A DNA stretch of 64,000 nt from Rhodopirellula bahusiensis (GTDB lineage Bacteria > Planctomycetota > Planctomycetia > Pirellulales > Pirellulaceae), in the NCBI RefSeq assembly GCF_002727185.1, contig NZ_NIZW01000007.1:62001-126000 (forward strand), in the 5' to 3' direction. Numbering within the stretch: position 1 is the stretch's first letter; the number at the start of each line of letters is the position of its first letter. Positions 1 to 64,000 of this stretch are shown in pieces. The notes under the pieces are model-generated. The model was not told where the DNA came from and did not search any database. It saw only the letters and a list, made by a program, of their open reading frames with translations. Both the position numbers and the translations under genes were made by a program.

Positions 1-1
1 G

Positions 2-1873
2 GCCGTGACCAGCCACGCGACCAGCAAGCTGCCCGACGACGAATCGCTGTTCCACGTCGGCACCCTCGGTTTTCGCGGCGAAGCCCTGGCATCAATCGCC
101 AGCGTTTCTCAAATGACCATCCGAAGCCGAGCCGAAGGCGAAGAGGGCGGTTGCCAGATCGACATTCGCGGCGGAGTGATCGAGACGCCGGGACCTTGCG
201 GTTGCCCGGTCGGCACCGTGATCGAAGTCCGGAACCTGTTCTTCAACACCCCGGTTCGCCGCAAGTTCCTGAAGACCCCGCAAACCGAACGCGGGCACAT
301 CGTCGAAGCCTTCACGCGTTTGGCCCTTGCCAACCCGAAGGTTCACTTTGTCCTTCGCAACGGCGACAAGGAGATGTTCGACCTCTTGCCGACGCCTCGT
401 TGGGCAGACCGCATTGAGTCTTTCTTTGGAACTGAAATCTCCGAAGGGTTGATTCCGATCGAGAACCAAGATGAAACCGTTCAGATCACCGGTTACGCTT
501 GCGATCCGTCGGTCAGTCGCGGCAACAACCGAATGCAGTATTTGTTTCTCAACGGCCGTCACATTCGCGACCGCGCGCTGCAACATGCTTTGGGGGAAGC
601 CTACCGCGGCATGTTGATGGTCGGTCGACATCCGGTTTGTTTCCTACGAATGCGGATGCCCGCGGACATGATCGATGTCAACGTGCACCCCGCCAAACTC
701 GAGGTTCGCTTCACCGACAGCGGACGTGTGTACAGCCGGTTATTGCAAACGCTTCGCCAGCGTTTCCTTTCGACCGACATGACTCAACGTGTGGGATCCA
801 ATCCGGTTCCGGCTCCGATGAGCGAAGAGGAGCAACGCCAGACCGCTCCCGAATCGGTCATGGGCATGCGTCCCAACGAAGTCGACCAGCAACGCCAGTC
901 GGTGATCGAATGGGCCCGAACCGGTGGACCTCCGTCGGGATCATCCGCGACGTCGAACACTCAAATGCTGGGTGGAGCCAGCGGCACGCCGGACTTTCGA
1001 CCGTTCGGCGAATCCAATTCAATCGGCCACGGATCACAATCCGCCACGGACATGACTGGCCAATCCGCTCCGCTCGCTTCGCCGAACACCTGGTCACCGG
1101 GATCCGCTGCCGGTGTCGATTCGCCTCGCCCATCGACAGCCGCCGAAGGCATTGAGATGACGCCGTGGGATGGCGACAACTCGGGTAGCTTCAACGCGAA
1201 TGATCCGGGAACAGCCGGCTCGTCGCACGACGCAGCTCTGGCCGCCGGCGTTCCCACACCGAGCGTGAGTCACCTTGGGTTCCAAGTGCACCAGCGCTAT
1301 CTCGTCACGCAAGACGAGAAAGGCATGGTTGTGATCGATCAGCACGCTCTGCACGAACGTGTGCTCTACGAACGTGTCTGCCAAAAAGTGCTTCATGAAG
1401 ACGCTTCTTTGGAAGCCCAACAGTTGCTGGTTCCGGAACCCGTTTCGCTGACTCCTGCCGAGCGAGCTGCGGCTCTCGAGGTGAAGGACACGCTCAGCCG
1501 AATCGGTTTGGAAATCGAGGACTTCGGTGGCGAAACGATTCTGATTCAGTCGTACCCAGCGATGCTGCCAAACAAGCCGCCTGCGGACATGTTGCGAACC
1601 GTTTTGGAATCGGTGATGGGCGCCGGCCGAGATCCCAACCCGAAGGATTTGCTGAATCACTTGCTCAGCACCGTCGCTTGCAAAGCCGCCGTGAAAGCGG
1701 GCGATCCACTGTCTCCGGAAGAGATCACCAGCCTGCTGGAACAGAAGGACTTGTACCAAGAAACGCACCATTGCCCACACGGTCGGCCAACCGCTTTGTT
1801 CTTCAGTCGTGATGAACTCGATCGCATGTTCGGTCGACTGGGACCACGTGGCCGAGCCTCGGTGTCGCCATGA
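2..1873 (+). CDS. mutL: DNA mismatch repair protein MutL (5' end cut off by window)
   Basis: MutL couples mismatch recognition by MutS to strand incision. The visible reading frame enters at base 2 with the conserved HATSK and [13 protein letters not shown] motifs of the GHKL ATPase domain, so the first ~70-80 codons lie upstream of the window. A Ser/Gly/Pro/Gln-rich linker (about residues 270-420) separates it from the C-terminal dimerisation domain. That domain carries [12 protein letters not shown], which fits the DQHA(X)2E(X)4E metal-site motif of latent MutL endonucleases, plus ACKAAVKAG and CPHGRP near the end. This suggests a nicking-type MutL, as in bacteria without MutH. The stop codon overlaps the pdxA start (ATGA), implying translational coupling. 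No mutS is nearby. Confidence 0.95.
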
Positions 1874-2925
1874 CGGACGCGAATCAATCGCGCCCCAAGC
1901 TGGCCATCACGATGGGGGACGCCGCCGGAATCGGCCCCGAAATCGCTCTTCGAGTCTGGAATTCACCGGAGGTTCAGTCACTGGGTTACCCGCTGCTGTT
2001 TGGCGACGCGGCCATCTACCAACGCGCCGCGAAAGAACTCGGTTGTGACTGCCCCGGCACAATCTCGCTGGCCGAGTTTTTGGTCATGCCAAAGCAGGCG
2101 TTACCGAGTGACGCACCGCACGGGTTGATTGTCGATTGTGGGAAACTCACCGCAGAAGAACTCGATGACTTCACCCCCGGAAAATTCAGTGCCGCGACCG
2201 GGCGAGCCTCCTATCAATCCGTCACCGACGCGATTGACGCGGCGGTCTCAGGTCACGTCGACGCGATTGTAACGGGGCCCATCCAAAAGGAAGCCTGGCA
2301 TCAAGCCGGGATCGACTTTCCCGGTCACACTGAGTTGCTGGCCGATCGAGCGGGCAGGGCAGTGCAGGGCGAACCAGCAGACGTTCGCATGATGCTGGCC
2401 AGCGACACGATCGCCTGCGTTCTTGAAACGATCCACATTCCGCTGGCCGATGTGGCGTCGCAGCTGAACACCGAATCTTTGGTTCGTACGATCGACTTGG
2501 CGGGTGAAACGGTTCAACGCCGCAACCAAAATCGCGGCAGCTTGTTGCCGCCTCGCATTGCCGTTTGCGGACTGAATCCACATGCGGGTGAAAACGGATT
2601 ATTCAGCCACCGAGAGGAAGAACAGATTATCGCACCGGCGATTGAATCAGCGAGACAATCTGGATGGACGATCGAAGGACCTTTGTCACCTGACACTGCG
2701 TTCACGCCCGCGATGCGAGAACGAATCGACATCTACGTTTGTATGTATCACGACCAAGGACTAATTCCATTGAAAGCGTTGTCGTTCGACGACGCGGTCA
2801 ACGTGACACTGGGACTGCCGATCATTCGCACCAGCGTTGACCACGGGACGGCCATGGATCTGGCTTGGCAAGGCAAAGCCAGCGTCAATAGCATGTTGGC
2901 AGCGATCCGGTGGGCGGTTCCGTGA
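1870..2925 (+). CDS. pdxA: 4-hydroxythreonine-4-phosphate dehydrogenase PdxA
   Basis: PdxA oxidises 4-phosphohydroxy-L-threonine in the DXP-dependent pyridoxal phosphate pathway. The 351-residue length is slightly above the usual ~330. The N-terminus [14 protein letters not shown] is the family signature. The metal-binding histidines are visible in [21 protein letters not shown] and [13 protein letters not shown]. It starts with the ATG that overlaps the mutL stop by 4 nt and ends overlapping the next gene by 4 nt, so the three genes are probably co-translated. No other vitamin B6 genes are adjacent. The assignment is secure. Confidence 0.95.
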
Positions 2926-4664
2926 CGACGTCGGAGTCAACGTTGGAACCGCAAACTCAGCCAGCGCGATCTTCGCTGATTTGGAGCTGGTTGGCCTTGA
3001 TGGGCGTGTGCTTTTTGTACGCTGGCGATGCTGCCCCTGGAGTCAACGAAGCTCACTACTTGGTGAAGGCCAAAAACTTCTGGCAACCCGATTGGTGCGC
3101 CAATGATCTTTTCGCGTCATCGGGCAAAGCTCACGCGACCTATTACTGGCTGTTCGGTTGGCCGACTCAATTTGTCTCGATGAATGCAACCGCTTGGATC
3201 GGACGTGTTGTCGGATGGTCATTGTTGGCGGCGGGGCTGCTTCGACAGACCCAAGCGATGCGAATGCCACCGATCAGCAGCGTATGGGTCATGGTCATTT
3301 GGATCCTCGGCATCCAGCATGGAAACCTTGCTGGTGAGTGGGTCATCGGCGGAATCGAGGCGAAGGTTCCCGCCTACGGGTTGGTACTTTTCGGATTGGC
3401 GGACATTGTCCAGCGGCGTTGGTCGCGAGGCTGGGTCTGGCTGGGTGCCGCGGCCGGATTTCATGTGCTGACTGGTGGCTGGTCCGTGGTCGCCGCCGCG
3501 TTCGCATTTTGGATCACCGAGCGTGGCCCCAAACGTTGGCGGGTTTCCGAGTTGGCCGGCGAACCAGCGGGCGAGGATGCCGGACCGATCCCCGCCTTTT
3601 TCAGCCGAGGTTTGTTCCTTGGGGGAGCCCTGTCCCTGGTCGGGCTGGTTCCCGCCGCCGCGATGTCGTGGGGAGCAACCGAGGCCGAGCAAGTTTCAGC
3701 AGCTCGGATCTACGCCTACTTCCGAATCTCGCACCACTTGATGCCCGCAGCATTTCACGCTGATTGGTATGTCCGGCATGCCATCCTGACACTCGTTTGC
3801 TTGGTGGGGCTGAATACTGTTTGGCGGCGAACATCCGGTGCCAAGAACGGCCTCACGCCCGAAACATGGGCAATCGCGGCGGACCAAGCGATTGCGTTCC
3901 GAATCCTGGGCTGGTTTGCCATCGGCTCGATGACGATCAGCTTGGTGGGATTGCTGGTCGGATTGCTTCCGGCGGTGTATCCCGATCAGGCCGCCAAGCT
4001 GCTGCGATTCTATTGGTTCCGACTGGCCGATGCGGTCACACCGCTGACGCTGGCGTTCTTGGTGGTCCATTTCTTTTGGCAAAGATCGACTCTTTCACGA
4101 AAACCAGCCACCACTGCGATCAACGCCGACCTGGCCCGGATCTGGATTGGACGAGCCGGAATGGCCGTCGTGGTTGGTTTCTTTGCCGACGCCTGCTGGG
4201 AAAAGACTCAGACTGGGGTACCAGTTTCAGTCAGCAATCGGCTGCTGGGGCTCAATGCGGATGCGGACTACGCCGAACAGAGGCGGACGATGGAGGACTG
4301 GATCGCAGTTTGCCAATTTGTTCGAGCCAGCACTCCCGAGGACGCGGTGCTGCTAACGCCGAGGCACCAACAAACATTCAAGTGGTACGCGCATCGGGCC
4401 GAAGTGGTCAACTGGAAAGACACACCTCAAAACGCGGTGGCGTTGCGGGAGTGGGCCAAACGGTTCCTGGAGGTTTACCCGTCTCGGCTTTCGACCATGC
4501 GGGTCACGATTCGGTACGACGATTTGCGGACCATGCGGTCCAAATATGGTTGCGACTGGATCATCGTGGACCGCCGCGTCGTGGGTCCCGAATTGCCGCT
4601 GGTACAGATTTATCCAGCCGCGAATCAACGGAATTCAACCTATGCGGTGTACCAACTCCCTTGA
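2922..4664 (+). CDS. polytopic membrane protein of unknown function
   Basis: A GTG start at 2922 overlaps the pdxA stop (GTGA) and is preferred over the in-frame GTG at 2910, because 4-nt overlaps are the rule in this operon. The ~580-residue protein has about nine or ten hydrophobic segments over the first ~430 residues, including an aromatic-rich one near [13 protein letters not shown] soluble C-terminal part of ~140 residues follows, starting around [19 protein letters not shown]. This layout (many membrane helices, then a small alpha/beta domain) resembles GT-C type glycosyltransferases and related planctomycete membrane proteins. I see no diagnostic catalytic motif, so the function stays open. 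Confidence 0.8.
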
Positions 4665-4689
4665 CGGACAGACCTTTTGGCTTTTTACG

Positions 4690-4713
4690 ACAAAATTCGC
4701 CCAAGAATTTTGT
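4690..4713 (+). terminator. perfect 9-bp hairpin after the mutL-pdxA operon
   Basis: ACAAAATTC (4690-4698) and GAATTTTGT (4705-4713) form a perfect stem around a 6-nt loop, 25 nt after the stop codon at 4664. The stem is AT-rich and no T-run follows, so it is a weak intrinsic terminator at best. It separates the operon from the tRNA cluster. Confidence 0.4.
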
Positions 4714-4742
4714 GGGGACGCCAATTTTGACCCTATTCCGTC

Positions 4743-4770
4743 TTGTCGCCTGTTCGCGGATCGGTACACT
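4743..4770 (+). promoter_or_regulatory. candidate sigma-70 type promoter for the tRNA-tuf cluster
   Basis: TTGTCG (4743-4748) and TACACT (4765-4770) are spaced by 16 bp and lie about 58 bp upstream of the first tRNA. The match to consensus is partial. It is the best pair I see in this 164-bp gap. Confidence 0.3.
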
Positions 4771-4828
4771 CTGCCTTCCCCATCGCAAGGCCGGTATCTC
4801 GGTTCTCGCGCGGGGTGAACTTGAGCTG

Positions 4829-4901
4829 GCCAACGTAGCTCAGTTGGCAGAGCAGCTGATTTGTAATCAGCCGGTCGTGGGTTCGAATCCCTCCGTTGGC
4901 T
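4829..4901 (+). tRNA. tRNA-Thr (anticodon TGT)
   Basis: The acceptor strands GCCAACG and CGTTGGC pair perfectly. The anticodon arm is GCTGA-TTTGTAA-TCAGC, placing TGT at positions 34-36, and GTTCGAATC marks the T arm. CCA is not encoded. It is the first of four tRNAs before tuf. Confidence 0.97.
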
Positions 4902-5068
4902 CTTGCGAATTCGATTCAACGCCAATGGCGATTGAACCGAACAACAGACAACCAAAACAGTCTGCCAAGCAAGTTCAGAGAAGAAGACGAGAATTGGGTG
5001 TGAAAGCACCAAAAAGAAGAAGTCACTCGAATCGCAAGCCACACTTTTGATTCGAAGAACATGATTTT

Positions 5069-5150
5069 GGGGGTTTGCCCGAGTGGTTAAAGGGGGCGGA
5101 CTGTAAATCCGCTGGCTCTGCCTACACAGGTTCGAATCCTGTAGCCCCCA
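5069..5150 (+). tRNA. tRNA-Tyr (anticodon GTA)
   Basis: This is a class II tRNA of 82 nt with a long variable arm (GGCTCTGCC region). The anticodon arm is GCGGA-CTGTAAA-TCCGC. The acceptor GGGGGTT pairs with AGCCCCC through one G-T pair, and the discriminator base is A. Confidence 0.96.
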
Positions 5151-5254
5151 TGGAAGAAGCTGTTAGCAAACGGCGAATCGTTGCTTGTTTTCCGCCCCCG
5201 ACGGGGTCAACAGGAAAGCCGGCCATGAGCTGCCAATTGCTAGCAGACGGTAAT

Positions 5255-5325
5255 GCGGGTGTAGCTCAATGGTAGAGCAGCAGCCTTCCAAGCTGAATAC
5301 GAGGGTTCGATTCCCTTCACCCGCT
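5255..5325 (+). tRNA. tRNA-Gly (anticodon TCC)
   Basis: Acceptor GCGGGTG pairs with CACCCGC. The anticodon loop CTTCCAA gives TCC, and the T arm GGGTTCGATTCCC is intact. The outermost pair of the anticodon stem is mismatched. Confidence 0.96.
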
Positions 5326-5327
5326 TC

Positions 5328-5399
5328 GCTGCTGTAGCTCAGGGGTAGAGCGCCTCCTTGGTAAGGATGAGGTCATGGGTTCAAATCCCATCAGCAGCT
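5328..5399 (+). tRNA. tRNA-Thr (anticodon GGT)
   Basis: Acceptor GCTGCTG pairs with CAGCAGC. The anticodon loop TTGGTAA gives GGT. Only 2 nt separate it from the preceding tRNA-Gly, so both must come from one processed transcript. The order Thr-Tyr-Gly-Thr-tuf matches the E. coli thrU-tyrU-glyT-thrT-tufB operon. Confidence 0.96.
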
Positions 5400-5616
5400 T
5401 CAAGTCGCTCAAAGTTGGGTTCCCGATCGGGGACTGATTTTGAGTGCAACATCGTTTTTGTTTCGTTTCGATTTTCAAGTAGATCGAATGCGATCAACAC
5501 GGCCGAATTGCCGGCGAGTAACCGTGGGTGTGAACGCGGTCGACGGCAGCAAGGGTTTTCGAGGAGCGTATCTCCCCGAGAACAGTGGTGCGGATCGCGA
5601 ATGCAGGTGAACCAGA

Positions 5617-6813
5617 ATGGCTAAGGACAAATTTGAACGTACCAAGCCCCACGTCAACGTAGGTACGATTGGTCACATTGACCATGGAAAAACGACGACG
5701 ACGGGTGCGATCCTCGCTGTTCAAGCAGCAAAGGGCTTGGCTGAAGCGAAGGGTTACTCTGATATCGCCAAGGGCGGTACTGTCCGTGACGCGACGAAGA
5801 CTGTGACCATCGCGGTCGCTCACGTTGAGTACGAAAGTGAAAATCGTCACTACGCTCACATCGATTGCCCCGGCCACGCTGACTTTGTCAAGAACATGAT
5901 CACCGGTGCCGCCCAGATGGACGGTGCGATCCTGGTCGTGTCGGCAGCTGACGGCCCGATGCCACAAACCAAAGAACACGTGTTGCTCGGTCGCCAGGTT
6001 GGCGTTCCTTACATCGTTGTGTACTTGAACAAGTGTGACTTGGTCGACGACGAAGAATTGCTCGAACTCGTCGAACTCGAAGTTCGCGAATTGCTCAGCA
6101 AGTACGACTACCCAGGCGACGACGTTCCTGTCGTTCGTGGTAGCTCGCTGCCAGCTTACAACAACCCAGCTGACCCAGAAGCCAGCAAGTGCATCACCGA
6201 GTTGATGGAAGCACTTGACTCGCACATTCCTGAGCCTACCCGTGAAGACGACAAGCCATTCTTGATGGCAATCGAGGACGTCTTCTCGATCGAAGGTCGT
6301 GGTACGGTTGCTACCGGACGTATCGAGCGTGGTGTCGTGAAGGTCGGCGAAGAAGTCGAAATCATTGGTTTGGGCCCTAACTCGACCAAGACCACCTGCA
6401 CCGGCGTCGAAATGTTCCGCAAGGAAATGAACGAAGGCCGTTCGGGCGACAACGTCGGTTGCTTGCTTCGTGGTGTCAAACGCGAAGACATCCAACGTGG
6501 TCAAGTCTTGGCAAAACCAGGCAGCATCACGCCTCACACCAAGTTCGAAGCAGAAGTTTACTGCTTGAGCAAAGACGAAGGTGGCCGTCACACGCCATTC
6601 TTCAGCGGTTACCGTCCACAGTTCTACTTCCGCACGACTGACGTCACCGGAACGGCCAACTTGGTCGGTGCCGACATGTGCATGCCTGGCGATAACGTCA
6701 AGGTTGAAGTTGAATTGCACAAACCAATCGCCATGGATGACGGCGTTCGCTTCGCTATTCGCGAAGGCGGCCGTACCGTTGGTTCAGGCGTTGTGACCAA
6801 GATCATCGAATAA
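5617..6813 (+). CDS. tuf: elongation factor Tu
   Basis: EF-Tu delivers aminoacyl-tRNA to the ribosome. All GTPase motifs are present: GHIDHGKTT (G1), DCPGHADF (G3) and NKCD (G4), and the C-terminus is VVTKIIE. Length 398 aa is normal. The ATG is preceded by AGGTG (5605-5609) with a 7-nt gap. A 217-nt leader separates it from tRNA-Thr; it holds the 10-bp palindrome CCCGATCGGG and a 7-codon reading frame (ATG at 5601, TAA at 5622) that overlaps the tuf start. Codon use looks strongly biased, as expected for a highly expressed gene. Confidence 0.98.
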
Positions 6814-6840
6814 TCTGCGTTTGCAGAAAGTTACATGTAG

Positions 6841-6877
6841 GCGATAAGCTGTTAGCTGATAGCTAGTAGCTTATCGC
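6841..6877 (+). terminator. hairpin between tuf and tRNA-Trp
   Basis: GCGATAAGCT (6841-6850) and AGCTTATCGC (6868-6877) form a perfect 10-bp stem with a 17-nt loop that itself contains GTTAGCTGATAGC. No long T-run follows, so it may act as a processing or partial termination site rather than a full stop, because tRNA-Trp and secE lie directly downstream. Confidence 0.45.
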
Positions 6878-6883
6878 TGTTTC

Positions 6884-6956
6884 AGGGGCGTAGCTCAATT
6901 GGCAGAGCACTGGTTTCCAAAACCAGCGGTTGTGAGTTCGACTCTCGCCGCCCCTG
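6884..6956 (+). tRNA. tRNA-Trp (anticodon CCA)
   Basis: Acceptor AGGGGCG pairs with CGCCCCT. The anticodon arm is CTGGT-TTCCAAA-ACCAG, with CCA at 34-36, and the discriminator is G. A tRNA-Trp just before secE is a common bacterial arrangement. Confidence 0.97.
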
Positions 6957-7077
6957 CTGTCCAGAATTCTGGTTTGCCCCCACGATCAAGAGGATGTGAT
7001 CGCGGAAGAGGTCCGAGCAAACTGGCCCATGACCAATTTGGCTCAACACCAGAATCAATTCACGAAGGAGTCCACGG

Positions 7078-7536
7078 GTGTCCAAAGATCTAACCCAATC
7101 CGGCACGGCCGGCGCCGGAGGCAGTTCGCTGAGCAGCGAACTGTTCCATGCTGGTGTGTACAAAGCCAACCAAGGCCGGATTGTTCGCCAACTGACGGCT
7201 CTCGCCGTTTGGGTGATCGTCACGTTGGGTTGCTGGCGTTTGTATTCGTTCCTCCCTGCTGCCATGGGAGAATCCTCCCTCGCTGCACGAGCCATCCCGG
7301 CTGCGTTGCTGGCCGCTGGGCTCTGGTTCGGATTCAGAGTCGTCAACTGGCCTCGATTCGCCGATTTCTTGATCGCCGTCGAAGCGGAAATGAACAAGGT
7401 GACTTGGCCGAGCAAGGATGAACTGATCCGAGCTTCCGTGGTCGTGATTTTCACTATCTTCTTCCTTGCCATCACATTGTTCCTGTTCGATGTTCTCTGG
7501 CAATTCATCTTCAACTTCATCGGGGTAACATCGTGA
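7078..7536 (+). CDS. secE: preprotein translocase subunit SecE
   Basis: SecE clamps the SecY channel in the inner membrane. At 152 aa it resembles long, multi-span SecE proteins rather than the ~60-aa single-span form. There are hydrophobic segments around residues 36-60 and 75-92, then the conserved amphipathic EAEMNKVTWPSKDEL segment and a final transmembrane helix. The GTG start at 7078 is chosen for the GGAG at 7066-7069. Its stop overlaps the nusG start (GTGA), as expected for the secE-nusG pair. Confidence 0.95.
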   Translation: MSKDLTQSGTAGAGGSSLSSELFHAGVYKANQGRIVRQLTALAVWVIVTLGCWRLYSFLPAAMGESSLAARAIPAALLAAGLWFGFRVVNWPRFADFLIAVEAEMNKVTWPSKDELIRASVVVIFTIFFLAITLFLFDVLWQFIFNFIGVTS

Positions 7537-8240
7537 GTGATGAAGACGTGAAAGACGTCGACTCGCCAGAAACCGAAGTCGCTCCCGCCGCTTCTGAAAC
7601 ACCGGCACCAGAGACTTCGGCAGCCGAAGCCCCCGCGCCCCCGCCTCCGGCTCCTGTTGACCCCAACGCACCGCCCAAACCAGAAGTGGACGATGAGTCC
7701 CCGATGGATTGGTACATCCTAAAAGTCGCGTTCAACCGCGAAGATTCCATTGCCGAAGCCCTTCGCAAGAAGGTTCGCATGGAAGACATGGGTGAGTTCT
7801 TTGGTGACATCGTCGTGCCATCCGAAGACGTGGCCACGTTCACTCGAGACGGCAAACGCCGCGTCAGCAAGCGAAAATTGTTGCCGGGTTACATCATGGT
7901 GTACATGTCGATTAACGACGACACCTGGTTCCTCGTTCGTGAAGTCGGTGGTATCAGCGATTTCACCGGTTCGGCTGGCAAACCGATGCCAATGGAACCC
8001 GAAGACGTCGAACGTTTCGTCAATCGCCCCGCGGTGGACGACGAAGACGAAACCCCGATCAAAACTGCGATTCCATTCAAAGTCGGCGATCGTGTTCGCG
8101 TCAAAGAAGGCAACTTCGAGAATCAAGAAGGCGAAGTCGATGTGGTCGACGAAGCCAACGGCCGCGTGACAGTGATCATCAACATCTTTGGACGCAGCGT
8201 CCCGATGGAACTGGATCACTGGCAAGTCGAGCCTTTGTAA
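7533..8240 (+). CDS. nusG: transcription termination/antitermination factor NusG
   Basis: NusG binds RNA polymerase and links it to Rho or ribosomes. The NGN domain begins near residue 52 (MDWYILKVAFNRE) and the C-terminal KOW domain reads FKVGDRVRVKEGNFENQEG and onwards to the end. At 235 aa it is about 50 residues longer than E. coli NusG, owing to an N-terminal low-complexity tail rich in Pro, Ala, Glu and Asp. The GTG start overlaps the secE stop, and with no alternative start at the NGN boundary the tail is probably translated. Confidence 0.95.
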   Translation: MSDEDVKDVDSPETEVAPAASETPAPETSAAEAPAPPPPAPVDPNAPPKPEVDDESPMDWYILKVAFNREDSIAEALRKKVRMEDMGEFFGDIVVPSEDVATFTRDGKRRVSKRKLLPGYIMVYMSINDDTWFLVREVGGISDFTGSAGKPMPMEPEDVERFVNRPAVDDEDETPIKTAIPFKVGDRVRVKEGNFENQEGEVDVVDEANGRVTVIINIFGRSVPMELDHWQVEPL

Positions 8241-8263
8241 AATGCCTCTTGCTGCTAGGCATT
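8241..8263 (+). promoter_or_regulatory. small hairpin directly after nusG
   Basis: AATGCCT (8241-8247) and AGGCATT (8257-8263) form a perfect 7-bp stem right after the nusG stop codon. It is followed by a 124-nt AT-richer stretch leading to rplK. It could be an RNA processing site or a weak terminator; there is no T-run. Confidence 0.3.
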
Positions 8264-8387
8264 AGCGGCAAGCGTTATTATCCTCATCCATCCCACTTCA
8301 AACACCTCAGATTGCGTTGGCCTTTCAGCAGAACGCTGCACCTTAAGAGCTAACCGCTAATCGTTAAAAGCTAAAAGCTGTTTACCC

Positions 8388-8813
8388 ATGGCAAAACAAG
8401 TCACCGGCCAAGCCAAGTTCCAAGTCCCCGGCGGTCAAGCCACTCCTGCACCTCCTGTCGGTACATCGCTGGGTAAATACGGCGTGAACTTGGGACAATT
8501 CGTCCAACAGTTCAACGATCGCACCAAGGAATACAACGGCACGCCGATTCCTGTGATCGTGACCGTTTACAACGATCGTAGCTTTGACTTCATCACCAAG
8601 AGCCCACCAGCCGCGTCGATGCTGATGCAATCCGCTGGCATCGCCAAAGGCAGCGGTGTCCCCAACAAGGACAAAGTCGCAACGGTCACCCGTGCTCAGT
8701 GCGAAGAAATCGCTCAAAAGAAGATGGAAGACCTCAACGCTCGCGATATCGATCAAGCCACCCGCATGATCGAAGGCACCGCTCGCAGCATGGGCATCAT
8801 CGTCGACGGTTGA
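8388..8813 (+). CDS. rplK: 50S ribosomal protein L11
   Basis: L11 forms the GTPase-associated centre with 23S rRNA. The 141-aa length is standard. The N-terminal domain has GGQATPAPPVGTSLGKYGVN and the RNA-binding C-terminal domain ends with ARSMGIIVDG. It follows nusG by 147 nt. The usual next gene, rplA, is absent; instead a strong terminator follows and the next gene is on the other strand. Confidence 0.97.
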   Translation: MAKQVTGQAKFQVPGGQATPAPPVGTSLGKYGVNLGQFVQQFNDRTKEYNGTPIPVIVTVYNDRSFDFITKSPPAASMLMQSAGIAKGSGVPNKDKVATVTRAQCEEIAQKKMEDLNARDIDQATRMIEGTARSMGIIVDG

Positions 8814-8841
8814 TCGACGGTTGGCAGCTCAGTTGATTTGG

Positions 8842-8876
8842 TAGCCCAGCCGCATCTTGACGCTGGGCTATTTTTT
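8842..8876 (+). terminator. intrinsic terminator after rplK
   Basis: TAGCCCAGC (8842-8850) and GCTGGGCTA (8862-8870) pair perfectly and are followed by six T (8871-8876). The stop codon of the convergent msrB gene (8868-8870) lies inside the 3' arm, so the stem may serve both strands. Confidence 0.9.
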
Positions 8877-9461
8877 GCTCTCGGACTTTGCTTCGATGAA
8901 TTTCATCGAAGCACTGTTCATGCAAAATCGCTTGCCCGACGGTGCTGGGCCATCGTCAAACAGGTGCCCCAGGTGTGCTTCGCAACGCTTGCAGTGCACC
9001 TCCGTCCGCGGATACAGCATCTTGTAGTCCGTCTGGTAGCCAACGGCGTCTTTCGCGATTGGCAAATAGAAACTAGGCCAACCGGTTCCTGACTTGAACT
9101 TGGTCTTGCTGTCGAACAGTGGCTTGTCACAGACGATGCAGTGATACTCGCCCCTCTTTTTGTTGTTCCAATAGGCGTTCCGAAACGCTGGCTCCGTGGC
9201 AGCATTCTGAGTCACATCGTATTGAATCCGGTTCAGTTTCCTTCGAAGCTCAGCCTTTGTCGCAGGAATGTACTCTTCCTCGGATATCGTGTCCGACTCA
9301 TCCGCGCCTTCCTGAGTGACCTTCAGAGCAGACGTTGATCCGCTCGATGAATCGGATTCGTCGGCTTGCAGTGCCAATCCCCCGAGCAGCAATCCGCTTG
9401 CTCCGATGAGGGCGAGAGCCAGTTTGTGTAGCGAGCCAAAACGCCATGAACGAGAATGCAT
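8868..9461 (-). CDS. msrB: peptide methionine (R)-S-oxide reductase MsrB, exported
   Basis: MsrB reduces methionine-R-sulfoxide in proteins. The catalytic Cys sits in RFCMNSASMKF, and the two CxxC zinc pairs are CIVC and CKRC; GTGWPSFY is the family core. The ATG at 9461 (GGAG upstream) is preferred over the longer frame because it begins a signal peptide with a hydrophobic run LALALIGASGLLLGGLAL ending near AD. The mature enzyme should therefore act outside the cytoplasm. An acidic Ser/Glu/Asp linker precedes the domain. The gene stands alone; no msrA is visible. Confidence 0.92.
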   Translation of the reverse strand: MHSRSWRFGSLHKLALALIGASGLLLGGLALQADESDSSSGSTSALKVTQEGADESDTISEEEYIPATKAELRRKLNRIQYDVTQNAATEPAFRNAYWNNKKRGEYHCIVCDKPLFDSKTKFKSGTGWPSFYLPIAKDAVGYQTDYKMLYPRTEVHCKRCEAHLGHLFDDGPAPSGKRFCMNSASMKFIEAKSESKK

Positions 9462-9719
9462 TGTTTGGTCTCCAGAGTCGGAATGGGTGCCAAAATCTTG
9501 CTGAAACACCACCATTGTAATGGGCCGGCACCTCTTTCGGCCGCCAAATCCCCGGAACGACGCCCCCACCACAGGTTCTGACGCCGGCGAATTGCCCAAA
9601 ATCTTGGCTTTTGAGGAATGTCAAACAGCGGAGACGACCGCGTGAAAAGACGGCCAGTCGTGCGGCTCGATGAGTTTTTGGGCCACTACAATGCGTGCAA
9701 ATACTCTCTCCGCCCAGCC

Positions 9720-10868
9720 ATGATTTTGCCAATGCCCACCCACTCGCTCGAGATCGCCGGACTCACGCTCGACCGAGGCTCCAAGAGAGTGGTGGACTCT
9801 TTCGATCTGTCGCTCGCTCCCGGAGAATACTGCGTCGTCCTGGGACCCAGTGGCTGCGGAAAAAGCACGCTGTTGCATGGCATCGCGGGTCTGATTTCGG
9901 TTGCACGCGGATCGATCACGATTGACGGCACCGATGTGACTCATGAGGCGGCTCGCAAGCGAAACGTTGGCTTGCTGTTCCAGCACGACACGATGTACCC
10001 GCACCTGACCGTCCAGCAAACACTCCAGATCGCGGCTCAAGCCAATCCAACACGAAACCTGTCTGCGACTCAACTGGACCAACAAATCCGAGTCATTTCG
10101 GAGACCATGAACCTGGACCCGGGGTGGCTGCCCCGGCGCCCAGATACGCTCAGCGGCGGACAACGTCGGCGAGTTGCCCTCGCCAAGACACTGATTCGCA
10201 ATCCTTCCGTCTGCTTGCTCGACGAACCGATGGCCGCGATCGATCGCTTGGCTTCGGAGCGATTGATGGAGCGGTTGGCGGACGTTTCCAACCAGGCCGA
10301 ATCAACCACGTTTGTTCACGTCACCCACGACGGGGAAGAGGCCATGCGTTTGGCCGACAAGATCGTCGTGATGTCGGAGGGACAAATCTTGCAGGTTGGG
10401 TCTCCGGGAGAAATCTATCGGTCACCCAACTCGTCGGAGGTGGCACTCGCACTCGGGTCGCCCTCGTGCAACTTGCTGTCGCTGAGAGAGGTGATTCGGG
10501 CGTGCCCGCAAATAGGCGAAGTGATTGAACTGCCGGACGGTCAATCGCTCAATGAACTCGTTCTGTTGCTACGTCCCGAGACGATTCAACTGCTCGAACC
10601 CGCTTCCGACCAGAACAACGCGTCCACTGCGACCGAATCGGGCGAGTGGCAGTTCCCGGCAATCGTCTTGGAACGGCGCAATCTCGGTGGCCGCACGCTC
10701 CTCCGCCTGCAACCCATCAGCAACGAAAACGCTCCACCGCTCTCGGTCACCATCGCTGAAAGCTGGATCCCGGCAAAGACGGGAACTCGGTGGATTTTCC
10801 AAACCCCGATCTCAAAACTTCGAGTCGTCGCCGGGTCGCCTCAACACACCAATTCCCCGGCAATTTGA
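9720..10868 (+). CDS. ABC transporter ATP-binding protein, MalK/UgpC-like
   Basis: This is a nucleotide-binding subunit that would energise an importer. In order: Walker A GPSGCGKST, Q-loop region LLFQHDTMYPHLT, signature LSGGQRRRVALAKTL, Walker B VCLLDEPMAAI, switch VTHD. A C-terminal extension of ~120 residues resembles the TOBE domain of carbohydrate/phosphate-type importers, which fits the 382-aa length. The start at 9720 or 9732 is favoured because the N-terminal part of the longer frame has no family similarity; there is no clear Shine-Dalgarno. No permease or binding protein is adjacent, so the substrate cannot be inferred. Confidence 0.85.
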   Translation: MILPMPTHSLEIAGLTLDRGSKRVVDSFDLSLAPGEYCVVLGPSGCGKSTLLHGIAGLISVARGSITIDGTDVTHEAARKRNVGLLFQHDTMYPHLTVQQTLQIAAQANPTRNLSATQLDQQIRVISETMNLDPGWLPRRPDTLSGGQRRRVALAKTLIRNPSVCLLDEPMAAIDRLASERLMERLADVSNQAESTTFVHVTHDGEEAMRLADKIVVMSEGQILQVGSPGEIYRSPNSSEVALALGSPSCNLLSLREVIRACPQIGEVIELPDGQSLNELVLLLRPETIQLLEPASDQNNASTATESGEWQFPAIVLERRNLGGRTLLRLQPISNENAPPLSVTIAESWIPAKTGTRWIFQTPISKLRVVAGSPQHTNSPAI

Positions 10869-10943
10869 ATCATCACTTTCCTGCCCAACGCTCAGCACAT
10901 TCAAGACCTGTGGCGGGACAGATTCGTAGGTTACGATGTCTCG

Positions 10944-11642
10944 ATGAAATCGAAACGCACCAACAATCGACGCGGCAAGCCCAAGCAACGAAACCTCAAG
11001 GGTGGGACCGATGACGGCAAGCCAACCAAGCTGAGAATCATCGGCGGTGACATGCGTGGCCGGCCGGTGACCTACCACGGCGAGGAATTCACTCGGCCGA
11101 TGCGCGACAGCGTTCGCGAAAATCTGTTCAACATTTTGGGCCGAGCCTGTCGCGGCACGATCGCATTTGACCTGTTCGCCGGCACCGGTGTGCTGGGCCT
11201 GGAATCGATCAGCCGCGGTTCCACCTGCGCTGTCCTGGTCGAACCGATGCGAAAGGCGATCGCCCAAATTCGAGACACGACCGAGCGGCTCGGCATTGAA
11301 GACAAAGTCCGCTTGGTGACGGGCGACGCATTCGCGTTGGCCGATCAATTGCTGAAGCCATCCAGTCCGGAAGACGACACCGCTTGGATCGTCTTCCTCA
11401 GTCCGCCGTATCGCATGTGGACCGACCCGGAGTACTATCCCAAGCTGAAGTCGATCATCGTCCGAGTCCAGCAATACGCTCCTCCCGGCAGCGTCCTGGT
11501 CGTCGAGACCGACAACACGTTTGACCTGGAACAACTGCCGCCTGGCGACTGGGACATCCGAACCTACGGCATCACTCACCTAGCGTTCTTGGAACCCGGC
11601 AACGTGTGCGGCTTGGTCACTCCTTTTCCAGTTCCTGAATGA
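10944..11642 (+). CDS. rsmD: 16S rRNA (guanine966-N2)-methyltransferase RsmD-like
   Basis: RsmD methylates G966 of 16S rRNA. Family blocks are present: LRIIGGDMRGRPV, TRPMRDSVRENLFNIL, and the SAM-binding DLFAGTGVLGLESISRG. The catalytic block, normally DPP(Y/F), reads VFLSPPY, with Ser for Asp. A basic N-terminal tail of ~28 residues precedes the fold. The 3' end overlaps the convergent esterase gene by 26 bp. It could be a paralogous RNA or protein methylase, but overall the RsmD family fits best. Confidence 0.82.
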   Translation: MKSKRTNNRRGKPKQRNLKGGTDDGKPTKLRIIGGDMRGRPVTYHGEEFTRPMRDSVRENLFNILGRACRGTIAFDLFAGTGVLGLESISRGSTCAVLVEPMRKAIAQIRDTTERLGIEDKVRLVTGDAFALADQLLKPSSPEDDTAWIVFLSPPYRMWTDPEYYPKLKSIIVRVQQYAPPGSVLVVETDNTFDLEQLPPGDWDIRTYGITHLAFLEPGNVCGLVTPFPVPE

Positions 11643-12459
11643 ACCGCCGCAGCAAAGGATGGGAAGGATCTGCCATCTGACCGTGGTTGTATCCGTCGAG
11701 TTCCATCAACTTGGTATGAGGGTGACCGACGACTTGCATCATCCGCCAAAGGTAAGCGTTCTCCTCATAACGACCAAGCATTTCGAGTTCGCGATCGCCA
11801 GTGATCAATAGCAACGGCGGAGCATCCTTGCGAACATGGAACAGCGGCGCCATGTCATCGATGATCGGCTGACGCTCGCCGACACCGTTCTCCTTGCGAA
11901 CCGTGAAGTGCGTGATCGTGTGACCGCTATAAGGGATCAAACCTGCAATCTGATTCGCATCGATGTCATGCTCAGCGAGCCAACGTTGGTCCAATCCGAC
12001 CATGCTGGTTAGGTACCCGCCGGCCGAATGACCACTGACGTAGATGCGTTTGGGATCGCCACCGTATTGCTCGATGTTCTTGAAAACCCAAGCCACCGCG
12101 GCCGCGGCATCTTCCACGTACGCCGGTGATTTAACTTTGGGATGCAAGCGGTAATTCACCGCTGCAACGGCAATTCCTTGATCAAGCAAACCTTCGGGAA
12201 AAGATTTGCTTCCACCGGTCAGTCCGCCGCCGTGGAACCAAACCACGGTCGAGAATCCCTTTTCATCGGTTGGATGAATCAGATCGAGACGGCAACGCTC
12301 TTTCTCGTAGTCCGTCAGATCGTCCCCGGACCGATAGAGCAAGTCTTTGAACGTTTGAGTTGCGTGTTTAGACGCGGTCGAATCTTGTGCGGTGACCGAA
12401 CCAACACAAACGAAAAGAATCGCAACGAGTGCGATTCGCGAGTCAACAATTCTGTGCAC
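11617..12459 (-). CDS. exported alpha/beta-hydrolase esterase
   Basis: The 280-aa protein starts with GTG at 12459 and a signal peptide (IALVAILFVCVGSVTAQ). The hormone-sensitive-lipase/BD-FAE features are WFHGGG (oxyanion hole), GHSAGG (nucleophile Ser), TGDREL (acid) and GYNHGQM (His). Such enzymes deacylate small esters or decorated polysaccharides. The only ATG just upstream is out of frame and runs into a stop. Downstream it overlaps rsmD on the other strand. The physiological substrate is unknown. Confidence 0.85.
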   Translation of the reverse strand: MHRIVDSRIALVAILFVCVGSVTAQDSTASKHATQTFKDLLYRSGDDLTDYEKERCRLDLIHPTDEKGFSTVVWFHGGGLTGGSKSFPEGLLDQGIAVAAVNYRLHPKVKSPAYVEDAAAAVAWVFKNIEQYGGDPKRIYVSGHSAGGYLTSMVGLDQRWLAEHDIDANQIAGLIPYSGHTITHFTVRKENGVGERQPIIDDMAPLFHVRKDAPPLLLITGDRELEMLGRYEENAYLWRMMQVVGHPHTKLMELDGYNHGQMADPSHPLLRRFIQELEKE

Positions 12460-12515
12460 TTCAAAACCTCATGCAGCGGGACGATGGAACCGCTGCATGA
12501 TAGTCGATCGAAGAT

Positions 12516-13508
12516 TCACGAACGTGTGAAGTTGAGTCCACCGTTGGTGCCACCGCCAACTCGAAAGACAAAGCCACCGTTCTGGCTGGCCGTCCAAGTG
12601 CCTTCCATCTTTTGAAGATCTTGCGAACGGACCAAAGTCAGGCTGCCGCCATCCAAACGATACTGGCCGGCGAACTGGCTGGTCTTTCCCGACTTGGAAG
12701 CAACCCAAACAAACGAGCCATCGGAATTCAACTCCAGCGACACTGATTGCTCACCGGGCAAGGAAACGTTCCACGATCCCACGTGAGGTTGGGCAGGCGA
12801 GCTGACACTGGAAGCTGGCGTGGCCGATCCAAACGTTGGGATTTGCGAGGAAGCCGCTTCTGGTTGAGTTGCTGGTGAGGCGGCTGGTGCAGGTGTCGCG
12901 GTTTGAGTCGGTGCGGTCGCTTGGGTTGGCTTCGCAGCACGTTGATTGATCGAGGCCAACATAGCGAGAGCCGATGCTTCCGCCGATGCAGCGGGCTGAG
13001 TCGCGGGAGCAGCCTGGGTCGCTTGCTGCGTTTGAGCTTGTTGCTGAACCGGTGCTTGTTGCTGCGCGGGTACTTGTTGCTGAACCGGTGCCTGACGCGC
13101 TGGTGCAGCTTGCGAGCCTTGAACCTGCTGGGCGGCGAAGTTGTTCGGGGCAGGTTGCTGACTCAGCGATTGCTGGCCGACCTGTTGCTGCGGAGCGAAC
13201 TGTTGCCCCGAAACAGGCTGGCGGGATACGGGCTGACCTGCGAACGACTGCGAAGCGACCGGCGAAGGCTGAACGCTGATCGGAGCGTTGTGATAGACCG
13301 GAGCCTGACGATAGGTGGGCTGGATCGACGAGTAGTGAGGTGTCGATGATGGGTAGCGATTGGTCGTGCGAGACGAGTGGATCTGCGACACGATTCGCGA
13401 AACTCCGCTGCGACGGGCTCCGCCACAGGCTTGGGCTTCGACGGCTGTTCCAGCAACGGTGCTGATCACGGAAGCGGCCAAGATCCATTTTTTAGCTTGA
13501 ATTTTCAT
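12516..13508 (-). CDS. exported Gln/Pro/Ala-rich protein with C-terminal beta domain
   Basis: The 330-aa protein has a signal peptide (KKWILAASVISTVAGTAVEA, cleaved near AQA). A long low-complexity region from about residue 60 to 225 is made of Gln, Pro, Ala, Val and Thr with repeated QQAPVQQQ-like units. The last ~90 residues form a compact, probably beta-rich domain beginning HVGSWNVSLPGEQ, with GQYRLDGGSLTL inside. The same pattern (VGQW, SGKYSLKDGKFSL) ends the protein encoded at 14945-15874. The linker suggests an envelope-spanning or wall-attached protein. Function unknown. Confidence 0.75.
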   Translation of the reverse strand: MKIQAKKWILAASVISTVAGTAVEAQACGGARRSGVSRIVSQIHSSRTTNRYPSSTPHYSSIQPTYRQAPVYHNAPISVQPSPVASQSFAGQPVSRQPVSGQQFAPQQQVGQQSLSQQPAPNNFAAQQVQGSQAAPARQAPVQQQVPAQQQAPVQQQAQTQQATQAAPATQPAASAEASALAMLASINQRAAKPTQATAPTQTATPAPAASPATQPEAASSQIPTFGSATPASSVSSPAQPHVGSWNVSLPGEQSVSLELNSDGSFVWVASKSGKTSQFAGQYRLDGGSLTLVRSQDLQKMEGTWTASQNGGFVFRVGGGTNGGLNFTRS

Positions 13509-13635
13509 CGTTCTGTCTCCGGTCTTTGGAAAGTTTGAATTCGCGTCGCGGCGATGTCTTCGCCTTACAAACTGCCAAGCGGCAGACTTCTGAATGCGTT
13601 ACAGAGAAACTTCGATTTTCTTGAATGCCCAAAAT

Positions 13636-14862
13636 TCACTTGGCCAACCACGACGCCAGGGTCTGGGTCGACGACTCGGTTTTGGTTTCTTCGGGCGTCT
13701 TGGATTTCAGTTGTTTGCTCATCGCTCCCGCAATTCGGGCGACATAGTCGATCGAGGCCGCCACGGCTTCATCAGGTGCGGTCGCATCCAATTTCGCGAC
13801 GTACAGGATCAAAAACTCGCCCGCCCCGTTTTTTTCCACGACCCAGCCACCAATTTTCGTGGCAGAGTTTTGACGCATCAGCCGCATCATCAGCTCGGCC
13901 GAGGGCTCGTCACTGCTGACCGAAACCAACGACCAAACCTTTCGCACGTCCGCACGCTGGAAGTACTCAGTGTCCTTCGCAACAAAGACGGACTGCGTCG
14001 TCCCCGAAGAAAGCTTTTGCTTGACCTCGTAGTGACCGGTCGAATGCAATTCGAAATCCACCTCCGCGTTCTTCAGAACCACCTTGGTGCCCAAAGGAGC
14101 AGCTTTCCAAGGGCTTTTGACGAACGCTTCGATCTCCTGAACGTCCACGCAGTAGCTGACTAGGTTCTGCGAGGGCGAGAACGACTGGGCAATCGCGATC
14201 AATTCGCCAGCTTGGTTGACGACGGGACCGCCGCTGTCGCCCGGTTTGATTGGCGTCTGAGTTTCGACAACGCGAAAATCGTGCTCGCCGTGATCTGATT
14301 TGAATTTCTTCTGATAAATCGAACGGACCGTGCCGCTGGTGTAGACCCACAGGACGTCGGAACCGCCGGGATTGCCGATCAAATCGACTGATTCGCCGGT
14401 CGTGACGCTCGTCTCCGCCATCGCGATCGCTTCGGCTCGCTCAGGCACTTCCGCCAACTCAATCAGGGCCAAATCAAGCTTGCGATCGACGGCAACGATC
14501 CGGCCGGGCTGAGCCAATTTCAGCACCGAATCCAGGTATTGCTTGCGTTTGACCATCGTTTCGCCGTTCTTTTTCTCGGGAAAGAACACCACGGCGGTGC
14601 GACTGTCACCGACCACGTGAGCGTTGGTCAGAACCAGCTTTTTGTCCGCATCGATGAAGACGCCTGTCCCGGTGGAGGTTTGGTCTTCCCCGTTCGCCGT
14701 GATGATCCACACGGTCGATGGAAGGACTTTTTTGTAGGTTTCCCCGCCCGCCATGGCGTTGGTCGTTTGAAGCGAGATGACCAGCATGACAGCCGGGCAG
14801 AGCACCGACATCCAACGGTGAAAAGCAATTCGAAGCATTCGAGTCAGGCGGCAGCGAAACAT
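13636..14862 (-). CDS. exported trypsin-like serine protease (S1 family)
   Basis: The catalytic triad is visible as TNAHVV (His), DLALIE (Asp) and KPGDSGGPVV (Ser) in a DegP-like chymotrypsin fold, but there is no PDZ domain. A signal peptide lies near the N-terminus (CPAVMLVISLQTTNAMAGG); ATG at 14862 or the internal ATG nine codons later may be used. The ~170 residues after the protease domain carry no motif I recognise. The flanking genes encode exported proteins with a shared C-terminal domain, so the protease may process or partner them. Confidence 0.85.
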   Translation of the reverse strand: MFRCRLTRMLRIAFHRWMSVLCPAVMLVISLQTTNAMAGGETYKKVLPSTVWIITANGEDQTSTGTGVFIDADKKLVLTNAHVVGDSRTAVVFFPEKKNGETMVKRKQYLDSVLKLAQPGRIVAVDRKLDLALIELAEVPERAEAIAMAETSVTTGESVDLIGNPGGSDVLWVYTSGTVRSIYQKKFKSDHGEHDFRVVETQTPIKPGDSGGPVVNQAGELIAIAQSFSPSQNLVSYCVDVQEIEAFVKSPWKAAPLGTKVVLKNAEVDFELHSTGHYEVKQKLSSGTTQSVFVAKDTEYFQRADVRKVWSLVSVSSDEPSAELMMRLMRQNSATKIGGWVVEKNGAGEFLILYVAKLDATAPDEAVAASIDYVARIAGAMSKQLKSKTPEETKTESSTQTLASWLAK

Positions 14863-14944
14863 TGGATCACCTCATCAGATCAGGTGTGGTGCGGTAAAGG
14901 GAACAAAAGACCAAGCGTGATCTCTCGGCTGGTGTTACCGAAAA

Positions 14945-15874
14945 TCACTTCTGACGCTTGAAATTCACTTTCACGGTGCCGATTTCCAGCTCGAACTGGT
15001 CGGCGTCGCTCCACGTCAGCGGAAAAACCAACGGATCTCCCGAGTCCGCTTTCAGAGAAAACTTGCCGTCCTTCAGCGAGTACTTGCCGGACGACACCGT
15101 CGATTTGGAATCCTTGACGTGAACCAATTGGAACGTCCCCGATCCCTCCGAAGCCGCTTTCAGATCGATCGCGTAGGCTTCACCAGACACGGGAGTCGCC
15201 AGCCATTGACCGACCAGCGAGGACTCAACGACTGCCGCTTTCGCCGTGTTTTCCGCTGGTTTGGCTCGAAACTGCGACCAAGCTGCTGAGTTTTCCACAG
15301 CGAATTGGCTGAGTGATTGCAGTTTTGACCGCAACGATTCCGTGGTCAGCCCCACCGCCGACATCGTCGAACGCAGCACCAACTGCCCCTGCTTTCCAGC
15401 CTCCGCCGATTCGCGATTGATCCCAAAGAAAGTCGCCTGGGTCGCTTGCCCGGCTTCCATCAGCGACAGCCAAATCGCTCGCTCATTCTCAAGGGAAGCT
15501 TCGCCAAGCGTCACGAGTGCCATTTCAAAAACCACCTTTGGCGAATCGCCTTGGATGGTCATGCGAGTCGAGAAACTCCATTTGTCCGATTGGCTGACCA
15601 ACCGAATCGCACCGAATTCGCGAACGGCTTCTTCATCGATCTCTTTCGCCAGCGGAAAGAGTTGGTCCAGGTCTTTGACCGAGTCCACTTTCGCAGCTCC
15701 GGCCTGAATCGTGATGGCGGCCTGGTTGGCTTCGCTGGACGACTTAGAAGAAGCCGTCGTGAAAACGGAATCGATCGCGACTTTCGAGAACAGTTCGTCT
15801 TCCGCCAAACCGCGAGCGGCGGGCAGAACAACGCACAACAGGGCCAGGCAAAGACTTCGGTGAGTGAGACGCAT
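14945..15874 (-). CDS. exported protein of unknown function with C-terminal beta domain
   Basis: The 309-aa protein has a signal peptide (SLCLALLCVVLPAARGLA). Residues ~60-190 form an alpha/beta region (LDQLFPLAKEIDEEAV to LRSKLQSLSQFAVE) that vaguely resembles YbjN/secretion-chaperone folds; this is only an impression. The last ~85 residues start at LVGQWLATPVSGE and share the VGxW ... SGKYSLKDGKFSLK ... pattern with the protein at 12516-13508. It is the first gene of three minus-strand genes encoding exported proteins. Function unknown. Confidence 0.72.
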   Translation of the reverse strand: MRLTHRSLCLALLCVVLPAARGLAEDELFSKVAIDSVFTTASSKSSSEANQAAITIQAGAAKVDSVKDLDQLFPLAKEIDEEAVREFGAIRLVSQSDKWSFSTRMTIQGDSPKVVFEMALVTLGEASLENERAIWLSLMEAGQATQATFFGINRESAEAGKQGQLVLRSTMSAVGLTTESLRSKLQSLSQFAVENSAAWSQFRAKPAENTAKAAVVESSLVGQWLATPVSGEAYAIDLKAASEGSGTFQLVHVKDSKSTVSSGKYSLKDGKFSLKADSGDPLVFPLTWSDADQFELEIGTVKVNFKRQK

Positions 15875-16120
15875 GGGTTCGCTCGTTTGTCAGAGGAAAG
15901 AAGGATCACGCACGCGTGTGGGCGATGCTTTCCAAGCGAAACCTCGGGTTCATTGTTACAGGTTCGATGTTTCAAAAACAAATTCGTTTTTTCCAGTAAC
16001 AACTTTGGGCCTCCTCCGCTTAGCCGTTCAGTCACAAGACGAACGACAGCGAAACGACGCGGCAAACTCGCTGGCGACTTTCTTACAACGCCGCAAAACA
16101 AACTTCCTGGAGACTGAACG

Positions 16121-16552
16121 ATGTCCAAACGAACTCTGATCACCGCTGCCATGGCCATGACCTTCTGCTTGGTTGGCACCGCCGTGAAAGCCGACGACAA
16201 CCTGCTCGCTCGATTGGCTGCCGCCGAAAGTAACAACACCGCCGACATCGAGAACATCGACGAAGCTTCGGCCGAAGACATGGAACTCGGACTGGCCGAT
16301 GTCGAATCACTGCTCAACGACGGCGAAGACGAAGTCGATTCAGAAGAGGCAGTCGCAGCTTGCTACCGTCGCTTCCGTGGCAGCTACGGGTACCGCAGCT
16401 ATGGCCATCGCAGCTACGGCTACTCCCACTACAACTCGTACTACAGCCCCTACAGCTACTCGTCTTATCACTACACACCAGTCGTGCACTACAAGCCTGT
16501 CGTGCACCACTACTACACCCCCGTCTACACAAGCTACTGGGGATGCTGGTGA
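16121..16552 (+). CDS. small exported Tyr/Ser/His-rich protein
   Basis: The 143-aa protein starts at an ATG preceded by GGAG and has a clear signal peptide (TAAMAMTFCLVGTAVKAD). Residues ~25-80 are acidic (Asp/Glu/Asn rich). The C-terminal ~60 residues are dominated by Tyr, Ser, Gly and His in imperfect repeats such as SYGYRSYGHRSYGY, with VVHYKPVVHHYYTPV following and a final GCW. The acidic pro-region plus Tyr-rich tail suggests a structural or cross-linked surface protein, but I do not recognise the family. It is followed by a good terminator. Confidence 0.75.
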   Translation: MSKRTLITAAMAMTFCLVGTAVKADDNLLARLAAAESNNTADIENIDEASAEDMELGLADVESLLNDGEDEVDSEEAVAACYRRFRGSYGYRSYGHRSYGYSHYNSYYSPYSYSSYHYTPVVHYKPVVHHYYTPVYTSYWGCW

Positions 16553-16637
16553 GCCGCAGCAGTACGATTCACAGCACGGTGATTCACTTCACCGAGTGAT
16601 CGCACCAAAGCAACGCATCACCCACATCGCACGGCAT

Positions 16638-16674
16638 GCCCGGTACATCCCACCAGTGGATTGCCGGGCTTTTT
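16638..16674 (+). terminator. intrinsic terminator after the Tyr-rich protein gene
   Basis: GCCCGG (16638-16643) and CCGGGC (16664-16669) pair and are followed by five T. The 20-nt loop is long but contains a further CCACCAGTGG pairing that compacts it. Confidence 0.75.
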
Positions 16675-16710
16675 CATGAATCAACCACCACATCGACAAG
16701 GTTCAATCCC

Positions 16711-17424
16711 ATGTATCGCACATCTTTTTCCGTGAAGGCACTCAACACGGCCATCCTGTTCATCGCCTTCGTGACCATCGGCATCGTCGCATGCCAAGGC
16801 CAGGGCTTCATCGTTCCTCCTGATGACATCGGCGACTTGGAAATTGTCGAAGTCAAACAACTCCCCGTCGTCGATCAATCCTGTGGTCCACGCTTCGGGA
16901 TCGTGATCGCCAACAAAAGCAATCGCTGCGTCAAAGACTTCCACGTCACTGCGATTGGTTCGCTGGGACAAGCGTTGCCGCATTCGCCTCGCACCACCGT
17001 GGTCGCTGGACAAATCCCCGCCAACGGAGCCCTGCAAGTCGAAGTCTCCTTGCCGATTGAGACGCTCGCGATGGGCAACCGCGGTGGGCTGATCATTGGC
17101 CTGCAACACTTGACCGTGATCATCGACAGTTGGGACGAGTACTTCGAATGCAACGAGTTCAACAATCGCAAATGCTTCTCGATGGATTCCTTGCCAATCG
17201 AAACCGTCGAGGCGGTGACGGTCGAAACAGTCACGGAAGTCGCTCCTGCAACTTCATCTCAGCAAACCACCGTGCAGTCCAACACGGCACCTCCAGCCAA
17301 CATTGCTCCGCAGACCAGCGGCATCAATCAACCGGCTCCCGCCGCGGCCGCGGTTTCACCTCAAGATCCGCTGCGTTCAGCAATCGCACAAATCACACCG
17401 AACGGCAACAACCCTTCGCAGTGA
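16711..17424 (+). CDS. probable lipoprotein with CARDB-like domain
   Basis: The ATG at 16711 opens a hydrophobic segment ending in IVAC, which fits a lipobox, so the mature protein may be lipid-anchored at Cys. Residues ~55-150 look like a CARDB/Ig-like adhesion fold: FGIVIANKSNRCVKDFHV, then VEVSLPIET and IIDSWDEYFECNEFNN with the typical late Asn/Glu block. The last ~75 residues are Pro/Ala/Gln/Thr rich. CARDB proteins are usually extracellular. The 3' end runs into a hairpin shared with the convergent kinase gene. Confidence 0.75.
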   Translation: MYRTSFSVKALNTAILFIAFVTIGIVACQGQGFIVPPDDIGDLEIVEVKQLPVVDQSCGPRFGIVIANKSNRCVKDFHVTAIGSLGQALPHSPRTTVVAGQIPANGALQVEVSLPIETLAMGNRGGLIIGLQHLTVIIDSWDEYFECNEFNNRKCFSMDSLPIETVEAVTVETVTEVAPATSSQQTTVQSNTAPPANIAPQTSGINQPAPAAAAVSPQDPLRSAIAQITPNGNNPSQ

Positions 17425-17450
17425 TTTGCTTCGACAAGTCTCCCTCCAAC

Positions 17451-17483
17451 CAACGGCCAGGCCTCAACGCGGCGTGGCCGTTG
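17451..17483. terminator. bidirectional hairpin between convergent genes
   Basis: CAACGGCCA (17451-17459) and TGGCCGTTG (17475-17483) pair perfectly around a 15-nt loop. TTTCGTT follows on the plus strand. The kinase stop codon (17464-17466) is inside the loop. Confidence 0.7.
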
Positions 17484-19743
17484 TTTCGTTGGAGAGCACC
17501 TCCGCCAGAACAGCCCAGGTTCGAACGATGATGCGATAGCTCGCGAACGCACCGAGCAAACCGATCATGCCAGCGATGATCGCAATCAGCAGATACTCTT
17601 TCGTTTGCCCTTCACTGAAGACCATCAAGGCAGCTCCCATCAACGGGATGACAGCGGCGATCAACAAAAACGATTCGCTATCACTGATCATTTGCTGAGC
17701 ATGACGTTCGAACTTTGGATCCCGCATCGTCGGCCGAATCATCTTGGGATAGTGCACGCAAGTCGCCACCACGTTCAGCGCGAACAGCGGGTACACCATC
17801 GCCACCCCGCCACAAATGAGCAACGAGATGAAAAAGTGAACCGCTTGGCCATCGGTGAACTCATCAAACCTCGACTTCAACAACAGCGGATAAACCAATC
17901 CCGCGATCAACCAGCACGTGCCTCCAATCGATGCGGCTCGATACCCCAGCCGCAACATGGAATTGAGTTCCTCCTCTCCGACGGACTCAGCCTGCCGAGT
18001 TGCCTTCAACGCTCTCGCGGACGCGCGCGTGTAAATCACGATCAATCCCAAACCCAAGGGGAACGCGATTGAATTCACCCAAATCGCGAATTCATCCAGG
18101 CTCGGCCGCATCTCCTCCGGCATGATCTCGCTGTGGTTGTAAAAATAATTGATGAAGCCCGCGGCAATGTTGGGCAGCAAAATCGAAACAACAGACAACC
18201 ACCAAGGCGACACATTCCCCAACATGTGCATCCAAGAACCTGGTTTCGGATCAAACAAACGAGCGGCTTCTGGGTGCATCGCCAACCGCAGGCTACCGCT
18301 CATCTCGGCGCCGTTTTCCGGACGATCCGCGGGATCCACCGACAACGCGGACCGAAGCACGCTCTCCAGCACGCGTTCCGACGGCGTGTCCAACCGATCT
18401 GGAACCAACAATTCGCGTTTCCGCGCCGCATGCTGCTCTTCCAACAACTCCGTCCAAGAATGAGTCTCATGCGAACAATCAAACGGTCGTTTGCCTTGCC
18501 ATAATTCCCACAGCAAAACCGCCAACGAATACAAATCCGCGGCCCCACCGACATTTTCGGGACGCCCACACCGTGTGATGCTCATCGCATCGAGATGCTC
18601 CGGTGCCATGTAACCGACTGAACCGCCCAGCGATGAAGCGGCTCCGGCACGACCAGCGGTCCCAGCCATCGACACGTTGAAATCCGCCAACTGCGGCAGA
18701 CCTTCTGCGGTCAACAAAACGTTGGCTGGTTTGACATCGCGGTGCAACACGCCGGCTTCGTGTGCGGTTTGCAAAGAGTCCGCCAATTGCAAACCGACCC
18801 ACGCGACCACCTTGGGCCATTCGCATCCCAACAACCACGCTCGAGTGGTCGAGCGATCCGGAACCACCTGCGCCGATTCGAGTAGTGCCTGATCCACCGC
18901 CCGCAAATAGACCCCGCCATCACGCTTGACAAGTGGAACCGAACGAGCCAAGCGAACAACGTCCGCCAACGTGCCACCGGGATGAAATTGCATGTACAGC
19001 AAATGCAACTCGAACAAGCGACCTGCCGCTTCATCATCATGGACCGCCACCTGACGCTGATCAAACACTCGCACGATGTTCGGATGGTCGAACTGCGCGA
19101 GTGCCTGTGGTTCGTCCCCGGTGTCGTTCGCGACTTTCAAGGCAACCAATCGCGACATGGAATTTTGGCGAGCCAGATACACATGGGCGAACGCACCCTC
19201 ACCCAATTTCTGGATGATCTCAAAATCATCCACCACCGCTCCCACGGCCAACTCCATCGGCGTCCCACGACGAGGCGTTTTCGCGATGGACGCTTGCTGA
19301 TCGCCCGATGAATCGAACAGCGGCTTCAAAACCGGTTCCAAATGCGGGAACCGATTTCGATAATGCTCGTGTTCCGGAGTCTGCCCACATTCGCGACGGA
19401 GTTGAATCTCTTCCATCACCAAATCAAACGGTGCCGACTCAGCCGAAAACCATTCGGGAAAGGCATCGAAGTATTCGTCCAACCAGCGCGGGCATTCATT
19501 CTGCACCGCGATCGCCATGCTCATCTTCACCATTTCCACCAAGACGAAGCGTCCCGATCGATCGCCCGCCGCCGCATCGCCTTGAAACCGAGCGGGAAGC
19601 AACTCCCAAACTCTCCGCGGATCGCCACCCTCATCGTCATCCGCCAAACGTTCCAGGCACTCCAGCAGAATCTCATCCAAATCCAGCGTGGAATCCTCCG
19701 CGGTGGTCGATGCACGACGTTGGGCTGACTGTCGAGACGTCAT
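17464..19743 (-). CDS. membrane Ser/Thr protein kinase (PknB type)
   Basis: The kinase domain spans about residues 190-490 of 759: IQKLGEGAFAHVYLARQ (P-loop), VALKVA (Lys), HRDVKPANVLL (catalytic loop), and GYMAPEHL (APE). The magnesium-binding DFG is replaced by DFN (LADFNVS). The N-terminal ~170 residues are acidic and soluble. After the kinase come about five hydrophobic segments (for example VSPWWLSVVSILLPNIAAG), placing it in the membrane with a C-terminal multi-span region. ATG at 19743 is preferred over an upstream one at 19812. It diverges from an ECF sigma gene 150 bp away, a frequent planctomycete pairing. Confidence 0.88.
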   Translation of the reverse strand: MTSRQSAQRRASTTAEDSTLDLDEILLECLERLADDDEGGDPRRVWELLPARFQGDAAAGDRSGRFVLVEMVKMSMAIAVQNECPRWLDEYFDAFPEWFSAESAPFDLVMEEIQLRRECGQTPEHEHYRNRFPHLEPVLKPLFDSSGDQQASIAKTPRRGTPMELAVGAVVDDFEIIQKLGEGAFAHVYLARQNSMSRLVALKVANDTGDEPQALAQFDHPNIVRVFDQRQVAVHDDEAAGRLFELHLLYMQFHPGGTLADVVRLARSVPLVKRDGGVYLRAVDQALLESAQVVPDRSTTRAWLLGCEWPKVVAWVGLQLADSLQTAHEAGVLHRDVKPANVLLTAEGLPQLADFNVSMAGTAGRAGAASSLGGSVGYMAPEHLDAMSITRCGRPENVGGAADLYSLAVLLWELWQGKRPFDCSHETHSWTELLEEQHAARKRELLVPDRLDTPSERVLESVLRSALSVDPADRPENGAEMSGSLRLAMHPEAARLFDPKPGSWMHMLGNVSPWWLSVVSILLPNIAAGFINYFYNHSEIMPEEMRPSLDEFAIWVNSIAFPLGLGLIVIYTRASARALKATRQAESVGEEELNSMLRLGYRAASIGGTCWLIAGLVYPLLLKSRFDEFTDGQAVHFFISLLICGGVAMVYPLFALNVVATCVHYPKMIRPTMRDPKFERHAQQMISDSESFLLIAAVIPLMGAALMVFSEGQTKEYLLIAIIAGMIGLLGAFASYRIIVRTWAVLAEVLSNETTATPR

Positions 19744-19893
19744 GACACAGGAAGGGTGTTTCGAGATTCGTCGAACAGGAAAACGGCGCGGCGTGCCCAT
19801 GATAGCGAGCACCTCGGTAAGATGGCATGCACCGTTCTTGCTCCTCTTCCTTGCTCAGCCCGACTTCGATTGGCTCCCCTCCCGGTGATCACG

Positions 19894-20547
19894 ATGGACG
19901 ACGACAGCTCACTCGACTCATCGACCCCACCCACGGACGATCCGCTGATCCAGAGAATTCGCCAACGAGACGTCGACGCGTTGGGCGAGTACATCGCTCA
20001 GAATCGCGATTCTTTGTTTCGATTCGTGAAATCCATCACCGGCGAACACCTGCTGGCGTTGGTCGAAGTCGATGATTTGATCCAAGAAATCGCGACAGCC
20101 GCCATCTCAGGTCTGCCAACCGCGCCGCTGGACCAATATTCCGTGATGCAGTGGTTGCAACAACTTGCTCGCAGACGCGTGGTCGACGCCCACCGATTCC
20201 ACTTCGACGCGAAACGCCGCGACGCGGGTCGGCAACAATCGATTCACGGCGGCGGTGCGTCAGGTGGCGATGACGGTGCCATGGGCATGGAACAATTGCT
20301 CGCCGCCAGCATGACCTCGCCCAGCGCCGTTGTCAGCCAAAACATTCGACTCAACGCAATGTCTCAAGCGATCGGGCAACTCAACGAAGAACAGCAAACC
20401 GTCATCCGGCTGCGATACGTCGACGGCATGCCGACTAGACAAATCGCGGAACAACTCGGCAAAACCGATGTCTCCATCCGAGTCTTGCTGTCACGCAGCA
20501 TGCGACAACTCGAAAAACAACTCGAAGCCAACCGCCCCACACGCTGA
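19894..20547 (+). CDS. ECF-type RNA polymerase sigma factor
   Basis: The ~217-aa protein has sigma region 2 around LFRFVKSITGEHLLALVEVDDLIQEI and region 4 at LNEEQQTVIRLRYVDGMPTRQIAEQLG followed by VSIRVLLSRSMRQLEKQL. The linker between them carries a Gly/Asp-rich insert (GGGASGGDDG). The ATG at 19894 is used because the longer upstream frame has no sigma similarity. It diverges from the membrane kinase gene; planctomycete ECF groups next to kinases are thought to be controlled by them. A hairpin (AGGCT-TCC-AGCCT) follows the stop. Confidence 0.88.
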   Translation: MDDDSSLDSSTPPTDDPLIQRIRQRDVDALGEYIAQNRDSLFRFVKSITGEHLLALVEVDDLIQEIATAAISGLPTAPLDQYSVMQWLQQLARRRVVDAHRFHFDAKRRDAGRQQSIHGGGASGGDDGAMGMEQLLAASMTSPSAVVSQNIRLNAMSQAIGQLNEEQQTVIRLRYVDGMPTRQIAEQLGKTDVSIRVLLSRSMRQLEKQLEANRPTR

Positions 20548-20894
20548 CAAAAGTGGCATAGGCTTCCAGCCTGTGAGCTCCCCTGTACCAAGACTGATGC
20601 TCGATGTCCCCTTGATGGAATCGGTACGATGCCCTTGCAAGGCCGTCGCCCACAGCCAGTCCCAATAGGATGGACGCCATCTCACCTTGAACCCAATCCC
20701 ATGGATGTGGGACAAGCACACCACAGTAAGCATCGCATGAACAACAAGTGACCTAGCGGAAGGGCGCGAGCCCTCCGGTTCCTCACCGGGCTGCTTGCGC
20801 CACACCGCTAACATCGTCACTTGTTGTTCACGCGTTGCTAAGCAGCTGAGCTGAGGCATGGTTCAGAACAGGCAAATACAATTGAAATGCGAAT
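20548..20894. other. gene-free stretch with repeat elements
   Basis: No convincing coding frame lies here. It holds a short hairpin after the sigma gene (AGGCT-TCC-AGCCT near 20562) and the ~99-bp palindromic element at 20735-20833. Confidence 0.7.
20735..20833. repeat. REP/MITE-like palindromic element
   Basis: The ends are TGAACAACAAGTGAC (20738-20752) and GTCACTTGTTGTTCA (20816-20830), a perfect 15-bp inverted repeat that extends to 18 bp with one mismatch. Inside are TAGCGG (20754-20759) paired with CCGCTA (20805-20810), a hairpin AGGGC-GCGA-GCCCT, and CCGGT-TCCTC-ACCGG. The whole unit can fold as one branched structure. It has no coding potential. Confidence 0.8.
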
Positions 20895-21386
20895 TCAAGG
20901 GACGACGCCGAGTTCAAGAAGCGTCCAGAACAAACCTGAAGAACCAAAAGCAACAAGATTGATCACGGTGGCCAACCTCGGTCTCCGTATCCAGTAAAGC
21001 CGGCACGAGAACGCCCAGCAACTTCCAAGAAAAGCAAACCCGGCCGCCACAATCATCCCCTTGGTAAATTCAACATCGTAGCCCTGTCGCTGTGCCATGT
21101 TGATTGATTCAACCGCAATCAGAAGTGCAAGGCCGAGACTTGCTACCCCGAAAATGCCCGCCAGCAACATGAGCAATGGGTATCGACTCGGCGGCAACCG
21201 CTTGGCGGCATCGCAATGCGTTGGCGATTCATAGGGATTCAATTCGACCGAGGGCCCGAACTTGTAACGAACTTGTAAGGTGCCAGCCACTTTGTGGAGT
21301 GCGATCCCAACTTCGCTCGCATCAAACTGTTCACATCGCTGAGGCCGCGGCATGGCAAAGCTCTCCCTCTCGGAACCGACTGACAA
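20895..21386 (-). CDS. small membrane protein with NPYESP motif
   Basis: Three or four hydrophobic segments follow an NPYESP motif (LLMLLAGIFGVASLGLALLIA; GMIVAAGFAFLGSCWAF; LATVINLVAFGSSGLFW). NPYESP sits near the N-terminus of many small planctomycete membrane proteins. Here it is at residue ~50 of the longest frame, so the real start may be the TTG at 21242, which would make the protein begin MNPYESP; the upstream ~48 residues would then be noncoding. Function unknown. Confidence 0.6.
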   Translation of the reverse strand: MSVGSERESFAMPRPQRCEQFDASEVGIALHKVAGTLQVRYKFGPSVELNPYESPTHCDAAKRLPPSRYPLLMLLAGIFGVASLGLALLIAVESINMAQRQGYDVEFTKGMIVAAGFAFLGSCWAFSCRLYWIRRPRLATVINLVAFGSSGLFWTLLELGVVP

Positions 21387-21475
21387 GACAATTGGATCCT
21401 ACGCAGCGGCGGTTGGGAGTCAAGGTTTGGTGGGTGGCACCATTCGGTTGGGGAACGCTATCGCCAGGTCGCCAG

Positions 21476-21853
21476 CTATATCGGTAATTCGTTAAAAAGA
21501 GTGAGAATCGCAATTTGGGATACCGAAATTCCGACAAGTCCACCGAAGCAACAAGCGATCACAAAGTTAGTCGTGGACGATAACCGACGATGAAGGATCG
21601 ACGTACGGGAACGATACAGAACGAAAAGCATGACGAGCACCAGACCCAAGACGACAGCCACATTTGACCAGTTGCATGGCACGCCCAAAACGCCCAGCGA
21701 CAGAAAGAACGTGATCGGCACGAATAAACCACCAACTACGATTGAATAAACTGCGAATATCAAACGCTGAAGAAAAGACGTTTTCTCATTCGCAACGTCT
21801 ACAGTGTTCGCAACATTTGCGTTTCCATCAGGCGATTCGTATGGGTTTATCAT
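21476..21853 (-). CDS. small membrane protein with N-terminal NPYESP motif
   Basis: The 125-aa protein starts MINPYESPDGN and has three or four hydrophobic segments (LIFAVYSIVVGGLFVPITFFLSLG; VAVVLGLVLVMLFVLY; FVIACCFGGLVGISVSQIAILTL). It lies on the same strand as the NPYESP protein downstream, 89 bp away. It is a paralogue in layout rather than in close sequence. Function unknown. Confidence 0.7.
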   Translation of the reverse strand: MINPYESPDGNANVANTVDVANEKTSFLQRLIFAVYSIVVGGLFVPITFFLSLGVLGVPCNWSNVAVVLGLVLVMLFVLYRSRTSILHRRLSSTTNFVIACCFGGLVGISVSQIAILTLFNELPI

Positions 21854-21998
21854 TCGGGCATGCCTCCTGGAAGTTCAGTCAAGCAACTCCCAGTGCTATC
21901 GGGACGATGAGATCGCAGCAATGATGGTAGAAAAACAAGACCAATCGCTGACACTGAGTCCCCCCACTTCAACACATCGGACCGTCACCACCAAGCAT

Positions 21999-22766
21999 TC
22001 AGGGCGACATCTCAAACTTGATTTTCACTTCTGCCGAAATGGAAACCTGACCTGGCGTATTGAGTCCCAGAGGTTCTGCGTTAGTGTCGTCACGCTGGAC
22101 AACAAGAGTGTATTCCGCCCTCTCATTTGGAGAAACTCTTTCCGCGACCGATCGATTCACATCATGCGAAGCAGCAGACATAAAAAAATCCGCCGCAGCT
22201 TCATTGTATTCAACGTGCTCCTCAATCTGCAGAGCCGCCCCCAGTTTCATCCCCGCAAGTTCAGTGAGGTGCCCAGCCTTTTCTTTGGCATGCGCCACCG
22301 CCAAACGCCTCGCTTCAAACTGGTGCTTTCGTTGACTGCTGACACGAAATTGCATGCGTGAGACGTTCGTGAGCCCAGCATCAAACGCATCGGACAAAAT
22401 CGGTTCGATTTTGTCGAAGTCCGTCAGCCGCACTGAAATTGCTCTCTTATAGTTGTAGGAAACCGGTGTTTCTTGCCGCTCGCCAAACTCACCGTAGTAC
22501 GGTGAAACATCAAGATCGTCCACCTTTATGCTGGACCTTGGGACCGAATGGTCGCCTAGCAACTTCAGTAGTGACCTTGAGACCGCATCGTTTCCGCGTT
22601 TTGCTTCCAGAAGACTCGCCTCTCTCGTACGAACGTCGAGCCCAAGCAATACTACATCTGGCGTGACCTTTACTTCGCCAGCCGCAGTGACCGTGATAGT
22701 TCGCTGCTCTTCAGCAACCAGAACGGAACACCAGACGCAACAAAGGACAAACACGAAAGATTTCAT
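21999..22766 (-). CDS. exported SIMPL-domain (DUF541) protein
   Basis: The family is periplasmic or outer-membrane-associated and related to the oxidative-stress protein YggE. Seen here: signal peptide (FVFVLCCVWCSVLVAEE), then TITVTAAGEVKVTPD, the SIMPL opening, and YNYKRAISVRLTDFDKIEPIL and ARRLAVAHAKEKAGHLTELAG in the body. The ATG at 22766 is chosen because it begins the signal peptide; the longer frame adds only 20 untypical residues. The mature length of ~235 aa is normal. Confidence 0.85.
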   Translation of the reverse strand: MKSFVFVLCCVWCSVLVAEEQRTITVTAAGEVKVTPDVVLLGLDVRTREASLLEAKRGNDAVSRSLLKLLGDHSVPRSSIKVDDLDVSPYYGEFGERQETPVSYNYKRAISVRLTDFDKIEPILSDAFDAGLTNVSRMQFRVSSQRKHQFEARRLAVAHAKEKAGHLTELAGMKLGAALQIEEHVEYNEAAADFFMSAASHDVNRSVAERVSPNERAEYTLVVQRDDTNAEPLGLNTPGQVSISAEVKIKFEMSP

Positions 22767-23156
22767 TGAGATACCAAATGCACGTGATACTGAAATTCGC
22801 AGAAGCTTGCCGGACGAAAGTCGCATCCTTCGCGGTTACCCACGAAGTCATGGCAACTGCGGTTTGCGACATCAAGACTTCTTGCAATTCAATCAAGATT
22901 CACCAGACGCTCAGCCGCTAGTCACCAGAGCAACTCGACGCCAAACACAAGGCTAGCCTCGCTGCATAAGAAGCGGTTTCCAGATGCCCGACCGCCGTGG
23001 GCTATCGAGACCTGATCCGTTCGGCCACCCGTCAGTTTGTCCTAATCACTTATGCGACGCAAGCAAATTATGCGACGCCGTACTGGGACAGTTCGGCAAA
23101 TGGTGGTTGCATGACGCCACCGCGTAGCACTCGCGAGTGCAGATGGGCAACTTGAT
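22767..23156. other. gene-free stretch upstream of the repeat-bounded cassette
   Basis: I see no real gene. A direct repeat TTATGCGACGC occurs twice around 23048-23078. Together with 23157-23439 this is the longest gene-free part of the window. Confidence 0.6.
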
Positions 23157-23196
23157 TCAATTCGCGAAACCGCGTTTGCGGAGCAGGGCTTCTGTG
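23157..23196. repeat. left copy of a 40-bp direct repeat (3' end fragment of the M3 peptidase gene)
   Basis: These 40 bases are identical to 33022-33061, in the same orientation. The right copy is the stop codon and last 12 codons (plus one base) of the M3 peptidase; here the fragment has no gene attached. It includes the palindrome TTCGCGAA. Confidence 0.9.
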
Positions 23197-23205
23197 CGAA
23201 AACTT

Positions 23206-23266
23206 GGAAAACTGGGGGCCACCGGAAAGCTGGGGGCCGGAAAGCTGGGGAAAGCTGGGGGCCACC
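23206..23266. repeat. tandem GGAAAGCTGGGGGCC repeat
   Basis: Four imperfect copies of a 15-bp unit lie at 23206, 23224, 23239 and about 23251; two are followed by ACC. The last runs into GCCACCCAC, which is inverted on the other side of the transposase gene. Confidence 0.8.
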
Positions 23267-23269
23267 CAC
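23258..23269. repeat. left inverted repeat flanking the transposase gene
   Basis: GGGGCCACCCAC here is the exact reverse complement of 24586-24597, on the other side of the transposase gene. Confidence 0.6.
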
Positions 23270-23439
23270 AAACTTTAGCAGCGGCAGTGACCCGCTGTTG
23301 CCACAGGAGGACACCTCGGATGCTCATGAGCAACGTATTGCGAGCTTGCGCACGAAAGAACCTCGGTATTGACCGGCAACGCGCAGCTGTCAACTCAGAC
23401 GGACTTCAGGGGCAATCGTCGGCTTGGAAAACGGCTGGA

Positions 23440-24516
23440 TCAGTCCGATGACAATCCAAGTGGGTTTTCGTGGGCGCAAAGCCAATGTTGGCCGCACCGT
23501 ATCGCCTCTCTCGCGAGGCTCTCAGGGGTTCCCGCTGCACGCTTGAAGACTCGCCCAAACTTGCACACGACGTCGCACCAGCCGGTCGCATCCAAGCCCA
23601 GGCGGCTCAAGATCGGAGACAAGTGTTCGGGGATCACTCCTACCTTCCCGTCTCGCAACTGCCGGCCAGTCCAGTCGAGCAATTCCAAATACTGAGCCAT
23701 TGAAACGCTTAAGAATCCCTTGGAGCTCGCCCTGCGTCCAGAGCTTTCGAGGCACGGCCCCACCGGGTCATCCTGTTCGTTGATCTCAATCGGGCTCATC
23801 CAACCACTCTTGCGACGCCGACGACTGCGTTCCCAATCGTGAGTGTTGGGCCGAGTTCGATCTTCCCGCTCCGCTAGGTCGTCGATCCGATCCTTCGCTC
23901 CGGTGTAATCACTGGTTTCCGGCGTTTCAGCGATGGCGGCGCGGATCGGATTGAGATCCACGTACGCCGCACAAGCCAGCAAACTCGCCTCATCAAGAAG
24001 ATTTTGCAGCTTGTATCTGCCCTCCCAGAATCGGCCGGTGCACTCATCCTCACGGTTGGCTCGCCGAGCAATGTTCTCCGCCGTGCACCGCATCCACCAA
24101 CTCACATCGGATAGCCGCTGACGCCGTTGGGCCAGCACCTCAGGTTGATTGACAATCATGTCAATCTCTGGCTTGGACGGAATCTCTGGTGAACCGTCAG
24201 GCTTGCGACGATGGGGAAACAAACGCAACCAACGACGGGCAACTTCTTCGTCCGTCCAAGCCGCTACCACGTCCGGACGGCTACGCAGCACGATGTGCAA
24301 ATGATTGCTGAGCACCGTGTAGGTCAAACAATCGATTCCAAAGACACTTGCGAGGAACTCCAGTCGATCACGAATCCACTGCCGCCGATGTTCAAACGAT
24401 TGCCCCGTGAACGGGTCATCGCCGCACAAGAATGCTCGCCGGACGCACCGCTGAACGGCATGAAAGACTTGGATTTCTGCGGGATCAGCAACTTCGTAAC
24501 GAGGTTTGCGAGCCAT
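23440..24516 (-). CDS. REP-associated tyrosine transposase (RAYT, IS200-like Y1 family)
   Basis: Y1 HUH transposases nick and rejoin single-stranded DNA; RAYTs are thought to mobilise REP palindromes. The metal-binding HUH-type motif is SNHLHIVLRS, and the catalytic Tyr is in CAAYVDLNPIRAAI, a hallmark of this group. The C-terminal ~140 residues are basic then variable, typical of the planctomycete version. The 358 aa appear complete, with GGAG before the ATG. It is the last gene in the run of minus-strand genes behind the sulfatases, and 12-bp inverted repeats flank it. Confidence 0.88.
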   Translation of the reverse strand: MARKPRYEVADPAEIQVFHAVQRCVRRAFLCGDDPFTGQSFEHRRQWIRDRLEFLASVFGIDCLTYTVLSNHLHIVLRSRPDVVAAWTDEEVARRWLRLFPHRRKPDGSPEIPSKPEIDMIVNQPEVLAQRRQRLSDVSWWMRCTAENIARRANREDECTGRFWEGRYKLQNLLDEASLLACAAYVDLNPIRAAIAETPETSDYTGAKDRIDDLAEREDRTRPNTHDWERSRRRRKSGWMSPIEINEQDDPVGPCLESSGRRASSKGFLSVSMAQYLELLDWTGRQLRDGKVGVIPEHLSPILSRLGLDATGWCDVVCKFGRVFKRAAGTPESLAREAIRCGQHWLCAHENPLGLSSD

Positions 24517-24585
24517 GAGGTGTCTCCAGCCAGGGGAAGCGATGCAGCAATCCTACGCACGACCCCGCAATAGGCAAGTCAAAAC

Positions 24586-24597
24586 GTGGGTGGCCCC
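24586..24597. repeat. right inverted repeat flanking the transposase gene
   Basis: GTGGGTGGCCCC, the reverse complement of 23258-23269. It lies just upstream of the transposase gene and just after the sulfatase stop. Confidence 0.6.
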
Positions 24598-24618
24598 TTC
24601 TCACGCTCCGCTCGTTCC

Positions 24619-26607
24619 TCAGCGGGCATCCGTTGAAAAATCCCACTGGACCGGTTTCCCGTCCTGGGCTTTCCAGCGGATCGAGCGGATGTCGAGACCG
24701 TCAGTGGCTGGGGCATACAGACGAAGCAACTGACTTCGTCCCTCGACAGGCACTTGCACCGTGATGTCCTGCCAGCTAGTCGACTCAGGAACTTCGAAGT
24801 CGACCGTCTGGCCGGTTGCGGGGAAATCAGTCTGTTCCTGGGTTCGCCACTGAACACGTCCCGTCCCGCTCTTACCATCGATGCCCCGAACTTGTAGGTG
24901 CAGCGTGATTGGGCCAGCCAGTTGCACCTGGGCCGTTCCCAGGAAGGGATTCTTTCCCTGAGCGATCACGCGTATGCCGTCGTCGATCGATTCAATGCGA
25001 CATTGCTTGGGAACCAGTCCATGCGTCGGGCTCCTGGAGTTTTTGGGTGAGGTTGATCCTCGCTGAAAGTCTGGGTTCGGTTTCGGCGGAAGTCCGCTGG
25101 TGTGCTTAAAGTGCGAATCGATAAGCTTGCTAAGCTCCGTGACTTTCTCAGGCATTTCGGCAGCGAGATTCTTCGATTCGGCGAGATCCTCTTTCAAGTT
25201 GAACAACTCAACGAGACCCTCGTACTGGTCCGGTTTGCTGGTGTAGCGCCTAATGAGTTTCCAATCGCCGTCGCGCACCGAGATGCCACCACCGTGATAC
25301 GGGAAGTAGCTCACGCTCGTTTGCCCCGTTCCCTCTTCGCCCTCGGTGAGAACCTTCGCGATGGACTTTCCATCGATGACATGATTGGCAGGCTCGGCCT
25401 GGCCGGTCAGTTCAAGCAGCGTGGGATAGAGGTCGATATTATTAACGATTGTCTCGCTGACGGATCCCGCAGGAATGTGTTGGTGCCAACGGACCATCAA
25501 CGGAACGCGCTGGCCGCCCTCATAAAGCTTTCCTTTGCCACCGCGTAGGCCGAGATTCTTCGTCGGATACTGCACGCCAGCGTAGTCGCTGTAAATTTTC
25601 GTGTAGCCATACGTCTTGCTCTTCGGATTGGCCATCTTTCGCTTCTGTTCGCTCGCCCCCATGCTGTGGGTGTTGCCACCATTGTCCGAGAAGAAAACAA
25701 CAATGGTGTTGTCGGCGATACCGAGTTCATCGAGCGCCGTCATGACTCGTCCAAAGTTGTCGTCCATCGTCTTCAGCATCGCCGCGTAGACGGGATTGGT
25801 ATGACCATCAGGCTGAGTTTCTTTTTGGGCGAACTTCTGGATCAGATCCTGTTTCGCTTCCCAGGGGCCGTGACAGTCGTACATCCAGAGATTCAGGTAG
25901 AACGGTTCGTCCTGATGTTCGGTAATGAATCTGATTGCCTCAGTGCCCAGCCGGTCGTCGATGTGTTCGCCTTCGGGTCCGTCGACAATATTGCCGACTC
26001 GATGGGCAGCACTCGGCTTTCCATCAGAATGTACGCCGTGCGGTGAGAAGTAGGTGCTTCCGGGAGGTCCGGGATCCGGTGCGGAGTGAAACGTGACTTC
26101 GAAGCCGTGCTGGTCCGGCCAATGCTCCTGAGTCAGGCCGAGGTGCCATTTTCCCATGTGAGCAGTGCGGTAGCCGGCGCCGAGGAATGCTTCGGCCAGA
26201 GTTGTCGCATCCGGATTCAGGTAAGTGCGGCTTTTGGTGAGCAGGTATTCGTTTCGAGGTGTGGCAGGCTGATAAACCTGTTCGCCCCATGGCCCTGGCT
26301 TAAGGTGTCCGTGGGCGGAGAGGATGCCGTGCCGCGACTCCTCTTGCCCTGTCAGGATGGAAGCCCGACTGGGCGAGCAGAGCGGATGCGCGTAGGCGTT
26401 GGTGAACCGCATCGCTTGCTTGGCAAAGGCATCAATGTTTGGCGTCTCGTAGTAGTCGGAACCAAAGACGCGTCCATCCGTCCAACCCATGTCATCGACG
26501 AGAAAGAGAATGACGTTCGGCGGTCGTTCAGGTTCGTCATTTGCCTTGGCTGACAGACAAGCAAGACCAACGATTGGCAAGAAGAGCAAGGCGTGATGAA
26601 GTCTCAT
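24619..26607 (-). CDS. exported sulfatase (formylglycine type), 662 aa
   Basis: This is an S1-family sulfatase that would hydrolyse sulfate esters. The formylglycine motif is LCSPSRASILTGQ, with the metal site opening NVILFLVDDMGWTD and a later FFSDNGG. A signal peptide (LLFLPIVGLACLSAKA) directs export. After the catalytic domain (~500 residues) a ~130-residue C-terminal beta-rich extension (LHLQVRGIDGKSGTG, to FSTDAR) looks like a glycan-binding or accessory domain. Only 12 bp separate it from the next sulfatase upstream, so the two are almost certainly co-transcribed. Substrate not predictable from sequence alone. Confidence 0.92.
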   Translation of the reverse strand: MRLHHALLFLPIVGLACLSAKANDEPERPPNVILFLVDDMGWTDGRVFGSDYYETPNIDAFAKQAMRFTNAYAHPLCSPSRASILTGQEESRHGILSAHGHLKPGPWGEQVYQPATPRNEYLLTKSRTYLNPDATTLAEAFLGAGYRTAHMGKWHLGLTQEHWPDQHGFEVTFHSAPDPGPPGSTYFSPHGVHSDGKPSAAHRVGNIVDGPEGEHIDDRLGTEAIRFITEHQDEPFYLNLWMYDCHGPWEAKQDLIQKFAQKETQPDGHTNPVYAAMLKTMDDNFGRVMTALDELGIADNTIVVFFSDNGGNTHSMGASEQKRKMANPKSKTYGYTKIYSDYAGVQYPTKNLGLRGGKGKLYEGGQRVPLMVRWHQHIPAGSVSETIVNNIDLYPTLLELTGQAEPANHVIDGKSIAKVLTEGEEGTGQTSVSYFPYHGGGISVRDGDWKLIRRYTSKPDQYEGLVELFNLKEDLAESKNLAAEMPEKVTELSKLIDSHFKHTSGLPPKPNPDFQRGSTSPKNSRSPTHGLVPKQCRIESIDDGIRVIAQGKNPFLGTAQVQLAGPITLHLQVRGIDGKSGTGRVQWRTQEQTDFPATGQTVDFEVPESTSWQDITVQVPVEGRSQLLRLYAPATDGLDIRSIRWKAQDGKPVQWDFSTDAR

Positions 26608-26619
26608 AGGTTTTCGTCT

Positions 26620-28002
26620 TTACGGTTCGTAGTTTTTAGATTCAGGCAAGCTGCTTCTCACCTTCGTTTTCGCGTAATCTATGGGCAGACTGGCGGCCCA
26701 GGTTTTGATTTTCTTGGAAAGCGATTTCACAACGTCTGGATGCTGCGCAGCGATGTTGTTGCTTTCACTCGGGTCGATCGACAGGTCGTAGAGTTCTGGT
26801 TCGCCGCGTTGTTTGCGTGGCAGGTGCAGTTTCCATTTTCCGTCTCGCATAGCAGGTGTGCTGCCGGTGGAACTGGTCTTCCAGAATAGTGGCTTTAAAC
26901 GCTCTCGATCGGTACCGAACCAGATGTCGGAGATGTCCTCACCATCGATCGGATTCGGTAATTCATCGACTCCGGCAAGGGAGCAAAGCGTCGGCAACCA
27001 GTCGATGAGCGAGCAAACGCTTGTCGTATCAACTCGCCCCGCGTGAACTTTACCCGGCCATCGGATGATGAACGGGACGCGGGTTCCCCCTTCATATTGT
27101 TCGTGTTTGCCGCCGCGAAACTCACCCGCATAACCCAGCATGTTGTTGGAGAATTGGCGGGTGCCCTTTTTTCCTGTTACCACGGGGGCGGGACCGTGAT
27201 CACTGGAAAATACGACGATTGTGTTTTCCCTGATCCCCAATTCATCAAGGGCCTTCACGACTCGGCCCACGTTTAAGTCGAGCTGGTAGATGTCGCCGAG
27301 ATACTGACGCATCGACTCATCGAGATCGCCGCCGATCTTCAGGCACTCATCGAACTTGTGCTGCATGGTTGGCGAAAAGTCTCTCCGGTCGACGCTGATA
27401 TCGTTGAACTCAGCGGCTAGCCCCTGAGCAGTATTGACTGGGAAGTGCGTGGCGTGCCCCCAGACGTTGACGTAGAAGGGGGCATCCTTGTTGTCCCTGA
27501 TGAAGTCGATCGCGGCCGAATACAAGTCGTCGTCTCGGCCGGCTGATCTGTCTCGACTTTTGCCAATCGTCTGGACCTCATCGATTCCATAAGTGCCGTC
27601 GCTGTCGTCCGGGCCGATGTGCCACTTGCCGAACTGCCCGGTTTTGTAGCCACGTTTCTTCAGCAGTTCGGTAATGGTGACTCGGTCGCCAAAACCGAAG
27701 TCCGCTGCATACTTCGGGAATCGAGCTGGAAACAGGCCTGTCATCAATCCCGTGCGGCTTGGGTTGCAGGTCACGCCGGTCACATAAAACTGTGTGAACC
27801 GCGTCCCTTCTTTGGCGAGTTGGTCAATCGCAGGCGTTCGAGCATAGGGATGTCCGTAACATCCAAGATCGCCGTAACCAAGATCATCAGCGAACATAAA
27901 AACAATGTTCGGCGGCCGCTGAGCGGTTGCTTGGGCCCTCGCAAATGAAGGTGTAACCGAAAGCAACACTGCTGAGGCCAGCAATAGAATTTTATTGTTC
28001 AT
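26620..28002 (-). CDS. exported sulfatase (formylglycine type), ~460 aa
   Basis: The FGly motif is VTCNPSRTGLMTG; metal-site residues appear in NIVFMFADDLGYGDLG and VFSSDHGPAP. ATG at 28002 opens a signal peptide (ILLLASAVLLSVTPSFARAQ); the nine extra residues of the longer frame are unlikely. Its length fits a catalytic domain without extension. It lies between two other sulfatase genes on the same strand, 28 bp behind the upstream one. Likely target: a sulfated polysaccharide or oligosaccharide. Confidence 0.92.
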   Translation of the reverse strand: MNNKILLLASAVLLSVTPSFARAQATAQRPPNIVFMFADDLGYGDLGCYGHPYARTPAIDQLAKEGTRFTQFYVTGVTCNPSRTGLMTGLFPARFPKYAADFGFGDRVTITELLKKRGYKTGQFGKWHIGPDDSDGTYGIDEVQTIGKSRDRSAGRDDDLYSAAIDFIRDNKDAPFYVNVWGHATHFPVNTAQGLAAEFNDISVDRRDFSPTMQHKFDECLKIGGDLDESMRQYLGDIYQLDLNVGRVVKALDELGIRENTIVVFSSDHGPAPVVTGKKGTRQFSNNMLGYAGEFRGGKHEQYEGGTRVPFIIRWPGKVHAGRVDTTSVCSLIDWLPTLCSLAGVDELPNPIDGEDISDIWFGTDRERLKPLFWKTSSTGSTPAMRDGKWKLHLPRKQRGEPELYDLSIDPSESNNIAAQHPDVVKSLSKKIKTWAASLPIDYAKTKVRSSLPESKNYEP

Positions 28003-28030
28003 TGGAAATGGTCCTGCTGAGATTGACACT

Positions 28031-29623
28031 TTAACGCCCCTTTCTCGATTGCTTTTGTTTCATTGCGGGATCGGTGTAAGGCAAGTACTTCGGATGGGGA
28101 ACATAGTTGCCTTTGCCTTTCTCCCAACGGAACGTTTCGCCTTCGACGACGAGATCACGCCGCACGTTGAGCTTGGGTTCCGGATCGGCGAACTTGGCTG
28201 GTGCTGAATCCTGCAGCGTGGTGATGACGTCCGTGTACTTCGGATCGGACGCGAGGTTGTTCCATTCGTGCGGATCCTCTTGGACGTTGTACAGTTCTTG
28301 GTTCTGGTCGTCGTAATGGATGAAACGCCAGTCGCGATTGATCACGGTGTATTCACCTGGGTTGATGTAGGGCAGATATACCGTTCGGTCTATTGCGTCG
28401 GCGGGATGCTTCAACGTCGATGCCAACGAAACTCCTTCCAAGTTCTGCTGCGGTGCCGGCAAGTCGCATTGCTCAACCAGCGTCGGATAGATATCAATCA
28501 GGCTGACCGTCACGTCAGTCCGAACCCCTTCAGCGACACCGGGCCCTGCCCACACAAACGGCACGTTGGAGGTTCGTTCCCACAAAGTGTGTTTGCCCCA
28601 CTGGCCTTTTTCGCCAAGGTGGTAACCGTGGTCGCTCCACAGCACGACAATGGTGTTGTCGGCATAGGGGCTTGCTTCGAGTGCGTTTAGAATGCGACCG
28701 ACCATCGCATCAGCGTAGCTGGTGCACGCGAGGTAACCGTGCAGGGCGTCTTTCCAAGCACCCATGGCAACCAATTTGTCGTAGTGTTGCTTCCTGCGGT
28801 TCTGACGTTGTTTGACAATCTTCTTTGGAAGATCGTCTAGGTCATCTTCCTTGAACGCCGGAGTCTCGATGGCATCTCGATCGTACAACTCAAAATACTT
28901 CTGCGGACAGTAGTTGGGGTAATGAGGAGCGTAGAAACCGCAGGCCAGAAAGAACGGCTGGTCGTGTTTTTGCTCTAGTTGATCGACGGCCCAGTTCGCA
29001 CGCATCGTGTCGGCCATCTCCTCTTCTTCATCATTCGGAATTGCACCCCATTCCAAGAACAACCCGCCGGTGATCTCTTTGCCTTGGTTGTAGGTGCTGG
29101 CCGGAAAGGGCTGTGGCACCGGCGTGTCGCTGCTCCATGATTCAAGTGCCCAACCGCCTTCCCGTTGAAATTGGTTTCGCAGGAAGAACTTTGTCCAACC
29201 TCGCTGGTCAATTGCTCCAGCCGGATGATGAAAGAGCTTGCCAGCGCCCAGCGTCGAGTAGCCCGCTTTGGCAAAGCTCATTTGCAGCGATTCAATCTCC
29301 GAATGATGCACAAAGTAATTCGGAGTCTCGTAGCATCCAGTCGTCGATGCGTATTGGCCGGAAAAGATGGCTGCTCGACTGGGTGCACAAAACACTCCAG
29401 CGGTATGAGCGTTGGTAAAGCACACGCCACGAGCGGCAAGCCGATCGATGTTGGGTGTGATTGCATTGGGGCGTGAGTCGAGACATCCGACAAAGTCGTT
29501 CATGTCGTCAACCGCCAGGAATACGACATTGGGGCGTGCATCGTCTGCAGACAAATGGCCGGCAAGACTTGCGACGAAAACGATGCCGAAAAGGAAATGC
29601 GTCGGTATGTGCATAAGTGTCAT
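28031..29623 (-). CDS. exported sulfatase, iduronate-2-sulfatase-like
   Basis: The FGly motif is [13 protein letters not shown], and [13 protein letters not shown] plus [18 protein letters not shown] are characteristic of the iduronate-2-sulfatase-like branch. ATG at 29623 or 29614 precedes the signal peptide ([17 protein letters not shown]); the ~100 residues upstream in the longest frame lack family character and overlap the FecR-LamG gene. It is the first of three consecutive sulfatase genes behind the ECF/FecR pair. Confidence 0.92.
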
Positions 29624-29745
29624 TTGAGTTGAGGTTTTGGTGGTGGAGGAGGCAACGAGTTCCCGAATGAAGGACTCGGTGCCCCGTCCATCACGTCCTT
29701 TTTTGCACGGTTGCAAACACCGTAAGAATCGCGGGTACTTGGACG

Positions 29746-31347
29746 TCATCTTAATCTCGCGATCTCCTCTTGAGCCGTGCGATAGAGTGTCGAAATTTCG
29801 GCTCCGTTGAGCGCTCGGTTGAACAAAGCCACTTCGTCGATCCTGCCGTCCCAAACTTGTGTCGCTTTGGCGTCCGTTCCGAACCAGACCGTCTCGGAGT
29901 CGCTGGATGCCATTTCGGTGCACGCTGTGGAAGCAACGAGCCTCCCGTCTTCGTAGATCTGCAATTGCTCACCGTCAGCAGTCACAACAATGTGCCGCCA
30001 GGTTTTTTGCGGTAGGGCTGAGTTACCTGTGGTGGACGTGGTCACGAGTCCTGTTGTGAGGTGACTCGTTGCCTTGTCCACCACCGTGGTTATTGCCGGA
30101 GTCATGGCCTCGTCCATCACGATGGTGGTTTGCAGCGTTCCGTTCTTATTGAGAGAGAGACTGAAGTTGCCGCGGTCTCCATCCCGGTTGGTGGCAACCA
30201 TTGCGCTATGGGCGGGCGCTTCCAGATACACGAACACGGTTAGCGAGAAGTGTCCTGTGTTGAATGCGGGCGGCGAATCGACGCGCCCGCCACGACCAAT
30301 GGAGTCGACTCCGACTCGCAAAGAACCGCCGGCGAAGACACCTTTGGCATGTGCTGGGCGTTTGCCGTCCCCTGTTAAAACGACGCCAGAGTATTCGGGC
30401 GGTTCCGACACCAAACCGCGGTCGCGAATTGGCATTCGGTAATAAACGACGGGCGACAACCGCTTGATCGCGCGGGCGTAGTTCAGCCTCGGTTCATCGA
30501 AGTTGCGAATGAATCGGTTGGTCTCGACGGAGATACCAACCAAGTCAGGTGCCCCACCAGAAATCCGGACGGCCTCCGAAGCGTGAAGATCAACCGACTT
30601 GGAAGCGTCACGTTGATTCGATGCCCCCGGATTCACACGCACGAGGCCATCAAACACATGCACCTCGCTCGCACCGCCCTCAACATCAATTGAGAACTCG
30701 GTGCCGAAATCAATGACTTCCGCTTCGGGAGTTTCAACGGTGAACCCGATGCCTTCCGGTGGAACGGTGGCTGACAAACGCCCGCTGTGAAGCACAACAC
30801 GCCGGTCGCTCACCGCATCGAAGCGGGCAGGAGCCTCCATATACACCATGACTCCGCCGCCGAACCGCAGATTCAATAATCCTTTTCGCAATTCATAGTC
30901 GCCCATAGGCAGTTGCGGATCGTCCCATTGCTGATCGCCTTTCGTAAGCAATCCACCCACGTTGCGGACGACGGATGCCGCGACGCGATCCTCGCTGGTC
31001 GATTGGTCGTCGCGGTGGGGCTGCAAGAAGGCGAACAGCAGGCACGCCGCTGTTACCAACCCGGCCGCTATCGCTAGCACTCTCCTTGGTGATCGAATCA
31101 ATGACGGCTGGTGATTTTGTTTTGTCGAACCGGGAATGATCTCCGAGGCAGCGTTGCTGGCTTCCAACGCATTTGTTTGGATCTGTCGGCGTCGCAGCGA
31201 TTGCCGCAAGTCTGAATGAAGCTCGGCACGAAGTGCAAACCGCTGAAGATTGGCGGGGTTCTTCAGCCACTGCTCAAACGCTGTGGCTTCTTCGTCGGAT
31301 AGCTCGCCTGAAAGCATGCGATCGATCAATTCATCGTCGACGGGCAT
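29746..31347 (-). CDS. membrane FecR-LamG protein, probable anti-sigma factor
   Basis: The ATG at 31347 overlaps the sigma-factor stop (TGATG). Residues 1-60 ([21 protein letters not shown]) are a cytoplasmic anti-sigma-like helix bundle. A transmembrane helix follows near residue 90 ([19 protein letters not shown]). Outside are a FecR domain (~130-290, with [15 protein letters not shown]) and a C-terminal LamG/concanavalin-like domain (~350-530, with [19 protein letters not shown] and [11 protein letters not shown]). The layout suggests that ligand binding, perhaps of a glycan, by the outer LamG domain modulates the sigma factor inside. Confidence 0.87.
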
Positions 31348-31871
31348 CACTGATTCTCCAAAGCGGTGCGTCGTTCGATGCAACTTGCAAGTGCCGTTCG
31401 CACACGCGTAAGCAGGACTCGAACCGACCCGCTGGTCGACCCGATTTCGCGAGCGATCTCGGCGGCGGAACGTTCTCCGACGTATCGCAAATCGAGCAGC
31501 TGACGCGAACGAGGCGGGAGTTCATCCAGACAGGACTCCAGTGCTTCGCGACGTTGGCTACGACCATCCGCCTGCTGAGCGATTGTGTCCGCAAGTTGGC
31601 CGAGCACCTCGTCCGAGAAAACGACCCGCGAGCGACCTTGAACTCGGTAAAAATCAATCACCCGAGACTTGGCGATCCACAATGCCCATCCAACGAAGGT
31701 CCGGCCCGAGTCATACTCATCGAACCGCCGCGCCAGTTCCTGAGCGATCCGCTGAACAACGTCTTCCGCATCATGGAACCCACTGATCGATGCAAACACA
31801 TACGCCGAAACAGCTGGCTCAGCATCAAGCCAGCATCGAGTGAAATTTGCCCGTTTCTGATCTTCGTTCAT
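31347..31871 (-). CDS. ECF-type RNA polymerase sigma factor
   Basis: The 174-aa protein has region 2 (FHDAEDVVQRIAQELARRFDEY, then FVGWALWIAKSRVIDFYR) and region 4 (LPPRSRQLLDLRYVGERSAAEIAREIG, VRVLLTRVRTALASCIE). ATG at 31871 is favoured over the GTG at 31877. It overlaps the FecR-LamG gene by one base, so sigma and anti-sigma-like protein are translationally coupled. Genes behind it on the same strand encode three sulfatases, its likely regulon. Confidence 0.88.
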   Translation of the reverse strand: MNEDQKRANFTRCWLDAEPAVSAYVFASISGFHDAEDVVQRIAQELARRFDEYDSGRTFVGWALWIAKSRVIDFYRVQGRSRVVFSDEVLGQLADTIAQQADGRSQRREALESCLDELPPRSRQLLDLRYVGERSAAEIAREIGSTSGSVRVLLTRVRTALASCIERRTALENQ

Positions 31872-32217
31872 GTGCACGGCCGACGCGGAACAACAGTCTG
31901 TCCACCGTATGCCGAACGCGAACAGGAATCGTTAACAATAATCGCGAAAAACAGTCAAATTCAAACCCTCAGATTGAAGAAGACAATCAATTTCGCAGCT
32001 TCCCATTGGCTTTATCCTTTCGCCACTTCGTGGCTACAGCATCCGTTGGCACCGTTGGATGAGCAGCGGGCGTGAAGAAAAGCGAATCAGTTCGCGCCGC
32101 CCGAATGAGTGCTCCGTGGGCATCCGATTGCGATCCGCCTGATCTAGCCGGATGCGACGGGGTATGACCGTGAGAACTGGAATGACTGAAAGACACCGTC
32201 GAGAGGACTCTCGCCCG
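31872..32217. other. gene-free stretch upstream of the ECF operon
   Basis: No coding frame has family character. It should hold the promoter of the ECF-FecR-sulfatase operon and the 3' flank of the GH16 gene. I could not pick a convincing promoter or terminator. Confidence 0.5.
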
Positions 32218-33016
32218 CTACTGATAAACCTTCACCGAATCAACCAGCATCTGCACCGGGAATTGAGTGGTCGTATCGGGAGGCCCCAAGAAAGCCATCT
32301 CCAACGGCGACATTCAACAACAGATGAAACGGTTGATCAAACGGGGCAGGGTACTCGCCGCCTGAGCTCTCCCATCTCGTTTGCTCTTGAACCGATTTCC
32401 CATCGATCAACCACTCAATTTCATTGGCTCGCCAGTTCACCGCGAACGTATGAAAGTCATCGGCGAAGGTTCCTTGCCCCAGCGTGAACTCGTCGCCGGT
32501 GTGAAGGTTATTTGGCCACGGTGCGCCGTGATGCAGCGTCCCCAACACGACGCTGGGTTGCTGACCTCGCATCTCCATGATGTCAATCTCGCCGCTGGCT
32601 GCCCAACCACCGTACTGATCCTTGGTAGGCAACATCCAAATGGCTGGCCAAACGCCTTGTCCTTGCGGCAACTTCGCACGCACTTCGATGCGCCCGTACT
32701 TCCAGTCACCTCGGTGCTTGGTTCGAACTCGCCCCGACGAGTACTCTCGCGACGTTCCGCTAATGGCCGCGTTGTCACGTCGAGCCTCCAGAACCAGACA
32801 GCCATCCTCGACTCGCACGTTCTCAGGGCGGTCGGTGTAAATCTGAAGCTCGTGGTTGCCGCCACCGAACGCGTTGACTTCGATCTCCCACTTGGAATAG
32901 TCCAACGAGTCACCGTTGAACTCATCCTTCCAAACGAGCCGCTCGAAAGACTCGGCAATCGCGTCATTGGGATCCCATCCGATCAATGCGATCGTCAATC
33001 CGATGGCGATCATCAT
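32218..33016 (-). pseudogene. GH16 glycanase (laminarinase-like), frameshifted near its 3' end
   Basis: GH16 enzymes cleave beta-glucans and algal galactans. The catalytic ExDxxE motif is GEIDIMEMRG, the start EFNGDSLDYSKWE is typical, and TLHHGAPWPNN points to the laminarinase-like branch. A short signal peptide (MMIAIGLTIALIG) starts at ATG 33016. The frame as it stands ends early after GDGFLGASRYD. Removing one base from the run of four C at 32284-32287 restores GPPDTTTQFPVQMLVDSVKV, then YQ and a TAG at 32218-32220, which is the canonical GH16 terminus. Either a recent mutation or a sequencing error. It begins 5 bp after the M3 peptidase stop. Confidence 0.85.
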
Positions 33017-33021
33017 CCGGA

Positions 33022-33061
33022 TCAATTCGCGAAACCGCGTTTGCGGAGCAGGGCTTCTGTG
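33022..33061. repeat. right copy of the 40-bp direct repeat (inside the M3 peptidase gene)
   Basis: Identical to 23157-23196. It begins exactly with the stop codon of the M3 peptidase (TCA on the plus strand) and covers its last 12 codons (coding [11 protein letters not shown] and the preceding Thr) plus one base. Confidence 0.9.
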
Positions 33062-35214
33062 TCGACGTCACGACCGCGGAAATTGCGGTAGGTTTCGACG
33101 GGATCGATTGTGTCGCCGACACTGAGAATGTGATCGAACAGCTTCGCAGCGGTTTCCTCGTCGAAGAAGCTTCCTGCCTCGACGAACATCTCCGCCGCGT
33201 CTGCCGTGAGCGCGTCGCTCCACAGGTAGCTGTAGTAGCCGGCCGAGTAAGCGTCGCTGCTGAACAGGTGACTGAAGTGAGGCAAGCGGTGACGCATTGG
33301 CAATTCGTCTGGCATGCCGATCTCCGCCAACGCCGACTTTTCAAACTCACTGACGTCAATGTCTCCGGCCTGCAGTTGATGCAGCTGCATGTCCAGGATC
33401 GCACAAGCCAAGTACTCGACGGTTTCAAACCCGCTGTTGAACTTCGACGAAGCTTCGATCTTGTCGAGCAATTCCTTGGGCATTGGCTCGCCGGTCTCGT
33501 AGTGCGTCGCGTAGCGAGTCAACACTTCGGGCGTCGACAACCAATGCTCCAGCACCTGCGAGGGAAACTCGACAAAGTCGCGAGCGACGTTGGTGCCAGA
33601 CTGCGACGGGTAATGAACGCGACTGGACAGTCCGTGCAGGGCGTGGCCGAACTCGTGGAACAACGTGGTCGCGTCGTCCCAGGAAATCAAAACCGGCTTG
33701 CCGTCCGCAGCGGGAACAAAGTTGCTGTTGTTTGAAACGATCGGAGTCCGCACAGGAACGTCCGCGGAGGCGGGATCAAGATCCCATCCCGATTGACCTC
33801 GGTAATCCATCATCCACGCGCCGCTGCGTTTGCCTTCGCGAGCGAATGGGTCCAGATAAAACAGTCCCACGTGGCTTCCGTCGGACTTCTGCACCACTTC
33901 GTAAACGGTGACATCGGGATGGAAGATGGGCAGATTCCCGACAGGTTGAAACTGGAATCCGAACAGTTCATCCGCACACCACATCATGGCTTCGACCAAG
34001 CGATCGAGTTGCAGATAAGGACGCACTTCCGCCATGTCCAAGTCGTATTTTTCAGCCCGGACCTTTTCGGCGTAGTAGCGGTAATCCCACGGTTCGATTT
34101 TGATTTTCGGTTTACCAGCCGCTTGCATTTCTGCGTCGGCGATGGCTTGCATGTCCGCCACTTCCGTCGCGACACGCTGCACGGCGTGAGGCCACACCTT
34201 CATCATCAATTCCATTGCACGATCGGGCGTGCCCGCCATCGTGGATTCCATTCGCCAATGAGCGTGTGTGGGATAGCCGAGCAACTTGGCTCGGGCCGCA
34301 CGCAGATTCAAGATTTCGCGAATGATGGCTTTGTTGTCGTGAGCATCGTTGTTGTCACCGCGGAAGTAATAATTCCGCCAAACCTGTTCGCGGAGCTCAC
34401 GGTCGTCCGCATTGGTCAAAAACGGGTCCATCGACGAGCGAGTGTTAGTCACAGCCCATTTGGCCTTGCCGCCTTTTTCTTTCGCAGCGACCGCCATCGC
34501 ATCGCGACTCGACTGCGGCACACCTGACAATCGCGACTCGTCGTCAATCCAAGTGACGTGCCCCTTCTCTTCTTCAAGAACGTTTTGGTTGAAGTCGGTG
34601 AACAACCGAGCCAGTCGAGTGTTGATCTGCGACAGCTTGGATTTGTCTTCCGGGCTCAACCGAGCCCCGCGGCGCACAAAGTTCTTGAATGTTTCATCCA
34701 GTAAACGCTTCGCATCGTCGGGCAACGTGACCGTCTTCTTCTCAAAGACGTCCTCGTGGATCGCTTCGATGCGAGCAAACAACTCCGCGTTCTGGGTCAC
34801 TGAATCGGAGTAGGCAGCCAGCTTGGGCGTGATGCTGCGTTCCAAATCAGGGATTGGCCCGAGATTCAAATTCCCCGCATGCACATCGAACAGCACCTCG
34901 ATTCGGTGCAAGGCTTCACCAGCGGTTTCCATTGCGAGAATGGTGTTCTCAAACGTGGGCGGCGCGGACTGGTTCGCGATCTGGTCGATTTCCTTTTCGG
35001 CCTGCTCAATCGCAGCGTCGAAGGCAGCACCGAATTCATCGACACGGACTTCGTTCCATGGCGGCACCCCACCATGAGGTCCCGGCCAAGGTTTCAGAAG
35101 CGGTGAATTCGAAAGGAGAGACTGCGAGCTGTTCACGGAAGATTCTTGTGAATAGGAAGGTTGGACCAACGCGATCGCGGCAAGGAAGCTTGCCGGAACA
35201 ACACACCATCTCAT
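33022..35214 (-). CDS. exported M3 family peptidase (Dcp/oligopeptidase A-like)
   Basis: A zinc metallopeptidase that trims dipeptides or small peptides. The active site is [14 protein letters not shown] (HExxH), with the third zinc ligand in [12 protein letters not shown]. The C-terminus [14 protein letters not shown] is native to the family. ATG at 35214 opens a signal peptide ([20 protein letters not shown]), so it acts outside the cytoplasm, like periplasmic forms; most Dcp proteins lack one. The start overlaps the cysNC stop by 4 nt (ATGA), an unusual partnership. Its last codons are duplicated at 23157. Confidence 0.92.
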
Positions 35215-37154
35215 TTGATGAACCCTTTTGATTTCAGAAGTTCCACCACCGCATCCGCACATTCTGCGATGGAAGTGGTGGAGGCATCGACGGCCAAGTC
35301 TGGATTGGTCGGAACGTCGTACTTTGCAGTCACGCCAGGGAAGTTGGACAACTCGCCCGCGTCAGCTTTCGCGTACTGTCCCTTGGTGTCACGTTCGCGG
35401 CAAACTTCCAATGGAGTCGCCACGTGCACGACCAAGAACTGATCTTCACCGATCAGCTTGCCGACTTTTTGACGCACATCATCAGACGGTGCCACCAAAG
35501 ACGCCAAGCAAATCAGTCCGGCATCGTTCAACGTGTGAGCCAAGTGGCCGCTACGACGCAGGTTCTCGCTGCGGTCCTCTGCGCTGAAGCCCAGATCACG
35601 ACTGAGCCCACGACGCACAAATTCGCCATCCACGACGGCGACCGATCGTCCGGCGTCAAACAATTTGCGTTCCACGGCACGAGCGATGGATGTTTTGCCA
35701 CTGCCCGTCAATCCGGTCATCAGGACCGTCGCAGGTTTCTGTCCGAAGCGAGCCGAACGTTCTTCCTCGGTGACGGTTGAAAGTGCGTCCGAAGAGTCAT
35801 CCGAAGACGCTTCATCGTCCCAAACCGATTTGTGGCTTCCGGTCGTTCCGCGATCCAAAATCATGCCCGCGGCGACGGTCGCGTTGGTGATCCGGTCGAC
35901 CAAGATGATCGCCCCCGTCGTTCGGTTGCGACGGTACGGGTCATGGTGAATCGGTGCTGACAACGACAACCGAACACGCCCGATTTCGTTCAGTTCCAGT
36001 GTCGGGGCAGGGGTGCGGTGCAGGTCGTTCACGTCGACTTTGTAAGCCAACGTTTCGACGTTCCCGGGGACCGTCTGCGTGGTGTGTTTGACGAGGTAAG
36101 TCTTGCCGGGAACCATCGCTTCTTCGTTCATCCAAACCAACATCGCTTCGACGTCGGATTCGCTTCGCGGCAGGTTGCCGCTACGGACGATCATGTCACC
36201 GCGACTGGCATCGATCTCGTCTTCCAACGTCACCGTCACGGCCAACGGAGCGTAGGCTTCGTCTAAGTTGCCGTCGTAGGTGACAATTTCTTTGACCTTC
36301 GACTTTTGACGACTCGGCAGAACCGTGATCTCTTCGCCTTTGCGAATGATTCCGGATGCGATCGTTCCACAGAAACCGCGAAAGTTCAGGTTCGGACGAT
36401 TGACATACTGAACCGGTAATCGGAAATCTTGCAGGTTGCGGTCCGAACCGATGTAAACGGTTTCCAAGAAATTCATCAGCGTGCTGCCGGTGTACCACGG
36501 CATGTTCTCGCTGCGGTCGACCAAGTTGTCGCCGTTGAGAGCACTGATCGGGATGAAATGCAAATCCGGCAAATCCAAGCGTGTCGCGAAATTGCGATAG
36601 TCTTCGCAGATCTCGTTGAAGCGTTCTTCGCTGTATTCGACACCGTCGATGTCCATCTTGTTGACGGCCACGACCACGTGACGAATGCCCAACAACGAAA
36701 CGATGAACGAGTGACGACGGGTTTGGGTCAGCACGCCATGACGGGCATCGATCAGGATGATCGCCAGGTCCGCGGTGCTGGCACCGGTGGCCATGTTCCG
36801 AGTGTATTGTTCGTGACCGGGAGTGTCGGCGATGATGAACTTGCGTTTCGCCGTGCTGAAGTAGCGGTACGCGACATCGATCGTGATGCCTTGCTCGCGT
36901 TCTTCTTTCAAACCGTCCATGAACAATGACGGATCGAACCCACCGGCCACGCTGCCTTGGCGAACCGAGTCACTTTGGACCTTGGCCAGTTCGTCTTCGT
37001 AAACCAACTTGGAATCGTAAAGCAGACGGCCGATCAACGTGCTCTTGCCATCATCCACGCTGCCGCAGGTGATGAAACGCAACAATTGCTTTTGCTCATG
37101 CTGCTTCAAATAAGCATCGATGTCAGTGGCGATCAGATCAGATTGATGGCTCAT
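35211..37154 (-). CDS. cysNC: bifunctional sulfate adenylyltransferase subunit 1 / APS kinase
   Basis: CysN is the GTPase subunit of ATP sulfurylase and CysC phosphorylates APS to PAPS. GTPase motifs: [27 protein letters not shown]. The APS kinase half starts near residue 460, with P-loop GLTGSGKTS. The usual DGDN(V/I)R reads DGEFVRRGL, a variant noted in the findings. At 647 aa it is the normal fused length. It lies downstream of cysD, 143 bp away, on the same strand and overlaps the M3 peptidase start. Confidence 0.95.
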
Positions 37155-37297
37155 GGAAGTGTCTCAGTATCTCAGTGTCGCAGGGCCACAGGTTGGCAAA
37201 TGGACGGGTGCATCGGAAAGCAAATCGGAGTGATTCAGGAGCAATTGGCATCGGCGCAGACCTGTGGTTCTGTGCCTCTGTGTCCCTTTCAACCTTC

Positions 37298-38209
37298 CTA
37301 GAAGTAGCCGCGTTCTTTTTTCTTTTGCATGCCGACGCCGCCTTCGTCTTGGTCGATGATCCGACCTTGGCGTTCGCTGGTGCGAGTCAGCAACATTTCT
37401 TGGATGACTTCTGGCAACGTCGTCGCTTCGCTTTCGACGGCTCCGGAAAGCGGGTAGCAACCCAGCGTTCGGAATCGCACCATTCGGGTCTCTTCTTTTT
37501 CACCCGGCAACAATGGCATGCGATCGTCGTCTCGCATCAACAACAACCCATCGCGATTGACGACTTGGCGAGGTTCTGACAAATACAGCGGCACGATCGG
37601 GATATTCTCCATGTGGATGTACTGCCACACATCCAACTCGGTCCAGTTGCTCATCGGGAAGACGCGAATCGACTCGCCTTTGTTGACGCGACCGTTGTAC
37701 AGATTCCAGAGTTCAGGACGTTGGTTCTTGGGGTCCCAGCGGTGTGACTTGTCACGGAAGCTGAAGACGCGTTCCTTCGCCCGGCTCTTCTCTTCGTCAC
37801 GGCGAGCACCACCAAACGCGGCGTCGAACTGATACTTGTCCAATGCCGCTTTCAGGGCGTCCGTCTTCATCAGCTCGGTGTGCCGCTCGCTGTCTTCCCA
37901 CGGGGGAATGTTGGCTTTCAAGCCTTCTTCGTTGATGTGAACCAAGACGTCCAAACCGAGTGTCCCGCGAACATATTTTTCGCGGTGCTCGATCATGTCC
38001 TTGAACTTGTACGTCGTGTCGACGTGCAAAAGCGGGAAAGGCAGCTTGGCCGGGTGAAATGCTTTCAGGGCCAAGTGAAGCAGCACCGCGGAGTCTTTGC
38101 CGATCGAATACAGCATCACCGGTTTTTGGAATTCCGAGACCACTTCTCGGAAAATATGGATGCTCTCGGCCTCGAGCTGTTTCAGGTGAGTGAGGCTGTA
38201 ATCGGACAT
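37298..38209 (-). CDS. cysD: sulfate adenylyltransferase subunit 2
   Basis: CysD makes APS from ATP and sulfate together with CysN. The PP-loop is [33 protein letters not shown] and [14 protein letters not shown] are family blocks. Length 303 aa is standard. It is the first gene of cysD-cysNC. Confidence 0.97.
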
Positions 38210-38313
38210 AGATATTCGGAAAAGAGTGATACGAATCGGGTTCGCCGCGTCATCGAGCGCAGCAGTATAAACGGGGTGCGGAATCGATCCAGTCGGAACT
38301 CGTTCCCGCGACC

Positions 38314-39009
38314 TCAGCCTTTACTTTTCTTTGTCAGCTCCAGGATCACCCCGCGGCTGGCATCGGCTGCTTCCGGCGAATCGTCGTCCTGGGAATCCGC
38401 CAATTCGGGGGCGACGCTTCCCAGAGGGTAAGTCGCGACAACGCGAAGTTCGAGACCTTTGAGCACACCGTGGTGACGGGCTTCCCCCCGTTCATCGACC
38501 CATTTGGGGCCCTTGATCAGCAACAGGCGATCAAACTGACTCCAGTGAGGTTCGACCCAACGGCAGAATTTCAGCAAGCTGCCAACGGCGCGACTGACAA
38601 TGGTGGTGAATCGGAAATCTTCCAGCAAATCTTCGCCCCGAGCTGCATAGACCGGCACGGGGAGATTCAATTCGGTCACCAATTCGTCGAGCACCTTGGC
38701 TCGCTTGCCAACCGATTCTGCCAGAGCGACCTCGATATCGGGCCGCAACATCGCCAGAGGAATGCCGGGCACGCCGTTTCCGCTGCCCATGTCGAGGACT
38801 TCCTCGCCGGGCTGGATCAACTGAGCCAATTGCAGGCAATCACGTAAATCGCGGGTGACAAACAAATCCCACGTCGTGTGCCGGGTCAGGTTGATCTGCT
38901 CGTTGTACCGCCACAGTGACTGCGCGTACTGCTGCAGCGACATGCCCAAAGGCTCATCGAGCTCGAGTCCGAATTGTTCCAATGCCGTTTTGAATTCTGC
39001 GTCAATCAT
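38314..39009 (-). CDS. rsmG: 16S rRNA (guanine527-N7)-methyltransferase RsmG
   Basis: RsmG (GidB) methylates G527. The SAM-binding motif is [16 protein letters not shown], preceded by NEQINLT and followed by [13 protein letters not shown] and VSRAVGSL. Length 231 aa; the last ~25 residues form an acidic tail ([12 protein letters not shown]) beyond the usual end. It is not next to mnmG here. Confidence 0.93.
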
Positions 39010-39192
39010 GCCCGCAGGTCATACCAGGGGCGATCGAAGCTGGGTAGCGGAACATTGCCCCAGATCGACCGAAAGACCACAAAAACGACCGTCCGGCAGA
39101 CTTCCAGAGTCAAAATGCCGATCAGCCGTGCCGACGGATGCGAGTGACGGGCACCAAGTGCCCGTTTCCCTCACTCGCGAAAACAATCCGAT

Positions 39193-40476
39193 TCACTCAG
39201 GAAGACTGAAATTCATCGGCGGAGTCGACTTCTTCGGCTCCGTCGCAGGAGCGGTCTCCTCCGGTTTCGCAGTCTCAGCCTTTGGCGATTCGGCCGGTTT
39301 GGTCACGCTGGGATCCTGATAGCTGACAGCGGTGTTGCTGCCAGGAACCACGGGCTGCTGCGTGCTCGGCTGAATCGCACCAGGAATCGCGTAGCTCGGT
39401 GGAGCGGCGTAACTTGGCGGAGTTTGATTCGCGATGTGAGCCGGTGCCGAAGCAACGGTGGCCACTGGCCCCGCGGCCGCACCAATGTCTTTGCCGGGCG
39501 TTCCCGCCGAAGCAATGTTAGCTGCCGGCGAAGCTCCCATTCCTGGGTTCAACTGAGCCAGCATTTCGCGTGAACGATCGATGGCACGTTTTGTGGCCGG
39601 ATCGCCCGCCGCAGCGGCTTCATGCGTGACAGCCTGCTGCAGGTGAATCTGAGCGTCGGCGTTTTGGCCTTTCTTGTAGTGCAAGAAAGCCATGTTGAAG
39701 TGAGCGACGGCGGGTTTGTTGTTGGCCGCCAAGACCTTGTAGGCTTGCTCGCTTTGCCCTGACTCGAAGTGCACGCTCGCCAAGTTGTTGGCGTATCGCG
39801 AAGTTCCCGGGGCCAATTCCAACGCACGTGCCAATGTCTGCACGGCCATCGGGTGCTGCCCCAACTTGCCAAGAGTCAAACCAAGGTCGTTGTAAAGCGC
39901 CGCATCGTTCGGGCTTTGTGCGATGGCTTTTTGAAAGAACTCAGCCGCCTTGGAATGGTTGCCTTCGCGGAAGTGCAAACGAGCCACACTGGTCAACGCG
40001 GATGAATGATTTGGTGACTCACTCAGGGCCTTGGAATAGCTTTCCATGGCCTTGGTCAAGTTGCCCGTCGATTCCCACAATTGCCCGTTGGCAACCAAGA
40101 CATCCGGTTCCAACTGACCTGGTTCATTTTCCAACGAAAGTGGGTCGCTGTTGACTTCCGTGGAATCTCGCCCGAACCAGCCCGCAACTGTTCCGGTGGT
40201 TTTTCCCCACGCGTCCTTCGTTGCGGTTCCGACGCCGCCGGCAGCTTTGCCCACCGAATCACCCGCTGACGCGATGAAACTGGGGCCCTTGTTTGGTTCG
40301 CTGACCGTTGCCGTGCTCTTGCTTGCGAATGGATTCATTGATGCCAAAGACATCGAACGAGTCGCACATCCGGAAGAAGTCAACGTGAGGCAACCACCCA
40401 CAACCAACGAGAACATCCATTCACGTTTGGCTGGGCGATTCTTGCGAGTTGCGTTTGGCTGACGTGTGGCGTCCAT
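39193..40476 (-). CDS. TPR-repeat lipoprotein
   Basis: The N-terminus has a basic segment, a hydrophobic stretch and the lipobox TSSGC near residue 37. Residues ~120-290 hold about four or five TPR units (KAMESYSKALSESPNHSSA, KAAEFFQKAIAQSPNDAAL, MAVQTLARALELAPGT). The C-terminal ~130 residues are Pro/Ala/Ser rich and contain TPPSYAAPPSYAIPG. It probably works as an envelope scaffold; the partner is unknown. The gene stands between rsmG and topA. Confidence 0.82.
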   Translation of the reverse strand: MDATRQPNATRKNRPAKREWMFSLVVGGCLTLTSSGCATRSMSLASMNPFASKSTATVSEPNKGPSFIASAGDSVGKAAGGVGTATKDAWGKTTGTVAGWFGRDSTEVNSDPLSLENEPGQLEPDVLVANGQLWESTGNLTKAMESYSKALSESPNHSSALTSVARLHFREGNHSKAAEFFQKAIAQSPNDAALYNDLGLTLGKLGQHPMAVQTLARALELAPGTSRYANNLASVHFESGQSEQAYKVLAANNKPAVAHFNMAFLHYKKGQNADAQIHLQQAVTHEAAAAGDPATKRAIDRSREMLAQLNPGMGASPAANIASAGTPGKDIGAAAGPVATVASAPAHIANQTPPSYAAPPSYAIPGAIQPSTQQPVVPGSNTAVSYQDPSVTKPAESPKAETAKPEETAPATEPKKSTPPMNFSLPE

Positions 40477-40526
40477 GTTTCACACTTCGATGAGGAGCAT
40501 TCGTGACCGATCATTGCAACCGGCTC

Positions 40527-40556
40527 CGCCCGTTTCTGACACAACTGAAACGGGCG
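40527..40556. terminator. perfect 10-bp hairpin between topA and the TPR gene
   Basis: CGCCCGTTTC (40527-40536) and GAAACGGGCG (40547-40556) pair around a 10-nt loop. TTTC follows on the plus strand but there is no T-run on the minus strand, where topA is read. Perhaps a terminator or a regulatory structure. Confidence 0.45.
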
Positions 40557-40713
40557 TTTCGATAGAAAATCAGATCACAACGGATCATTCCATTGGCATT
40601 GATCGACTATTCAGTTGACCAACTTCAACGACTTTAGGGTCCGCAACGATTTTCCTGGAATTACTTCTTCAAACACCTGTGCGTTCGGCGACACACGCCG
40701 AATGAGCGTCACA

Positions 40714-43452
40714 TCACGACGACTTCTTGATAATGCCCTTCTTCTTCGTGGCCGCTTTGGCAGTCTTCTTTTTGGTGGCCTTCTTCTTCGCCGTTTTCTT
40801 TTTGGCTGCTTTTTTGGCCGTCTTTTTCTTCGCGGCCTTCTTCTTTTTCTTCTTCTTCGTCGGTCCCTTCGCGGCACGCTCTGCCAACAAGTCCAAGACG
40901 CCTTCGAAGGTCATCTCTTTCGGGTCCGTGCCGCGTGGGATCGATGCGTTGGTTTCGCCGTCGGTTGCGTAGGGACCAAAGCGACCTTCCAAGATTTTGA
41001 TCTCGTTTTCCGTGACCGGACTTGGCTTTTCGAACTTCTTGATCGGTTCTTTGGGTGCCGCACGTCCACGAGTCTTGGGTTGTTTGAGCAACTCAATCGC
41101 TTCGTCGAACGTTACATCCAAAGGCGACTTCTCAGCCGGCAACGAACGAGTTTCCTTGCCGCACTTCACGTAGGGTCCATAGCGTCCGTCATGAGCCATC
41201 ACAGGCTCTTTCATTTCCGGATGCTCACCGAGATCGCGTGGCAACGAAAGCAACTTGCAGGCCATCGCCAAGTCAACATCTTCGACCGCGATGGTCTTCA
41301 GAATGGAAGCGTTCTTCTTTTCTTCGTCGTCCTTCTCGCCCATCTGGACGTAAGGCCCGAAGCGACCAGCCTTGATGTAGATCGGCTTGCCGGTGTCCGG
41401 GTGCGTGCCGAGCGGTTCATCTTCCCGAGCAGCGTCCTCAAACAATTCCATCGCTCGAGCCAGCGTCATCTCATCGGGAGCCATCCCGTCCAAGATCGGA
41501 GCCTTGCGTTCGCCTTGCTCCAAGAACGGGCCATACTTCCCGACTCGAACAAAGACCTCTTCGCGGTTTTCACCTTCGGTTGGAATCCCCAGTGAGAACT
41601 TCGCCGTCACGCGTGGATCGATTTCTTCGATCTTGCTTTCCAGACGAGGCTTCAGACCAATCGCAGCTTTTTCGTCGCCGGTTGGTTCGGCTTCATCGCC
41701 GAAGTAGAAGCGTTTGAGATACGACAGCGATTCGGCTTCTTGACGACTGATCGTGTCCAGGAAGTCTTCCATTTGGGCCGTGAAGTCGTAATCGACCAGT
41801 GGCTCAAAGTGGGTTTCCATCAATCGAATGACGCTGAACGCGGTCCAACTGGGGACCAACGCATTGCCTTTTTTGTAGACGTAGTCACGACGCTGGATCG
41901 TATCGATGATCGACGCGTACGTACTGGGACGGCCGATCCCTTTTTCTTCCAACGTGCGAGTCAGCGATGCTTCGCTGAACCGCGACGGTGGCTGAGTCGT
42001 GTGACTCTTGGGATCCAAATTCGCGACCGACAATCCGTCATTTTCATCGACGGCTGGCAACAATCGCTCTTTGTCCGCCAGTTCCGCTTCGGGATCATCG
42101 CTGCCTTCGACATAGGCTCGCAAGAATCCTTCGAACAGGATGCTCGTGCCGCTGGCGGTGAACGTTGTCCCGCCACCTTCGATCGTGACAGCGATCCGTT
42201 GCTTCTTTGCGTCGGCCATTTGGCAAGCGACGGTTCGTTTCCAAATCAGCTCGAACAAACGAAACTGATCGCGGTCCAATTCGTTTTGGACAGCGGCAGG
42301 AACACGAAACGGCGTTCCCGCGGGCCGAATCGCTTCGTGAGCCTCTTGGGCGTTTTTGACTTTGCCTTTGTAAACACGCTCCGTGTCGTGCAGGAACTTC
42401 TCGCCATATTCACTGCGCACCAAATCACGCGCCGCATTGACGGCTTCCTTCGACAACGTGGTCGAGTCAGTACGCATGTAAGTGATGTAACCGTTTTCGT
42501 ACAACCGCTGGGCCGCCTGCATGCAGCGACGAGCAGTGAAGCCGAGTTTCCGGTTGGCTTCCTGTTGCAACGTGCTGGTTGTGAACGGAGCCTTGGGTCG
42601 TTCGGTGAACGGTTTGACTTCCACCTTGGCGACTCGAAAGTCTTCCTTTTCGAGTTTCTGCTTCAAATCGTTGGCCTGTTGCTCGTCCATCTGCAACAGC
42701 TGCGGGTTCATCAATTTCCCGGTGTCGGAATCAAAGTCTTTCCCGCTCGGAATCTTTCGGCCTTCGACGGTCGACAACATCGCTGGCAACGAGTCACCGT
42801 TCTCGGTGGTGAAGATCGCTTCCAAGTCCCAATAGGTGGCATCCACAAAGGCGATGCGTTCGCGTTCACGCTGGACAATCAAACGTACCGCGACGCTTTG
42901 AACACGTCCCGCGGACAATCCCCGGCCAACCTTTTTCCACAGCAACTGCGAAACGTCGTAACCGTAAAGACGGTCCAAGATCCGGCGTGTTTCCTGAGCA
43001 CGAACCAGACCGTCGTCGATTTCCCGGGGGTCTTCCAACGCGTGCTGGATCGCGTCTTTGGTGATTTCGTGAAAAACCAAGCGGTGAACAGGCACCTTGG
43101 GTTTCAGCAATTCGAAGAGGTGCCAGCTGATCGCCTCTCCCTCGCGGTCTTCATCCGTCGCGAGATACAGGCTATCTGCATCCTTGAGCGCGGCCTTCAA
43201 TTTGTCGACTTGCTTCTTCTTGTCAGCCGGCACGATGTAGACCGGCTCGAAATCTTTTTCGACGTTCACTCCCAAATAAGCCCAAGGTTCTTTCTTGAAC
43301 TTTTTGGGGATATCCTTGGCCCCGCCAGGCAAATCGCGAACGTGCCCGACACTGGCTTCGACCTGGTAACCACTTCCCAAAAACTTCGAGATCGTCCGGG
43401 CTTTCGCGGGCGATTCGACGATCACCAAACTTTTGCTGGTCGATTTGGCCAT
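40714..43452 (-). CDS. topA: DNA topoisomerase I
   Basis: Type IA topoisomerase relaxing negative supercoils. Toprim: LVIVESPAKARTISKFLG and the acidic DEDREGEAISWH; catalytic Tyr in GYITYMRTDST. The ATG at 43452 is preferred to the upstream TTG. In place of zinc fingers there are about four C-terminal repeats with a (V/A)GxGPY-like core (KYGPFLEQGE, RFGPYVQMGE, RYGPYVKCGK, RFGPYATDGE). A ~50-residue tail of almost only Lys, Ala and Thr ends the 912-aa protein, resembling the histone-H1/Hc1-like tails and probably binding DNA. Confidence 0.95.
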   Translation of the reverse strand: MAKSTSKSLVIVESPAKARTISKFLGSGYQVEASVGHVRDLPGGAKDIPKKFKKEPWAYLGVNVEKDFEPVYIVPADKKKQVDKLKAALKDADSLYLATDEDREGEAISWHLFELLKPKVPVHRLVFHEITKDAIQHALEDPREIDDGLVRAQETRRILDRLYGYDVSQLLWKKVGRGLSAGRVQSVAVRLIVQRERERIAFVDATYWDLEAIFTTENGDSLPAMLSTVEGRKIPSGKDFDSDTGKLMNPQLLQMDEQQANDLKQKLEKEDFRVAKVEVKPFTERPKAPFTTSTLQQEANRKLGFTARRCMQAAQRLYENGYITYMRTDSTTLSKEAVNAARDLVRSEYGEKFLHDTERVYKGKVKNAQEAHEAIRPAGTPFRVPAAVQNELDRDQFRLFELIWKRTVACQMADAKKQRIAVTIEGGGTTFTASGTSILFEGFLRAYVEGSDDPEAELADKERLLPAVDENDGLSVANLDPKSHTTQPPSRFSEASLTRTLEEKGIGRPSTYASIIDTIQRRDYVYKKGNALVPSWTAFSVIRLMETHFEPLVDYDFTAQMEDFLDTISRQEAESLSYLKRFYFGDEAEPTGDEKAAIGLKPRLESKIEEIDPRVTAKFSLGIPTEGENREEVFVRVGKYGPFLEQGERKAPILDGMAPDEMTLARAMELFEDAAREDEPLGTHPDTGKPIYIKAGRFGPYVQMGEKDDEEKKNASILKTIAVEDVDLAMACKLLSLPRDLGEHPEMKEPVMAHDGRYGPYVKCGKETRSLPAEKSPLDVTFDEAIELLKQPKTRGRAAPKEPIKKFEKPSPVTENEIKILEGRFGPYATDGETNASIPRGTDPKEMTFEGVLDLLAERAAKGPTKKKKKKKAAKKKTAKKAAKKKTAKKKATKKKTAKAATKKKGIIKKSS

Positions 43453-43545
43453 GAGCAAGAACGAACCGATTCAAGGTGGAAAGATGGGGGATTCAGAAGT
43501 ACGTGACTCGGGTTTGTCGCTCAAACCCGTCGCCTCGTCAACACG

Positions 43546-46500
43546 TCAGGTCGAGGACCGGGTCCGATCCAAGTGCGTTTTCAAGAACGTCTTCAGCTTT
43601 CGACTGCGTGCATGATCGACGTCGGTCAAATGAAATGTCAGGGTCACGTGCTCGGCGTCACTGAGGTCCAACGTGCCCGTGTCGGAACGAGATTGAAGCA
43701 CGTCCAAAGCCAGCAGCTGCTCCAGATCGATTGCGGATTGTGGACCACTCAATTTCAACCGAACACAGTCGCTCACCTTGGTTTCGACCTCCGCCCAGTG
43801 TGGCAACAGAAAGTCTTCTTCGCCCGATTCTAGCCGAACCGATACGCGGTCCGGGGCAGGGTACTCGACCGCACCAGCGCCCGCGACGTTGGACAACAGA
43901 TCAAGCAAACCCTCCACCAATTCAAGCGGCCATTGCGGCGGCGAGTTCTCGGGGAACCCCTTTGGCAACGTGTGCCAACGACGCCCCAATGCTCGCCAAG
44001 GTTGCATCAACGCGGCGACCGCATCGCTGTCAGGATCGGACTCCGCCTCAACTTCCTCGAACAACATTGGCTCGGGCGAATCAACCCGCAGAACCGTTTC
44101 CGGTTCCGCGACGATTGTCTTCTTCGGCGATTGATTCGTCTTAACATTCGACACACGCCCGTTCACGACGGGTTGCCAATCCAAGACCTCGCGTGGTTCC
44201 GCCGTTCGTGCTCCCGAGAGGGCATCCGCCAAGAACGGTGCGGTCGTGGAAACCCATTCATCCGCTTCGCGATGGGCCGGATCCGCCTTTGCCGCCAAGC
44301 CTTCCGGTGTTCCGGCGAAGACAACTTGCCCACCGTGCACGCCGGCACCCGGCCCAATGTCGACCAACCAATCGCAACACTTGATGACGTCCAAGTTGTG
44401 CTCGATAACGATCACAGAATTGCCAAGCTCCACCAATCGTTGCATCACGACCAGCAACTTTTCGATGTCACCAAAGTGCAACCCGGTCGTCGGTTCGTCC
44501 AACAAGTAAATCGTGTGTCCGGTCGCTGGACGAGCCAACTCCGCCGCCAACTTGACCCGCTGAGCTTCTCCGCCCGACAACGTCGGTGCCGACTGGCCCA
44601 AGGTGACGTAGTCCAACCCGACATCACACAGCGTTTGAATCACGCGAGCGATCCGGGGATGCGAGGCAAACAACTCGACCGCTTCGCCGCATGGCATCTC
44701 CAACACATCGGCGATGGATTGGCCATGCAGTTTGACTTCCAGCACGTCTTCGTTGTAACGCCGAGCCCCACAATCATCGCAAGGCACCCAAACGTCGGGC
44801 AAAAAATGCATCTCAATCTTGCGTTGACCACTGCCTTCGCACGACTCGCAACGTCCGCCCGAGACGTTGAAGCTGAATGTTCGAGGCGTGAACCGGCGTT
44901 CGCGAGCGGCAGGCAACTCAGCAAACAAGGCTCGAATTAAATCAAACACGCCGGTGTAAGTCGCCGGGTTGCTGCTTGGCGAATTCCCCAACGGTGACTG
45001 GTCAACTTGAATGACTTTGTTGACATAACGCAGGCCATCAATGCCGTCATGCTGCCCCGGCTTCACTTTCGCCCGGTGCAATCGCCTCGCCAAAACGGGA
45101 TAGACAATATCGTTGATCAACGAACTCTTGCCACTGCCGCTGGGGCCAGTGATCGCGGTCAGCACTCCTAACGGAATGTCGACGTCCACATCCTGAAGGT
45201 TGTTCTCACGAGCACCTTTGACGGACAAAAACTCCACCATCGGCTTGCCCGAATCAGACATCACTGGACGACGAACCGCAGGCAATTCAATTTGTTTTTC
45301 ACCGAGCAAGTACGGCGCGGTGACCGACTCACTGGCTGGCTGAACCGCATCGGGTTTACCCTGAGCCACCACGCGACCACCGTGCCGACCCGCACGAGGT
45401 CCGAAGTCGCACAGGTAATCGCTGCCCGCAATCACATCGTGATCGTGCTCAACGACCAACAACGTGTTGCCTTGGTCGCGCAATCGATGCAGCGCCGCGA
45501 GCAGCCTGCGATTGTCTCGTGGGTGCAAACCAATCGTTGGCTCGTCCAGCACGTACAACACGCCGCACAATCCGCTGCCAAGTTGCGATGCCAAACGAAT
45601 TCGTTGAGCCTCGCCGCCTGAAAGAGTTGGCGCACCACGGTGTAGGGTCAGATAATCCAGCCCCACGTCCCGCAAGAAACGAACCCGTGATTGAACTTCG
45701 CGAATCAGCTCGCCAGCGATCTTCAATTCACGACGATCCAGATCCCACGAATCGACTTCTTCGGACAATCGATCCAGCGGCATGTGCACCAGATCGCCGA
45801 TCGTGAAATTTCGGAATCGAACCGCGGCCGAATCATCTCGCAAACGCGAACCGTCGCAAACCGAGCAGTCAATCTCGGCCACGAAGGCTTCCAACCGCAT
45901 CCGCAATCCAGGCGTCAAACGCGACGCTTCCTCCAGTGCCGGGTAGAACCCTTTGAACTGGAACCGGAACAACACATTGCCTTCGCCAAAGTGATCACGA
46001 ACCTCATCTGCTCGCTCGGTCTCTGCCGACGACTTCTCATCGGTCGTGTCACCGTGTCGGACTTCGACCCAACGCGGCCCTAAACCATGAAACAAAATGC
46101 GACGTTGCGACACCGTCAACCGATCAATCGGCTGATGAATTGGGATGCCGGTCGTTCGCGAAAGGGCTCGCAACATCCAACGACTGACCGCGTGGTCAAC
46201 CGACGGCCAAAGCAAAGCCGCCCCATCAGCCAAAGTCGTTTGAGGCGTTCCCATCAAAGCCGCTGGATTGGTTCCCGTCTGGGTCCCCAAACCTTCACAA
46301 CCTGGGCACCATCCGATACCGGAGTTGAACGAAAAGTGGTGCGGGGTCAACTGCGAGAACGACCGGCCGCAGGATTCACAAACTAGGTGCTGACTGTGTC
46401 GAAGCATATGCCAATCGCGTTCGGGTTGCTCCGAATCGGCAATTGCCAAATCCATCACTCCGACGCCCAATGACAACGCTTGCTCCACGCTGTCACTGAT

Positions 46501-49500
46501 CCGGGACTGTTCCTCCGCAGAGATTTTGATTCGGTCGACGACGATTTGAACCAAATGGACTCGCCGCGGATCGAGAGCCTTCGCGTCGTCGAGCTCAACC
46601 GTCTCGCCATCAATGCGTACACGGGAATACCCCATCGCACGGTAGCTCTGCCAAGTCGCGAGCGATGCTTCGCCGGCTTGAACCTCGATCGGCGCCAGCA
46701 ACAAAGCTCGCGTGCCTTCGGGCAACGCCATCACTTTGTCGATGATCTGATCGGGAGTCTGCGTTCCGACCGGCACCGCACAATCGGGGCAGTGCATTGT
46801 GCCAAGCTTGCTGTACAAAATCCGCAAGTAGTCATACACCTCGGTGACCGTTCCAACGGTACTTCGAGGCGAATGGCCAAGGTTCTTTTGCTCGAGTGCC
46901 ACCGCGGGTGAAAGCCCTTCGATCCGTTCCGCTTTTGGCTTTTGCACCTGACCGATGAATTGCCGAGCGTAGCTGGACAACGACTCGACATATCGCCGCT
47001 GGCCTTCGGCATAAATCGTATCCATTGCCAGCGAACTTTTGCCGCTGCCGCTGGGACCACAGAACACCGTCATCGCGTCCCGGGGAACTTCCAAGTCGAC
47101 CGATTTGAGGTTGTGCTCGCACGCACCTTCGACCACCACGTGAGTGCGTGACTTGGCCGGCGGAGCAACGATGTCACGAATCGCTTGACCGAGCTTCTTC
47201 GCTTTTCGCCGCTTGATTCCCAACACTTCCGCCAGCGCAGCACCGGTGTAACTGTCATCCACTTTCGCGACTTCAGCAGGCCGACCTTCGCCAACCACAC
47301 GGCCTCCACCGGCACCGCCTTCGACACCGATGTCGATCACCCAGTCCGCAGTTTTGATCACGTCCAAGTTGTGCTCGACGATCACGATTGTATTGCCGCG
47401 ATCGGCCAAACGGTTGATCACTCCCAACAGCAAATCGATGTCAGCGAAGTGCAAACCAGTCGTCGGTTCATCCAGCACATACAGCGTCCGGCCCGTGTCC
47501 CGTCGACTCAATTCTCGCGAAAGTTTGATTCGCTGGGCTTCGCCGCCGGAGAGAGTCGGTGACGGTTGGCCAAGCTTGAGATACTCCAGCCCCACATCGA
47601 CCAAAGTCTGCAACTTCTCAGCGATCTTCGGAATGTTCTGGAACAAATCCAAAGCCTCCGAGATGTCCATATTCAGAACATCCGCGATCGATTTGCCTTT
47701 GAACTGAACCGACAATGTTTCGCGGTTGTAACGTTGGCCTTGGCAAACCGGGCACGTCACCCAGATATCCGCCAAAAAGTCCATTTCCAACTTGGTTGCG
47801 CCGTTGCCATCACAACCGGCGCAGCGACCACCATCCACATTGAAACTGAATCGCCCAACCGAATAACCGCGAGCCTTCGCTTCGGGCAGCTTCGCAAACA
47901 AATTGCGAATTTCATCGAACACTTTGACATACGTCGCGGGATTACTGCGAGGCGTCCGGCCAATCGGCGACTGATCAATCGCGATTGTTTTGTCGAGATG
48001 TTCCAGACCTTCGATGGCATCGTGATCGCCAATTTCCGCCTCAGCACCGTTGAGAGCGTTGCGAAGAGCGGGCTCAACAATTCCGCCGATCAACGAACTC
48101 TTGCCGCTGCCGGAGACTCCAGTCACACAGGTCACCACACCCAGCGGGATGGAGACATCAATGTCCTTCAGGTTATGAAACCGTGCCCCGCGAATGGTGA
48201 GTTGCTTCTTTGGATCAACCGGGCGTAACTTTTCACTCGGCGTGATCGCGCGAGCACCTGACAAGAAGGCTCCTGTGACGCTTTGCTTCGATCGATGCAG
48301 GTCCTCGAGCGAACCGGCCGCCACGATGTGACCGCCTTTAACCCCGGGACCAGGACCGAAATCCACGATCGTGTCAGCGGCTCGCATTGTGTCTTCATCG
48401 TGCTCGACCACGATCAACGTGTTGCCCGCGTCTCGCAGACGGGTCAACGTTGTGATCAAACGATCGTTGTCACGCGGGTGCAAACCGATCGAAGGCTCAT
48501 CCAAGATATACAGCACACCCGACAAGCCCGAACCGATTTGACCGGCCAGTCGAATCCGTTGTGACTCGCCCCCGGACAACGTCGGCGCCGTTCGGCCAAG
48601 CGTTAGGTACTCCAACCCCACGCCCAGCAAGAATCCAATCCGCCCGCGAATTTCTTTGAGGGCTTCGCCAGCGATCTGGGCATCCGTTTTTGACAGCGGG
48701 ATCTCGCTGAAGAACTCCATCAACGAATCGATGGAAAGGTCGCACAACTCAGGAAGCGACTTGCTCTTTGAATCGGAGAAGTCTTTCGCACCCGTCGAGA
48801 TTCGAACCGCGCAGGCCTGATCGTTCAGTCGCTTTCCATGGCAATCCGGGCAGTTCATCGTGTTCATGTACTTCTCGAACTGACGCAACTGCATCTTGTT
48901 GCGACTGGTTCGATAGCGATCAAGCAACTCGGGAATGAAGCCTTCAAAGCTGCCGACGTACTTCTTCGCTTTGCGTCCGCCTCGCCAGGTGAACTGCATC
49001 GAATCATCAGCACCCCACAACCAAATGTGGCGAGCAATCTCTGGCAATTTGTCCCAACGAGTTTCCAGCATCGTGCCGGGTTCGAGTTCCAGCTCCGCGT
49101 CCATCGCATCCGCAACGCCGCGATAAATATGGCGTCGGTAACGTCCCAGGTCGCCCCACTTCCCGAGCAACGCGATCGCGCCTTTTCGAATCGACAGCGA
49201 CTCATCAGGAATCAACAACTCAGGTACAAACGTGTACAGCCGGCCGATTCCATCGCAGCTGGCGCACATGCCTTGTGGGCTGTTGAAGCTGAACAACTGC
49301 GGCGTTGGTGGTCGAAAACTTCGGCCACAATTGCCGCACGAATACTTCGACGAAAACAGTTGATCGTGACGTATCGGCGGCACGTCTTCTCCGTTGGGCG
49401 GTCCCACCGAAGCGATCAAAGATGACTCGCCCAGTTTCAATGCCAACTCAACCGCTTCGACCAATCGTGGGCGTTCGATTTGGTCCGCGACAATGCGATC

Positions 49501-50181
49501 GATCACGACTTCCACATCGTGACGACGGGTTCGATCCAGCGGCGGTGGATCGCTCAGTCGAAACGTTTCACCATCGACTCGAGCGCGGTTGAAACCTTGC
49601 TTGCGAAGGTCTTCAAACAGGTCGCGGAACTCACCTTTCTGGCCACGGACCAACGGAGCCATCACCCACAGCGTTCCGTCTTCGATCGCCGCTTCGGTTT
49701 CAGACTCTTCGGATGAGTGGTCGTCTTGCCAGCCGTCCGCCACCAACTGGACCAGGCGACCCACGATGACATCGGCCGTCTGGGCGGCGATCTCGACATC
49801 GCATGCTGGGCAGTGGCCGGTGCCGACTCGAGCGTACAGCACCCGCAGGAAATCGTAGATCTCCGTGATCGTGCCGACAGTACTACGAGGGTTGTTGCCC
49901 GTCGATTTTTGGCTGATCGAGATCGAAGGACTCAGCCCGGTCACCAGATCGACGTCGGGTTTGGGCATTTGGCCCATGAACTGCCGAGCCGAATTGCTCA
50001 GACTTTCGACGTATCGACGCTGACCTTCGGCGTACAGCGTGTCAAACGCGAGCGAGCTTTTTCCACTTCCCGAAACGCCCGAGAAACAAATCAACTCTCC
50101 GCGCGTCAGCGTCAAATCGACGTCGCGTAAGTTGTGTTCGCGAGCGCCTTTGACGGTGATTTCCCGTTGCAACTTGTCCAC
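43546..50181 (-). CDS. uvrA: fused double UvrA excinuclease subunit, 2,211 aa
   Basis: UvrA recognises bulky DNA lesions. A normal UvrA is ~940 aa; here two complete copies are fused. Copy 1 (about 1-1010): GVSGSGKSSLAFDTLYAEG, LSGGESQRIRL, then a second ABC with CAGCDGNG and CPVCQG cysteines and LSGGEAQRIKLSREL. Copy 2 (about 1018-1940) starts at VVVEGACEHNLKSVDLEV, with GPSGSGKSSLAMDTIYAEG, LSGGEAQRIRLASQL and again CESCEG and CDDCG. A C-terminal ~240 residues after ADEWVSTTAPFL are unrelated to UvrA. A GTG start is used; the nearby ATG at 50185 is out of frame. Double UvrAs are known in Chlamydiae and some relatives. Confidence 0.95.
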   Translation of the reverse strand: MDKLQREITVKGAREHNLRDVDLTLTRGELICFSGVSGSGKSSLAFDTLYAEGQRRYVESLSNSARQFMGQMPKPDVDLVTGLSPSISISQKSTGNNPRSTVGTITEIYDFLRVLYARVGTGHCPACDVEIAAQTADVIVGRLVQLVADGWQDDHSSEESETEAAIEDGTLWVMAPLVRGQKGEFRDLFEDLRKQGFNRARVDGETFRLSDPPPLDRTRRHDVEVVIDRIVADQIERPRLVEAVELALKLGESSLIASVGPPNGEDVPPIRHDQLFSSKYSCGNCGRSFRPPTPQLFSFNSPQGMCASCDGIGRLYTFVPELLIPDESLSIRKGAIALLGKWGDLGRYRRHIYRGVADAMDAELELEPGTMLETRWDKLPEIARHIWLWGADDSMQFTWRGGRKAKKYVGSFEGFIPELLDRYRTSRNKMQLRQFEKYMNTMNCPDCHGKRLNDQACAVRISTGAKDFSDSKSKSLPELCDLSIDSLMEFFSEIPLSKTDAQIAGEALKEIRGRIGFLLGVGLEYLTLGRTAPTLSGGESQRIRLAGQIGSGLSGVLYILDEPSIGLHPRDNDRLITTLTRLRDAGNTLIVVEHDEDTMRAADTIVDFGPGPGVKGGHIVAAGSLEDLHRSKQSVTGAFLSGARAITPSEKLRPVDPKKQLTIRGARFHNLKDIDVSIPLGVVTCVTGVSGSGKSSLIGGIVEPALRNALNGAEAEIGDHDAIEGLEHLDKTIAIDQSPIGRTPRSNPATYVKVFDEIRNLFAKLPEAKARGYSVGRFSFNVDGGRCAGCDGNGATKLEMDFLADIWVTCPVCQGQRYNRETLSVQFKGKSIADVLNMDISEALDLFQNIPKIAEKLQTLVDVGLEYLKLGQPSPTLSGGEAQRIKLSRELSRRDTGRTLYVLDEPTTGLHFADIDLLLGVINRLADRGNTIVIVEHNLDVIKTADWVIDIGVEGGAGGGRVVGEGRPAEVAKVDDSYTGAALAEVLGIKRRKAKKLGQAIRDIVAPPAKSRTHVVVEGACEHNLKSVDLEVPRDAMTVFCGPSGSGKSSLAMDTIYAEGQRRYVESLSSYARQFIGQVQKPKAERIEGLSPAVALEQKNLGHSPRSTVGTVTEVYDYLRILYSKLGTMHCPDCAVPVGTQTPDQIIDKVMALPEGTRALLLAPIEVQAGEASLATWQSYRAMGYSRVRIDGETVELDDAKALDPRRVHLVQIVVDRIKISAEEQSRISDSVEQALSLGVGVMDLAIADSEQPERDWHMLRHSQHLVCESCGRSFSQLTPHHFSFNSGIGWCPGCEGLGTQTGTNPAALMGTPQTTLADGAALLWPSVDHAVSRWMLRALSRTTGIPIHQPIDRLTVSQRRILFHGLGPRWVEVRHGDTTDEKSSAETERADEVRDHFGEGNVLFRFQFKGFYPALEEASRLTPGLRMRLEAFVAEIDCSVCDGSRLRDDSAAVRFRNFTIGDLVHMPLDRLSEEVDSWDLDRRELKIAGELIREVQSRVRFLRDVGLDYLTLHRGAPTLSGGEAQRIRLASQLGSGLCGVLYVLDEPTIGLHPRDNRRLLAALHRLRDQGNTLLVVEHDHDVIAGSDYLCDFGPRAGRHGGRVVAQGKPDAVQPASESVTAPYLLGEKQIELPAVRRPVMSDSGKPMVEFLSVKGARENNLQDVDVDIPLGVLTAITGPSGSGKSSLINDIVYPVLARRLHRAKVKPGQHDGIDGLRYVNKVIQVDQSPLGNSPSSNPATYTGVFDLIRALFAELPAARERRFTPRTFSFNVSGGRCESCEGSGQRKIEMHFLPDVWVPCDDCGARRYNEDVLEVKLHGQSIADVLEMPCGEAVELFASHPRIARVIQTLCDVGLDYVTLGQSAPTLSGGEAQRVKLAAELARPATGHTIYLLDEPTTGLHFGDIEKLLVVMQRLVELGNSVIVIEHNLDVIKCCDWLVDIGPGAGVHGGQVVFAGTPEGLAAKADPAHREADEWVSTTAPFLADALSGARTAEPREVLDWQPVVNGRVSNVKTNQSPKKTIVAEPETVLRVDSPEPMLFEEVEAESDPDSDAVAALMQPWRALGRRWHTLPKGFPENSPPQWPLELVEGLLDLLSNVAGAGAVEYPAPDRVSVRLESGEEDFLLPHWAEVETKVSDCVRLKLSGPQSAIDLEQLLALDVLQSRSDTGTLDLSDAEHVTLTFHLTDVDHARSRKLKTFLKTHLDRTRSST

Positions 50182-50234
50182 TCATTGGGTCGGCGTTTGA
50201 TACATCCATTCACTCAGACGCATCGTCGAGAAAG

Positions 50235-51326
50235 TCAGTTCAGTTCGTCGGCACGACCGCTCGGTCCGCACAAATGGCGTTGCAAGTAGCTGGCCCGCTC
50301 GACATTCCGATCGCTGGTCGTCAACACACGCCCGTGCAGCTTTTGCAGGTGGGCCGGTTGGGTGTGGATGAACAACTTGTTGATCGTTGCCAATTGCACG
50401 TCGTCGATCAGCCCCAAGTTCACTCCCATGCGAACCTTGGACAGATAGTGCATGGTTTCCTCACTGCTGATCTTTCGAGCCGTGCTGAGAATCCCGAGCG
50501 CGCGGCTGACATCGTCGTGCAAATCTTGTTGGCCTTTGTCGATTAAAAATTCGCGAGCTTTGCGTTCGTAATCGATGATCCTTGGCACGACCTCTTGGCC
50601 AACCATTTCCAGCAATTCTTTCTCGGTGTGCCCGAGCGTCACCTGGTTGCTGACCTGATAAAAATCGCCGGTGTACTGCGACCCTTCGCCGTACAAACCG
50701 CGGACGGTCACGTTGATCCGCTGCATGCTGCGGAACACCTTTTCGATTTGCTGAGTGATCACCAAACCAGGCAAATGCAGCATCACGCTGACGCGCAGGC
50801 CCGTGCCAACGTTGGTCGGGCAGGCCGTCAGGTAGCCAAACTTGTTGTGGAACGCGTACAGCACCTCGCCTTCGATCGCATCGTCGATCCGGTCGATTTG
50901 TTCCCAGGCGCTGACCAGATCTAGACCGCTGTGCATCACTTGGATACGCAGGTGGTCCTCTTCGTTGATCATCACCGAGTATTGCTCGCTGGGATCGATC
51001 GCCACGGCCCGGCTGCCTTCGGAATCCGCAATTTCTCGGCTGATGAGTTGGCGTTCGACCAAGAATTGGCGATCCACTTCGCTGAGCGTCGCGATGTCGA
51101 CGTAGGGGATTTCGTCCCAATCGGGCAAATTTTCCAGCCGCGTGCGAACCTGCCGCTCAATCTTTTCGCGGTCCTCGGGACTGCATTTGCGAATGAAGGG
51201 GAATCCCGCCAAGTTGCGTGCCAGTCGAATGCGGCTGCTGATCACGATGTCAGATTCCGGGCCCGTGCCACGCAACCATTCACCGCTGTTTTTGACCAAG
51301 ACCGACAAGTCGGTTTCTTCTCTCAT
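50235..51326 (-). CDS. mcsB: protein-arginine kinase McsB
   Basis: McsB phosphorylates arginines, marking proteins for ClpCP degradation in Firmicutes. Phosphagen-kinase motifs: SSRIRLARNL, ACPTNVGTGLRVSVMLHLPGL, and the reactive-loop region RGLYGEGSQYTGDFYQVSNQ. The ATG at 51326 overlaps the mcsA stop (TGATG), so the two are coupled. Length 363 aa is typical. No ctsR or clpC is adjacent, unlike the Bacillus operon. Confidence 0.93.
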   Translation of the reverse strand: MREETDLSVLVKNSGEWLRGTGPESDIVISSRIRLARNLAGFPFIRKCSPEDREKIERQVRTRLENLPDWDEIPYVDIATLSEVDRQFLVERQLISREIADSEGSRAVAIDPSEQYSVMINEEDHLRIQVMHSGLDLVSAWEQIDRIDDAIEGEVLYAFHNKFGYLTACPTNVGTGLRVSVMLHLPGLVITQQIEKVFRSMQRINVTVRGLYGEGSQYTGDFYQVSNQVTLGHTEKELLEMVGQEVVPRIIDYERKAREFLIDKGQQDLHDDVSRALGILSTARKISSEETMHYLSKVRMGVNLGLIDDVQLATINKLFIHTQPAHLQKLHGRVLTTSDRNVERASYLQRHLCGPSGRADELN

Positions 51327-51844
51327 CACGCGTTCCCTCGACGTTTTGGCTCGCCTTGGATCGCGTTGATTTGGTCTCGCAACTCGGACGCTTTTTCGTA
51401 TTCTTCTCGGTCCACCGCGGCTTCCATTTCTTTTCGCAAACGGATCAAGTCCGCCTGTGAATCCGCTGTGGCGGCCGCTCGTGTCGGCCGTTTTCCGGTG
51501 TGTTCCAATGAGTCGTGAATGTTCAGCAACAACGGTTTCAGGTCAGCTTCGAAGAAATCGTAATCCAGGGGGCACCCCAACCGTCCCGAATTACGGAATT
51601 CAAAGAACGTGATCCCACACACGGGGCACTCTTTCTGGTCCAACTTCCGAAGTTCTTCCTTGGTTTGGCCCAATTGCAGTTGTTTCGCCAAAGCACCCGC
51701 GACGCTGGACACCGGTGTGGGCTCGCCTTTTTGCAACACATTGCGAGCATGCTGCTCACACAAATGCAGCACTTGCGGCCCGTCGGGTTCGGTCAATTCG
51801 GTGATGTGGAAGGTCGCCGGTTTATCGCAGTACTGGCATTTCAT
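51326..51844 (-). CDS. mcsA: McsA-like zinc/UvrB-motif protein, McsB activator
   Basis: McsA activates McsB in Bacillus. Two zinc-finger pairs are visible: CQYCDKPATFHI with LCEQHA, and CPVCGITFFEF with LGCPLDY. A C-terminal UvrB/UvrC motif reads RLRKEMEAAVDREEYEKASELRD, forming a helix hairpin. Length 172 aa fits. It is the first gene of the pair and diverges from trpE, with ~240 bp between the two starts. Confidence 0.9.
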   Translation of the reverse strand: MKCQYCDKPATFHITELTEPDGPQVLHLCEQHARNVLQKGEPTPVSSVAGALAKQLQLGQTKEELRKLDQKECPVCGITFFEFRNSGRLGCPLDYDFFEADLKPLLLNIHDSLEHTGKRPTRAAATADSQADLIRLRKEMEAAVDREEYEKASELRDQINAIQGEPKRRGNA

Positions 51845-52086
51845 GTGAGTCTCGCAGGTTGGCTCGCTGATTTCGTGACACTGGCTTCCGTGGCACGATG
51901 CGGAATTCGCGACACAGAAGCGAACTTCGCGGCACGTTGGCTGTCATGGTCGGCATCACGGCTCCGTGATGACCGCCCGTGGAGGCGGACTCGTTCACGC
52001 CTTGGAATTCTATCGCTGGCCAACCCGGTTTCCAAGCCCGCCGTCGCACTTCACACTATCGAAACGTCCCCACGCGCCGAAACTTC

Positions 52087-53622
52087 ATGCTCGGAAACCT
52101 CATGCACCAACCGCCGCTTTCGTCGTTCGAATCGCTGGCCCGTCGGTTCGACTTCGTCCCCGTCTACCGACGCCTGCTGTCTGATACGCTGACCCCCGTC
52201 ACCGCGTTCATGCACCTGGACGATGGCGGCCCCGCCTTTCTGATCGAAAGCGTGATCGGCGGCGAAAAAGTCGGCCGATTCAGTTTTTTGGGCTCGCGAC
52301 CTTTGGCTCGATTCACGGCCAAAGGCAACTCGGTTCGCCAAACGAACATGTCCACCGGCGAAGTCACCGAGACCCAGTGTGACGATCCCCTGGACGCATT
52401 CCGCCAACGTTTCCAAGACCGAACGGCGACCCTGGACGGGCTGCCTCCGTTCATCGGCGGAGCCATCGGGTACGCGGGTTACGACGTCGTCCGTTATGTC
52501 GAGGACTTGCCGGACACCACCGAAGATGACCGCGACCTCCCCGACCTGAACTTCGCCTTTTACCACACCCTGTGCGTCTTTGATCACGTCGACAAAACCA
52601 TCACGGTGGTCTCGCTGGCCGATTGCCGCGGCATCGACGAGGACACTGACTCGGCGACAATTTCCGCCGCTCGGCAATCCGCCGCTGAGGAAGTCGACCA
52701 AACGATCAAGCGTCTGATGACCAGCCCACCGGATCTCCGCGTGGACGAAATCATCGAAGAGGACCAACGCCAACCGCTGCAGGTCGAATCGAACTTCACC
52801 CGAGAGTCGTTCTGTGACGCGGTCCGCCACTGCGTCGAGTACATTCGCGCCGGCGATATCTTCCAGGTCGTCCCCAGCCAACGACTGACAGTCAAAAGCG
52901 ACGTCGATCCTTTCGCGGTTTACCGTTCGCTGCGTGTCGTCAATCCGTCGCCGTTCATGTTCTTCGTCCGCAACCCAGAATGCGTCTTGGTCGGTTGCTC
53001 GCCCGAGATCATGTGCCGGGTCAAAGACCGTGAGGTCACGGTGCGTCCGCTGGCCGGAACACGCCCCCGCGGCGCGACCGAAAAAGAAGACAAGGCTCTC
53101 GAAAAAGACTTGTTGGCCGATCCCAAGGAACGCGCCGAACACGTGATGCTGGTCGACCTGGGCCGCAACGACATCGGCCGGATCGCCGAATTCGGCACCG
53201 TGGACTTGACCGAGATCATGGTCATCGAGCGCTACAGCCACGTGATGCACATCAGCAGCGAAGTGCGAGGCAAACTGCGGGAAGGCCTGGACGCGTTTGA
53301 CGCTTTGAAATCATGTTTGCCCGCGGGAACCGTTTCAGGTGCTCCCAAAGTCCGTGCGATGCAGGTCATCGACGAAATCGAACCGCATCGTCGCGGCCCG
53401 TATGGCGGCGCAGTCGGGTACATCGACTACCGAGGCAACATGGACACATGCTTGGCGCTCCGCACGATCGTGCATCACAACGGGGCGTATCATGTGCAAG
53501 CCGGTTGCGGAGTCGTCGCCGACAGCAACCCCGACTCGGAATACGAAGAAACCCTCAACAAGGCCCGCGCCCTGATCGCCGCCATCGAGTGGACCATCGC
53601 CCGAGAATCCCGCAATGCCTGA
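52087..53622 (+). CDS. trpE: anthranilate synthase component I
   Basis: TrpE makes anthranilate from chorismate for tryptophan synthesis. Chorismate-binding motifs: VRPLAGTRPRGATEKED, LLADPKERAEHVMLVDLGRND, and PAGTVSGAPKVRAM. The N-terminal region has FLIESVIGG, the likely tryptophan feedback site (LLES in others). ATG at 52087 is preferred, 52102 is possible; the frame upstream to 51979 has no homology-like content. No trpG or trpD follows, so the pathway genes are dispersed. Confidence 0.93.
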   Translation: MLGNLMHQPPLSSFESLARRFDFVPVYRRLLSDTLTPVTAFMHLDDGGPAFLIESVIGGEKVGRFSFLGSRPLARFTAKGNSVRQTNMSTGEVTETQCDDPLDAFRQRFQDRTATLDGLPPFIGGAIGYAGYDVVRYVEDLPDTTEDDRDLPDLNFAFYHTLCVFDHVDKTITVVSLADCRGIDEDTDSATISAARQSAAEEVDQTIKRLMTSPPDLRVDEIIEEDQRQPLQVESNFTRESFCDAVRHCVEYIRAGDIFQVVPSQRLTVKSDVDPFAVYRSLRVVNPSPFMFFVRNPECVLVGCSPEIMCRVKDREVTVRPLAGTRPRGATEKEDKALEKDLLADPKERAEHVMLVDLGRNDIGRIAEFGTVDLTEIMVIERYSHVMHISSEVRGKLREGLDAFDALKSCLPAGTVSGAPKVRAMQVIDEIEPHRRGPYGGAVGYIDYRGNMDTCLALRTIVHHNGAYHVQAGCGVVADSNPDSEYEETLNKARALIAAIEWTIARESRNA

Positions 53623-53980
53623 GTCGGCGTCCACTCACACTTTCAGTGACATAGGCCATCGGCCCGAAAACTCACCCGGACTTCCCCCATCGCAACTGCC
53701 CCCTTGCCATCGTCAATGAATCTTTTGTCACTGGGTAGCTGCAATCAGGCTCACGATCTTGGTTGGCCCCAGCTACCGCTGCCCGCTTCAACCTTCTCTG
53801 CAAACGTCCAGTCGGACAGCCTTGGTTGAGTTGATGTCGTGTCGTCAGTCGATGCTGTCCCGAGGCTTGAACTCACGTGAGTCTCGTGAGCCTGCTATGC
53901 TGTGACATCGGTCGACAATCGGCCATCACCTGAGGAGGAAGGACTCCCGTTTTTTCGAGCTATCAGTCGAGCAAATCGCC
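53623..53980. other. gene-free stretch after trpE
   Basis: No plausible gene. There is an 8-bp inverted repeat GGTAGCTG (53734-53741) and CAGCTACC (53770-53777), a possible weak terminator, and the decamer GTCGACAATC (53911-53920) that recurs at 54277-54286. A purine-rich GAGGAGGAAGGA lies 40 bp before the small gene, too far to be its ribosome binding site. Confidence 0.55.
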
Positions 53981-54181
53981 ATGGCGAAGAACCATCTTAC
54001 GTTGCAGCATAGCGAAGGCATCATTGTCCAAGCGGCTGCTCAGATCTACTCGGGCTATCTAGCCAGTGGACGCGTCGGCGAAGACGACAATGCACACTGG
54101 ATGCGACAGTCCATCAAAGAAGCGATCGCGATTGCCAAGGGAGTCGATGACGCCGTCATCAGCGATCGCGAAGTGAACTGA
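53981..54181 (+). CDS. small hypothetical protein, 66 aa
   Basis: The predicted soluble protein has an amphipathic middle (IIVQAAAQIYSGYLASG) and a second helix (HWMRQSIKEAIAIAKGVDDAV). The residue pattern is helical and neither repetitive nor GC-driven, which supports a real gene. No signal peptide, Cys or membrane segment. I do not recognise the family. The same decamer flanks the gene on both sides. Its start has no close Shine-Dalgarno. Confidence 0.5.
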   Translation: MAKNHLTLQHSEGIIVQAAAQIYSGYLASGRVGEDDNAHWMRQSIKEAIAIAKGVDDAVISDREVN

Positions 54182-54268
54182 GACAAATCGCCTGCGGACA
54201 GAGCGATCACCCAAAACGAACTCTAAATCGGGATCCACCGAAACGTTCACCAACATGGATTCTTCGGT

Positions 54269-54287
54269 TGATTGTCGTCGACAATCA
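54269..54287. promoter_or_regulatory. 19-bp near-perfect palindrome
   Basis: TGATTGTCG, a single T, and CGACAATCA. The 9-bp arms are perfect with one central base, the shape of a dimeric regulator site. It lies 88 bp after the 66-aa gene. Confidence 0.45.
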
Positions 54288-54437
54288 GTCGGCACCATAA
54301 ACGTTCCAGACAGCCTGCAAGGTCTTCACGGGCACTATCTGACAAGCCGTTGACGCCCCAATGCTTCGACCGTCCTGGGAGCGTGAATCGAACGTTCGCA
54401 CTCGCCACCAGGATCGATCGGCCACATCAACGCGAGC

Positions 54438-57400
54438 TCATTTCTTCCGGACTTCGATGATGTACTTCAACAAGTCGTTGAACTCTTTGCGGTTCTTCAT
54501 CTGCCGCATCAAGTTCTCGGGCATCAACGACACCTTCGACTCGATCACATCCTCGACGTCGTCCTGCGAAATCGTGATTGGCTCCGGCTGAGCGAGATTG
54601 CGCAATACCATCTCGTCGTCGTTTTCACTCACACGAATGCCAGTGAGGATCTGACCGTCAACCGTCAGCACGCTCACCTGCGCGTATTCCTTGTCGATCA
54701 ACTTCGACGGGCGGAGCAGGGCATCGACCAGTTCTTCGTTCGTGCGTTTGGTCGTTGCCTTTTCCAGATCCGGGCCCATTCGAACGGTGCCCGCTGGTGG
54801 CGAGTGACACGCGAAGCAAGCTGCCGATGATTCGTGGAACAGCCGTTTGCCACGTTGGAAATTACCCTTCGCCAATGCCACCTGAGCGAGCTTCGCAGGC
54901 GAAGCGGCCAGCAACTCCTCTTCAAGCGTCTCGTTCGAGAACACTTCCACCTCAGGTGCCGCGTCCTCATCCATCAATTCCTTTTCCAGCGGATGCAGCT
55001 CGAGAATTTCCTCCGGCTTGTAGAACGTCGTCCGGTCCTTGGTCTCTTCGCGAACGTGTGAAACGGACTCAGGACTGACAACCGAGGCTTCATTCCCCCA
55101 GGTGTTCCGCACGAAGGTCAGAACTGCGGCCATTTCATCGTCCTTCAACAAGGATCGGAACGCAGTCATCGGTGGCACGCCGCGGGCGGGGTCATAAGTC
55201 TTCCCAGCCACGGTCATTTTGCCCCACACACCGTGCAGAGCCATTTTGATCAACCGATCTTCACTTCCGTTGACCCAAGGACTACCGACCAATGGCGGGT
55301 AGACATTCGGAGTGCCCTTGCCGTGAGTCATGTGACAGGTCGCACAGTGCGATTCACGTTGATAGATCGTCGCTCCCAACTCGTACGTCTTTTGGTCGGC
55401 TGGGCTGAGGTGCTTGGGTGGATCGTATTCCACCAATTCAATTTCCGCAGGAGCAGCGAACTCGCTTCCGCCGGTCGTGTCGACCTTTTCCCAAAAGTGC
55501 CGAACCGTCTCAGCAGCGACAACAGCGTGCCGAACATCCGACTCCAACAATTGATTCAGCAACGCTTGGTTCTTGACGCCATTTCGTTGGTGCAACCAAA
55601 GTGCTTCCAACAGATGATGAGCTTCCGTTTCATCATTGGGATCAAAGCTGGCCATCCATTTTTGCGTCGCTGCGATGACTTGATCGGAATCATGCTTGGT
55701 GAGTTCAATCCGAGTCCGATGCCGAACGCCGTTGACGGGATGCTTGAGATTTTCAAGCAAAGCTTCAATCGGTTGCCCCGCGATTTTGACAGGTTTTTGC
55801 AAGGGGCGGTCCTTGACTGTCAATCGAAAAATCCGGCCGTGGGCGTGGTCGCGATTGGGGTCGCGAATGTTGTGCTGCATGTGGCCGATGATGGCGTTGT
55901 GCCAATCGGAGACATACAGAGCACCGTCTTCGCCGACCACAGCATCAGTGGGACGGAAATTCCGGTCATCGCTATTGAAGAGTTCTAGCCCCGGCGTTCC
56001 CCACACTTCGCCGAACGCTCGAGTCTTGTTCTCTTGGTCGGTAGAGGCGATTTTGACATTTACCGACGCCACGACATCTTTGCCGCGGAAGAACTCAATC
56101 TTGCCGTTGTTGAATCGGTCCTCAAACCCTTTTCGATTCCAGATTTTGAATTCAGAAACCTGCACCGGCGACGGGAAGTCACCTCGCATCCACGGGTCTT
56201 TTTGTGGCGAGGTGTGAGCAAAGTTTCCTTTGTCACCGTCGACGAGTCGCTGCACGGGATAGGCTCCGTTGCCGTATTCGCTCGACTGCTCCAGTTTGGC
56301 TGTCTTGGCGATGTTTCGACCGTCGCTGATGATCTCCACCTCAGACAAATTCATCTGCTGCCGTCCGTTCACACTGAGCCGGAACCCAGTGATCTCATTG
56401 TTCTTCAATGCGGGGTGGTTCACCTCAATCAGACGGCCACCTTGCGTGATCTCGACATTAGCTGGCTGCCCTGACGACTCTTCGGCAATGTCATCCTCCT
56501 CGACCTCACCTTCTCGGTCGAGCTTGTATTGCTTGACTCCCAAAAAACCGATCGTGTTGCAGATCAAAATGTCGTCCTGAAGCTCTTCCGGAAAATGCTC
56601 CGATGACAAAATGGCATTAGCCGCCACCGGACGAAACTCCTTGTCCAGCAAGGTGTGCATCTTAAAGCCGTTGCCTTCGGGTCGGACTTGATAGCAACGT
56701 CCGCCGGTACCATCGCTGGCATAGCAGTACCCCCAACGGTCAAAGCTGGTGCCATGCGGATTGGGTGAGTTGCCCGCGTGCGGGGTGATCGCAAACGTTC
56801 GCGGGTCAAAGCGATACATGCCCGATGCCCCGATGTTGAGGTTCTGCTTCCAGGGCGTCTCGTGATTGTGGACGAGAAAGATCCCACTTTGCCAATAGAT
56901 CCCGCCGTCGGGACCGTAGATCAAATTGTTGGCCGCATGGTGAGTGTCGGAAGTACCAAGTCCCTGCAGGATGGGATACCGAACATCGGCCTTGTCATCC
57001 CCATCGGTGTCCTTCAAGAACAGCAAATCCGGGCCTGAGGTGACAACCACGCCGCCGTTCCAAAACTCGAACCCGAGAGGGTTATGAACGTGAGCAAAGA
57101 TCTTGCGGACATCGGCCTGGCCGTCGTTGTCAGTGTCCTCCAAAATCATCAAGGAGTCATTCATCTCCTTGCCCGGTTCCCACTTGGGGTAAGTGTTCCA
57201 ACTCGCAACCCACAGGCGTCCCTTCGCGTCGACTTGCATTTGAACAGGGTTGGCCAAGTCGGGAAACTGAACTTCCGATGCAAAGACGTTGAGTTCATAA
57301 CCCTCGGGCACATTGATTTTGGCCATCGACTCCTCTGGGCTCAGGTACTCGATGCTGCCCTCTTTCTCGGCACTGGAGCTGGCACTGCCTCCGCCGATGT

Positions 57401-58397
57401 TCGAGGTCACCTCAACCGGCGGCGGCACATTACTGTCGTCCGCTTGCAAGGTTCGTCCATCAGCGGCTGCCCAAATCACCTGATCGCGATTGGCGGTCAT
57501 CACGTCGAGCATCACCAATTCGTGCTTCAACACGTCTGCGTTGCTTTGTCCATCCACAAAAGTCAACGTAGAACGGCTGCCCCAAATGTCATTGCCATCA
57601 GTCGCCCGGTAACGGTTGTGCCAATGCCAGTTTTTATCTTTGACCGCGTCATACAGAAGATCCAATTCTGCATCCGCAGCGGGCTCGTCATCAAGCAACG
57701 CCCGCGAAATGATTCCGGCAAGCTTTTTGTACCCGGCTGCGTTGAGGTGAACGCCGTTGAGCGTGAGTTGCTCGGAACTCGATTGAAACAATTGGAAGGT
57801 TGGCGAAAACAAATCGACAAAGGTCACACCGGTTTCCTCGGCCGCTTCACGAGTCGCCTCGGCATAGGCCGCCAAATTTGCATTCAATTCCGTGCCATCG
57901 GGCAGGTTCGGATCGCCAGTGTTTTCGTAGGCAATCGGGCTGAACAAGACAAAACGCAAGTCCTCGCCAGCGTCCTTTCGAGCCTGCGTGTAACGCTGCA
58001 CCAGTTGGATCAATTCGTCGCAATACGCCTCGGCTTTCTCCGGCCCAGCAAACGACTCATTGAAACCATAGAAAGAGAAGACAACATCGGGAGCCACATG
58101 TTTCAAATACTCGATGTCATTGGTGAAACCCTTGTTCCTCGGCCGCTGATTGACTTTGTCACCCGAAAAACTCATGTTTCGAAAACTGACGTCGAGTCCC
58201 TTCAATTGTTGTTGAAGGAAGGTTTCGACCCAAGGGTCGTGTTGCATCCGATCGGACAGTCCGTTGCCGTAGATGGCGACCACATCATTGGGCTGGAACT
58301 CAAAAGCCTCCTCAGCGCCGGCTTGCGGCATCAGGCTGGCCAAAATGCCGCCGCATAAAAGGAAGACTGTCAGGATGAGTCGTGGCATAATTCTCAT
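54438..58397 (-). CDS. exported SGNH-like / PVC-type heme-binding dehydrogenase, ~1,319 aa
   Basis: A multidomain protein of planctomycete type. Signal peptide ([17 protein letters not shown]), then a SGNH-hydrolase-like domain (~40-260; [26 protein letters not shown]), a PVC-type beta-propeller (from ~370; [32 protein letters not shown]), a discoidin-like insert (~650-790), a HEAT-like stretch, and two c-type heme sites: CATCH (~1015) and CFACH (~1190). Start at 58397 (alternative 58388). The usual SGNH nucleophile motif GDS is GNG and the late Asp is Asn, so the esterase may be inactive. Likely periplasmic oxidation of a glycan-derived substrate. Confidence 0.88.
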
Positions 58398-58516
58398 TCT
58401 CGGTTGTCGGCTCTTGGTGTGTAATTTCGGTGTGGCTATCAACGGTCAGTCACCAGATCAAAACGAAGTATCGTAGCGTGAAGCGAAGGAAGATGCACGA
58501 CGATTCCAAGTTCGGT

Positions 58517-59665
58517 CTACTCCGGCAAGTCATTCACAAGCGGGCTGAGTTTCTGAACGACAGGTTGATCGTTTGTGGCATCAAGGATTTCGATCGCGGT
58601 TCTGATGTGCCCCCTACCGATCTTCTCTTGATTGACAGCGTATGTGCTGACAGTGAAACCAGTTTTGTCCTTCGCCTCTTGCGTGTGCCTGATCTCACGA
58701 CGACTCCAGTCACACTCCCGAAGTAGATTTCCAGGAGAACCTTTCATTCGAACCGAATACTCGGCTCTCGCATTGTTAGCGACCGATCTCTGCTGTGTCA
58801 GCGTTTCCCAAACAGCCTTGGGCTGGTCTCGTTCAACTGCGATCCGCACTCTCGCATCACAAATGTCAAAGCACTGTGATGCGATCAACCATCTGCGCAA
58901 GTTCATTCGACCAGCCACCATTTCTTCCAGCCTGCTTCGCTGATTCATCTCCTGCTCCATCAGCACCGTTTGAACCAGACAACCTCGCCCCAGCATTATC
59001 AACTGACTCATGATCTTGCTGGGATCGCTCGCTAGCCTGGATTCGCTTCCAAGGTTCCGCTCCACCTCAAGCAACACCGCTTCAAGTGCTTCAATGCTCT
59101 TTGAATTCCTGGACTGATGCTTCGCAATGGCGAGGTGCGTGTACGCAACGCATCGAAGAAGCCCCTCGACCGACTCACCTTCACGAAACCCACTTTTTAG
59201 CGCATCGCTTTCACGTTGGCTCAGTCCACTCACCTTGGCAAGAGTGAGGTCACCAACGGCCCGGCAGAGGCCCCGCATCTGCGGGTTCAATAACTCGCGT
59301 TTTTGCGGATCACTTTCCGAGTCCATTCGACGCAGCAAAACTTCCAACTCAGTCAGTTTGCTAGATCGTTGCCGAAATTCCTTGATCAGCTTCGCGAAGA
59401 GAACGGGTCCCTGATTTCCACCAGGCCATCCAGTTGAGTATCGCGCTGCAGGAGCGGTGTTGGTGATGAAGACCGAAAACGCTTGATCGTATTCTCGAAT
59501 CAGAGGCTCCGGCACAGGGCGTCCTGATTTCCGTGCTGCGTCAACCTGTTCCTGCAACTGAGCAAAGTTTCCCGTGCCATTTGCATCCTCTTCGGCGAGA
59601 ACTCTTGGCGTCTCGACAGCACCAACGACGCACAGAGCAATGAGAATTGGGAAGAACAGTCGCAT
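58517..59665 (-). CDS. exported protein of unknown function
   Basis: ATG 59665 with GAGGAG upstream opens a signal peptide (LFFPILIALCVVGAVETPRVLA). The rest (~360 residues) is mostly helical and charged (QEQVDAARKSGRPVP, RQRSSKLTELEVLLRRMDSE, LEEMVAGRMNLRRWLIASQ), perhaps solenoid-like. No motif is recognised. It lies on the same strand 119 bp upstream of the SGNH/PVC gene, so a shared transcript is possible. Confidence 0.75.
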   Translation of the reverse strand: MRLFFPILIALCVVGAVETPRVLAEEDANGTGNFAQLQEQVDAARKSGRPVPEPLIREYDQAFSVFITNTAPAARYSTGWPGGNQGPVLFAKLIKEFRQRSSKLTELEVLLRRMDSESDPQKRELLNPQMRGLCRAVGDLTLAKVSGLSQRESDALKSGFREGESVEGLLRCVAYTHLAIAKHQSRNSKSIEALEAVLLEVERNLGSESRLASDPSKIMSQLIMLGRGCLVQTVLMEQEMNQRSRLEEMVAGRMNLRRWLIASQCFDICDARVRIAVERDQPKAVWETLTQQRSVANNARAEYSVRMKGSPGNLLRECDWSRREIRHTQEAKDKTGFTVSTYAVNQEKIGRGHIRTAIEILDATNDQPVVQKLSPLVNDLPE

Positions 59666-59945
59666 CGGAACACTCCTCAAGCCGGAAAGATTCGGTGTAG
59701 TGTCGAGTGTAGTTCGTTTGACTCCGTCACTGGACTTCGATCGCAGCAGACTTGCCCCCGCGTTCCGAATAATCGTTCGAAATCACACGCGTGGCCATCC
59801 GCACGAGAATTCTTGCTGATTCTCGTATTGACCCGATCTCGCGGCGCGATTGTTGGTGCAAAGATCTCTTCGTGTGGCGGATAGTTGTCGGTATGCGACA
59901 CCGCTTCTTCGAAAATCACCGCCAAGTGAACCGGGAGTGGAACGC

Positions 59946-60545
59946 ATGAAGACAGCAAGTGTGGACACGGCAAAGAACGATCCTGCGTTGCACCAACTCC
60001 TCGAATCGTGCAACACGATTCAATCGTCGGTCCACGAGTCAGGAACGATCGCGATCTCTCGCGGTGAAGCAGGTCCGCTTCGATGGCACGAATCCTGCGA
60101 CAAGAAAATTGCAATCGCTCGAGACGTTCTTCTATTCCGCATCACCCTGCAGATGCCACAAACCGAAGATGAACGCGACGTCGTGCAAGTGGTGCTGTCA
60201 CGAAGCTACAGTTCCAACCTGATGTTCGATCAGATTCTGTCGACCCACATCGATGGCAAGCCTGCACGTCCGACAAACCAGTCCATGCACCGAATCCTCG
60301 ACCTGCACTTCAATGCCATCCACAGCGGATCAACCGTCGTGGTCGAGTACCAAATGCGAGTCGACTGCAACGCTGAACCATCGCTGGTCGCGGTCGATGA
60401 TCTCAACGTCCTTTGGTCGTATCGCTCGCTGAGCAAACACGAAACGCTTCGCAAAGCTCACAAAGCATCACACGAGATCTCGGCTCCTCACGGCGTTGTT
60501 TCCGCCAGCAACTCGGCCCACGTGAAGTCGTCGGTCTTGGCATAG
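59946..60545 (+). CDS. hypothetical protein, 199 aa
   Basis: ATG 59946 is preceded by GGAG. The frame upstream to 59850 lacks codon-like character. The protein appears soluble, with alternating beta segments in the middle (LLFRITLQMPQ, VVQVVLSRSYS, STVVVEYQMRV). No signal peptide and no recognised motif. It ends 8 bp from the convergent gene at 60554-61003. Function unknown. Confidence 0.6.
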   Translation: MKTASVDTAKNDPALHQLLESCNTIQSSVHESGTIAISRGEAGPLRWHESCDKKIAIARDVLLFRITLQMPQTEDERDVVQVVLSRSYSSNLMFDQILSTHIDGKPARPTNQSMHRILDLHFNAIHSGSTVVVEYQMRVDCNAEPSLVAVDDLNVLWSYRSLSKHETLRKAHKASHEISAPHGVVSASNSAHVKSSVLA

Positions 60546-60553
60546 AGCTTCGC

Positions 60554-61003
60554 TCAGCGTCGCGGGATGTCTTCGTCAACATTGACCGACGCCAGGGTAT
60601 ACGCCTCCTCGAATCGCCCCTGCTCGCGCAGTCGTGCGGCGATGCGTTCTGCTCGAGCGGCCCTCTTCGCTTCGGCCCGAGCCAATCGTTGCGGTCGCAT
60701 GTCCGCCTCATACTGCATCGCAGCGAACCGCTGTCGTTGCGAATTCTCATAGGCCAAGCTGGCGATCCGACGCAGGGTCGCAAGACGCTGTTGCTGGTAC
60801 TGCATCGCCATTGAATTGGCCTGCGGGTAACCATTCGAAACCAGCGGATTCTGCGAATACATTGAATTACTCGCGAATGAAGTCGGACTGCCGGATGGTG
60901 AACCGCCCCCTCCAGACCTGCACTGGGCAACCACCTCGTTGCTGGAGAAAGCAGCCGACAACAGAGCCGCCGCGATCAGGAAAGAGACTCGTTGGTAATT
61001 CAT
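60554..61003 (-). CDS. small exported hypothetical protein, 149 aa
   Basis: Signal peptide with a VVAQ/C boundary (FLIAAALLSAAFSSNEVVAQ), then a Gly/Ser/Pro-rich stretch and a Gln/Met-rich region. The C-terminal half is an Arg/Ala/Glu-rich helix (RLARAEAKRAARAERIAARL), probably a coiled coil. Function unknown. Convergent with the gene at 59946. Confidence 0.65.
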   Translation of the reverse strand: MNYQRVSFLIAAALLSAAFSSNEVVAQCRSGGGGSPSGSPTSFASNSMYSQNPLVSNGYPQANSMAMQYQQQRLATLRRIASLAYENSQRQRFAAMQYEADMRPQRLARAEAKRAARAERIAARLREQGRFEEAYTLASVNVDEDIPRR

Positions 61004-61238
61004 TGTGCACCTCAGCGTGTTGTCGAAGAAAGAGAAAGCAACGGACGCGATTCGCAGTCACGCGACCTCACTTCTTTCAAGGACCAACTTTCTGCCGAAT
61101 TGTCACACAGTATCGGTTTCTGCCTGATTTCCCTTATCATTCCTACCTGTTTCGTGCCATCCACTTCGGTCGCCTTCGGAAGAGGGACACGATTTCGAAA
61201 TTCAGTTCGTTGCGTTGAAGACGGTTGAGGTCTGTTCC

Positions 61239-62651
61239 ATGAAGTTCAATGTGACGCTGCTTGTTGCAGCCATTGTGTTCGCTCAGCTTGACGCCCATTC
61301 CATCCATAGCGAAGAGCCAGCCATGAAACCAACTTGGGCCATCGTGATTCATGGTGGAGCGGGCAGCTCTCCCACTCAACTCGGTGAGGAATCCAGCCAA
61401 AAGAGAACCGCGGGATTGCAACACGCGTTGCAGACAGGTCGCGACCTGTTGGCTGACGGCGGAACCGCCATGGACACTGTCGAAGCCGTCATCCGCACCT
61501 TGGAAGACAATCCGGTTTTCAACGCTGGTCGCGGTTCTGTTTTAACAAACGACGGACACGTGGAAATGGACGCTTCGGTGATGGATGGCAAGACACTCGG
61601 GTGTGGCGCCGTTGCTGGCGTGACCAAGGTCAAGAATCCAATCTCGCTTGCTCGCCGGGTGATGACAAACACGAAACACGTGCTGCTCGTCGGTCCCGGT
61701 GCCGATGAGTTTGCAGAAACACAGCAAGTGCCGCTCGTCGATCCGGCATACTTTCTCTCCCAACGCGATGGCGATGACGCAGCGAACATTGCTTCCGCCA
61801 ATCAGGAGGAAGACGAATCCCACTTTGGAACGGTCGGCTGCGTGGTGCTGGATTCGCATGGGAACCTGGCCGCAGGAACCAGCACCGGTGGCACCGCCCA
61901 AAAGCTGCCCGGACGAGTTGGCGATTCACCGATCGTCGGTGCAGGCACGTACGCCGCCAATGGCTTGTGCGCCGTTTCCGGCACTGGTGTTGGCGAAGAG
62001 TACATTCGAAACAGCGTCGCCTATGACATCGCAGCACAAATGCGTTACGCGAGCAAATCGCTCGAGTCATCCGTCACGGAGATCATGCAGAATCGTCTTC
62101 AACCTGGCATCGGTGGATTGATCGCCGTTTCACAAACCGGCGAGATCGTGATGCAGCACAACACACCTGGAATGAGCTGCGCTGCAGCCGACAGCACCGG
62201 ACGATTCGAGACGCACTTGATCCTCGATAACGGCGGAGCCCCAGCGGACACAACGGACCAAACAAACTCACCCGAGTCGGAAATCACGGCTCTGATTCAA
62301 CAGCAAGCCAGCGACTGGAACGCAGGCGACGTCGACGCGTTCATGAATGTCTACTGGAAGAGCGACCAGCTCACGTTCTCATCCGGAGGCGACGTGACTC
62401 GAGGTTTCGATGCGACGATGCAGCGATACAAGAAACGCTATCCCACTTCGAAAGAAATGGGAAAGCTCACGTTCACGGAGCTCGAATTCTTGCCACTCGG
62501 CGACGCTGCCATGCAAGTCCTGGGAGTCTGGAAACTCGAACGAGACGAACCGATGGGCGGCCGATTCACGCTCGTGTTCCAGCGTTTTCCGGAGGGCTGG
62601 CGAATCGTCCACGATCACACTTCCAAGTTCCCTGATCCATCGCCTCAATGA
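61239..62651 (+). CDS. isoaspartyl peptidase/asparaginase with SnoaL-like C-terminal domain
   Basis: An Ntn-hydrolase of the plant-type asparaginase family, which cleaves isoaspartyl dipeptides after autoproteolysis. Family features: IVIHGGAGSSP, NPVFNAGRGSVL, MDASVMDG, and the cleavage-site Thr in HFGTVGCVVLD. A signal peptide (ATG 61239, NVTLLVAAIVFAQL) implies export. After residue ~350 a ~125-residue NTF2/SnoaL-like domain follows (IQQQASDWNAGDVDAFMNVYW, to GWRIVHDHTSKF). The second half of the asparaginase core appears complete. Confidence 0.87.
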   Translation: MKFNVTLLVAAIVFAQLDAHSIHSEEPAMKPTWAIVIHGGAGSSPTQLGEESSQKRTAGLQHALQTGRDLLADGGTAMDTVEAVIRTLEDNPVFNAGRGSVLTNDGHVEMDASVMDGKTLGCGAVAGVTKVKNPISLARRVMTNTKHVLLVGPGADEFAETQQVPLVDPAYFLSQRDGDDAANIASANQEEDESHFGTVGCVVLDSHGNLAAGTSTGGTAQKLPGRVGDSPIVGAGTYAANGLCAVSGTGVGEEYIRNSVAYDIAAQMRYASKSLESSVTEIMQNRLQPGIGGLIAVSQTGEIVMQHNTPGMSCAAADSTGRFETHLILDNGGAPADTTDQTNSPESEITALIQQQASDWNAGDVDAFMNVYWKSDQLTFSSGGDVTRGFDATMQRYKKRYPTSKEMGKLTFTELEFLPLGDAAMQVLGVWKLERDEPMGGRFTLVFQRFPEGWRIVHDHTSKFPDPSPQ

Positions 62652-62779
62652 TGAACCAACGGGCATCGCAGCGATCGAGACGACGGACGAATCAGCCTTC
62701 GTTCGTTTCCGACCGCCCCGCGTGCTAAACTCTCCCGTCATGGATCACCGCATTTCAATCCTCTTTGATCGTGACGAGC

Positions 62780-64000
62780 ATGGATTTCTGTTTCGGAAAG
62801 GGCCTCTCTTCCAGCGTGTGTTGGTTGACGCTGGCTTTGGTCATTGCCGCTGCATCAGATTCCCTGGCGGTTGATTTCAACCGAGACATTCGCCCGATTC
62901 TCTCGGAAAACTGCTTCCATTGTCACGGACCGGACGCCGCCTCACGAGAAGCCGATCTGCGGATCGACACACAGGACGGTTCGCGTCAAGAACTTTCCGG
63001 AACCGCGGCGATCGTCCCGCACCAGCCCGAGCAAAGTGAACTGATTGATCGGATCTTTTCCGAGGATCCCGATTTGCGGATGCCCCCGGCTGACTCCAAA
63101 CGCAAACTATCAGCCCACCAGAAATCGCTCCTGCAGCAATGGATTGCGGAGGGCGGCGAGTACGAACAGCACTGGGCGTTCATTGCTCCGACTCGGCCTG
63201 TTGTTCCCACCCCAGATCGAGTCGCTTGGTCATCGCATCCGGTGGACCGTTTCGTTTGGGATCGCTTGCAAGCCCGCGGCCTCCATCCATCACAACGCGC
63301 CGACCGACGGACACTGATTCGCCGAGTCTCACTCGACCTCACGGGTCTGCCTCCCACGCCGGACCAAGTCGACTCGTTTATCAACGATCCCGATTGGAAC
63401 GCCTACGAAAAATTGGTGGATCGGTTGCTGGCTGCAGAGCAATTTGGCGAACGCTGGGCCAGACCTTGGCTGGACTTGGCCCGCTATGCCGATTCGAACG
63501 GATTCCAAGCCGATCAATTGCGAGACAGTTGGGCGTATCGCGACTGGGTGATCAAGGCGTTGAACGACGACATGCCGTTTGATCAGTTCACAATCGAACA
63601 ACTCGCCGGCGACTTGTTGCCGGACGCAACGATCGATCAAAAGATCGCTACGGGATTTCATCGGACCGTCACCTGCAACGTCGAAGCCGGTGTCCATCCA
63701 GAAGAAAACCGCGTGAACCAGGTGGTTGATCGAGTCAACGCGACCGCCACCGCATGGTTGGGAATGACCATTGAATGTGCCCAGTGTCACGATCACAAAT
63801 ACGATCCGGTCAGCCAGGAAGAGTACTACAAGCTCTTCGCGTTTTTCAACAACACACCGATGGAGGTCGAAAACCCAAGTGGCAAAGGCGTGTCCTTTGA
63901 CTTCTGGGGCCCCAAGATGGACTTGCCTCTTTCTCCCGAACAAGCAACCACCCAAAGCCATCTGCAGGCCGAAATCGCTTCGCTCCAAACAAAACGAGAA
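62780..64000 (+). CDS. PSD1/DUF1549 cytochrome-type protein (3' end beyond window)
   Basis: The frame stays open to the last base. ATG 62780 opens a signal peptide (VCWLTLALVIAAASDSLA). A PSD1 heme segment follows: DFNRDIRPILSENCFHCHGPD (CxxCH), then a planctomycete DUF1549 domain with LTGLPPT, LARYADSNGFQ and ECAQCHDHKYDPVSQEEYY. These large proteins, often paired with a DUF1501 protein, are abundant in Planctomycetes and probably work in the periplasm. The visible part is 407 codons. Confidence 0.9.
   Translation, partial: MDFCFGKGLSSSVCWLTLALVIAAASDSLAVDFNRDIRPILSENCFHCHGPDAASREADLRIDTQDGSRQELSGTAAIVPHQPEQSELIDRIFSEDPDLRMPPADSKRKLSAHQKSLLQQWIAEGGEYEQHWAFIAPTRPVVPTPDRVAWSSHPVDRFVWDRLQARGLHPSQRADRRTLIRRVSLDLTGLPPTPDQVDSFINDPDWNAYEKLVDRLLAAEQFGERWARPWLDLARYADSNGFQADQLRDSWAYRDWVIKALNDDMPFDQFTIEQLAGDLLPDATIDQKIATGFHRTVTCNVEAGVHPEENRVNQVVDRVNATATAWLGMTIECAQCHDHKYDPVSQEEYYKLFAFFNNTPMEVENPSGKGVSFDFWGPKMDLPLSPEQATTQSHLQAEIASLQTKRE

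Follow-up and report, generated by a model that had tools for sequence, protein, structure and literature searches.

A duplicated peptidase gene end beside a sulfatase operon in Rhodopirellula bahusiensis: a possible recombination scar in a gene-turnover hotspot

Integrated genomic islands and CIMEs located at gene 3' ends carry a direct repeat on both sides of the integrated segment, and when a gene 3' end recurs on the far side of foreign DNA, the usual reading is an integrase footprint. In a survey of 80 species, half of the hotspots of horizontal gene transfer were described as showing no evidence of mobile elements (PMC5635113), and one-sided (homology-facilitated illegitimate) recombination, with orphan gene parts left behind, has been proposed for the T6SS loci of Vibrio (PMC5361080). 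Here we compare with these systems a locus in a 64-kb stretch of the R. bahusiensis genome (hereafter the window), in which the final 40 bases of an M3 peptidase gene recur at the far side of a sulfatase operon.

The duplicated gene end and its surroundings

The features of the locus are as follows, with handles such as G011 denoting related genomes:

19756-20547, plus strand: sigma gene bounding the hotspot
20548-33021, unstranded: turnover hotspot between the sigma gene, which ends at 20547, and the peptidase; about 90 bp in G011, other contents in G002, G004, G006 and G009
20738-20839, unstranded: dispersed, attC-like hairpin of 102 bases (folding z-score -7.63)
21268-21450, unstranded: second RAYT-type element, two ends joined and interior missing, matching both ends of a longer element in G009 (contig C3)
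21999-22826, minus strand: SIMPL (DUF541) gene, left of the orphan copy (PF04402, E 1.5e-35)
23157-23196, minus strand: left, orphan copy of the terminal 40 bases of the peptidase gene with its stop codon (exact match to 33022-33061)
23206-23248, unstranded: partial RAYT left-end copies that separate the orphan 40-mer from the left end of the element itself (direct repeats D3 and sequence reading)
23249-24604, minus strand: RAYT-type element with terminal inverted repeats GGGGCCACCCAC/GTGGGTGGCCCC (gene 23440-24516, minus strand; left border approximate)
24619-26607, minus strand: sulfatase 1 (PF00884, E 5.1e-54)
26620-28029, minus strand: sulfatase 2 (PF00884, E 2.3e-57)
28031-29923, minus strand: sulfatase 3 (PF00884, E 1e-45)
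29746-31383, minus strand: FecR-LamG protein (PF04773, E 5.8e-8; PF13385, E 1.5e-20)
31347-31877, minus strand: ECF sigma factor of the Rhodopirellula/Verrucomicrobium family (PF08281, E 2.9e-13; TIGR02989, 140.6 bits, above the cut-off of 124.55)
32240-33025, minus strand: GH16 glycanase (PF00722, E 5.8e-24), joined to the peptidase stop codon, also in G009 and G002
33022-33061, minus strand: right copy, forming the 3' end of the M3 peptidase gene with its stop codon
33022-35262, minus strand: M3 (Dcp-like) peptidase, proposed homologous anchor (PF01432, E 1e-115)

The two copies are identical at 40 of 40 positions, lie in direct orientation 9,865 bases apart, and so place direct repeats at both borders of the intervening segment, as an att pair would. 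The first-pass annotation of this DNA had described this perfect direct repeat, set the start of the right copy at the stop codon of the M3 peptidase gene and called the left copy orphaned, and all three observations hold: the right copy ends the minus-strand open reading frame 33022-35262, and the second place lies apart from the peptidase gene. The identity of the left copy also stops exactly at the peptidase stop codon. A genome-wide search for further copies, which the same annotation had called for, was carried out with a 66-base query around the left copy; it matched the 7.78 Mb assembly at these two places and at no others, with no crowd of unrelated copies. Together with the exact 40/40 identity this rules out a chance match, and the restriction of the 40-mer to two places rules out a dispersed repeat family. 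A direct-repeat search of the 64 kb (seed 16, minimum 26 bases) yielded two other families, of 106 nt and 36 nt, both with imperfect copies.

The gene content reported previously (GH16, ECF sigma, FecR-LamG, three sulfatases and a transposase, all on the minus strand) was likewise recovered, but the common strand does not mark out a cassette, since the flanking peptidase and sulfate-assimilation genes (33022-38209) share it. The base composition of the cargo is not unusual (G+C 0.54-0.585 per kb, where the flanks have 0.54-0.58); the interval 21000-22999 alone is lower, at 0.52. No known RNA family was found in 19000-36000 at E 0.1. The best NCBIfam match of the peptidase is Dcp, at 576.6 bits and under that model's cut-off of 944. 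Sulfatase 3 probably starts near residue 101 (about 29623), because residues 1-100 overlap or abut the FecR gene and have no counterpart; the best tblastn alignment with G006 starts at residue 101. We considered whether this reading frame fuses two sulfatase genes and dropped the idea, residues 1-100 being probably non-coding; contig C90 of G006 has an extra sulfatase-like gene of 762 aa there. Relatives of the SIMPL gene lie at other loci in G003 and G012, and four copies of the 102-base hairpin (89-93% identity) are arrayed beside an integron integrase in G004.

Assignment of the transposase gene at 23440-24516 to the RAYT group is weak: Pfam Y1_Tnp gives E 0.11, and the NCBIfam model REP_Tyr_transpos (NF047646) gives E 1.5e-8 at 34.7 bits, under its cut-off of 80. 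Y1-like transposases carry an HUH-type motif. The gene of the longer element in G009 matches NF047646 similarly (E 3.4e-8, under the cut-off). Copies of the window element at 96% DNA identity are present at multiple sites elsewhere, on contig C47 of G009 and, in G002, as at least two full copies and one partial one, and the element abutting the left copy was recently mobile. The first of the left-end fragments starts 9 bases from the left copy.

The peptidase flank in related genomes

The interval between the sigma gene and the peptidase differs from genome to genome between conserved flanks. About 90 bases separate the two genes in G011, so that the site there is almost empty and has one gene-end copy, and G002, G004, G006 and G009 hold differing cargo, each beside one gene-end copy at the locus (in G009 it is divided between contigs C3 and C40). 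This supports the earlier view of variable, acquired-looking cargo beside housekeeping genes. The comparison of the peptidase downstream flank that had been recommended thus returned the near-empty, single-copy site, but in the relatives compared the other cargo lies beside one copy and not between two. A second gene end downstream of the peptidase was found in 0 of 93 other peptidase stretches (94 examined minus L070, whose gene is cut by the contig end; five loci appear twice in this count), which reach between 58 and 15,370 bases past the gene. In G009 and G002 the peptidase has GH16 as its neighbour at a locus that carries no sulfatases, and the sulfatase operon sits at a different locus in R. 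europaea 6C; in the window genome, 18 kb at the probable counterpart of that locus (flanks only 77-83% identical) contained none of the operon genes. A sulfatase operon in a recombination hotspot fits these comparisons, and the earlier label of a mobile sulfated-glycan degradation island is too strong.

Identity also changes along the peptidase gene. G009 and G002 are 98.8% identical in the GH16 body, 96.3% at the CysN/C end and 89.0% in the 3' half of the peptidase, where G009 and the window share 95.1%. Window and G006 are 96-98% identical over 33.1-34.3 kb and then 76-94% per 300-base step, with one step at 99%. This mosaic, seen in pairwise comparison at this locus only, points to homologous recombination at the hotspot edge, and could in part reflect imports into G006 and not into the window.

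The left copy is recent and derived from the window lineage: the gene end of G006, the closest relative there, matches that of the window at 38 of 40 positions, and the left copy has the window's own bases at both differing positions. An ancient island already present in the common ancestor is ruled out by these window-type bases and by the lack of such a copy at the locus in other close relatives; in G009 just 1,336 bases lie 3' of the peptidase gene on its contig, and the genome-wide search covers the remaining assembly. A weaker gene-end copy, 87% identical over 38 bases, does occur in G009 at an unrelated intergenic place (contig C25, 94078-94115), beside a repeat-like stretch. Near-matches to a 23-base pattern in G003, G006 (C175) and G012 (C74), with 3 mismatches each, are in different reading frames, and we treat them as chance matches.

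Origin of the duplication

We read the 40-base pair as a one-off recombination scar in the turnover hotspot, not as attL and attR, with DNA entering by a peptidase anchor and an illegitimate join, and give this reading a probability of about 0.4. The steps that follow, the donor and the join on one side are inferred. In the resident cell the peptidase would have been directly followed by the SIMPL-side sequence. Incoming DNA would have carried the RAYT element, the sulfatase operon, GH16 and part of a peptidase gene, which would have paired with the resident gene as a homologous anchor, while the other incoming end would have been attached, with no homology at the joint, 40 bases before the resident gene ends. 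If the fragment had become circular, one crossover would yield the same product: a whole peptidase gene, with the final 40 bases of the resident copy stranded 9.9 kb away.

This scenario is favoured by the hotspot, where five relatives differ in content and each have one gene-end copy, by the recent, lineage-specific left copy and by the change of identity tracts at the peptidase, and an identity stopping at the stop codon is as expected if the gene, but not the sequence after it, is common to donor and resident. Against it, donor and resident gene ends must be identical, so a same-species donor is required; no precursor strain, in which the peptidase stop would directly adjoin the SIMPL flank, appears among the matches listed for 13 genomes; and homology-facilitated illegitimate recombination is described as rare where measured (PMC3240628, PMC5361080). 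Among the matches listed for 12 other genomes, none spans the left joint at 23196/23197. The gene-end copy on C25 of G009 further weakens this reading, because it cannot have arisen in this way and favours local copying.

Such copying offers a different and less likely explanation, in which the cargo is independent of the duplication: during repair of a break or stalled fork beside the RAYT element, the polymerase would briefly have used the peptidase end, 9.9 kb off, as template for 40 bases before switching back. The left copy does lie within a patchwork that includes partial RAYT left-end copies, and the sites in G002 and G004 matching that of the G009 copy are shorter by about 26 bases. 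A random 40-base copy would, however, seldom start exactly at a stop codon, and the inserted part of the G009 copy is short (23/26 bases against G006, by eye) and could instead reflect a deletion in G002 and G004. The two copies, of 40 bases in the window and 38 bases at 87% in G009, led us to propose, at very low probability, that a process in Rhodopirellula not dependent on an integrase prefers the peptidase 3' end as its site for landing or copying. If true, RAYT/REP machinery or repair beside such repeats might move short pieces of gene ends, seeding homology for later gene swaps.

The first-pass annotation had favoured site-specific integration bounded by the 40-mers, here as an element without its own integrase (CIME-like) at the peptidase 3' end. 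The exact duplication of the gene end up to the stop codon and the near-empty G011 site agree with this, and the 30 matches to the tyrosine recombinase family PF00589 elsewhere in the genome could act in trans. None of the 30 lies on the window's contig (C7), in keeping with the earlier remark that no integrase is visible; no tyrosine recombinase was found among the scanned window proteins, and the hotspots of six genomes hold a single PF00589 match, a broken integron-type integrase in G002. The unit is not absent from relatives as a whole, GH16 being joined to the peptidase in two of them without the sulfatase cargo, no related element uses the same site with repeats at both ends (the 0/93 count), and folding of the 40-mer is not unusual on either strand (z -0.83 and -1.32). 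Integration at this site is thus unsupported, and we regard it as improbable. Still less credible is carriage by the RAYT element, leaving the peptidase end with 40 bases of flank: its near-identical copies at other sites and the 9-base spacing would suit this, but the flanks read around the G009 and G002 copies hold no peptidase-like piece, 15 peptidase loci hold no relative of the RAYT gene (E 1e-10, >80 bits), and no sign of the element having moved cargo was seen at this locus.

Comparison with described systems

The window presents what looks like an integrase footprint for which comparison with relatives lends an integrase no support, which calls for caution in island calling. In this hotspot sulfatase operons are gained and lost, and they occur at different loci; planctomycetes may trade sulfated-polysaccharide genes via ordinary recombination, of which the window would be an example; the kind of process is ordinary, and this instance of it is well resolved. 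Like islands and CIMEs, the locus has a gene 3' end repeated on either side of an acquired-looking segment, but it differs in that no tyrosine recombinase was found, relatives show no second occurrence, and GH16 is a neighbour of the peptidase in two of them. With RAYT/REP elements (PMC2817692, PMC6006769) the window element shares a Y1-like transposase, inverted-repeat ends and a related element with joined ends nearby, although its match to the REP-associated family falls under the cut-off. With the transfer hotspots described in PMC5635113 the window shares conserved flanks, cargo that differs per genome, no intact integrase seen and tracts of identity that shift within a flanking core gene, whereas a short duplicated gene end in one strain is a feature of the window and not of those hotspots as described. 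Read from a single product and not from an observed event, the window case would share with homology-facilitated illegitimate recombination, as described in PMC3240628 and PMC5361080, one homologous end, one unrelated joint and a remnant of the displaced gene region left stranded.

Gene-end duplication

A repeat search bore out the 40-base direct duplication of the peptidase gene end described in the first-pass annotation: positions 23157-23196 and 33022-33061 are identical and in direct orientation, and no other exact repeat of comparable kind was reported in the window. With a 66-base query, the 40-mer was found at two places only in the 7.78 Mb assembly. The arrangement is as follows.

19756-20547, plus strand: sigma gene, left border of the hotspot
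21999-22826: SIMPL/DUF541 gene
23157-23196: left copy of the 40-mer, between the SIMPL/DUF541 and transposase genes
23206-23248: partial copies of the left end of the RAYT (REP-associated tyrosine transposase) element
~23249-24604: RAYT element
23440-24516: RAYT-type transposase gene
32240-33025, minus strand: GH16 glycanase gene
33022-33061: right copy, the M3 peptidase gene end with its stop codon
33022-35262, minus strand: M3 peptidase gene

Between the window's gene end and that of R. europaea 6C (G006), 2 of 40 positions differ, both in the last codon, and because the left copy has the window's base at both, this copy, which starts at the stop codon, is by its sequence recent and derived from the window's lineage. 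Identity of the window's gene end to those of other relatives is 37/40 (G011), 36/40 (G009 and G004) and 33/40 (G002).

Hotspot and cargo in related genomes

A peptidase search of 40 genomes, with the window's own among them, gave matches in 19; these include the window genome and 12 congeners, 13 in all. In the five nearest relatives (peptidase identity 98, 97, 96, 95 and 88%) the sigma gene is again the left neighbour, and the interval between the two genes is a hotspot, measuring ~90 bases in G011, ~6 kb in G004, ~14 kb in G006 and ~15 kb in G002. The G009 locus is divided between contigs C3 and C40, with other DNA there too. Contents comprise a different ECF sigma-FecR-sulfatase set, a DUF7133 protein and a PD-(D/E)XK nuclease in G006; a sigma-kinase pair in G004; a radical SAM protein, a trypsin-PA14 protein and a 3-keto-disaccharide hydrolase in G009; and GH16, a trypsin-like protein, a DUF1559 protein and a broken integron-type integrase (G002:C1:2194573-2194861, in pieces in two frames) in G002.

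Among the matches listed, 24608-29549 matches G006 contig C90 at 83% and 29754-31950 at 76%; gene order there is sigma, FecR, an extra sulfatase-like gene (762 aa, missing in the window) and three sulfatases. Sequence neighbouring this G006 operon has a counterpart on contig C45 of the window genome (77-83%), where the 18 kb examined contain no sulfatase matches, so that, judged from these alignments, the locus of the sulfatase operon differs between two close relatives. Base composition does not distinguish the cargo. The RAYT element adjoins the cargo on its right side and is connected to the orphan 40-mer on its left by the partial end copies; among the matches listed, 96% identical copies occupy other sites in G009 and G002.

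Several further features were observed. A second RAYT-type element (21268-21450) has both ends joined and its interior missing; a longer version with a gene lies on G009:C3, and its right end recurs at many places. A 102-base hairpin (20738-20839; folding z -7.63) has many copies across Rhodopirellula genomes. Four of them in G004 (spacing 244-275 bases) adjoin an integron integrase (TIGR02249, 476.7 bits; cut-off 265), so that the hairpin resembles an attC site dispersed as solitary copies. Beside the peptidase and close to the sulfatases, 35211-38209 holds a CysN/C-like gene (EF-Tu-type GTPase and APS-kinase domains) and a CysD-like gene (PAPS-reductase domain).

Apparent recombination at the hotspot edge and proposed origin of the repeat

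Identity across the flanking peptidase gene is mosaic. G009 and G002 are 98.8% identical in the GH16 body and 96.3% at the CysN/C end, but their identity falls to 89.0% in the 3' half of the peptidase; over that half G009 and the window are 95.1% identical. This 3' half of G009 (equivalent of 33062-34400), window-like between G002-like neighbours on both sides, is an apparent recombination tract. The window and G006 are 93-99% identical per 500 bases at 11.0-20.2 kb, 94-100% per 100 bases at 20.55-21.25 kb and 96-98% at 33.1-34.3 kb. From there to 40.6 kb, 300-base steps give 76-94%, except for a single step of 99%. Import into G006 may contribute to this contrast, since identity between G006 and G004 is 87.7% in the left flank of the hotspot (10.7 kb) and 90.9-92.9% in the right flank.

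The most economical account of the 40-base pair is one-sided recombination. Incoming peptidase sequence would have paired with the resident one, and the far end of the incoming DNA would have been attached, with no homology, at a point 40 bases before the end of the resident gene, leaving its 40 terminal bases stranded; this would explain why the stop codon is the exact limit of the identity. The account is weakened chiefly by the lack of a precursor strain among the matches listed in 13 genomes and by the rarity of such events where measured (PMC3240628; PMC5361080).

Template-switch copying could also have produced the left copy, and would explain both the patchwork next to the RAYT end and the existence in G009 of a second, weak copy of the gene end, but it leaves the exact border at the stop codon unexplained. 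That G009 copy (G009:C25:94078-94115; 38 bases, 87%) lies in an unrelated intergenic region; at the corresponding sites of G002 and G004, ~26 bases of it are absent.

The variable, acquired-looking cargo of the 9.9-kb cassette proposed earlier was upheld; its interpretation as a site-specifically integrated island was not supported. A CIME-like element (integrated, without its own integrase) using the 40-mer as attachment site for a recombinase acting in trans is a less likely alternative, against which the results speak: the gene end is single-copy at the locus in 5/5 nearest relatives; downstream of 93 peptidase loci (94 examined, one excluded with the gene off the contig, five counted twice; 58 to 15,370 bases each) no exact repeat of the gene's 60 terminal bases exceeds 14 bases, and the last 40 match at best 27/40 without gaps; none of the window genome's 30 PF00589 matches is on the window's contig; and GH16, the would-be last island gene, directly follows the peptidase also in G009 and G002, where the locus has no sulfatases. 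A 91-base gene-end query matched 10 of 13 congeneric genomes, with a second place only in the window genome and G009. G004 retains ~31-34 bases of GH16. The window's GH16 would have a TTG start overlapping the peptidase stop (33022-33025); the corresponding start is ATG in G002 and G009 and in the remnants in G004 and G006.

Hotspots that lack mobile elements and show recombination in the core genes beside them are described in a published survey (PMC5635113).
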